Source of the DNA: Roseovarius sp.
GTDB taxonomy: Bacteria; Pseudomonadota; Alphaproteobacteria; Rhodobacterales; Rhodobacteraceae
Reading direction: 5' to 3'
DNA: 36,222 nt
Assembly (NCBI GenBank): GCA_002720475.1
Contig: PBIL01000014.1
Span: 1-36,222 of the forward strand
Shown: piece after piece, positions 1-36,222 of the stretch
Position numbering within the stretch: the first letter of the stretch is position 1
Layout of the letters: the number at the start of each line of letters is the position of its first letter
Made by a program: the position numbers and the translations under genes
The notes under the pieces: model-generated
Databases searched by the model: none
What the model was told of the DNA's origin: nothing
The model's input: the letters and a program-made list of their open reading frames with translations, nothing else

Positions 1-144
1 TCAAGCGGGTCGATCCGTCCGCAGGCTGAGCGCCTCTGGCTCCTCGCGCCGGGGCGCTCGCTCACGCAGGGCCGCCGCGAGCGTGAGAAACTCGGCCGCG
101 CGCGGCGAACCGCGCCGCCAGAGCATCGCCACCTTGCGCGCCGT
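1..144 (-). pseudogene. C-terminal remnant of a LysR-family transcriptional regulator
   Basis: Read on the minus strand, the last 47 codons before a TGA at 1-3 contain R-K-V-A-M-L-W-R-R-G-S-P-R-A-A-E-F, typical of the extreme C-terminus of LysR/OxyR-type effector domains (the 'WR.gSPR..eFl' segment). An in-frame stop lies immediately upstream at 145-147, and no helix-turn-helix or effector core follows, so only the tail is left. It is a scar of a rearrangement at the left border of the ATPase operon rather than a working regulator. The identification rests on one short motif. Confidence 0.5.
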
Positions 145-280
145 TCAGGCTTGCGCCGGCGCGTCCGCGCCGGTCACGCGGAAATAAGCTACTCCCCAAT
201 GTTTGGACATATTTCCGCGCAGATTAGGCTACTTTTGCTCCAGCTGATCCGTTGCCCGGCAGGTGATGCTTGCATCACCG

Positions 281-294
281 TTGACACGGATCAA
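281..294. promoter_or_regulatory. FNR/FnrL/Anr-type box TTGACACGGATCAA
   Basis: TTGAC-N4-ATCAA matches the FNR-family consensus TTGAT-N4-ATCAA at 9 of 10 defined positions. It ends 72 bases before the ATG of the P-type ATPase. The arrangement is compatible with a class II site centred near -41.5 of a start around 329. No convincing -10 can be picked out by eye (AT-rich gagaaaac at 313-320). A second site of the same quality lies at 23728-23741. Confidence 0.65.
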
Positions 295-366
295 GGCGCG
301 CCTCTCAGTGAGGGAGAAAACTGCAGGCAGTGACGGGGCAGGACGGGCTTTGACGGTAGAGGCACC

Positions 367-3285
367 ATGCTGACAGTGGAACACGCCGCCCCGTCGGGGC
401 GGCTGAGGCTGCGCCTTGCGGGGCTGCGTGGCAACGCGGCTCTTGCGGCAGAGCTTCAGGCCAAGCTCGATGCCGAGGGCTCGTTCCGGCGGGCCGAGGT
501 GCGCCCCTTCTCGGGCAGCATCGTGCTGCATCATGACCCGGGCCTTTCCGCAACGACCGTGCTCGCCCGTGTCTCTGATGTCCTGCGGTCGGCGGGCGTT
601 GCTTCCGGGGCGCGGCAGAGCGGCCGCATGTCTCCCCCGGTTTCGACGGGCCCGACGGACGACGGCCAGGCCTGGCACGCCCGGACGGTGCAACAGGTTG
701 CGACCGAACTGGCGAGCGATCCCTCTCGGGGGCTCAGCCCTGCCGCGGCGCGGGAGCGGCTGATCGCCGACGGGCCGAACGTCGTGCCGCAGGCTGCGCG
801 ACGCTCGCGGCTCGCGGGCCTGTCCGAGCAGTTCAAGAGCCTGCCGGTCATGCTGCTGGCAGGTTCGGCCGCTGTTTCTGTCGCCACGGGCGGCGTTGCG
901 GATGCCGTTGCCACGCTGGTCGTGATCGCGGCGAACGGCGTTCTGGGATATGTGACCGAAGGCCAGGCCGAAAGCGTCATCGAGGCCCTGACATCGGATG
1001 ATGCGCGGCGCATGCAGGTTCGCGTCATCCGCGACGGCAAGGAGATGGAGGTCCCCGCAGCCGAGCTTGTCCGCGGCGATCTCTACCTCCTTGGTTCGGG
1101 GACGCAGGTGGCAGCCGATGCACGGCTGATCCGGGCCGAACGCCTCATGCTCGACGAATCCGCGCTTACCGGCGAAACGCTCGCCGTCGAAAAACGGGCG
1201 GATGCCGAGGTCTCCTCCGGGTCCCCCCTGGGCGAGCGTCCGACCATGCTCCACGCCGGAACCACCGTTTCCGAAGGCCATGGCGCGGCCATGGTGGTGG
1301 CGACCGGCACGCAGACGGTTTCCGCGCGAATCGCGGCCCTGAGCCGGGGGGCCGAACGGCCCCGCGCCCCGGTGGAGGTGGAACTTGACCGATTGGGTGG
1401 GCGCCTGGCCTATGCCTCGTTGGCGACTTGCGGGCTGCTGTTCGGCATCGGCTGGATGCGGGGCTATGCGCTCAATATCCTGTTGCGCGACGCTGTGGCG
1501 CTCGCGGTCGCGGCGGTGCCAGAGGGTCTGCCGGTGGTGGCGACGACGACGATGGCGCTGGGGCTGAAGCGGATGGAGAAGCGCGGTATCCTGATCCGAC
1601 GCATCGACGCGGTCGAGTCGCTGGGCGCGCTTCAGACGATCTGCCTCGACAAGACCGGCACCCTGACCCAGAACCGGATGGAGGTGATCGCGGCCGCGCC
1701 CGGCCTGGACGAGGCGGATCTTGGCGATCTCGAGGCGTTGCGGCCACTTGCCGAGGCCGCCGCGCTCAACAACGACGCGCAGTTCGGCGACGGCGTGGCC
1801 AACGGATCCTCGGCGACCGAGCAGGCCCTGCTGGAATTTGCCGCCCGGTGCGGGCTCGATATCGACGGGCTCAGGCGGATGTGCCCGCGCCGCGACACGC
1901 TCGAGCGCGGGGCGGGTCGGCCGTGGATGGCGACCGTGCATGGCGGGCGCTCCGCCTCGACCGTGGTCAAGGGAGCCCCGGACGCCGTGCTGGCGCGCTG
2001 CACCCATCTGCGAGAGGCGACCGGGTCACGCCCCCTGACCGATGCCGACCGGGCCGCGATCTGCGCGCTGAACGAACGGCTTGCCGGCCGGCCTGCGCGG
2101 CTGCTCGGCTTTGCGGAAGGGACCAACGCACCGCAAGACGACGACGTGGCCGGGCTGAGCTGGCTGGGGCTCGTGGGCATGGTCGATCCGCTCCGCCCCG
2201 GCGCGCGGGATTTCATCGCCGCGCTGCACCGCGCCGGGATGGATACGGTGATGATCACCGGCGACCAGTCCGCCACCGCCGGTGCGATTGCCCGCGAACT
2301 CGACCTCGCCAAGGGGGCGCCGGTGCGCATCATCGATTCGCCGCAGATCGCCTCGATGCCGCCCGAACTGCTGGCGGGCCTCGCGCGGCAGGCCCATGTC
2401 TTTGCCCGCGTGAGTGCCGATCAGAAGCTGGCCATCGTGCAGGCATTGCAGAAAGCGGGCCGGGTGGTTGCCATGACCGGCGATGGCGTCAACGACGCGC
2501 CGGCCCTCAAGGCGGCGGACATCGGCATCGCCATGGGCGCATCCGGTACCGCGCTGGCGCGCGACGTGGCCAATGTCGTGATCCGGGACGACGAGTTGCC
2601 GACGCTCATCGATGCCATCGGCCAGGGCCGCGCCATCTATCGCAACATCCGCCGCGCGCTCGAATTCCTGGTGACCACCAACATGTCCGAGATCGTCGTG
2701 AGCCTCGTCGAGGCGATCCACGGCCCGGCCGAGCTCGAGACGCCGCTCGAACTTCTGTGGATCAACCTGGCGACGGACGTTCTACCCGGGCTCGGGCTTG
2801 CCCTGGCAGATCCAGACCCGGACGTGATGGACAGCCCGCCGCGCACCCCCGGAGAGCCGATCTTTCCCGCCGCCCACCTGCGGCGGATGGCGCTGGACAG
2901 CGGGCTGATCTCGGCGGCGAGCCTGACCGCGCATTTCATCGGTCTTGCCCGCTACGGACCGGGGCCGCAGACGCGGGGCATGACATTCCTCTCGCTGTCG
3001 CTGGGTCAATTGCTCTATACCCTCACCTGTCAGCGCAGCGACGTGCGCAAGTTGCGGCCCGGTGCCCTGCTCGAGAACCGCGCCCTCGACCTCGCGGTGC
3101 TCGGCTCGGCCGGGCTGGCCGTTCTGCCGTTCTTCGTTCCATCGGTCGGCCGGCTTCTGGGTGTCGGGCGTCTCGGCCTGCGGGATACCGCGATCTCGCT
3201 CGTGGCGGCGGGCGTCCCGGCGGCGGCGGTCCTGGCGCGGCGCGGTATCGAACTCGAACTGCATCCCCTGGAGGCGCGATCATGA
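367..3285 (+). CDS. P2-type cation-transporting ATPase with HMA_2-like N-terminal domain
   Basis: A 972-residue P-type ATPase that would move a cation across the inner membrane using ATP. Residues ~8-75 form an HMA_2-like domain (G-R-L-R-L-R start, no CxxC) resembling the N-terminus of the small protein at 4416-4883. A cation-ATPase N-domain (~92-155) follows, then LTGE in the actuator, PEGLP at 385-389 in TM4, the phosphorylated Asp428 in DKTGTLT, and TGDGVNDAP at ~704-712. TM4 E386, N-x-x-E in TM5 (TTNMSE) and N-x-x-T-D in TM6 (NLATD) match the Ca2+-binding set of SERCA-like pumps, so Ca2+ or Mn2+ is more likely than a soft metal; no CPC is present. The start has AGAGG five bases upstream. 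It overlaps the next gene by ATGA. Family assignment is firm; the ion is inferred. Confidence 0.9.
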   Translation: MLTVEHAAPSGRLRLRLAGLRGNAALAAELQAKLDAEGSFRRAEVRPFSGSIVLHHDPGLSATTVLARVSDVLRSAGVASGARQSGRMSPPVSTGPTDDGQAWHARTVQQVATELASDPSRGLSPAAARERLIADGPNVVPQAARRSRLAGLSEQFKSLPVMLLAGSAAVSVATGGVADAVATLVVIAANGVLGYVTEGQAESVIEALTSDDARRMQVRVIRDGKEMEVPAAELVRGDLYLLGSGTQVAADARLIRAERLMLDESALTGETLAVEKRADAEVSSGSPLGERPTMLHAGTTVSEGHGAAMVVATGTQTVSARIAALSRGAERPRAPVEVELDRLGGRLAYASLATCGLLFGIGWMRGYALNILLRDAVALAVAAVPEGLPVVATTTMALGLKRMEKRGILIRRIDAVESLGALQTICLDKTGTLTQNRMEVIAAAPGLDEADLGDLEALRPLAEAAALNNDAQFGDGVANGSSATEQALLEFAARCGLDIDGLRRMCPRRDTLERGAGRPWMATVHGGRSASTVVKGAPDAVLARCTHLREATGSRPLTDADRAAICALNERLAGRPARLLGFAEGTNAPQDDDVAGLSWLGLVGMVDPLRPGARDFIAALHRAGMDTVMITGDQSATAGAIARELDLAKGAPVRIIDSPQIASMPPELLAGLARQAHVFARVSADQKLAIVQALQKAGRVVAMTGDGVNDAPALKAADIGIAMGASGTALARDVANVVIRDDELPTLIDAIGQGRAIYRNIRRALEFLVTTNMSEIVVSLVEAIHGPAELETPLELLWINLATDVLPGLGLALADPDPDVMDSPPRTPGEPIFPAAHLRRMALDSGLISAASLTAHFIGLARYGPGPQTRGMTFLSLSLGQLLYTLTCQRSDVRKLRPGALLENRALDLAVLGSAGLAVLPFFVPSVGRLLGVGRLGLRDTAISLVAAGVPAAAVLARRGIELELHPLEARS

Positions 3286-4406
3286 AGAACTTCATCCTGA
3301 CCTCGGAGTCGGTGACGGCGGGACACCCGGACAAGCTGTGCGACCAGATATCGGATGCGGTGATCGACGCCTGCCTCATGCGCAACCCGCAGGAGGCCGT
3401 GGTCGCCGAATGCGCGATCAGTTCCGGCGTGGTGTTCCTGTCCCTGCGCGGCACGGCCGAGCCACCCTGCGACCTTGCCGAACTGGCGCGGGACGTGATC
3501 GAGGCCGCCGGCTATCCGCACGCCGCCGCTACCGGGCCGACCGTGATGCTGGATATCGATCCCGGCCGGTCGAGCGATGCCTCCCGGCCGCGGGCGCAGA
3601 TGACCACGGCCTTCGGCTATGCCTGCGACCACACGCCCGAGGCGATGCCGCTGTCGATCTGGGCCGCGCACCGCCTGACGCGGGCGCTGAACGCGGCGAG
3701 GAGCGAGGGGCGCCTGCCATGGCTGTCTCCCGATGCGCAGGCGCAGGTCGCCGTTCGTCACGAAGCGCGCCGGCCGGTGGCAATCCCGGCGATTGCCATG
3801 TCCTTCGGCGCGCATCCCGCGATCGCTTCCGAGACGGCGGCGGAGGCCCTGCGCCACGAGGTCATCACGCCCGCTTTCGAAGGGGCCCCGCTGGTGCCCG
3901 CAGACGCCACGCGCTTCGTCTGCCTGCCCATCGCCGGACGGACGGGGCCGGAGGCCCATTCCGGGCTGACCGGACGGAAGATGGCCGACGACACCTATGG
4001 CGGTCATTGCCGTCAGAGCGCGGCGGCGCTGAGCGGCAAGGGGCCGGATCGCATCGACCGTGTCGCGCAATATGCCGCGCGGCAGGCAGCGCGCTCGGTT
4101 CTGGCGGCGGGGATGGCGCAGGAGTGCGAGGTGCAGCTTTGCTACCTGCTTGGCGACAGCGCCCCGGCCTCGGTCGAGGTCGATACTTTCGGCAGCGGGG
4201 TGATGGACGACGATCTGTTGGCCAGGCGGATCGCCGAGGTCTTCGATTTCCGGGCCGGAGCGATCGCCGAACGGCTGTCGCTGGCGGGGCTGCCCGCGCA
4301 GTGGGGCGGACGCTTCTATCGGGATCTGGCGGTCGGCGGACAGATGGGGCGCAGCGACCTCTCGCCGCCATGGGAGGAGACCGGCGCGGCGGCAAGCCTG
4401 GCCTGA
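3282..4406 (+). CDS. Divergent S-adenosylmethionine synthetase (MetK) paralogue
   Basis: A 374-residue MetK-family protein, about ten residues shorter than E. coli MetK (384). The fold is clear: GHPDKLCDQISDAVIDA at 14-30, FGYACDHTPEAMPL, PWLSPDA, GLTGRK and DTYGG. Several catalytic features differ from the canonical enzyme as I know it. The Glu before GHPDK is Ala, the GAGDQG loop is replaced by an unrelated stretch before FGYAC, Lys165 (PDAK) is Gln (PDAQ), and Lys269 is Arg. His14, Arg244, Lys245, Lys265 and Asp271 equivalents are kept. It is translationally coupled to the ATPase (ATGA overlap), so it probably shares the upstream FNR-type promoter. It is unlikely to be the housekeeping metK. 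It may make SAM slowly, use another substrate, or act as a partner protein. Confidence 0.85.
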   Translation: MKNFILTSESVTAGHPDKLCDQISDAVIDACLMRNPQEAVVAECAISSGVVFLSLRGTAEPPCDLAELARDVIEAAGYPHAAATGPTVMLDIDPGRSSDASRPRAQMTTAFGYACDHTPEAMPLSIWAAHRLTRALNAARSEGRLPWLSPDAQAQVAVRHEARRPVAIPAIAMSFGAHPAIASETAAEALRHEVITPAFEGAPLVPADATRFVCLPIAGRTGPEAHSGLTGRKMADDTYGGHCRQSAAALSGKGPDRIDRVAQYAARQAARSVLAAGMAQECEVQLCYLLGDSAPASVEVDTFGSGVMDDDLLARRIAEVFDFRAGAIAERLSLAGLPAQWGGRFYRDLAVGGQMGRSDLSPPWEETGAAASLA

Positions 4407-4415
4407 GACCGGTCG

Positions 4416-4883
4416 CTATGTCTTGCGGTCCCGATCGATCATGCTGAGCGCGGACATGAGCAGGGTGGTCGCGGGCCCCACGATCTGTCCCCGCCCGGCC
4501 TGGACCGCCGCCGCGACCAGCAACACAAGCGCGATGGCGCTGTTGAGGTCGAGCGTGTTGGCGGTGCGTTCCTTGAGCAGCATGTCGGCGCGCAAAAGCC
4601 CCAGCTGTGCAACCTGACCAACCGGCGGGGGCGGCGGCGCGGGACGGATCCGGGCGATGCCCTGGGCGTGGATGGTCTCGAACAGCGGCTCGGGCTTGCC
4701 GGCGAATTCCAGGATGATGCTGGTGGTATTGGGGCGCACGAGGACCCGCACCACACCGGGAAGGGAGGCGAGCCTGTCGCCGAGTTCTTTCAGCGCCTTC
4801 TCGCCCAAGTGTCTCTTGGGGCGGAGCCGGGCACGGCCCGGAACGGCGTGACGGATCTCAAGGGCAACCGGGTTAGCTGGCAT
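4416..4883 (-). CDS. HMA_2-domain small membrane protein
   Basis: 155 residues. The N-terminal ~75 residues form an HMA_2-like ferredoxin fold (H-A-V-P-G-R-A-R-L-R, then a V-R-V-L-V-R-P-N-T-T-S-I-I-L-E-F strand pair) without CxxC metal ligands. A proline-rich linker (PAPPPPPVG) and a C-terminal hydrophobic region (~115-150) follow. The start ATG lies inside the end of the DUF5132 gene, with an 11-base overlap, so the two are co-translated. It converges on metK with nine bases between stops and no terminator visible. HMA_2 proteins of this kind commonly sit beside P-type ATPases with the same N-terminal domain, as here. I infer that it assists that pump. Confidence 0.7.
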   Translation of the reverse strand: MPANPVALEIRHAVPGRARLRPKRHLGEKALKELGDRLASLPGVVRVLVRPNTTSIILEFAGKPEPLFETIHAQGIARIRPAPPPPPVGQVAQLGLLRADMLLKERTANTLDLNSAIALVLLVAAAVQAGRGQIVGPATTLLMSALSMIDRDRKT

Positions 4884-5151
4884 CGCTTCCGGTCGAGGAT
4901 GCGGCCGTCTCCGCGGCAGCGGCTTCGGACTGGTGCGCCTCGACCTCGGCGCGGAACTCCGCCGCGAGATCCTCCATGTGCTCATAGGCTTCGGCACCGG
5001 CCCTGCGGAACTCGTCCCAGGCGACGGCACCCGTCTTCAATGCCGCACGCTTGAGCGGCTCGCCCGCCCGCGACAGGGCAGCGGCCAGTCCCGGAACAAG
5101 AACCAGTGCCCCTACGGCCACCGCGGCCCCGATAACATATTTCTTGTCCAT
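4873..5151 (-). CDS. DUF5132-like single-pass membrane protein, PacL-like architecture
   Basis: 92 residues: a short polar start (MDKKY), one transmembrane helix (~6-26, AAVAVGALVLVPGLAAALS), a basic stretch, then an amphipathic Ala/Glu-rich helix (EEFR-type repeats, ~40-80) and a Ser/Thr tail. AAAGGA stands six bases before the ATG. The layout resembles DUF5132 proteins and, in general design, the mycobacterial DUF1490/PacL proteins that escort P-type metal ATPases. Unlike PacL1 it has no C-terminal His/Asp metal-binding motif. It is the first gene of the minus-strand pair DUF5132-HMA_2, next to the ATPase operon. The role as an ATPase partner is inference. Confidence 0.65.
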   Translation of the reverse strand: MDKKYVIGAAVAVGALVLVPGLAAALSRAGEPLKRAALKTGAVAWDEFRRAGAEAYEHMEDLAAEFRAEVEAHQSEAAAAETAASSTGSDAS

Positions 5152-5325
5152 GCGCGGTCCTTTCAAGGAGATGCCCACACCGGAGTGATGCCAGAAACTG
5201 CGTGATGAGCGCAATCGCATTTCGGCCGTTCGTCCCGTTTTCCGCGGTCCGTCGCCCGCGTGCCGCCTGTTGAGGGGGCCTGGTCCGGCCGGATGACAGC
5301 CGGTCGAAGTTGCACGCTCGTTCCC

Positions 5326-5342
5326 GCGACAACCATTGTCGC
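5326..5342. promoter_or_regulatory. Perfect 17-bp palindrome GCGACAACCATTGTCGC between divergent genes
   Basis: Two 7-base arms (GCGACAA / TTGTCGC) are separated by three bases, in the 296-base divergent region between the DUF5132 gene and phaC. It is 121 bases before the chosen phaC start. Its size and symmetry suit a dimeric repressor or activator. I do not recognise the motif as a known PhaR, FNR or NnrR site. Confidence 0.5.
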
Positions 5343-5373
5343 ATTTCTTTCATCAACTTGTAGAAGATTGGGG

Positions 5374-5401
5374 TTGACCTCCGCGTAGACCTGCGTTGCA
5401 T
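5374..5401 (+). promoter_or_regulatory. Weak candidate sigma70-type promoter for phaC
   Basis: TTGACC at 5374-5379 is followed 16 bases later by TTGCAT (5396-5401), a poor -10 (3 of 6). If used, transcription would begin near 5408 and exclude the ATG at 5400, which favours the ATG at 5448 as the phaC start. Confidence 0.25.
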
Positions 5402-5447
5402 GGCGCGCGAGACCGCAAACCTCACCGATACGATTGGACGGCAAGAC

Positions 5448-7277
5448 ATGACGCGCGACGACAGCAAACCGCTTCGCCCATCCGAGGACAAGCAGGCCCA
5501 CCAACTCACGCTGGTCGAGTCGCCGCCCGCGCCCTGCGTCGCCGGTCTGCCAAACGGACATGCGAGACCGCGGGCACCCGAGATCACGCTCGACCGGGCG
5601 CTTCGCGCCGCGGCCGCGCGGCTCACCAAGGGCATGTCGCCCAATGCCGCGGCCTCTGCCTGGGCGGATTATCTGCTGCACCTGTCCCGCGCGCCCGGCC
5701 GGCAGGCCCAGATCGCCCGACATGCTCAGGAAAGCTGGCTTCGGCTGGCGAGCGTCGCGTGGGGTCTCGGCGCGCAGGAATGGAGCCCGCGCCCGGACGA
5801 TCATCGTTTCGATCACCCGGGTTGGAATGCCGCGCCATTCGCGCTCTGGAAGCAGGGATTTCTCGCCATGCAGGACTGGTGCGAGGAGGCCGCTCGCGAG
5901 ATCCGCGGCATGCGGCCCAAGAGTGCCGAGCGCGTGGCCTTCATGGCGCGCCAGGTGCTCGATGCCGTGGCACCGGCGAATTTCCCGATGACAAATCCCG
6001 AATGCCTCGAACGCACGGTGCAGACCATGGGTGCCAACCTGCGCACGGGGGCCCGCAACCTTGCCGCGGACGCGATCCGGATGGCCACGGACAGGGACGA
6101 CGCGCCGCGATCCGATTATGTGGTCGGCCGCGACCTTGCATGCACGCCCGGATCGGTCGTGTTTCGAAACGATCTGTTCGAACTGATCCAGTATGCACCC
6201 GCAACACAGGACGTGCGGGCCGAACCGATCCTCATCGTTCCGGCCTGGATCATGAAGTATTACATCCTCGATCTGAGCGAGACGAAGTCGCTGATCCGTC
6301 ATCTCGTCGGACAGGGCTTCACCGTGTTTGCCATGTCCTGGTGCAACCCGACAGCGGAGCAGCACGATCTGTCGCTCGACGACTATCGCAAGCGCGGGGT
6401 CATGGCGGCACTCGACGCCGTGAGCAGAATCGTTCCGGACGTCAGGATCCATGCCTGCGGCTATTGTCTCGGGGGCACGATCCTGTCCATCGCCGCCGCG
6501 ACCATGGCCCGAGACCGCGACGACAGGCTTGCCACGGTCACGCTACTTGCCGCGCAGACCGATTTCGTCGAGGCGGGCGAGCTGTCGCTGTTCATCGACG
6601 AGAGCCAGATCGCCTTTCTCGAGGACATGATGTGGGACCAGGGATTTCTCGACCAGAAACAGATGGTGGGGGCGTTCCAGGCGCTGCGGGCTCCCGAACT
6701 CGTCTGGGCCCGCGCGGTCCGGCGCTATCTTCTGGGCGAGGACGAGACGGAATTCGATATCGGGGTGTGGAATGCCGATGCCACGCGGATGCCAAGCCGG
6801 ATGCATTCGGAATACCTCCGCGGCCTGTTCCTGGAGAACCGCCTGACCGCCGGCCGGTTTGCCGTCGAGGGCAAGGTGATCGCGCTGCGCGACATCACGG
6901 CCCCGTTCTTCGTCCTCGGGACCGAGAGCGACCACATCGCGCCGTGGCGGTCCGTTTACAAGGCGTCGCTCTTCACCAATTCGGACCTGACCTTCGTGCT
7001 TACGAGCGGCGGGCATAACGGCGGGATCCTCAGCCCGCCCGGCCACAGGAACCGGCATTTCAGGATCGGCTTTCGAAAGCGCGAGGATCGGTATGTCGAT
7101 CCGGAAACCTGGGCCCGCACGCATCCGCCGCGCAACGGCTCCTGGTGGCCGGAATGGACCGGCTGGCTGGCAGGTCACAGCTCGGCAGGGCGCGTGCCGC
7201 CGCCACCGACCGGCAACCCGGACGCGGGCCTTGAGCCGATCTGCCCTGCGCCCGGCACCTATATCTTTCAGAAGTGA
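5448..7277 (+). CDS. phaC: Class I polyhydroxyalkanoate synthase
   Basis: Polymerises (R)-3-hydroxyacyl-CoA, usually 3-hydroxybutyryl-CoA, into PHA granules in the cytoplasm. The 609-residue length fits class I PhaC. An N-terminal PhaC_N domain (F-P-x-T-N-P-E at ~199-205) precedes an alpha/beta-hydrolase core with the lipase-like box G-Y-C-L-G-G (nucleophile Cys340), the catalytic Asp in G-T-E-S-D-H and the catalytic His in S-G-G-H-N-G-G. TrpW-rich PW/WW motifs near the C-terminus are also typical. An upstream in-frame ATG at 5400 has no Shine-Dalgarno and overlaps the candidate promoter, so I chose 5448. No phaA, phaB, phasin or depolymerase gene is adjacent. Its neighbours are metal-pump genes and an IS scar, so it may be a second, condition-specific synthase. 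Confidence 0.92.
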   Translation: MTRDDSKPLRPSEDKQAHQLTLVESPPAPCVAGLPNGHARPRAPEITLDRALRAAAARLTKGMSPNAAASAWADYLLHLSRAPGRQAQIARHAQESWLRLASVAWGLGAQEWSPRPDDHRFDHPGWNAAPFALWKQGFLAMQDWCEEAAREIRGMRPKSAERVAFMARQVLDAVAPANFPMTNPECLERTVQTMGANLRTGARNLAADAIRMATDRDDAPRSDYVVGRDLACTPGSVVFRNDLFELIQYAPATQDVRAEPILIVPAWIMKYYILDLSETKSLIRHLVGQGFTVFAMSWCNPTAEQHDLSLDDYRKRGVMAALDAVSRIVPDVRIHACGYCLGGTILSIAAATMARDRDDRLATVTLLAAQTDFVEAGELSLFIDESQIAFLEDMMWDQGFLDQKQMVGAFQALRAPELVWARAVRRYLLGEDETEFDIGVWNADATRMPSRMHSEYLRGLFLENRLTAGRFAVEGKVIALRDITAPFFVLGTESDHIAPWRSVYKASLFTNSDLTFVLTSGGHNGGILSPPGHRNRHFRIGFRKREDRYVDPETWARTHPPRNGSWWPEWTGWLAGHSSAGRVPPPPTGNPDAGLEPICPAPGTYIFQK

Positions 7278-7283
7278 GCCGGA

Positions 7284-7468
7284 CGCGAGGCGCGCCGAAC
7301 CTGTACCGCCCATGCCGGACCGGTTCGGGGCTGATATCGACGCCGCGCTTGCGCGGCACGGCCCCGACGTTCCGGAGCGAGAGATGGAAAACGCATGTAC
7401 AGCATCGCTGCCAGGCGGATGGCCTCCGGGCCGCTGTCAATGCCCTTGAACGGGTCTGGTCTGGTCAT
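7284..7468 (-). pseudogene. Decayed N-terminus of an IS6-family transposase
   Basis: On the minus strand an ATG at 7468 begins MTRPDPFKG...PEAIRLAAMLYMRFP, matching the start of alphaproteobacterial IS6 transposases. The continuation, LSLRNVGAVPRKRGVDIS, is in a different frame, so a frameshift lies near 7385. The catalytic DDE core is absent, and I saw no terminal repeats. It separates the phaC module from the glyoxylate operon. A GCCGCGC-TT-GCGCGGC hairpin (7342-7357) lies inside the scar. Confidence 0.65.
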
Positions 7469-7509
7469 GTTCCGGCGCTACAAGGTCGGCCTGCCCGCCA
7501 AAACCGGAC

Positions 7510-8763
7510 TCAGTCCGACAAGACCGTCTCTTCGGCTCGGCCGCACCGGTTCGGTGCCGCGACGATGCCCCGGTCGAACAGCCGCGCGATCTCCCCGTCG
7601 TCGAGCCCCGTGACCTCGCTCAGGATCTCCTCCGTATGCGCGCCGAGGACCGGTGCGGCCCGCGGGGCCTCGCGCTCCAGACCGGAAAAGTCGGCGGCGT
7701 GCCCCGGGACCGGGAAACGACCGAGCCCCTCCTGCACGAGGTCCCGAAAGATCGGGTTGGCGACGCTCAGGTCCGGGTCCCCGAGGACCGCCTCCTTGAC
7801 CGTCCGGAACTCGGACCATGTCAGCTTCGCCGCGTCGAAGATCTCCCGGACGACGGCCGAGGGTCGCGCCGCGAACCAGGGCTTCAGGATCCCGGTGATC
7901 TCTGCCCGCAACGCCCAGCGTGCGCCCTCGTCGGCGAGGTCGCGCCCGGTGCGGCGTTCGAGCGCCGCGATCTCGGCCTGCGTGCCCGTCGCGTCGATCA
8001 GCCCCGACCATTGCCGGCTCGTGAGGCCGATCACCATGATCCGGCGCCCGTCCGCGCACAGGAAATCCTGGCCATAGGCACCGTAGAGCGCATTGCCGGA
8101 TTTCGTGCGCGGCACCTCGTTGAGGACCGCATCGCCGATCATGCCGAGATGGCCGAGCGTTGCGGCGGCGATGTCCTTCAGGCTCAGCGTCACTTCCTGG
8201 CCCGTCCCGTGGCGCAGTCTGTGGCGTTCGGCGGCTAGCACGGAGGCGACGCACATGTGTCCCGCTATCAGGTCCCACGCCGGCAAGGCGCTGGCGACCG
8301 GCTCGTCATGGTCTTCCGGCCCGGTGATGTCGGGAATGCCGAGCGCCGGGTTCACGGTGTAGTCCACCTGCGGCCGTCCGTGACGATCTCCCAGCAGGGT
8401 GACCATGATCAGGTCGGCACGGTGCCGGCTCAGCGTCTCGTAGTCCATCCAGCCACGCACGCGCAGGTTCGTCAGGAAGACGCCCGCATCCTTGCCCGGT
8501 GCCGTGATCGTGCGGGTGATCACTTCACGGCCCTCGGGATGACTCATGTCCACCGCGATCGATCTCTTGCCCTTGTTGAGGCCGGCCCAGAACAGGCTTC
8601 GGCCGGACGGCGCCAGCGGCCAGCGCCCGGCGTCGAGGCCGCCCTGGAGCCGGTCGAACCGGATCACGTCGGCACCCATCTGCGCCAGCGTCATTCCCGC
8701 CAGCGGCACAGCCACGAAGGCGGACCCCTCGACCACGCGCAAACCTTCCAGAATTCCGGCCAT
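7510..8763 (-). CDS. mct: Mesaconyl-CoA C1-C4 CoA transferase (2-methylfumaryl-CoA isomerase)
   Basis: Family III (CaiB/BaiF) CoA transferase of 417 residues. The N-terminus GLRVVEGSAFVAVPLAGM, then L-A-Q-M-G-A-D-V-I-R-F and LFWAGLNKGKRSIAVD, is very close to what I recall of Chloroflexus Mct, which moves CoA within mesaconate from C1 to C4 in the second 3-hydroxypropionate cycle. It lies last in the operon, one base after the meh stop, with GGAGG inside the end of meh. Meh next door uses the product, mesaconyl-C4-CoA. An itaconate or succinate CoA transferase is the alternative, but the N-terminal signature and the Meh partner favour Mct. Confidence 0.82.
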   Translation of the reverse strand: MAGILEGLRVVEGSAFVAVPLAGMTLAQMGADVIRFDRLQGGLDAGRWPLAPSGRSLFWAGLNKGKRSIAVDMSHPEGREVITRTITAPGKDAGVFLTNLRVRGWMDYETLSRHRADLIMVTLLGDRHGRPQVDYTVNPALGIPDITGPEDHDEPVASALPAWDLIAGHMCVASVLAAERHRLRHGTGQEVTLSLKDIAAATLGHLGMIGDAVLNEVPRTKSGNALYGAYGQDFLCADGRRIMVIGLTSRQWSGLIDATGTQAEIAALERRTGRDLADEGARWALRAEITGILKPWFAARPSAVVREIFDAAKLTWSEFRTVKEAVLGDPDLSVANPIFRDLVQEGLGRFPVPGHAADFSGLEREAPRAAPVLGAHTEEILSEVTGLDDGEIARLFDRGIVAAPNRCGRAEETVLSD

Positions 8764-8764
8764 C

Positions 8765-9670
8765 TCAGTCCTCCCATTCCGCCTTGGCCTGCATCCCCAC
8801 ATGCCCGGCCGCGGTGACCGCGCAGAGATCGAGGCCGCCGGCATCCGCCCGGGTCGCGCGCAGGTGCAGGCCATCGTCGTGAAACACCGGATGCACGCCC
8901 CGGAACCCGAAGCGGTCCGGGCGGCGCCCCTTCCATGCGGTCGCTTCCGCGGCCAGCAGATTGGCCTGCAGGGGGCCGTGAACCACGAGGCCCGGATAGT
9001 GCTCGACCTGCTGCGCATAGACGAGATCGTAGTGGATGCGATGCGCGTTGAAGGTGATCGCCGAATACCGGAACAGCAGCGCCGTCGACACCCGCCGCTC
9101 CGCGTCGATCACCAGGCTGCCGGTCGGGCCCGGTCTCCTGGGGGGCGGCGTGAAGGCGGGGGCGATCGGAAGAAACACGATGGATTGCGTCTCGCGGATC
9201 GCGAGGCCGGCTGCGCCCCGCAGTTCGTGCTCGACGACCACGAACACCATTCCCCCGGTCGAGCCGGTCTTCTCGTCGATCGACACGATGGTCGAGCGTT
9301 TCTCGATCTCCTCGCCGACGCGGAGATCGTCGAAGAACGCGAGGCTGCCGCCGGCCCACATCCGCCGCTCGTAGGGCACCGGCGGCAGGAAGCCCCCGGG
9401 CGCGGGGTGCCCGTCCTCGGCGAGCGCGTCCGTCGCGACGGCAGGCGGGAAGGCATACCAGTGCCACAGGACCGGCATCGCCTCCCCCTCGCCCGGACAG
9501 GTCGCGCCGGGGCGCGCCAGCGTCGCGTGGATCGTCGTGGCGACGCTCGGCGGCACGCAGCCCCGGACCGTCTCGCTCCGCCCGACCCACTCCGCGAGAT
9601 CTTGCGCGCCGGCGCGCCGGTCAGCCGGCGAAGGCGGCATGGTGTCGGCCGTCGGGGTCGTCCCGCGCAT
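8765..9670 (-). CDS. meh: Mesaconyl-C4-CoA hydratase (3-methylfumaryl-CoA hydratase), HTD2/MaoC family
   Basis: A 301-residue double-hotdog protein. The N-terminal half carries R-R-M-W-A-G-G-S-L-A-F, typical of FAS1-like dehydratase domains. The C-terminal half has the hydratase segment F-R-Y-S-A-I-T-F-N-A-H-R-I-H-Y-D and GLVVHGPLQA. The family hydrates mesaconyl-C4-CoA to (S)-citramalyl-CoA, which malyl/citramalyl-CoA lyase splits to pyruvate and acetyl-CoA. The start at 9670 is preceded by GAGG and lies six bases after the mtkB stop. An internal ATG at 9640 is possible. Related itaconyl-CoA hydratases cannot be excluded by eye. Confidence 0.8.
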   Translation of the reverse strand: MRGTTPTADTMPPSPADRRAGAQDLAEWVGRSETVRGCVPPSVATTIHATLARPGATCPGEGEAMPVLWHWYAFPPAVATDALAEDGHPAPGGFLPPVPYERRMWAGGSLAFFDDLRVGEEIEKRSTIVSIDEKTGSTGGMVFVVVEHELRGAAGLAIRETQSIVFLPIAPAFTPPPRRPGPTGSLVIDAERRVSTALLFRYSAITFNAHRIHYDLVYAQQVEHYPGLVVHGPLQANLLAAEATAWKGRRPDRFGFRGVHPVFHDDGLHLRATRADAGGLDLCAVTAAGHVGMQAKAEWED

Positions 9671-9676
9671 GCCGCC

Positions 9677-10576
9677 TCACGCCGCGTCGCTGGCGGCGGC
9701 AAGCATCCCTGCCACGGTCTCGCCCATCGCCGAGGGGTTCGGAGCCACGACGATGCCGCAGGCGCTGAGCAAGGCCACCTTCTCCTGGGCACTTTCGCCG
9801 AAGGCCGAGATGATCGCGCCGGCATGGCCCATCTGGCGGCCCTTCGGCGCGGCGAGGCCCGCGATATAGGCCGCGACGGGCTTGGTCATGTGGTCGCGCA
9901 CATGGACGGCGGCCTCGGCTTCCTGCGGACCGCCGATCTCGCCGATCATCATCACCGCGTCGGTTCCCGGGTCGGCCTCGAAGAGCTCGAGGATGTCGCG
10001 GAAGGACGAGCCGTTGATCGGATCGCCGCCGATCCCGATCGAGGAGGACACCCCAATCCCGAGGGCCTGCATCTGGGACGCCGCCTCGTAGCCGAGCGTG
10101 CCCGAGCGCCCGACGATGCCCACCCTGCCCGGCGTGTAGATATGCGGCGGCATGATCCCCATGAACCCCTTTCCGGGGCTGATGATCCCGGCGCAGTTCG
10201 GGCCGATCAGCCGCATCTTCCGCTCGCGCGGGAAGCGGCGCAGGAAGCGCTTCACACGCATCATGTCCTGTGCGGGGATCCCGTCGGTGACGCAGACCGC
10301 AGTCCGGATGCCGGCGTCCGCGGCCTCCATCATCGCATCCGCCGCACCTGCGGGCGGCACGAAGATGAGGCTCGCGTCGGCACCCGTGGCCTCGACGGCC
10401 TCGCGCATCGTGTTGAAGACGGGCCGGTTCAGGACGGTCGTTCCGCCCTTGCCGGGCGTGACCCCCGCGACGACCCGGGTGCCGTATTCGATCATTTCCT
10501 GGGCGTGGAACTGTCCGATCCGGCCGGACAGGCCCTGGACGACGACGCGGGTCTCTTCCGTGATGAGAATGGCCAT
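9677..10576 (-). CDS. mtkB: Malate-CoA ligase (malate thiokinase) alpha subunit
   Basis: 299 residues, succinyl-CoA-synthetase alpha-type. It has the CoA-binding N-terminal Rossmann fold (V-V-V-Q-G-L-S-G-R-I-G), G-P-N-C-A-G-I-I-S-P-G-K, and the phosphohistidine loop region G-H-A-G-A-I-I near 250. The sequence follows what I know of Methylobacterium MtkB (FHAQEMIEYG, GVTPGKGG, DGIPAQDMMRVKR) better than SucD. With MtkA it makes malyl-CoA from malate, CoA and ATP. GGGGAGGG precedes the ATG. The gene lies between mtkA and meh, with mcl next upstream of mtkA, so malate use is favoured over succinate. Confidence 0.85.
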   Translation of the reverse strand: MAILITEETRVVVQGLSGRIGQFHAQEMIEYGTRVVAGVTPGKGGTTVLNRPVFNTMREAVEATGADASLIFVPPAGAADAMMEAADAGIRTAVCVTDGIPAQDMMRVKRFLRRFPRERKMRLIGPNCAGIISPGKGFMGIMPPHIYTPGRVGIVGRSGTLGYEAASQMQALGIGVSSSIGIGGDPINGSSFRDILELFEADPGTDAVMMIGEIGGPQEAEAAVHVRDHMTKPVAAYIAGLAAPKGRQMGHAGAIISAFGESAQEKVALLSACGIVVAPNPSAMGETVAGMLAAASDAA

Positions 10577-10593
10577 GCGATTCCCTCCCCTTG

Positions 10594-11769
10594 CTATGCT
10601 GAAACGGGTTGCGGACGGGCCGCCACGGCCGCCTCCGCGGCCTCGGCCAGGGTGTCGGCGCTGATGATCGGAAGGCCGCTCTCGGCGATGATCCGGCGTC
10701 CGGCCTCGACGTTGGTGCCCGACAGGCGCACCACGACCGGCAGATCGATTCCCACCTCCCGGTAGGCCTGGATCACGCCCTTCGCGATCCAGTCGCACCG
10801 GTTGATCCCGGCGAAGATGTTGACGAGGATCACGCTGACATTGCGATCCGAAAGAACCGTCCGGAACGCCTGGCAGACACGTTCGGGGCTGGCGCCGCCG
10901 CCGATGTCGAGGAAGTTGGCCGGCGATCCGCCCGCGAGCTGGATCATGTCCATGGACGCCATCGCGAGCCCCGCGCCGTTTATGATGCAGCCGATATCCC
11001 CGTCGAGGCCGACATAGGCCAGGCCGTGATCGGCGGCGAAGCTCTCGCGGGGATCCTCCTGTCCGGGATCGCGGAGGGCGGCGACCTGCGTCCTGCGGAA
11101 CAGCGCGTTGGTGTCGAACGACATCTTCGCGTCGAGGGCCACGAGGCTTCCGTCCGCGCAGATCACCAGCGGATTGATCTCGACCATCGTGGCGTCGAGA
11201 TCGCGATAGGCACGGTAGCACGCGTTCAGAACGGTCACCATCTGGGCGATCTGCCCGGCCTCGAGTCCGAGCCTGAAGGCAAGTTCGCGCGCCTGGTACT
11301 CGGCCAAGCCCACCGCCGGGTCGAGCACCATCCGGATCAGGCTCTCCGGGTCCTCCTCGGCGAGATCCTCGATCTCCATGCCGCCGTGCCCGGACGCGAC
11401 GATCATGATGCGCTCGGACTTCCGATCGAGGACGAAACCCAGGTAGAGTTCGCGCGCGATCTGCGAGGCCTCCTCGATCCAGAGCCGATCAACCCGCTTG
11501 CCGTTCGAGTCGGTCTGCTTGGTCACCAGCGCGGTACCCAGAAGCGCCGCCGCGAACTCCCGAACCGCCGCCTCGCCGTCGCAGAGCTTCACGCCGCCGG
11601 CCGCGCCGCGTCCGCCCGAATGGATCTGCGCCTTGACGACGCAGCGCCCGCCGCCCAGTTCGCGACAGCGGAACGCCGCCTGTTCGGGCGAGAAGGCCAG
11701 TCCGCCGCGGGGCACCGGGACGCCGAAGGCGGCGAGGATGTCCTTGGCCTGGTGTTCGTGGATGTCCAT
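10594..11769 (-). CDS. mtkA: Malate-CoA ligase (malate thiokinase) beta subunit
   Basis: 391 residues: an ATP-grasp domain ([16 protein letters not shown] start, [11 protein letters not shown]) followed by a CoA-ligase domain ([26 protein letters not shown]). Stretches such as [17 protein letters not shown] and [14 protein letters not shown] track serine-cycle MtkA. AGGGGAGA precedes the ATG. The product malyl-CoA is the substrate of the neighbouring lyase. SucC is the alternative, but the synteny mcl-mtkA-mtkB argues for malate. Confidence 0.87.
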
Positions 11770-11793
11770 GGGAAATCTCCCCTTTCTGGGTGC

Positions 11794-12747
11794 CTATTCG
11801 GCGGCGACGGTCTTGGCGGCGATGGCGTTGGCCATGTCGATCACGTTGCGCGCCATCTTCTCGCTTGCCGCGTCGATCATCTTGCCGTCCAGGCTGGCCG
11901 CGCCCTTGCCCTCGGCCTCCGCCGCACGCAGTTCCTCGATGATGCGCCGCGCCTTGCTGACTTCCGCCTCGGGGGGGCTGAACACCTCGTTGGCCATCTC
12001 GATCTGGCTGGGATGGATCGCCCACTTGCCTTCGCAGCCGAGTGCCGCGGCCCGCCTTGCGCCGTCGGCATAGCCTGCGGGATCGCTGAAATCGCCGAAC
12101 GGCCCATCGATTGCGCGAAGTCCGTAGGCGCGGCAGGCGATGACCATGCGCGTGATCGAGGCGTGCCATTGATCGCCCGGATAATCCGGGTTGAGGCCAC
12201 CGATGTTCACCGTGCGCGCCCGCATGCTCGCCGCGTAGTCGGCAACGCCGAAATGCAGCGCCTCGAGGCGGCCACCGAACTGGGCGATCGCCTCGACATT
12301 GGCCATCCCCAGCGCCGTCTCGATCAGCGCCTCGATCCCGACCCGTGTGGTAAGCTCCCCTGCCTGCTCGGCCTGGTTCACCATGGCCTCGACCATGTAG
12401 AGATCGGCCGGCACGCCGACCTTCGGGACGAGCAACGTGTGCACCCGGTCGCCGGCCTGCTCCATCACGTCCACGACATCGCGGTACATGTACTGGGTGT
12501 CGAGCCCGTTGATCCGAACCGAGACCGTCTTGCCCTTCGCCGCCCAGTCGATGTCGTTGAGCGCCTGGATCGCGTTCCGGCGTGCCTGCGGCTTCTCGGG
12601 CGGCGCGACCGCATCCTCAAGGTCGAGGAAGACGAAATCGGCGGCGCTCTCGGCTGCCTTGTCGATCATCGACGGGTTCGACGCCGGAACCGCCAGTTCC
12701 GAGCGTTGCAGGCGCTGTTTGCGCAACGGGTGGAGAGTGTGTGACAT
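11794..12747 (-). CDS. mcl: L-malyl-CoA / beta-methylmalyl-CoA / citramalyl-CoA lyase (HpcH/HpaI-CitE family)
   Basis: A 317-residue Mg2+-dependent TIM-barrel lyase splitting malyl-CoA to acetyl-CoA and glyoxylate, and reversibly joining glyoxylate to propionyl-CoA. Family marks are R-S-E-L-A-V-P-A-S-N-P, F-L-D-L-E-D-A-V-A-P, R-I-N-G-L-D-T, the metal-binding E of IEALIETALG, G-P-F-G-D-F-S-D and GKWAIHPSQI. Of two adjacent ATGs (12750 and 12747) the second has better spacing from GAGGA. The loop after I-G-G-L-N-P-D-Y is markedly shorter than in the Methylobacterium, Rhodobacter and Chloroflexus enzymes as I recall them. It lies between the aminotransferase and mtkA. Confidence 0.88.
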   Translation of the reverse strand: MSHTLHPLRKQRLQRSELAVPASNPSMIDKAAESAADFVFLDLEDAVAPPEKPQARRNAIQALNDIDWAAKGKTVSVRINGLDTQYMYRDVVDVMEQAGDRVHTLLVPKVGVPADLYMVEAMVNQAEQAGELTTRVGIEALIETALGMANVEAIAQFGGRLEALHFGVADYAASMRARTVNIGGLNPDYPGDQWHASITRMVIACRAYGLRAIDGPFGDFSDPAGYADGARRAAALGCEGKWAIHPSQIEMANEVFSPPEAEVSKARRIIEELRAAEAEGKGAASLDGKMIDAASEKMARNVIDMANAIAAKTVAAE

Positions 12748-12793
12748 CATGTTCCTCGTGTGTGGGGGGCAAGGGTCAGGGCGTGCCGCGCCG

Positions 12794-13996
12794 TCATTCC
12801 GCCGCGATCCGGACGCTCGGTCGCCTTTCCGCGCCCGAGGCGAACCATGCCTGCGCGGCACCGACGCCCGCGCCAAGCTGCAAGGGGACGCCCGCGCGGT
12901 AGAGCGCCATTTCGGCCACCGACAGCGCGGTCAGGCACATGCCCTCGTTCAGGTCGCCGAGATGGCCGATGCGGAACACCTTGCCCGCAAGGGGGCCGAG
13001 CCCGCTGCCGAACGAGGTGTTGAAATCCTCGTAGGCGATCCGAAGGACCTCGCGCGCATCGATGCCGGAGGGGACGCGGATCGCCGAGACCGTGTCCGAG
13101 TAGAGGGTGTGATGCTCCGCCACAAGCGGCAGACCCCAGGCGGCGATGGCGCGCCGCACGCCCTCGGCCAGCCTGCGGTGGCGGGCGATCACCCCGGGCA
13201 GCCCTTCCGCGGCGATCAGATCGAGGGACCGGCGCAACCCGTGAAACAGCTGCGTCGGCGGGGTGTAGGGGAAATAGCCGTCCGCGTTCATCGCCAGCAT
13301 GTCGGCGAATTCGAAACAGGCGCGCCGCATGGTCGCGGTCCTCGCGGCCTCGAGCGCCTTCTCGCTGACGCCGAGGATGCCGAGTCCCGCGGGAAGCATC
13401 AGCCCCTTCTGACTGCCGGTGACCACGAGATCGACCTGCCAGGCATCCATCTGGAAGTCGAGCGAAGCCACAGAGGACACGCCGTCGACGAAGAGCAGCG
13501 CGTCGTGGAAATTCTCGTCGAGGGCGCGGCGCACCGCGGCGACGTCCGATGTGACGCCGGTCGCGGTCTCGTTATGGGTCACGAAGACCGCCCTGATCTC
13601 GTCACGAGTGTCCATGCCGAGCCGCCGGGAGAACTCCTTCACAGGCACGCCGGCACCCCACGGCACGTCGATCACCTCGACATCGAGCCCGAGCCGCTTC
13701 GCCATCTCGACCCAGAGCGCCGAGAACTGGCCGTGTCGCGCCATCAGCACCCTGTCTCCGGGACTGAGCGTGTTGGTGATGGCGGCCTCCCATGCGCCCG
13801 ATCCCGAGCCCGGAAAGAACATCACCCTGCCGGTTTCGGTGCGCAGGACGGACTTCACGCCTTCGAAGAGACCGAGCGTGAGATCCCAGAAATCGGCGGC
13901 ATGCATGTCCTGCATGGGCACGTTCATAGCCTGCCGCACCGCTTCAGGAACGTTGGTGGGCCCGGGGATGAAGAGATGGGTCTGGCCTGTCCGCAC
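12794..13996 (-). CDS. Serine- or aspartate-glyoxylate aminotransferase (class V, PLP)
   Basis: A 400-residue fold-type I PLP enzyme. The start LFIPGPTNVPEAVRQAMNVP, the H-N-E-T-A-T-G-V-T-S segment, D-G-V-S-S-V-A-S-L-D-F and the PLP lysine in S-G-S-Q-K-G-L-M-L-P-A-G are those of the SgaA/BhcA group, which transaminates glyoxylate to glycine using serine (SgaA) or aspartate (BhcA). The donor cannot be told by eye. The start codon is GTG with GGAGG seven bases before it. As first gene of the operon it controls the fate of the glyoxylate released by Mcl. No other beta-hydroxyaspartate-cycle genes are in the window. Confidence 0.85.
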   Translation of the reverse strand: MRTGQTHLFIPGPTNVPEAVRQAMNVPMQDMHAADFWDLTLGLFEGVKSVLRTETGRVMFFPGSGSGAWEAAITNTLSPGDRVLMARHGQFSALWVEMAKRLGLDVEVIDVPWGAGVPVKEFSRRLGMDTRDEIRAVFVTHNETATGVTSDVAAVRRALDENFHDALLFVDGVSSVASLDFQMDAWQVDLVVTGSQKGLMLPAGLGILGVSEKALEAARTATMRRACFEFADMLAMNADGYFPYTPPTQLFHGLRRSLDLIAAEGLPGVIARHRRLAEGVRRAIAAWGLPLVAEHHTLYSDTVSAIRVPSGIDAREVLRIAYEDFNTSFGSGLGPLAGKVFRIGHLGDLNEGMCLTALSVAEMALYRAGVPLQLGAGVGAAQAWFASGAERRPSVRIAAE

Positions 13997-14081
13997 GCGA
14001 TGTCCTCCCTGTTGGCCAAACCCCTATCGTGCGTTGACGCGATGCTGCAAAGGCAACCGGGTCGTGCTGTGAGGGCACAAC

Positions 14082-14113
14082 TTCACAGAGTTGCGATATT
14101 GTGAGCTTGTGAA
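14082..14113. promoter_or_regulatory. Candidate operator: TTCACA and tandem TTGTGA repeats
   Basis: In the 138-base divergent region between the aminotransferase and the RamB-like regulator, TTCACA (14082-14087) is followed by TTGTGA at 14099-14104 and TTGTGAA at 14107-14113. This gives one direct repeat (8-base period) and an inverted pairing. It lies 21-53 bases before the regulator ATG. Autoregulation plus operon control is the obvious reading; the motif itself is not one I recognise. Confidence 0.4.
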
Positions 14114-14134
14114 TGTTGTGTTAGCACGTAACCC

Positions 14135-15538
14135 ATGAAGACCTTCATCGGACCTCGCCTGCGGCGGCTTCGGCGCGACGCCAAACAAACCCAGGCCGAA
14201 ATGGCCAGGACCCTCGGCATCAGCAATTCCTACGTGAACATGCTGGAGAACAACGAGCGCAGCGTCTCGGTGCCCGTCCTGCTCCGGCTCTTCGACGCCT
14301 ACGGCGTCGACTGGCGCGAGATCGCCGACGAGGACGACGCGGCCATCCTCTCGAGCCTCCGCACGGCGTTCCAGGACCCCCTCTTCCACGAACACAGCCC
14401 CGATCTGCCGCAGCTGCGCGCGCTGATGTCCCATGCGCCCGACGTCGCCCAGAGCTTCCTGCACTTGCACCATGCCTACCGCGCCGCGACCGATCAGCTT
14501 CTCGTCCTGAGCAATGCAGGCGAGACCGACCTCACCATCCTGCGCGCCTCCCCCGAGGCGGTCGTCCACGATTTCTTCCGCAACAACCGGAACCACTTCA
14601 GCGAACTCGAGGACGCCGCGTCCCGGTTCTGGGACGGCGGGCGTCCGGCAAGCGACGACGTCTATGGCGCGCTCAAACGCCGCCTGAAGGACCGGCTCGG
14701 GCTCCGGACCCGTGTCGTGCCGGTGCCCGATATGCCGGACACCCTGCGCGAATACGACGAGGACAACCGCGAAGTGCGCCTGTCCGAGGGCCTCGACCAT
14801 CCGAACCGCACCTTCCAGCTGGCCCATACCATCGGCCTGATCGAGCAGCGCGAGATCATCGACACCATCCTCTCGCGCCTCGCCATCGACGATCCCGCCG
14901 GCCTCACACGCTGCCGTGTGGAGCTTGCGAACTACTTCGCGGCCGCCGTGCTCATGCCCTACGATGCCTTCCTGAAGGAGGCGCTCGAAAGCAAGTACGA
15001 TCTCGCGTACCTGTCCCTGCGGTTCGGCGTGAGCTTCGAGCAGGCGTGCCACCGCGCCACCACGCTGCAGCGCGAGGGCGCGGAGGGCGTGCCGCTGTTC
15101 TTCCTTCGGATCGACAAGGCCGGCAACGTCACCAAGCGCTTCAACTCGACCGGCTTTCACCTGGCCGAATACGGGGGGGCCTGCCCGCGCCTCGAGGTGC
15201 ATTCCTGCTTCCGCAGTCCCGGCACCATCATATCGCAGCTGGTCGAGATGCCGGATGGCGGGCGCTTCTTCGTCTTCTCGCGGACGGTCGACCGCCCCCG
15301 GTTCACGCGTCACACCCAGGACAAGCGTCTTGTCGTCGCCATGGGCTGCGGCATCGAGCATCTTGCGGCGATCGGCTACGCCGAGGACATCCGGCAAGGC
15401 AACCCGAAGTTCACCGAGGTCGGCATCAACTGCCGGATCTGCCCGCGCGCAAACTGCGACCAGCGGGCCCATAACGCCATGATCCTGAACGAGCCCGTCG
15501 ACGTGCGCCGACGGGGCTCCACCCGCTACGCGACCTGA
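14135..15538 (+). CDS. RamB/ScfR-type XRE-family regulator of short-chain carbon metabolism
   Basis: 467 residues. An N-terminal XRE helix-turn-helix occupies ~8-62 (R-L-R-R-L-R...T-Q-A-E-M-A...S-N-S-Y-V-N-M-L-E-N-N). A central IrrE/ImmA-like domain has its HExxH eroded (AHTIGLIEQ). The C-terminal DUF2083-type region contains C-x-x-C-x4-C (CRICPRANC, ~446-454). Relatives include RamB, PccR and ScfR, which control acetate, propionyl-CoA or glyoxylate genes in response to CoA-linked metabolites. Divergent placement next to the glyoxylate/malyl-CoA operon suggests that it controls that operon and itself. Confidence 0.85.
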   Translation: MKTFIGPRLRRLRRDAKQTQAEMARTLGISNSYVNMLENNERSVSVPVLLRLFDAYGVDWREIADEDDAAILSSLRTAFQDPLFHEHSPDLPQLRALMSHAPDVAQSFLHLHHAYRAATDQLLVLSNAGETDLTILRASPEAVVHDFFRNNRNHFSELEDAASRFWDGGRPASDDVYGALKRRLKDRLGLRTRVVPVPDMPDTLREYDEDNREVRLSEGLDHPNRTFQLAHTIGLIEQREIIDTILSRLAIDDPAGLTRCRVELANYFAAAVLMPYDAFLKEALESKYDLAYLSLRFGVSFEQACHRATTLQREGAEGVPLFFLRIDKAGNVTKRFNSTGFHLAEYGGACPRLEVHSCFRSPGTIISQLVEMPDGGRFFVFSRTVDRPRFTRHTQDKRLVVAMGCGIEHLAAIGYAEDIRQGNPKFTEVGINCRICPRANCDQRAHNAMILNEPVDVRRRGSTRYAT

Positions 15539-15678
15539 GGCGTCCAGCCGTGGTCGATTGGCCGAGAAATGAAGAAACCCAACCCGATCAGCAGGAGCAA
15601 GGAGTAGCTTGATCTACGCCGGAAACTGTCCAAGGTCTGGGGAGTATTTCAGACATCTATTTTCACAGGTCCGATCGA

Positions 15679-16218
15679 TCAGGAGCCATGGAGTTTCGTT
15701 GTGCACTCGCGGGCTTCGAAAATCGCGTTGCGCATGTGGTCGAGATTAACCGAAACCGTGAAAGGTTTGTCTGGAAACACAATCATTTCTTTCTGCTGCT
15801 CAAGGTCACGCCGCAGTTGCTTCCGGTTCGCGTCGGAAGCGACAACTTGGCCACCCCGATAGTCGCCCGAAGCCCCCTGCACGACATTCTTTGAAGCGCC
15901 GGCATAGAGGTTCCCGTTGATCAGGATTGCAACGTCATTCGTGCCTTCCCCCAGTTCGACGCCCTTCTGGAAGATGCCGATATAGCCATAATCCCGATCC
16001 TTGGTCAGGCCGATCTGGACAAGATGGCCGGCTGCATCGGTCCGGGAAATGAAGCACGAGCCACGGGTGCGGTTTTCATGCACGATCCATTCACCGACAT
16101 CACGATAGTGGGCGATCTGATCGGTACTCAAGGGCAAGACGTGCTGATCCGCCGCGATGGCGGACGTTGCGGCCACAAGCAGAAGGAGGTTGACGGCCTG
16201 GAACGCCTCGACGGACAT
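15679..16218 (-). CDS. Uncharacterised periplasmic protein, start replaced by a HAD fragment
   Basis: I do not recognise a named family. A hydrophobic signal segment (VNLLLLVAATSAIAADQ) is followed by ~140 soluble residues with GEWIVHENRTRGSCFISRT and CTTKLHGS at the end. The two cysteines may pair. The layout resembles small alphaproteobacterial periplasmic proteins of unknown role. The frame runs open up to 16452, but residues before the signal belong to a HAD-like fragment, and the nearest usable ATG (16218) also lies in that fragment. The original start codon therefore seems lost, and export would depend on the borrowed start. The end converges on the RamB-like gene, 140 bases away, with no terminator seen. 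Confidence 0.45.
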   Translation of the reverse strand: MSVEAFQAVNLLLLVAATSAIAADQHVLPLSTDQIAHYRDVGEWIVHENRTRGSCFISRTDAAGHLVQIGLTKDRDYGYIGIFQKGVELGEGTNDVAILINGNLYAGASKNVVQGASGDYRGGQVVASDANRKQLRRDLEQQKEMIVFPDKPFTVSVNLDHMRNAIFEARECTTKLHGS

Positions 16219-16452
16219 GCCGGAATGCGACACGGCCAGAACCTCCATGAGACCTTCCGTGCCATCGGCGAGCATGCCTTCCATGTCGTCCTCGGCCGCG
16301 GCGGTCAGCACGTCAGAGGTCAGGATCGAGGGGTCTGCCTCGGCGCGTTCCTTGAGACGCTCGATGGCGTATCTCACGGCTCGTTTTGAAGTCGCGAAAT
16401 GGGTCAGCTTTGGCCATCCGGCAAGGCTACGAAACCGCCCTGCCCGGCTCAA
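16196..16452 (-). pseudogene. Internal fragment of a HAD-family phosphatase fused in frame to a secreted protein
   Basis: About 60 residues, R-L-K-E-R-A...D-D-M-E-G-M-L-A-D-G-T-E-G-L-M-E-V-L-A-V-S-H-S-G-M-S-V-E-A-F-Q-A, match the helical cap region of a bacterial HAD phosphatase group (typically ...K-A-L-x-E-I-x-A-x-T-H-x-G-M-T-x-E-x-F). The DxDGT motif that should precede it and the rest of the fold that should follow are missing. The match stops at about 16196, where the signal peptide of the next protein begins in the same frame. It looks like a deletion junction. Confidence 0.5.
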
Positions 16453-16595
16453 GCCGGTTTTGTCTGACAGCGCCCGACGGCCGCTTCCCGACCCGCGATT
16501 GCCGCAACAACGACCCAGCCGATGACGGCCATGCCGACAAGAAGCAGGACGGACTGGGCGAAGTTGAGAACCTGATGACGGGGCGTCGGAATCAT
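16449..16595 (-). pseudogene. Short membrane fragment, possibly the N-terminus of an M48/HtpX-like peptidase
   Basis: 48 codons from ATG 16595 encode one hydrophobic helix, L-N-F-A-Q-S-V-L-L-L-V-G-M-A-V-I-G-W-V-V-V-A-A. This resembles the first helix of M48-type membrane proteases that sit near ftsH in related genomes. The frame then ends abruptly, with no HExxH. The match is short and tentative. Confidence 0.3.
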
Positions 16596-16609
16596 GTTCG
16601 CCGGGGTTT

Positions 16610-16834
16610 TCAGTCGCGTTGCGCGTGATGAAGCAGGAGCGCGATCAAGTCGTCTCGCCCCCTCACCATGCGACCGGTGTATTCCTTGAAAGCAGAAGGC
16701 ACAAGGCCGACAGGCCCGGCATCGGCCTCGGAGCGGATCCGGTTCGTCTCGCGCTTCGTGACGACGGCCACCGGTGCAGAACGGCCATCGATGCCCGAGA
16801 CTTGAACGGTAACACGGCCATATCCAATATTCTT
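16610..16834 (-). pseudogene. 74-codon open stretch without start codon, likely gene tail
   Basis: Between in-frame stops on the minus strand the reading [15 protein letters not shown]...K-E-Y-T-G-R-M-V-R-G-R-D-D-L-I-A-L-L-L-H-H-A-Q-R-D looks protein-like but has no ATG or GTG at its start. I cannot name the family. Together with the neighbouring fragments it shows that 15.6-16.85 kb is a graveyard of truncated genes. Confidence 0.3.
16801..16830 (+). promoter_or_regulatory. Candidate heat-shock (sigma32/RpoH) promoter for ftsH
   Basis: CTTGAA at 16801-16806, a 17-base spacer, and CCAATAT at 16824-16830 (6 of 7 against CCCATNT). It lies 53 bases before the chosen ftsH start. FtsH and Clp genes are classic RpoH targets. 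The spacer is at the long end of the accepted range. Confidence 0.4.
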
Positions 16835-16852
16835 TCATGCGTGGGTGTTACC
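16808..16852. repeat. Inverted repeat GGTAACAC / GTGTTACC flanking the ftsH promoter -10
   Basis: Two perfect 8-base arms (16808-16815 and 16845-16852) with 29 bases between. One lies within the spacer of the candidate RpoH promoter and the other just after the predicted transcription start. Arm centres are 37 bases apart, about 3.5 helical turns. It could be a paired operator or an RNA stem in the leader. Confidence 0.4.
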
Positions 16853-16883
16853 AACTCCACGAATGGCAACAGGAGGCACGGGC

Positions 16884-18716
16884 GTGGAGAAGAAGACCGA
16901 GTTCAACATCTGGTACTGGATCCTCGCGTTTCTGGCGGTGATCCTCATTCAGGACATCGTCGCCGGATATCGCAGCGTCGCGCCGATCAGCTACAGCCAG
17001 TTCGAGCGGTATCTTGCCGACGGGCAAATCGCCTCGGTGGCGGTCGGTGCCGACACGATTACCGGCTCCTTCAAGATCCCGGTGGATGGCAAGAGCCGGT
17101 TCGTGACCACCATCGTCGATCCCGCGATCATGGAGCGGCTTGACGAGGCGGATGTCGAGATCACCGGCGTACCACAGAACACCTGGATCGGCACGCTGCT
17201 GTCCTGGATCCTGCCCGCGCTCGTGTTTTTCGGGCTGTGGATGTTCGTCTTCCGAAAATTCGCCGAACGGCAGGGATTCGGTGGCTTCATGCAGGTCGGC
17301 AAGTCCAAGGCCAGGATCTACATGGAAAAGGAGACCGGCGTCAGCTTTGCCGATGTCGCCGGGGTGGACGAGGCCAAGGCCGAGCTGGAGGAAGTCGTCG
17401 AGTTCCTGCGCGCGCCCGAGGAATACGGGAAACTGGGTGCCCGCATCCCGAAGGGTGTGCTGCTGGTCGGGCCGCCGGGCACCGGCAAGACGCTTCTGGC
17501 GCGCGCCGTGGCGGGCGAGGCCGGCGTCACCTTCTTCTCGATCTCCGGCTCCGAGTTCGTGGAGATGTTCGTGGGCGTCGGTGCGGCGCGGGTGCGCGAC
17601 CTGTTCGAGCAGGCCCGGAAATCCGCGCCGGCGATCATCTTCATCGACGAGCTCGACGCGCTTGGCCGCGCCCGCGCATCCGGCCAGATCTCGGGCGGCC
17701 ATGACGAACGCGAGCAGACGCTCAACCAGTTGCTCACCGAACTCGACGGGTTCGACCCCACCTCGGGCGTCGTGCTTCTGGCCGCGACCAACCGGCCCGA
17801 GATCCTCGATCCCGCGCTCCTGCGCGCGGGCCGCTTCGACCGGCAGGTGCTGGTGGACAAGCCCGACAGGAAGGGGCGCGTGCAGATACTCGGCGTCCAC
17901 CTGAAAAAGATAAAGCTGGCGCGGGACGTCGACGCCGAGAAGATCGCGGCGCTTACCCCGGGGTTTTCCGGGGCCGATCTGGCGAATCTCGTCAACGAGG
18001 CCGCCCTGCTGGCGACCCGCCGTCGCGCCGACGCCGTGACGATGGAGGATTTCAACAATGCCGTCGAACGCATCGTTGCCGGTCTCGAGAAGAAGAACCG
18101 CCTTCTCAACCCGAGGGAACGCGAGATCGTGGCCCATCACGAGATGGGGCACGCGCTGGTCGCCATGGCCCTGCCGGGCGTGGACCAGGTGCACAAGGTG
18201 TCGGTCATTCCGCGCGGCATCGGGGCGCTCGGCTATACCATCCAGCGCCCGACCGAGGACCGGTTCCTGATGACGCGGGAGGAACTGGAGAACAAGATCG
18301 CGGTCCTGCTGGGCGGGCGCGCGGCCGAGAAGATCATTTTCGATCACCTCTCGACAGGTGCCGCCGACGACCTCGTGAAGGCCACCGACATCGCCCGCGC
18401 CATGGTGGCCCGCTACGGCATGGACCCCGATCTGGGACATGTCAGCTATGACACCGACCGGCCCGGATTTCTCGGTACCGGCGACCAGTCGTCCTGGCTG
18501 AACCGCCGCTACAGCGATGCCACGGCCGAACGCATGGACGCGAAGGTGCGCGCGCTGATCGACACCGTATTCGACCGGACACTGACCATCCTGGAGGTCA
18601 ATGCCGATCTCCTGCGCGAGAGCGCCGCGCAGCTTCTCGAGAAGGAGACGCTCGACGAGGCCGACCTGTCGGAGATCGCGGCCAGGGTGCATCACCCCCG
18701 CAACGCCGCGGCTTGA
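16884..18716 (+). CDS. ftsH: ATP-dependent zinc metalloprotease FtsH
   Basis: Membrane-anchored AAA+ protease that extracts and degrades damaged or regulatory proteins. The 610 residues contain TM1 near 10-27, a periplasmic domain to ~105, TM2 near 110-130, Walker A GPPGTGKT at 196-203, Walker [10 protein letters not shown], the second region of homology, and the zinc site HEMGH at 419-423 (third ligand Asp in D-D-L-V-K-A). I chose GTG 16884 because AGGAGG stands seven bases upstream. ATGs at 16845 and 16863 lack a site and would add an unlikely leader. It heads a run with clpG and is probably a second, stress-specific FtsH, as in transmissible protein-quality-control loci. The tail is short and lacks the long acidic extension of many housekeeping FtsHs. 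Confidence 0.93.
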
Positions 18717-18785
18717 TCCAGAGCAAGGCGCGGGCGGCATGGTCGATATACGCAGAGCCGAAATCTGACTACGGAGGAATGAATC

Positions 18786-21686
18786 ATGGCCAACGGAAAA
18801 TGCGACATCTGCGGACGCCCCGCCACGACGCGCGTTCGGGCCTCGGTCAATGGCCAGGTGCGGGACATGGAGCTTTGCGATCAGCACTATAGAGAGATGG
18901 TGAGGCGCTCGGGGCACAGCGCCTCGCCGCTGGAATCGCTGTTCGGGCGGCGCTCGCTCTTCGATGAGTTCTTCGGCGATAGCGGATTCGGCAGCCTGTT
19001 CGGCGACACCCCCTTGCGCCCGGGCGCGCTCGGCGGGGCGGGAACCGGCGAGGATGACACAGTTGCAGCAACCTTCGGCAACGAAGCCGCCCGCCGCGGC
19101 GCGCGGCGCGGGGCGGGCGGGGCCAGCATCGCCGACCGGCTGAGCGAACAGGGCAACAAGCTGTTGCAGGAGGCCGCGCAGAAGGCCGGGGAACTGGGCC
19201 GCAGGGAGGTTGACACCGAACACCTGCTGATGGCGCTCGCCGGTTCCGACGTGGTGCGCAAGATCCTGGAGCAGTTCAAGCTCGATGCCGATGAGCTGCG
19301 TCGGCAGGTCGAAGCCGATGCGCCCCGTGGCGACGCTGCGACCGAAGGCGAGATCGGCGTCAGCCCGCGGCTCAAGGATGCGCTGAACCGCGCTTTCATC
19401 GCCTCGAACGAACTTGGCCATTCCTATGTCGGGCCCGAACACCTTCTGATCGGCCTCGCCGAGGAAGGTGAGGGCCTCGCCGCGTCGATCCTTCGCAAAT
19501 ACGGACTGACGCCGCATGCGCTGCGCCAGCAGGTTACGAAGGTCGTCGGCAAGGGTGCAGAGGAAGGGCGCGTCGAGCCACCTTCGGACACCCCCGATCT
19601 CGACCAGTTCAGCCGTGATCTGACGAAGCTTGCACGCGAAGGCAAGCTCGACCCCGTCATCGGTCGAGCCCGCGAGATCGAGACCACGATAGAGGTGCTC
19701 GCACGGCGCAAGAAGAACAACCCGGTGCTCATCGGTGAACCCGGCGTCGGCAAGACCGCCATTATCGAAGGGCTGGCACAGCGGATCGTGGCGGGCGAAG
19801 TGCCTGAAGCCCTGCGCGACAAGCGGCTCGTGGAGCTCAACATCAACTCCATGGTTGCCGGCTCCAAGTATCGCGGCGAGTTCGAGGAGCGGGTGCAGAA
19901 GATCCTCAAGGAGATCACCGAACACAAGGACGAGATGATCCTGTTCATCGACGAGGTGCACACGATCGTCGGCGCGGGTCAGGGCGGCGGCGAAGGCGGG
20001 CTCGATATCGCCAACACCTTCAAGCCGGCGCTGGCGCGGGGCGAGCTGAATCTGATCGGTGCGACGACGCTGAACGAATATCAGAAATACATCGAGAAGG
20101 ATGCCGCGCTGGAGCGCCGCTTCCAGCCGGTCTATGTCGACGAGCCGACCATTGCCCAGGTCATCATGATCCTGCGCGGCCTGCGCGACACGCTGGAGGC
20201 GCATCACAAGGTGACGATCACCGACGAGGCCATCGTCGCGGCGGCCGAGCTGTCGGATCGCTACATCACCGGCCGCTTCATGCCCGACAAGGCAATCGAC
20301 CTGATCGACCAGGCCGCGGCGCGTGTGAAAATCTCGGCCACCGCGCGCCCCGTGGACGTGCAGGAGCTCGAAGCCGAGGTCGCGCAGATCAAGCGCGAGC
20401 AGGACTACGCCGCTGCGCGCAAGCAGTTCGATCGGGCCGCCGAACTCAAGAACGAGCTCGAGACCAGGCAGAAGGAGCTCGACGACCTGCTGGAGGTATG
20501 GAAGCGCGACCGGGCCTCGGCCACGGCCGAGGTTCGTGCCGACCATGTGGCACAGATCGTGTCGAAGATCACGGGCGTGCCTGTGACCGAGCTGACGACC
20601 GAGGAAAAGGACAAGCTGCTCAAGCTCGAAGAGCGGCTGCACGAGCGCGTCATCGGCCAGGATGAGGCGATCCACGCTGTCGCCGATGCGGTGCGCCTGG
20701 CGCGTGCCGGGCTGCGCGAAGGCAGCGGCCCCACCGCGACCTTCCTGTTCCTCGGTCCGACCGGCGTGGGCAAGACCGAACTTGCCAAGACGCTTGCCGA
20801 TGCGATCTTCGGCGACGAAGACGCGATGATCCGTATCGACATGTCGGAATATGGCGAACGCCACGCCGTCGCGCGTCTGGTCGGTGCGCCTCCGGGCTAT
20901 GTCGGCTACGACGAAGGCGGCCAACTGACCGAGAAGGTCCGCCGCCGGCCCTATTCGGTCGTTCTGCTCGACGAGATCGAGAAGGCGCACCCGGATGTCT
21001 ACAACATCCTGCTTCAGGTGTTCGACGATGGGCGACTGACCGACGGCAAGGGGCGCGTGGTGGATTTCACCAACACCATCATCATCGCCACCTCGAACCT
21101 CGGGTCCGACATCATCCAGCGAAATCTCAAGAAGCGCGGGACCAAGGAGTTCGACGAGGCGGGGCAGAAATCGGAACTGATGGAGGTGCTGCGTCACCAT
21201 TTCCGACCGGAGTTCATCAACCGGATCGACGAGATCATCGTCTTCCACTCGCTGAACCAGTCGGAAATCCGCCAGATTGTCGAGTTGCAGCTTGGTCGTG
21301 TGAAGCGAACCGCGGCGGGACAGGGTGTCGAGCTGGAATTTGACGTCAGCCTGATCGATCATTTCGGCGCGGTCGGTTTCCGCCCCGAGTTCGGTGCCCG
21401 CGAGTTGCGCCGGCTGATCCGGTCGGAACTGGAAACCGAACTCGCTCGCGCGATGCTTGCGGGTCAGGTCGAGGACGGCGACACGGTTCGTGTCGCCTGG
21501 TCGGCGGACGAACAGAAGGTCGTGTTCGAGAAAATCGCAAAGAAAGACGGTGAGGGAGATCAGGCTGCGGCCGGGTCCGACATCGCCGAAGAGACCGATG
21601 AAGGCACAGCGGAAGCCGCGACGTCCGATGTCCCGGACGATGCCAGGAAGAACGCACCGTCGAAGGACGATCAGCCAGCCAAGTGA
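18786..21686 (+). CDS. clpG: ClpG/ClpK-type stand-alone AAA+ disaggregase
   Basis: 966 residues. The N-terminal N1 region has a zinc-finger-like C6-x2-C9...C31-x2-H34 set followed by [13 protein letters not shown], diagnostic of ClpG/ClpK rather than ClpB or ClpC. A double Clp-N domain (~115-260), NBD1 with GEPGVGKT at 317-324, a short coiled middle domain (~520-600) and NBD2 with GPTGVGKT at 657-664 follow. An acidic, disordered tail ([15 protein letters not shown]) closes the protein. ClpG enzymes dissolve aggregates without DnaK and give extreme heat tolerance in P. aeruginosa and Klebsiella islands. GGAGG stands before the ATG, 69 bases after ftsH. No small heat-shock protein is linked here. 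Confidence 0.92.
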
Positions 21687-21704
21687 CGCCACGAAAGAAC
21701 GGTC

Positions 21705-21726
21705 GGGCGCGATGACCGTCGCGCCC
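21705..21726 (+). other. 8-bp GC hairpin between clpG and the HPF-sigma gene
   Basis: GGGCGCGA / TCGCGCCC around a six-base loop, 19 bases after the clpG stop. There is no T-tract, so it is probably not a simple intrinsic terminator. It could be an RNA-processing or partial-attenuation element that sets the level of the downstream genes. Confidence 0.35.
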
Positions 21727-21766
21727 CGGCCAACCCGAAATCAGGAGTGCCGGGAGAACACAAGCC

Positions 21767-22906
21767 ATGAAGGTCACCAGGGCATTTCGCAATCTCGATC
21801 GCCATGGGCAACAGCGCGCGCCGGAAGTCATCGAGGAAGAGCTGCGTCAGATCGCGCCGCATCTCGAACGGTTCAACAAGGATCTCGTGCGGCTCGACGT
21901 TTCGGCCTCCCAGACGCGGGGCAAGACCCGTATCCATGTCAGCCTGCGCCTGCAATTGCCCTCGGGTGTGGTCGCGGCCCAGGAAGACGGGTTCGAGATC
22001 GAGCCGGTGCTGCGCGAAGCCTTTGCGGCTCTTCGCCGTCGAGTCGATCGACATGTGGCGCGCCTGACGCACGAACCGGAGTGGAAACGCCGCGACCGGC
22101 GGCGGCGGATCGGTGCCCCCCTGCCACCAGTGCGCGATGCCGTGGACGCGGAACGGCGCGCCCTCTTCTTCCACCTGATCGAGGATCATCTGGATACGGT
22201 CTATGACACCGTGCGGCGCGAGTTGACCTATCTCGAAGCCAGCGGATCCGTGCCGGAGGGCTATCTCAGCGTGCGCGCCCTCGTCGATGCGACGATCCTC
22301 AGGGCACTCGACCGGTTCGAGCAACGGCCGAGCGAATTCTCGGTCGGAGACTGGCTGACGCAACTGGCCTTCGAGACCATCGAGGCCGAGGCGCAGGCCG
22401 CGCGTCGCGCGGTGCCCGATGATGCCGCCTCGATCCACGCGGAAACCGAGGCACCGGCACAGGAACCGACCGGGTCCGATCAGGACATGTTCGAGTTCTA
22501 CCAGCCCGACGACGTCCTGCTGCTTGAGGATCTCATCGCAGACGATGCGGAAGACACCCCCGAAACAGAGACCGCAGCACGGGAAACCGCGCTCGCCTTG
22601 CACCGGGCGGTCGCCGGTCTTCCGGCCCTCTGGCGCAGGGTGTTGTTGCTCGTCGACCTGAAGGATTTCTCGCTTGAAAGAGCCTCTTCGGTTCTCGGCC
22701 TTCCGGAAGACGAGGTGACACGCATCGCGCAATCGGCTCGAAGCTGTCTGCGCGAGAAGTTGCGCGAGTTCGGGCACACCCCGGACGCGGCGAGCAAAGC
22801 GATTGACCGCGCCCGAGAGCAGAGCTCGCGCATCCCGCAACCGCTGCAGGATCGCAGCCGGGTCGAACAGGCCTTTCTGGGCATGAGCCAGGGAGAGATG
22901 TCATGA
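21767..22906 (+). CDS. HPF/RaiA ribosome-hibernation-like domain fused to a sigma-factor-like domain
   Basis: 379 residues in two parts. Residues 1-~118 look like an HPF/RaiA (S30AE) domain: an initial K-V-T-R-A-F-R-N-L-D strand, a helix E-E-E-L-R-Q-I-A-P-H-L-E-R-F, then V-H-V-S-L-R-L-Q-L-P and a basic exit R-R-D-R-R-R-R-I-G. Residues ~130-225 are helical and could be a worn sigma region 2. After an acidic linker, ~285-335 (LPALWRRVLLLVDLKDFSLE...LGLPEDEVTRIAQSARSCLREKL) is a typical ECF region 4 helix-turn-helix. The protein could tie ribosome status to promoter choice. It overlaps the next gene by ATGA. Both domain calls are from motif reading; the combined function is unknown. Confidence 0.7.
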   Translation: MKVTRAFRNLDRHGQQRAPEVIEEELRQIAPHLERFNKDLVRLDVSASQTRGKTRIHVSLRLQLPSGVVAAQEDGFEIEPVLREAFAALRRRVDRHVARLTHEPEWKRRDRRRRIGAPLPPVRDAVDAERRALFFHLIEDHLDTVYDTVRRELTYLEASGSVPEGYLSVRALVDATILRALDRFEQRPSEFSVGDWLTQLAFETIEAEAQAARRAVPDDAASIHAETEAPAQEPTGSDQDMFEFYQPDDVLLLEDLIADDAEDTPETETAARETALALHRAVAGLPALWRRVLLLVDLKDFSLERASSVLGLPEDEVTRIAQSARSCLREKLREFGHTPDAASKAIDRAREQSSRIPQPLQDRSRVEQAFLGMSQGEMS

Positions 22907-23481
22907 TGCACGGCCATAACCGTCCGCCCTTCCCACCGAAGATGCCGGGGACCGACATGAGGTCCTGGGACGTGCCGACGGCGATCATCTACCGCCCGGC
23001 ACGGTCCGCGATGACCTCTGCGCCACGCCCGAACGACTGGATCCTGGAATTCCAGCCATCGCGCCCGCCGACGATCGAGCCGCTCATGGGGTACACGTCC
23101 AGCAACGATCCCTACCGTCCGATCAGGCTCAGGTTCCCTGACCGCGAAAGCGCCGTGGACTTCGCGGAACGCCAGGATTGGCCCTACATCGTGCGCGAGG
23201 ACTCTCCGCACCGGCCTGCGTCAAACCGTTGGCGCGGACAGGAACGGCATCGGCTCCACAAGGGTGCCGAGGCACCGGGGGCCTTCCATATACCGTCCGG
23301 CAAAGGTCGGGGGCGCTCGGATCATCGCCTCCATCGCGCGGTCGATGGGAAAGGCGTGGTGGACCTGTCCTGGCCGGAAAGCCGCGATTTCGACCCGGTT
23401 CTCGAAGCCGATCTCGAGTCCTTCCCAGCCTCCGATCCTCCGGCATGGACGGGCGTGACGATAGCCGCAAAGAGATCGTGA
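22903..23481 (+). CDS. NDUFS4-like (ETC complex I 18-kDa subunit) protein with SFPASDPP tail
   Basis: 192 residues. Residues ~24-98 (I-I-Y-R-P-A-R-S-A-M-x-S...W-I-L-E-F-x-P...P-L-M-G-Y-T-S-S-N-D...I-R-L-R-F-P-x-R-E-S-A-V-x-F-A-E-R) match the NDUFS4-type domain of complex I accessory subunits, which are usually ~100 residues. A low-complexity His/Arg/Gly stretch (~110-150) follows, then an acidic end D-L-E-S-F-P-A-S-D-P-P-A-W-T-G, a tail seen on various small proteobacterial proteins. GGGAGAG precedes the ATG, which overlaps the previous stop. The middle may be a frame-shifted or newly captured segment. A role in respiration under stress is inference. Confidence 0.7.
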   Translation: MMHGHNRPPFPPKMPGTDMRSWDVPTAIIYRPARSAMTSAPRPNDWILEFQPSRPPTIEPLMGYTSSNDPYRPIRLRFPDRESAVDFAERQDWPYIVREDSPHRPASNRWRGQERHRLHKGAEAPGAFHIPSGKGRGRSDHRLHRAVDGKGVVDLSWPESRDFDPVLEADLESFPASDPPAWTGVTIAAKRS

Positions 23482-23831
23482 ACGCAAAGGCCGAGGTCAG
23501 CGGGGAGCTACGGGTTGTTTTCCATCGTGACACCGCCGCCCGCCGACATCCGCCCGTCATGGTGTGGACGGTTGCAGACCTGCCCATGACGTGGGTTCTC
23601 CCACGGACCCGGGCATGAGCGTGGCTGCTTCGTGCCCTTCGGCGCGCCCAACCCCGTCAGCCGGTGCATTACAGTGATATCAGAACAAGGCATTGAGTTA
23701 TATACGTTTTCAAGCCGATCCGTAAAATTGAGACAAATCAAGTCGCCGTCGGCTCAAACCTGCGAGTATTTGTTGCAACTCGGGGGATCTGTTGCGCCCG
23801 CGACCGCGCCCATGTGCAGGAGTAACGGCTG
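23482..23831 (+). other. 350-base gene-free region with FNR-type promoter
   Basis: No convincing gene on either strand. A CGTGGG-TTCT-CCCACG hairpin (23590-23605) could end the ftsH-clpG transcript but lacks a T-run. From about 23670 the DNA turns AT-rich and holds the FNR-type box and the promoter of the PRTase-esterase gene. Confidence 0.5.
23728..23741. promoter_or_regulatory. FNR/FnrL/Anr-type box TTGAGACAAATCAA
   Basis: TTGAG-N4-ATCAA, 9 of 10 against TTGAT-N4-ATCAA, ending 90 bases before the next ATG. If the site is centred at -41.5, transcription starts near 23776, and GTATTT (23766-23771) sits roughly at -10. It lies in an AT-rich patch unlike the surrounding coding DNA. Confidence 0.7.
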
Positions 23832-26486
23832 ATGAACGACATCCTGATCTTCGCCGACCGGACCGATGCCGGCCGCAGAATCGCCTTGGAACTTGCGAAA
23901 CGAACGATCGAATCTCCCGCCGTTTATGCCCTGCCCAGGGGCGGAGTGCCCGTGGCGGTAGAAGTTGCCGAGGCGCTCGGCGCGCCGCTCGATCTGGTCT
24001 TGGTACGCAAGATCGGTGCGCCGGCCCAACCCGAGGTCGCCCTTGCCGCCGTGGTTGAAGGCGAGCCTCCCCAGATGGTGATCAATGAAGAGGTGATGCG
24101 CCGTTCCGGCGCGACCGAGACCTATCTCGCCCGCGAGCGTGATCGCCAGATCCAGGAGATGCTGCGCCGGCGGACCCGCTATCTGGGCTCGCGCGCGCGC
24201 GTCGATCCCGCCGGGCACACTGCCATCGTCGTCGATGACGGGCTCGCGACGGGGGCCACGATGAAGGCGGCGATCACCGCGCTGCGACGGCAGGGAGCGA
24301 AGCGCATCATTGCCGCGGTTCCCGTCGCGCCCGAATCGGAGGTCGCGGCCCTGCGCGAGATCGCCGACGATGTGGTCTGCCTCTCCGCCCCGCGGTTTTT
24401 TCGCGGGGTCGGCGGTGCCTATCAAGACTTTCACCAACTCAGCGATGAGGAAACCATCGGCTATCTTCGCCGTGTCTGGACCCTGGCAGCCGAGGTCGAT
24501 GGCGAGCCCATGCTGCAGCGCGGGGTGAAGATCCCACCCCTCGGTCTCGACGGCGATCTGGTCTTCCCGCCCGAGCCGCGGGGGATCGTGCTCTTCGCCC
24601 ATGGCAGCGGATCGAGCCGGCTCAGCCCGCGCAACATCGACGTGGCCGGGAGCCTCAACAAGATGGGATTCGCCACGCTGCTTCTGGATCTCCTCACGCC
24701 GCAGGAAGCCGAGGACAGGCGCAACGTCTTCGACATTCCGCTGCTGGCCGAGAGGCTTCTCGAGGCGGAGATGTGGATCAGCGCCGAGCCAGAGTTGGCT
24801 GAACTGCCCCTGGGGCTTTTCGGCGCCAGCACAGGCGCGGCGGCGGCGCTTCTGGCGGCCGCAGAGCTTGGATCGCGGATTTCGGCCGTCGTATCGCGCG
24901 GCGGGCGTCCCGATCTGGCCGGGCCGCGCCTTTCGGATGTGACGGCACCGACGCTGCTGATTGTCGGCGGAAACGACACCCAGGTTCTGGACCTGAACCG
25001 GAAGGCCCTCGCGCAACTGAGATGCGAAAGGCTGCTTCGGATCGTCCCGGGCGCGGGGCATCTGTTCGAAGGGCCCGGCCAGATGGAGGCGGTCACCGAA
25101 TTCGCCGGCGCGTGGTTCCAGCACTATCTCGTGGCAGCCGCAGAGCAGGAACTCGCGCCGCGGCGCGAGTCCCTCGCACCGCCGCCCGCCACCCCCGCGG
25201 ACGTCCTGCGCGCCGCCGCCGAGCCGTTGCCCGATCCGGAGGATCCGGGCTTCGGCGCGGTCTTCGACCGTTTCGGCGAAGCAAGGGTTGTCCTGCTCGG
25301 CGAGGCGTCCCATGGCACCTCGGAATTCTACCGCGCCCGCGCCGCCATCACCCGGCGGCTGATCGAAAGGCACGGCTTCAACATCGTCGCGATCGAGGGG
25401 GACTGGCCCGACGCGGCCACGATCGACCGCCATGTCCGGGCCCTGCCCGCGCGCAGGCGCAACGTCCCACCCTTCACCCGGTTTCCCACATGGATGTGGC
25501 GAAACAGGGATTTCGATGACTTCGTCGGCTGGTTGCGGCACCACAATGCCGGCCGCGCCCCGGACGAAAAGGTGCGCGTTCAGGGGCTGGATCTCTACAG
25601 CATGTTCAATTCCCTTGCCGAGGTTCTGGCCTATCTCGATGGGGTCGATCCCGAGGCCGGGGCGGTGGCGCGGCGGCGATATGCCTGCCTGGCACCATAT
25701 TCGCACGAACCCGCCGCCTATGGTCGCGCGGCGCTGACCCAAGGTTATGCCATGTGCGAGGAACCGGTGAATCGCGTCCTTGTCGATCTGCTGGCCAAGG
25801 AACTGTCCTATGCTCGCCGCAACGGCGAGGCGTTCTTCGATACCACCCAGAACGCCCGCGTCGTGCGCGATGCCGAGCGCTATTATCGCGTGATGTATTA
25901 CGGCTCGCATGAAAGCTGGAACCTGCGCGACATCCACATGTTCCAGACCCTCAAGCAGATCATGGACCATGTGGGCGAGCAGGCAAAAGCCGTTGTCTGG
26001 GCGCATAACTCGCATATCGGCGACGCGCGTGTGACCGACATGGGCGTCAACCGGGACGAGTTGAACATCGGGCAGCTTTGCCGCGAGGAATGGGGAGAGC
26101 AGGCGCAGTTGATCGGTTTTGGAACCCACACCGGCACGGTGGCGGCCGCGTCCGACTGGGACGGCCCGATGGAAGTCAAGGCGGTTCGCCCCTCGCGCCC
26201 CGACAGCCACGAGGCCCTGTGCCACGAGATCGGCGTCGAGCGTTTCCTGCTCGACCTGCGCCGCGGCGTCAACGACCCGCTTCGCCAGGTCATGTCCGAA
26301 CCGCGGCTTGAGCGTTATATCGGGGTGATCTACCGCCCTGAGACCGAGCGCTGGAGTCACTACAGCCACGCCTTGCTGGGCCAGCAGTATGACGGCTTCG
26401 TATGGTTCGACCGGACCAGCGCCGTGGTGCCACTGCCCACGCAGGCGGGACGCGGCGAGGACGAGACCTATCCCTTCGGGCTGTAG
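23832..26486 (+). CDS. Phosphoribosyltransferase / alpha-beta hydrolase / erythromycin-esterase-like fusion
   Basis: 884 residues, three domains. Residues 1-~215 form a type I phosphoribosyltransferase with the PRPP loop V-V-D-D-G-L-A-T-G-A-T (~132-142). Residues ~225-440 are a dienelactone-hydrolase-like alpha/beta hydrolase with nucleophile Ser333 in G-A-S-T-G and a late G-A-G-H-L-F-E-G. Residues ~470-870 are an erythromycin-esterase (EreA/B-like) domain with G-E-A-S-H-G (E491, H494), I-E-G-D-W-P-D and A-H-N-S-H (725-728). Proteins pairing PRTase with the esterase domain (Rv2030c type) belong to the M. tuberculosis DosR hypoxia regulon. Here a FNR-type box lies upstream. AGGAG stands nine bases before the ATG. 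The substrate is unknown; macrolide hydrolysis is not implied. Confidence 0.87.
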   Translation: MNDILIFADRTDAGRRIALELAKRTIESPAVYALPRGGVPVAVEVAEALGAPLDLVLVRKIGAPAQPEVALAAVVEGEPPQMVINEEVMRRSGATETYLARERDRQIQEMLRRRTRYLGSRARVDPAGHTAIVVDDGLATGATMKAAITALRRQGAKRIIAAVPVAPESEVAALREIADDVVCLSAPRFFRGVGGAYQDFHQLSDEETIGYLRRVWTLAAEVDGEPMLQRGVKIPPLGLDGDLVFPPEPRGIVLFAHGSGSSRLSPRNIDVAGSLNKMGFATLLLDLLTPQEAEDRRNVFDIPLLAERLLEAEMWISAEPELAELPLGLFGASTGAAAALLAAAELGSRISAVVSRGGRPDLAGPRLSDVTAPTLLIVGGNDTQVLDLNRKALAQLRCERLLRIVPGAGHLFEGPGQMEAVTEFAGAWFQHYLVAAAEQELAPRRESLAPPPATPADVLRAAAEPLPDPEDPGFGAVFDRFGEARVVLLGEASHGTSEFYRARAAITRRLIERHGFNIVAIEGDWPDAATIDRHVRALPARRRNVPPFTRFPTWMWRNRDFDDFVGWLRHHNAGRAPDEKVRVQGLDLYSMFNSLAEVLAYLDGVDPEAGAVARRRYACLAPYSHEPAAYGRAALTQGYAMCEEPVNRVLVDLLAKELSYARRNGEAFFDTTQNARVVRDAERYYRVMYYGSHESWNLRDIHMFQTLKQIMDHVGEQAKAVVWAHNSHIGDARVTDMGVNRDELNIGQLCREEWGEQAQLIGFGTHTGTVAAASDWDGPMEVKAVRPSRPDSHEALCHEIGVERFLLDLRRGVNDPLRQVMSEPRLERYIGVIYRPETERWSHYSHALLGQQYDGFVWFDRTSAVVPLPTQAGRGEDETYPFGL

Positions 26487-26837
26487 CCATGACCGCGCAC
26501 AACGCCGTGATTGAAGAGGCGTTTCGCGATCTCTCCGATCCGCCGGGGATCGCGGACGAAAACCCTTTGCGCGTCAACGCCGACTGCTTCGCGGCGAGCA
26601 GCCGACCATCACCCGGTTGCCATCAGTGCGGATCCAGACGTCCCGATGACCATGCGCGTTCGTACTACATACCGCATACTCCGTTGATGTCGGACACCAT
26701 GGCGCAAAGTCCGAACGACACTTGACCAGACACGCATGCGCCTCCGAGATAGCTGATTGTTCAGGACCCAACGAAGCCTGGAATGGATGGTGCCCGAGTG
26801 CAGGCATGCGGCGCGGGTCGCGTGGCTGGACGCGACT
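26487..26837 (+). other. Gene-poor spacer with a possible truncated N-terminus
   Basis: An ATG at 26489, three bases after the esterase-fusion stop, opens M-T-A-H-N-A-V-I-E-E-A-F-R-D-L-S-D-P-P-G-I-A-D-E-N-P, which reads like a real protein start. After about 30 residues the translation becomes Cys/Arg/Ser-rich and unconvincing. It is probably the stump of a deleted gene. A GTCGCG/CGCGAC stem (26817-26836) lies just past the stop of the convergent ATPase and has no T-tract. Confidence 0.35.
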
Positions 26838-29525
26838 TCACCCCGCCTTTGCGGAAAGCCGAAACCTCAAAGTGATCCAGGCCTGCCCGAAAACCAGGGG
26901 CACGAGGCTTGCGACGGCGGCCAGAGCGAGACCGGTGCCTCCCGGGGCATCAAGCTTGAGCAGGCTCGCCAATGGCGGGAGAAAGAGTGCAAGACCGATC
27001 AGCCCGAGGCTGAGCGAGATGGCCCCCCAGACATAGCGGTTGCTCGTCACATCGTTGCGCAGCAAGCCCGCCTCGGGATCGCGCATGTTGAACACGTTCC
27101 ACAACTGGCCGATGGAGAGTGTCGTGAAAGCGACCGTGATGGCCGGCCCCGTGTCTAGCCCAAGCCAGTAGAGCGACAGGCCGAACGCGCCGAGGGTGGC
27201 CACGGTGATCGAAGCGCCGAGCACGGCAATGAGGACCCAGTGCTCGCGCAGGACAATCGACTCGCTGGGGTCGCGCGGGGGCCTTTTCATGACATTGTCG
27301 TCGCCGCGCCCGAGGCCGAGCGCGAAGGCCGGAAAAACATCCGTCACCAGGTTCAGATACAGGATCTGCAACGGCAGGAGCGGCGTCGGCAATCCGCCGG
27401 CAATGGCGAGCCCCACCACGAGAACTTCGCTCAGGTTGCACGACATCAGGTAAATCACGAATTTCCGGATATTTCCGAAGATCACCCTGCCCTGTCGCAT
27501 CGCGGCGATGATGGTGGGAAAGGAATCGTCGCGCAGCACCATGTGGGCCGCCTCCTTGGCGACCTCTGTCCCGCGCTGGCCCATGGCGATCCCGATGTCG
27601 GCCTTCTTGAGGGCGGGCGCGTCGTTAACCCCGTCGCCTGTCATCATCACGACATGGCCGGCCTGCTGGTAGAGCGCGACGAGCGTCAGCTTTGTCCTGG
27701 GTGCGACCCGGGCGAAGACATCGGCCGACAGCACACGTTTGCGGAGATCCTCGTCTGCCTCGTCCGCATCGACACCGGCGATCTCGCTACCCTCGACCAC
27801 GGTCAGCTCGCCATCCGCCAGACCTGCGGATCTGGCGATGGCGCGTGCCGTTTCGGCATGATCGCCGGTCAGCATCACGACTCGGACGCCCGCCGAGCGG
27901 CTTGCCGCAATGGCGTCGGGCACATCTCTCCGGATGGGATCGCGCAGGCCGACGAGCCCGACAAGCGTGAGATTCCCGTAGGGTTCGGCGTCCGGTGCGG
28001 CCCGCTTCATGGCCAGCGCAAGAAGTCGCAATCCGTCGCGCGCCGCCTCGGCGCTTCGCGCGTTCCAGTCCTCGCGCCCGGCGTCGTCCAGCGGTTCCGG
28101 TCCCTCGGCCCCAAGGACTTGGGTGCATGCCTTGATGACGGCTTCGGGCGCGCCCTTCACGGCAAAGACATGGCTCTCCCCGTCGCCGTGAACCGTCGCC
28201 ATCATCTTGAGGCCAGGATCGAAGGCGTGTTCGTTCTCCTTCGGGTGATCCTGCAGCAGGTTGTCGCGGGACAGACCAGCCTTTTTCGCGACTGAAAGAA
28301 GTGCGATCTCCATCGGGTCGCCCGCCCGGCCATCCTCGGAGCCATCGCCAAGTTCGGCGCTGTTGCACAGCGCACCGACACGAAGCGCCCAGGCAAGACG
28401 GTCGTCCTTCCCCGGATCGATGGCCTCACCGTCCGCCTCGAAACCTTCTCCTCCGTCGTCGACCGAAACATCAGAACCAGCCAGAAGATAGCGTGCCGCA
28501 GTCATCCGGTTTTCCGTCAGTGTGCCGGTCTTGTCGGTCAGGATCACCGTGGTTGCGCCAAGGGTCTCGACCGAGGAAAGCTGGATGATCAAGGCGTTGC
28601 GTTCACTCATCCGCCACATGCCCCGCGCAAGGCTGAGAGTGGCGACCACCGGCAGGCCTTCGGGCACGGCGGCCACGGCAAGCGCCACGCCGGTCTGCAC
28701 CATGACGGCGATCTCGTAGCCTCGCAGGATGCCCGCGGCGATCGTCAGCGCGGCGAGTCCCAGAGTCAGCCAGACCAGACGGCGGCCCAGCCTGTCGAGA
28801 CGCCTCTCCAGCGGCGGCACCTCGCCCTCGGCGCTTTGCGCGAGGTCGCTGATCTGCCCGATCTCGGTATCCATCCCTGTCGCCACGACAATGCCCACGC
28901 CCGAGCCTTGCGTGATCGCGGTGCCCTTGAACGCCATGCTGGCGCGGTCGCCCAGCGCCGCATCAGCGGCCACCGGCGCAACCGCCTTGCCGACAGGAAC
29001 CGACTCCCCCGTGAGGACGCTTTCGTCGGCCTGAAGGTTCGATGCTTCGACAAGCCTCAAATCGGCCGTCACCACGTCGCCCGCCGCAAGAACGACCAGA
29101 TCGCCCGGGACCAGTTCATGGGCCTCGATCATCCGTTCCTCGCCCCCCCTGCGGACCCGTGTGCGGATCTCGGCGATCCGCATCAGCGCCTCCATCGAGC
29201 GCGCGGCGCGCAGCTCGGTGAAGAAACCGATCGCGCCGTTGATGACGAGGACGACGATAATGGCTGCCCCTTCGGCGTTATCGCCCAGCACGAAAGACAG
29301 CGCTGCCGCACAGCTCAGCAGACAGACAATGACACTTTCGAATTGGTGCTTGAGGATGGCAAGAAGGCCCTTGCGCTCCTTTTTCCGCAGCTTGTTGGGA
29401 CCATGCTCCTTGAGCCGCCGACGCGCCTCGTCCTCAGAAAGACCGGAAGCGGGATCGACCCCAAGCGCCTCGGCGATGGCGCTTGCCTCTCGCGCAAAGG
29501 CGGTCTCCGAAACATTCTTCAACAT
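26838..29525 (-). CDS. P2-type cation-transporting ATPase at the end of the arc operon
   Basis: 895 residues. A cation-ATPase N-terminal domain (~12-70, G-L-S-x-x-E-A-R-R-R-L-x-x-x-G-P-N), LTGES, PEGLP at 288-292 in TM4, phosphorylated Asp331 in DKTGTLT, MTGDGVNDAPAL and a C-terminal six-helix block. TM4 Glu289, TM5 N-L-S-E and TM6 N-L-V-T-D match the SERCA ion ligands, so Ca2+ (or Mn2+) is likely; Na+/K+-like P2 pumps cannot be excluded. No HMA domain is present, unlike the 367-3285 pump. GAAGGAAGAG precedes the ATG at 29525. It lies 76 bases after arcC on the same strand, so it is probably co-transcribed. Confidence 0.9.
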   Translation of the reverse strand: MLKNVSETAFAREASAIAEALGVDPASGLSEDEARRRLKEHGPNKLRKKERKGLLAILKHQFESVIVCLLSCAAALSFVLGDNAEGAAIIVVLVINGAIGFFTELRAARSMEALMRIAEIRTRVRRGGEERMIEAHELVPGDLVVLAAGDVVTADLRLVEASNLQADESVLTGESVPVGKAVAPVAADAALGDRASMAFKGTAITQGSGVGIVVATGMDTEIGQISDLAQSAEGEVPPLERRLDRLGRRLVWLTLGLAALTIAAGILRGYEIAVMVQTGVALAVAAVPEGLPVVATLSLARGMWRMSERNALIIQLSSVETLGATTVILTDKTGTLTENRMTAARYLLAGSDVSVDDGGEGFEADGEAIDPGKDDRLAWALRVGALCNSAELGDGSEDGRAGDPMEIALLSVAKKAGLSRDNLLQDHPKENEHAFDPGLKMMATVHGDGESHVFAVKGAPEAVIKACTQVLGAEGPEPLDDAGREDWNARSAEAARDGLRLLALAMKRAAPDAEPYGNLTLVGLVGLRDPIRRDVPDAIAASRSAGVRVVMLTGDHAETARAIARSAGLADGELTVVEGSEIAGVDADEADEDLRKRVLSADVFARVAPRTKLTLVALYQQAGHVVMMTGDGVNDAPALKKADIGIAMGQRGTEVAKEAAHMVLRDDSFPTIIAAMRQGRVIFGNIRKFVIYLMSCNLSEVLVVGLAIAGGLPTPLLPLQILYLNLVTDVFPAFALGLGRGDDNVMKRPPRDPSESIVLREHWVLIAVLGASITVATLGAFGLSLYWLGLDTGPAITVAFTTLSIGQLWNVFNMRDPEAGLLRNDVTSNRYVWGAISLSLGLIGLALFLPPLASLLKLDAPGGTGLALAAVASLVPLVFGQAWITLRFRLSAKAG

Positions 29526-29601
29526 CTTCTCTTCCTTCTTGCGCCCGCCGATACCCGGCCGGACGAGATCGTGCCGGCGGTCGGCGCTCATCGAGGAATT
29601 G

Positions 29602-30525
29602 TCAGGTGCCTTCGGCAGGCGCGATCCGGGTTCCGGCACGCCCTTCAAGAATGTCGATCGCGTCTCCAAGCCGCCCGATCCCGGCCATCCGCGCCCCAGC
29701 ACCATCCGCAAAGCGGGCTGCGGCCTCGGCCTTCGGCGCCATGGAGCCCGCAGGCAGATCGAGCGCGGTGGCTTCACCGGGCGACAGGCGGTCGATACGC
29801 CTTGCCGCGTCGGTGCCGAAATCTCGTTGGATGCCATCGACATCCGTCAGCAACAAAAGCGCATCAGCCCCAACGCTCTCGGCCAGAAGCGCGCTGGCGG
29901 CGTCCTTGTCGATCACCGCCTGCACCCCCGTGAGGCTTCCATCGGGGCGCTCCACAACCGGGATGCCGCCGCCGCCGGCGCAAATCACTATGGTGCCATG
30001 CTGCAGCAGAAGCCGGATCACCTTGATGTCCGGGATCTCCACCGGCGCGGGCGAGGGCACGACGCGGCGCCAGTGTTCGCCATCCTCGGCGATGCTCCAG
30101 CCGTGACGCGCGGCCATCTCGTCGGCCGTGGCCTTGTCATAGACGGGGCCCACGAATTTCGTGGGTGTCTCGAAGGCCGGATCATCTGGGTCAACGCGGA
30201 TCTGGGTCAGCAGCGTGGCGACCGGCATGGCATGGCCGAGGGCGTTCTCGAGTTCCTGTTCGATCAGATAGCCGATCATGCCCTCGGTTTCGGCTCCCAT
30301 CACGTCGAGCGGATATATCTCATCCGGTTTGTAGGCGAGGCCCTGAAGGGCAAGCAGCCCGACCTGCGGGCCGTTGCCGTGGGTTACGACAAGGTCATGG
30401 CCTGCCTCCACAACCCGCGCCAGCGCTTCCGCGGCGATGCGAGCATTCTCGCGCTGGTTCTCGGCCGTCATGGCCTGCCCGCGGACGAGCAGCGCGTTGC
30501 CGCCAAGGGCTGCCACCACCAGCAT
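29602..30525 (-). CDS. arcC: Carbamate kinase
   Basis: Last enzyme of the arginine deiminase pathway: carbamoyl phosphate + ADP gives ATP, CO2 and NH3. The 307 residues fit the family. Motifs: A-L-G-G-N-A-L at the N-terminus, T-H-G-N-G-P-Q-V-G, C-A-G-G-G-G-I-P-V, V-I-D-K-D-A-A and L-L-L-T-D-V-D. The start ATG at 30525 is four bases after the arcB stop with no clear Shine-Dalgarno, so coupled translation is likely. Confidence 0.93.
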   Translation of the reverse strand: MLVVAALGGNALLVRGQAMTAENQRENARIAAEALARVVEAGHDLVVTHGNGPQVGLLALQGLAYKPDEIYPLDVMGAETEGMIGYLIEQELENALGHAMPVATLLTQIRVDPDDPAFETPTKFVGPVYDKATADEMAARHGWSIAEDGEHWRRVVPSPAPVEIPDIKVIRLLLQHGTIVICAGGGGIPVVERPDGSLTGVQAVIDKDAASALLAESVGADALLLLTDVDGIQRDFGTDAARRIDRLSPGEATALDLPAGSMAPKAEAAARFADGAGARMAGIGRLGDAIDILEGRAGTRIAPAEGT

Positions 30526-30529
30526 CGAC

Positions 30530-31531
30530 TCAGCCCGCCAGCGTGGCGACGAGCACCGCCTTGATGGTGTGCAGCCGGTTCTCGGCCTGGTCGAAAACGA
30601 TCGAGGCCGCGCTTTCGAACACCTCATCGGTCACCTCCATCTCGGCGATGCCGAACTCCCGTTCCATCTGCGCGCCCACTTCGGTCTCGGCGTTGTGGAA
30701 GGCTGGCAGGCAATGCATGAAGCGCGTGCGCGGGTTTCCGGTACCCGCCATGACCTCGGCCGTCACCTGATAGGGTTTCAGCAGCTTGATCCGCTCGGCC
30801 CATCTCTCCTTCGGCTCGCCCATCGAGACCCAGACATCGGTGTAGAGGAAATCGGCACCCAGCGTCGCCTCGCTCACGTCCTCTGTGATCACGATCTGCG
30901 CGCCGGTCTCCTTCGCGATCGCGCGCGCCTCGGTCTCGATCTCCGTCGCGGGCCAGCAGGCGCGCGGCGCGCAGAGGCGCACGTCCATGCCCATCTTGGC
31001 ACCTCCGATCAGCAGGCTGTCGCCCATATTGTTGCCGGCATCCCCCAGGAAGCAGAAGGTGATGTCGCGCCAGGGCTTTCCGGAATGTTCCTGCATGGTC
31101 AGGAAATCGGCCAGGATCTGGGTAGGGTGAAACTCATCAGTGAGGCCGTTCCAGACGGGCACGCCGGCGTGGGCGGCCAGCTCCTCCACCACCTTCTGGC
31201 CGAAACCGCGATACTCGATGCCGTCGAACATGCGGCCCAGGACACGCGCAGTGTCCTTGACCGTTTCCTTCCGGCCAATATGCGAACCCGAGGGGCCGAG
31301 ATAGGTGACGTTCGCGCCCTGGTCATGGGCGGCCACCTCGAAGCCCGCACGGGTGCGGGTGCTGTCCTTCTCGAAGATCAGGGCGATCTCCTTGCCAAGC
31401 AGCAGCGGCTGCTCGGTACCGGCATATTTCGCGGCCTTCAGGTCCGCCGACAGCTTCAGCAGGAAGCCAATCTCGGCGGGGGTGAAATCCCGAAGGCTCA
31501 GGAAATGACGGTTCTTGAGATTGTAGGCCAT
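30530..31531 (-). CDS. arcB: Ornithine carbamoyltransferase, catabolic
   Basis: 333 residues. Carbamoyl-phosphate site S-T-R-T-R at 57-61, H-P-T-Q at 135-138, the ornithine-loop S-M-G at 236-238 and H-C-L-P-A at 273-277. In this pathway it runs from citrulline plus phosphate to ornithine plus carbamoyl phosphate. The position between arcA and arcC, and the length typical of catabolic enzymes (~335), support this over the biosynthetic ArgF role. AGGAGAA precedes the ATG; nine bases separate it from arcA. Confidence 0.94.
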
Positions 31532-31540
31532 GCGGTTCTC

Positions 31541-32770
31541 CTATGCCGGGTCGCGGATCGTGGGGCAGCTCATGCAGCGCCCGCCACCGCGACCGCGGCC
31601 AAGTTCGGCGCCCGGCACCTCAAGCACCTCGATGCCCTCGGCGCGCAGGGCGGCATTGGTGTCGTCGTTGCGGTCGTAGCCGACCACTACGCCGGGCCGC
31701 AGCGCCAGCACGTTGTTGCCATCGTTCCACTGCTCGCGCGATGCCTCGAACGTGTCGGTGCCGCCGGTCGGCACGACGGTGAGCCGCTTGAAGCCCATCG
31801 CCCTGGCCAGCACGTCGAACAGTGGCCGGTCGATGCGGCGTATATCGAGCGGCGCACGCCCCTCTCCGGGGCGCAGGTCGTAAACCGTCATTTGGGCGGC
31901 AACCTCGGTAAAGCTGGTCACCACCTCTCCGCCGCAAAAGGTGAAGACGGTATCGAGATGCATCGCGGCGCGTGATTTTGGAAGCTGGCAGGCCAGCACG
32001 CGGGTCGCACGCCCCTGATCGAACAGCGCCTCGGCCAGCAGGCCCACCGCCTGCGGCGAGGTCCGCTCGCCCATGCCGATCAGGACGAGGCCCTCGCCCA
32101 CCGGCATCACGTCTCCGCCTTCCAGCGTGGCGTGACCGAAATCATGCGTGGGATCGCCCCAGAGCACCTCGGCCCGGCCCGCGAACTTGGGGTGGAAGCG
32201 GTAGATTACCGCGCTCAGCAGCGTCTCGGGCCGCCGCGCCCGCCAATACATCGGGTTGAGGGTGACGCCCGAATAGATCCAGGCGCTGTTGTCACGGGTA
32301 AAAAGCGTGTTGGGCAGCGGCGGCAACACGAAGCCGAGCCGCCCGAGATAGGCACCGAACATGCCCGCTGGCTCGAACGGCAGATCGTCCACCGTCAGCC
32401 CGCCCATCAGGATTTCGGCAAGCTCGGGGCCCGAAAGCTCCTCCATCCAGGCGCGCAGCTCGTCCAGCATGCCCACCCCGATCTCCTGCGGCGTGATCCG
32501 GTGATCCAGCACCCAGGCACGCGCCTCCGGACGATCCAGCACCTCGCCCAGCAGCGCGGCGGTATCGAGCACCTCGACCCCCTCGCCACGCATCAGATCG
32601 GCAAAGACGTCGTGATCCTTCTGCGCCTGCTTGACCCAGAACACATCGTCGAACAGCAAATCCTCGCAGTTCTGCGGTGTCAGGCGCCGATGCGCGCGTC
32701 CGGGCCGGCAGACGATCACCTGCCGCAGCCGGCCGGTTTCTGAATGCACGCCAAGCTCGAGATCGCTCAT
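31541..32770 (-). CDS. arcA: Arginine deiminase
   Basis: 409 residues. Hydrolyses arginine to citrulline and ammonia. It has F-T-R-D-N-S, the E-G-G-D-V segment after [12 protein letters not shown] and the nucleophile Cys399 in G-G-G-R-C-M-S-C-P, matching Cys406 of P. aeruginosa ArcA. The ATG overlaps the arcD-like stop (ATGA), with GGGAGG upstream. The open frame extends much further upstream, but that part overlaps the transporter and reads as low-complexity Arg/Gly. With arcB and arcC it gives one ATP per arginine without respiration. Confidence 0.95.
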
Positions 32771-34227
32771 GCCGCACCTCCCATCACGGCGCCGACTGCA
32801 AGCGCCCCCATGATGAAGATCGTCAGGATCGCCAGAAGCGGCCAGATGAACACGATCCAGCGGTCGTAGGGCACCCGCCCGATGGCCAGCCCGCCGATCA
32901 CAACCGCGAAGGTCGGGTTGATCAGGTTCACCAGCCCGTTGGCCGACTGGTAGGCAGTGACGACAAGGTCGCGCCCCACCCCCGCGAAATCCGCAAGCGG
33001 CGCGAGGATCGGCATCGACAGGACAGCCAGCCCGGACGACGATGGCACGAAGAAGCTCATCCCCACCTCGATGCCGAACATCGTCAAGATGAAGGCCACG
33101 TTCGACAGCCCGCCCAGCGTCTGTTCGGAGGCATGCAGGATGGTGTCCGCGATCCGGCCGTTCTCCATCACCACGACAATCCCGCGCGCCAGCCCGATGA
33201 TCAGCGCCACGCCCAGAAGGTCGCGCGCCCCGTCGATATAGGCGCCGGTCAACCGTTTCTCGCCCAGACGCCCGATCAGGCCGACAAGGATGGCCGCACC
33301 GAGAAACAGCGCGCCCATCTTGGCCATCCACCAGCCCTGGCTCGACACGCCCCAGATCATCGCCACGAAGGTCGCCGCGAACACGACGAGGATGATCTTT
33401 TGGGTGCCCGTGAGCGTATCGTCGCCTTCCTCTCCGTGATCGCCCTGGAGGAACTGGCGCTTGTGGGCCTCCCACTGGCGGGCGACGACCGAGCGGTCGT
33501 TCTCGGCCTTCACGCGCGAGGCATAGCGCGTCACATAGGCGATGCATATGGCGAGCCCCCCGATCAGGATCACGAAGCGCAGGACCATGCCTTGGGTGAA
33601 GGGAATCGAGGCCGCGTCCGAGGCGATGATGGTGGCAAAGGGATTGATGGTTGACCCGAGCACACCGATGCCGGCACCGATGAGAATGATCGCGACGCCG
33701 GTGACGGCATCATAGCCCGCGCGCAGCACCACGGGCAGAAGGATCGCGTAAAAGGCAAGCGTTTCCTCCGCCATGCCGTAGGTCGTGCCGCCGATGGCGA
33801 ACAGGGCCATCAGGATCGGGATCATCCAGATCTCGCGCCCCTGCATTGACCGCATCGCCGATCGCATGCCCGTATCGATCGAGCCGGTGGCGTTGACGAC
33901 GCCCAGGAAGCCGCCCAGCAAAAGCACAAACAGCGCCACGTCGATGGCATTGGCCGCGTAACTGTCGGGATCGTAGAAGCCCGCGATGGGTGCCATGAGC
34001 ACGTCGATCGGGCCTTGCGGGTTCGCCTCGACGATCCGGAAGGTGCCGGGCACGGCGACCTCCCGCCCGATCTCCTCGTTCATCGCGCGTTCATACTGGC
34101 CTGCGGGAATGATCCAGGTCAGCGCCGCGACGAGGATGATCAGCAGAAACAGGATCGTGTAGGCAGTAGGAAAGCGCGATTGCAGGTCTGCGTCGGGCTC
34201 AGGCGTCTTTTCCGATGTGTCGGCCAT
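32767..34227 (-). CDS. YfcC/DcuC-family carrier, probable arginine/ornithine exchanger
   Basis: 486 residues with about a dozen hydrophobic helices. The N-terminal F-P-T-A-Y-T-I-L-F...W-I-I-P-A-G-Q-Y is the hallmark of the YfcC (C4-dicarboxylate-carrier-like) family. G-S-T-I-N-P-F-A-T and [11 protein letters not shown] are its conserved re-entrant motifs. A ~55-residue charged loop (ending at DTLTGTQK) divides the halves. As first gene of the arc operon it stands where ArcD usually is, so arginine uptake with ornithine export is the likely job. ACGGAGCG precedes the ATG. Confidence 0.8.
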
Positions 34228-34317
34228 GATCGCTCCGTCTGGATGAAAACATACTGCTTCTGGTGATGCGCGCGGAACCCCGATAGGGTCCCACCGGATG
34301 GTGTAAGAGCTCCGTCC

Positions 34318-35415
34318 CTAGTCACCTGAATCTGAAGTTCGTGCCAGTGTTTTCTGGCAGAATCTTTTGACGGAGGCGAGGATTTCGTCGGCGGATTTGA
34401 CCCATTTGTAGGGTTTGGGGTTCTCGTTGTGGGCGTCGATGAATGCGGCGATATCGGCTTCGAGATCCGCGACGGAGCGGTGAACGCCGCGCTGGATTTG
34501 TTTGCGGGTCAACTCGGCAAACCAGCGTTCAACCTGGTTCAGCCAGCTTGCCGATGTGGGTGTGAAATGCACGTGCCAGTGCGGACGGCGCGCCAGCCAG
34601 GCCTTGACCCTCGGCGTCTTGTGGGTGGCGTAGTTATCCATGACGACATGCACGTCCCGCCCCTCGGGCATCCTGCGGTCGAGTTCCTTGAGGAAGTCGA
34701 GGAACTCCGTCGCGCGGTGCCGCTTGTAGCACTTCCCGATCACCGCTCCGGTGGCGATGTCGAGGGCGGCAAACAACGAAGTCGTTCCGTTCCGGGTGTA
34801 GGTGTGGGTGCGTCGCTCGGCCATGCCGGGGGCCATGGGCAACACCGGCTGTTCGCGATCCAGCGCCTGGATCCGGGATTTTTCGTCTACACACAACACG
34901 ATAGCCCGGTTCGGCGGCGACATGTAGAGGCCGACCACATCCTGCACCTTGTCCACGAACAGCGGGTCGGTGGACAGCTTGAAGGTTTCCGTGCGGTGCG
35001 GCTGCAGCCCGAAGGCATTCCAGATGCGGCGGATCGTGGTGTGTGACAGACCGATTTCTTCGGCCATCGACCGGATCGACCAATGGGTTGCATCCTTTGG
35101 CGTCGTTTCCAGTGTTCGCCTGATCACATCGGCAACCTGTTCGTCCGAGATCGTTCGCGGGCGGCCCGCGCGATACTCGTCAGAAAGGCCTTCGATGCGG
35201 TGCTCGGCAAACCGCCGCCGCCACTTCCCGACCGTATGCTCGGAATGGCCGAGTTCGGCGGCAATCTCCTTGCTGGTCAGACCGTCAGCGCACCTCAACA
35301 CGATCCGGCACCTGTCGGACAGCGACCGCGCCGCCTTGTGCCTGCGCAACTGCGCTTCCAGAAAACCGCGCTCCTCATCGCTGAGTGCAATCGCAACCGA
35401 TGCCCGACCCCGCAT
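34318..35415 (-). CDS. IS630-family transposase
   Basis: 365 residues: two helix-turn-helix segments (L-T-S-K-E-I-A-A-E-L-G-H-S-E-H-T-V-G-K-W and the winged region W-S-I-R-S-M-A-E-E-I-G-L-S-H-T-T-I-R-R-I-W) and a DDE domain with C-V-D-E-K-S, V-M-D-N-Y-A-T-H-K-T and N-Q-V-E-R-W-F-A-E-L. I chose ATG 35415. The longer frame to 35553 runs across the element's end. The TAG stop (34320-34318) is formed by the flanking TA plus the next host base. It looks intact. Confidence 0.9.
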   Translation of the reverse strand: MRGRASVAIALSDEERGFLEAQLRRHKAARSLSDRCRIVLRCADGLTSKEIAAELGHSEHTVGKWRRRFAEHRIEGLSDEYRAGRPRTISDEQVADVIRRTLETTPKDATHWSIRSMAEEIGLSHTTIRRIWNAFGLQPHRTETFKLSTDPLFVDKVQDVVGLYMSPPNRAIVLCVDEKSRIQALDREQPVLPMAPGMAERRTHTYTRNGTTSLFAALDIATGAVIGKCYKRHRATEFLDFLKELDRRMPEGRDVHVVMDNYATHKTPRVKAWLARRPHWHVHFTPTSASWLNQVERWFAELTRKQIQRGVHRSVADLEADIAAFIDAHNENPKPYKWVKSADEILASVKRFCQKTLARTSDSGD

Positions 35416-35474
35416 GCCATATCCCCAAGAATTTGCCTCATACCAATGATGGCAAATTTGGTTCCGGGTGACTA
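34319..35474 (-). mobile_element. Complete IS630-family insertion sequence between TA dinucleotides
   Basis: The element runs from GTCACC at 34321 to GGTGAC ending at 35472, flanked on both sides by TA (34319-34320 and 35473-35474), the target duplication of IS630/Tc1-like elements. The terminal repeats are imperfect beyond TAGTCACC, with a second match at TGCCA. It inserted about 90 bases upstream of the arcD-like start, between the operon and whatever preceded it. Confidence 0.85.
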
Positions 35475-35527
35475 GAATAAGTCCACGTTGAATAGGTCGC
35501 CACGCCGTGGGGCCTGACGATGAAAGT

Positions 35528-35610
35528 CTAGGTGACGCGGGCGAGGGCTTCAAGGCTCATGTAGCGCCGCGCCACGGCCCATTGATCGTTGGTCGCGAGC
35601 CGTGAGCGAT
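35528..35610 (-). pseudogene. Probable C-terminal scrap of an IS256-family transposase
   Basis: On the minus strand the last codons before TAG (35530-35528) read N-D-Q-W-A-V-A-R-R-Y-M-S-L-E-A-L-A-R-V-T, similar to the end of IS256-type (mutator) transposases, which finish with W-x-V-A-R-R-Y-M-S/T-L-E-S/T-L. No catalytic part is present. The IS630 element lies 54 bases away. Confidence 0.4.
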
Positions 35611-35613
35611 TGT

Positions 35614-35640
35614 GCGCCATTGGTTCAAGCACAATGGCGC
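35614..35640 (+). repeat. Perfect 9-bp inverted repeat upstream of the HTH gene
   Basis: GCGCCATTG / CAATGGCGC around a nine-base loop, ending 36 bases before the ATG at 35677. It may be an operator or attenuator for that gene, or a relic of an element end. Confidence 0.45.
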
Positions 35641-35676
35641 CAGCCTGACGACGCCCGCACGGGAGGACGCCGCCTG

Positions 35677-36060
35677 ATGCCCGCGAAGGACACGATCCGC
35701 GTCCACATCCCGCTCACGGTCCGCAAGCGCGGCGGGCGGCCGCATATCCTGCCGCCGCGGGACGTCGAGACATCGGACCCGCCGCAGGGACAGGATCCCC
35801 GCGTGCTGCGCGCCATCGGCCGGGCATGGGCGTGGCGGCAGCGGATGGAGCGCGGCGAGGTCACCACCATCGCCGATCTCGGCGCCGAGGAAGGTCTATC
35901 CGACCGCTACGTCAGCCGCCTCCTGCGCCTCGCTTGGCTGGCACCCGAGGTTCTCGAGCGACTGGTCGTGCGCCGCGAGCCCTGCGCGATCAGCCTCTAC
36001 GACCTCTGCTTCGTCGCCTCGCTACCATGGGACGAACAGCCGGCGCGGGTATTCGATTGA
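35677..36060 (+). CDS. Recombinase-associated helix-turn-helix protein
   Basis: 127 residues. The C-terminal two thirds (W-A-W-R-Q-R-M-E-R-G-E-V-T-T-I-A-D-L-G-A-E-E-G-L-S-D-R-Y-V-S-R-L-L-R-L-A-W-L-A-P-E-V) is an HTH of the sort found at the end of, or just after, large serine recombinases in alphaproteobacterial phage- or integrative-element remnants. It ends with L-P-W-D-E-Q. GGGAGGA stands upstream of ATG 35677. The frame is open to 35602, without a better start. The recombinase itself is missing; its place is taken by the IS256-like scrap and IS630. Confidence 0.6.
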   Translation: MPAKDTIRVHIPLTVRKRGGRPHILPPRDVETSDPPQGQDPRVLRAIGRAWAWRQRMERGEVTTIADLGAEEGLSDRYVSRLLRLAWLAPEVLERLVVRREPCAISLYDLCFVASLPWDEQPARVFD

Positions 36061-36115
36061 GCGCAGCCGAAGAACCCGGTTCGCCAGTTCGCCCGCATCT
36101 ATTCTCTCAAGAACT

Positions 36116-36222
36116 GGCTCTGTTGCACAAATCGGCTGATGGCCGAGGCTCCCCTTTCCCCGGACAGACTTATCCCACGGCCTCTGTGACAGGTATTCCG
36201 AGCGCGGTGTAGCCGTTCAGGA
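36116..36222 (-). mobile_element. End of an IS5-family (IS903-group) insertion sequence, cut by the window
   Basis: GGCTCTGTTGCACAAATCGG at 36116-36135 is the kind of terminal repeat seen in IS903-like elements (GGCTTTGTTGAATAAATC in IS903). It is followed inward by a transposase end on the minus strand. The other end is beyond the window. Confidence 0.7.
36170..36222 (-). CDS. C-terminus of IS5-family transposase (partial)
   Basis: The minus-strand reading L-N-G-Y-T-A-L-G-I-P-V-T-E-A-V-G ends at TAA (36172-36170). It aligns with the last residues of IS903 transposase (L-N-x-M-T-K-A-G-M-P-E-S-V). Only 17 codons are visible, so its integrity is unknown. Confidence 0.6.
   Translation of the reverse strand, partial: LNGYTALGIPVTEAVG

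Follow-up and report, generated by a model that had tools for sequence, protein, structure and literature searches.

The window analysed here, a 36,222-nucleotide stretch of a Roseovarius sp. contig, carries four genes on one strand in the order ftsH-clp-fusion-NDUS4, the third being an uninterrupted open reading frame of 379 codons whose product combines an S30AE-like with a sigma-like half. The genes and the parts of the fusion protein are as follows.

16845..18716, plus strand: FtsH protease gene, upstream of the fusion gene (homology)
18786..21686, plus strand: Clp AAA+ ATPase gene, 88% identical to a Roseomonas one, ending 80 bases ahead of the fusion gene
21767..22906, plus strand: coding sequence of the S30AE/sigma-like fusion protein, 379 residues, P0001 (open reading frame, full-length homologues, dN/dS)
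21830..22066, plus strand: S30AE (HPF/RaiA)-like domain, residues 22-100 (profiles; low-confidence structure model)
22067..22114, plus strand: basic extension beyond the last S30AE helix, residues 101-116 (R108, R111 and R112 invariant in 16 of 16 members)
22139..22411, plus strand: sigma region 2-like helices, residues 125-215 (profiles, alignment, model), with helix 2.2 partly kept and the 2.4 helix (196-213) acidic or neutral
22490..22528, plus strand: linker motif FEFYQPDDVLLLE, residues 242-254 (alignment)
22559..22768, plus strand: sigma region 4-like domain, residues 265-334 (profiles, structure model)
22706..22759, plus strand: position of the region 4.2 recognition helix, residues 314-331, with the usual basic contacts absent
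22903..23481, plus strand: NDUS4-like gene, its start sharing 4 bases with the end of the fusion gene

Reference proteins for Hsp20, YfdX, HdeD, Trx and KefB found no match in the window, where only ftsH, clp, the fusion gene and NDUS4 were matched. Farther out lie two cation P-type ATPases, a PHB polymerase and an arginine deiminase/ornithine carbamoyltransferase/transporter set (367-3285 and 5400-7277, plus strand; 26838-29843 and 30530-34227, minus strand), which suggest a wider stress or anoxia island. In an 884-residue open reading frame at 23832-26486 (plus strand), a phosphoribosyltransferase domain is combined with a stretch resembling alpha/beta hydrolases and a domain of the erythromycin-esterase family.

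An earlier note on this DNA had proposed that two domains share this single 379-residue protein, and had considered a sequencing frameshift joining two genes as a possible source of error. The architecture holds, both halves being matched by profiles within one reading frame. A search of plasmid records returned 86 at E ≤ 1e-5. In 79 of these a single place accounts for 80% or more of the protein, and each of the 16 sequences in the family alignment (A1) is translated as a single open reading frame; on this evidence a frameshift or assembly artefact is rejected. One relative, L005, is itself split over two frames. In 13 of 14 pairs omega lies between 0.12 and 0.37 for the S30AE half and between 0.14 and 0.43 for the sigma half, indicating purifying selection on both; the exceptional pair, L019-L023, has values of 1.13 and 0.74 that rest on very few changes. 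As judged from these comparisons, the S30AE-sigma fusion is a real, conserved bacterial protein.

Alpha-, beta- and gammaproteobacteria all have full-length homologues. Among the plasmid matches listed (40 of the 86), identities are about 60-74% in alphaproteobacteria, about 30% in Burkholderiales and about 26% in Enterobacteriaceae and Acinetobacter; the copy on a megaplasmid of Methylorubrum extorquens AM1 is 68% identical. The gene was matched in 2 of 60 genomes of relatives, the window's own included, in 1 of 35 other genomes of the genus, and at E ≤ 1e-10 in 4 of 289 genomes of the class, one of these matches being an unfused relative; 24 of 398 genomes across the phylum gave matches, most of them to ordinary ECFs, via region 4 or weakly. 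The fusion gene is accessory and patchily distributed. Scans of viral contigs found one locus (L051/L052, on the same contig), and two further such scans found none. L051, on the IMG/VR contig IMGVR_UViG_3300045950_000267, which is filed as viral, has the order ftsH-clp-fusion-NDUS4 together with trx- and kefB-like genes.

The N-terminus, which the earlier note had described as HPF/RaiA-like, is indeed recognised as S30AE by profile search, with scores near the cut-off. Using the single sequence, Pfam Ribosomal_S30AE aligns to residues 22-100 with an E-value of 3e-4 and 21.9 bits (cut-off 23.7); when the genome is scanned with the S30AE family alone, the fusion protein reaches 24.6 bits, which is above it. 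A profile of 14 N-terminal halves (A3), compared with the PDB, gave a best E-value of 2.9e-5, and the first 18 of the 23 sequences listed are of the HPF/RaiA type. By hhalign the N-terminal half matches 25 HPFs over 98 columns with a probability of 72% and an E-value of 3.3e-5, against 0.081 or worse for nine other targets. S30AE is matched at E ≤ 0.01 in 11 of the 16 members of A1; of four gamma members taken singly, S30AE goes unmatched at E ≤ 1 in three and is matched at E 0.06 in the fourth. In a shuffle control (1000 shuffles, of which 594 scored), two reach the weak 3.9 bits of the window protein, and 11 of 16 members beat the best shuffle (6.6 bits), L002 attaining only 0.8 and L003 only 0.2. 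The AlphaFold model places the N-terminal elements in the order helix-strand-strand-strand-helix expected of S30AE, at a pLDDT of about 40-60. Modelled alone, the N-terminus has a mean pLDDT of 49; a Foldseek search with the N-terminal model gave no match at E 0.001, with YfiA-type structures at ranks 2, 4, 8 and 16 (E 0.35-1.7). In the alignment to the 25 HPFs the basic character of the helix end is kept, and the fusion family adds a basic tail. The S30AE assignment appears well supported only at the level of family profiles and is weakest in the gamma members. Each of the 25 genomes of relatives that were searched has a strong S30AE match apart from the fusion protein; in the window's own assembly, which is 74% complete, the fusion protein is the only one. 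Because those 25 other genomes each have a strong S30AE protein of their own, the fused domain would be an extra copy, and it is unlikely to be the housekeeping HPF of the host.

In both the hhalign comparison and the shuffle control the N-terminal half scores far more weakly than the sigma half. Pfam Sigma70_r4_2 aligns to residues 276-326 with an E-value of 2.2e-5 and 24.5 bits (cut-off 25.7), and is matched at E ≤ 0.01 in 12 of the 16 members of A1, while NCBIfam sigma70-ECF extends across residues 136-332 with an E-value of 5.8e-11 and 42.3 bits (cut-off 42.9). A profile of 16 sigma halves (A2) gave a best PDB match, spanning regions 2 and 4, with an E-value of 2.2e-13; hhalign against 19 ECFs gave 1.1e-21; and none of 978 scored shuffles reaches the 69.1 bits of the window protein, the best attaining 9.5. 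The ECF region-4-like C-terminus of the earlier note was correct as to region 4 and incomplete, since region 2 is present too; a module of region 4 alone is rejected because the ECF matches extend through region 2. The model of region 4 superposes on 3hug_E with an rmsd of 0.7 Å and a TMt of 0.94. The whole-protein model (five sequences) has a mean pLDDT of 57, and VIA-align matches span residues 95-339 only. Structure prediction, which had been suggested as a check, yielded an ECF-like fold for region 4 and, for the N-terminal half, a low-confidence model with no significant fold match.

Between regions 2 and 4 the fused members carry a strongly acidic linker (charge -8 to -16), in which Q246, P247 and D248 are invariant in A1 (n = 16) and in both unfused relatives included in A2. 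These residues sit in a FEFYQPD(D/E)-type motif common to the unfused relatives L022 and L028; in a further unfused protein, L008, the linker reads QPE in place of QPD.

Residues were compared in a joint alignment of 14 fused members, the two unfused relatives L022 and L028, which were kept apart, and 19 canonical ECFs, the latter being a set of 21 chosen by match to the fusion family minus two long proteins (L044, L049). Twenty EcfG-like sequences, picked by PF22029 match, and seven PhyR proteins served as comparators, as did, solely in that capacity, the genome scans with PF08281, PF02482 and PF22029. The residues that we take to contact DNA in sigma factors are the asparagine in region 2.4 and the basic 4.2 helix. 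Position 203 is N in 16 of 19 ECFs and in none of the fused members (E in eight, A in four, D and S in one each), and position 323 is R in 14 of 19 ECFs and in 0 of 14 fused members; at position 316, 10 of 14 fused members have E or D, all seven PhyR proteins E, and 13 of 19 ECFs T. The net charge of the 4.2 helix ranges from -2 to +1 in fused members and from +1 to +4 in ECFs, with means of -0.8 and +3.0, compared with +3.9 in the EcfG-like set and -3.4 in PhyR. For the 2.4 helix the ranges are -3 to 0 and 0 to +6, and the means -0.8 for fused members, +3.5 for ECFs, +3.7 for EcfG-like proteins and +0.4 for PhyR; in the unfused relatives L022 and L028 this helix is positive (+1 and +3). The p-values of the comparison (1e-6 to 1e-8) count related sequences as independent and are overstated. 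In helix 2.2, which bears the D..Q/E core-contact motif, D171 is found in 10 of 14 fused members and E in two, and R or K at 179 in 12; position 174, Q in 17 of 19 ECFs, is D in all 14.

The promoter-contact positions of regions 2.4 and 4.2 are, on this alignment, eroded in all 14 fused members compared. Because contact residues and charge are lost, both DNA-reading helices of the family resemble those of a mimic, and because the invariant Q174D change also alters a core-contact position, polymerase binding itself is doubtful. Promoter selection by the C-terminal half, as the earlier note had envisaged it, is disfavoured by the substitutions at 174, 203 and 323 and by the reduced 4.2 charge; it is possible, not favoured. 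The protein would then be a functional ECF sigma factor, released according to the state of the ribosome by way of the S30AE domain, with contacts that have diverged to suit an unusual promoter. Regions 2 and 4 are both present, with ECF matches across the whole module and a predicted region 4 that has the full ECF-like fold; stress operons adjoin the gene, and single members of the family are already annotated as sigma factors in several records. However, basic and polar contacts are lost systematically in both DNA-reading helices, and together with the promoter and neighbourhood data given below this makes a working sigma factor rather unlikely.

The acidic 4.2 signature is shared with PhyR, which raises a different possibility, namely a partner switch in which the sigma-like half titrates an anti-sigma factor and the S30AE half replaces the receiver as sensor. 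Matches to PhyR_sigma-like in P0001 (E 3.4e-4) and in L015 (E 1.1e-5), and an hhalign match to PhyR region 4 (E 1.1e-5), point the same way. However, searches of the fusion protein listed no receiver family up to E 10, and in a maximum-likelihood tree of 177 columns the fused and unfused relatives form, at 97% support, a group that excludes every ECF, EcfG-like and PhyR sequence. In the same tree the fused members are set apart from the rest at 90%, PhyR groups with EcfG-like sequences at 55% only, and L095, which has two open reading frames of expected length, is represented by the plus-strand one. Because the tree separates the clade in this way, its likeness to PhyR would be convergent, and the mimic-like loss of contacts probably arose independently of PhyR. 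PhyR's partner NepR is an alphaproteobacterial protein, yet fusion members also occur in beta- and gammaproteobacteria. A PhyR orthologue is rejected for want of a receiver and by the tree split, and we consider a PhyR-like switch improbable.

The unfused sigma-like relatives reside in stress islands. On an Azospirillum brasilense plasmid (L022:4552-6826) the sigma-like gene is accompanied by DnaJ and DUF5335 and then a baeRF family 10 gene, which, being release-factor-like, gives one unfused relative, in this single case, a ribosome-related neighbour. On a Phenylobacterium zucineum plasmid (L125:7624-8624) it adjoins DUF5335, with Hsp20, Lon and NDUS4 nearby. A gene for a ClpP-like SDH-type serine protease lies near both unfused (L008 region, L123:6889-8142) and fused (L027/L124, L124:8673-10319) sigma-like genes.

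The fused genes have similar company. Nine of 12 annotated fusion loci (L009-L015, L017, L019) list Hsp20, a Clp/AAA ATPase, FtsH, GroEL or DnaK nearby, and the other three (L018, L020, L023) have yfdX and hdeD/DUF308 genes. By tblastn on 15 loci, which include the window and share L014 and L018 with those 12, Clp or DnaK was found in 13; of the remainder, L018 has hdeD and yfdX, and L027 has trx and kefB. In Burkholderiales the fusion gene lies upstream of groES-groEL-dnaK, with divergent Hsp20 genes. Relatives of the fusion gene travel in mobile chaperone/protease or tLST heat-resistance clusters. A homologue of NDUS4, an NADH dehydrogenase subunit, recurs in these stress islands, in the window and in many relatives.

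No conserved anti-sigma gene was seen beside the fusion gene, the neighbours being clp, hdeD, NDUS4, trx and groES, and this counts against a working sigma factor. Autoregulation through an ECF-type promoter was looked for by aligning upstream regions, which revealed no common motif before the fusion gene. A scan of the window for CTTG-N-CYATNT gave two matches against 0.55 expected, a number reached in 11 of 100 shuffles, and neither is near the fusion operon. A looser promoter pattern added one, at 16425 on the minus strand. Candidate RpoH-type promoters (CTTG..., C(C)TATC(T/A)) precede the Hsp20 operons of two alpha and two beta loci, by pattern scan:

L010:4608, minus strand: candidate RpoH-type promoter
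L017:4633, minus strand: candidate RpoH-type promoter
L011:9707, minus strand, and 9727, plus strand: candidate RpoH-type promoters
L015:8658, minus strand, and 8680, plus strand: candidate RpoH-type promoters

In the two beta loci such a candidate also heads the divergent operon leading to the fusion gene. The pattern is a consensus one, applied without a shuffle control, and scattered extra matches occur in L010, L011, L012, L016 and L019. Because a heat-shock sigma factor acting at these candidates could already account for the Hsp20 operons, the islands need not depend on the fusion protein as a sigma factor.

The gamma relatives give the family a place in a well-studied system. The fusion protein is homologous over 341 residues to its counterpart in the heat-resistance locus (tblastn E 9e-10, 27% identity; 29.7% over 364 columns). 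In Enterobacteriaceae that gene, annotated as hypothetical, is the open reading frame between hdeD-GI and trx-GI, called orf11 in the available description of tLST1 (PMC8290217). The flanking by hdeD-GI and trx-GI holds in the gamma loci L012, L019 and L023; in L013 hdeD-GI lies ahead of the homologue, and trx-GI is not annotated behind it. On this homology and position, the distant homologues are orf11 of the transmissible heat-resistance locus (tLST/LHR). The island is of the same kind and the protein homologous, but the window locus has the order ftsH-clp-fusion-NDUS4, and in single gamma sequences the S30AE signal is near or below detection. Of 5,426 complete E. coli genomes, 152 contain orf11 DNA, and in 144 of these 80% or more of the gene is present.

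In E. coli MG1655 lacZ::LHR 13 tLST genes were deleted, and seven of them (sHsp20, clpK, sHsp, pscA, pscB, hdeD and kefB) are reported as needed for heat or chlorine tolerance, orf11 not being named among them (PMC8407380). Deletion of orf11 is also described as leaving lipid oxidation unaltered in E. coli, LHR2 is described as having orfC and orfD inserted in the middle of orf11 (PMC5383660), and a proteome study detected 11 LHR proteins, one of which is given no name beyond 'hypothetical protein' (PMC7010813). These E. coli results argue against orf11 being essential. Such dispensability in the published heat and chlorine tests (PMC8407380) would suit a proteostasis or RNA-binding adaptor whose two halves have both taken on new roles and act directly in neither transcription nor ribosome hibernation; both halves are divergent from their parents, and the linker QPD and the basic tail are among the strongest invariants. 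Yet both folds and part of helix 2.2 appear to be kept under purifying selection, and we think an adaptor very unlikely.

The reading that we prefer, at a probability of roughly 40%, is a ribosome-docked sigma mimic or RNA-polymerase decoy; it builds on homologies, conservation, gene context and contact-residue loss, all of which are read from the sequences. An accessory heat-shock-island protein would use its S30AE-like domain and basic tail to dock on ribosomes that are idle or stressed, and its ECF-derived module would retain its fold and some of helix 2.2, which binds core polymerase, promoter reading having presumably been lost with the contact residues. The mimic might then occupy either RNA polymerase or some regulator of sigma factors, so that transcription would be damped or redirected while heat halts translation and the neighbouring chaperones and proteases repair proteins. 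A sigma mimic or polymerase decoy fits better with the residue pattern than a promoter-selecting sigma factor. A regulator of restart, not of survival, would fit the missing survival phenotype, a fit made after the fact. In a bolder version, which we regard as doubtful, a single mobile protein would park both machines, the S30AE half holding idle ribosomes and the sigma-like half capping RNA polymerase, for a joint stop and restart around heat shock, this being the unrecognised function of tLST orf11. The homology offers a testable identity for orf11, an unexplained gene in an island that confers heat and chlorine tolerance on E. coli and its relatives; part of its interest is that a rare conserved domain fusion proves to be related to a long-unexplained gene of so well-studied an island.

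The earlier note knew of no described system of this kind, and the open-access literature searched likewise yielded no S30AE-sigma fusion. With HPF/RaiA (YfiA) the protein shares the S30AE fold, as judged by profile, and a basic stretch at the domain end; it differs in its divergence, its extra basic tail and the attached sigma module, and no match to a second HPF domain was found in it. ECFs with a fused extra domain, ECF41 and others, are likewise described as carrying a further regulatory domain beside regions 2 and 4 (PMC3426412, PMC8999054), but here the added domain is N-terminal and S30AE-like and the DNA-contact positions are eroded: the ECF hallmark of linked regions 2 and 4 is present, whereas that of -10/-35 contacts (N in 2.4, a basic 4.2 helix) is absent from the fusion members (N203 in 0 of 14). 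PhyR, a sigma-mimic response regulator, has in common with the family the sigma-like module and an acidic or neutral 4.2 helix, but the fusion protein has no receiver, lies on a separate branch and partly keeps helix 2.2; if a sigma lineage distinct from PhyR has lost its DNA contacts, sigma mimicry would have arisen a second time, independently. A functional parallel would be Rsd with RMF/RaiA in E. coli, where restraint of RNA polymerase and of ribosomes is described as coordinated, RMF/RaiA and Rsd being co-regulated by CsrA (PMC10746276). There the proteins are separate and share regulation, whereas here two related functions would share one polypeptide, pointing to a direct physical connection of ribosome hibernation with RNA polymerase control.
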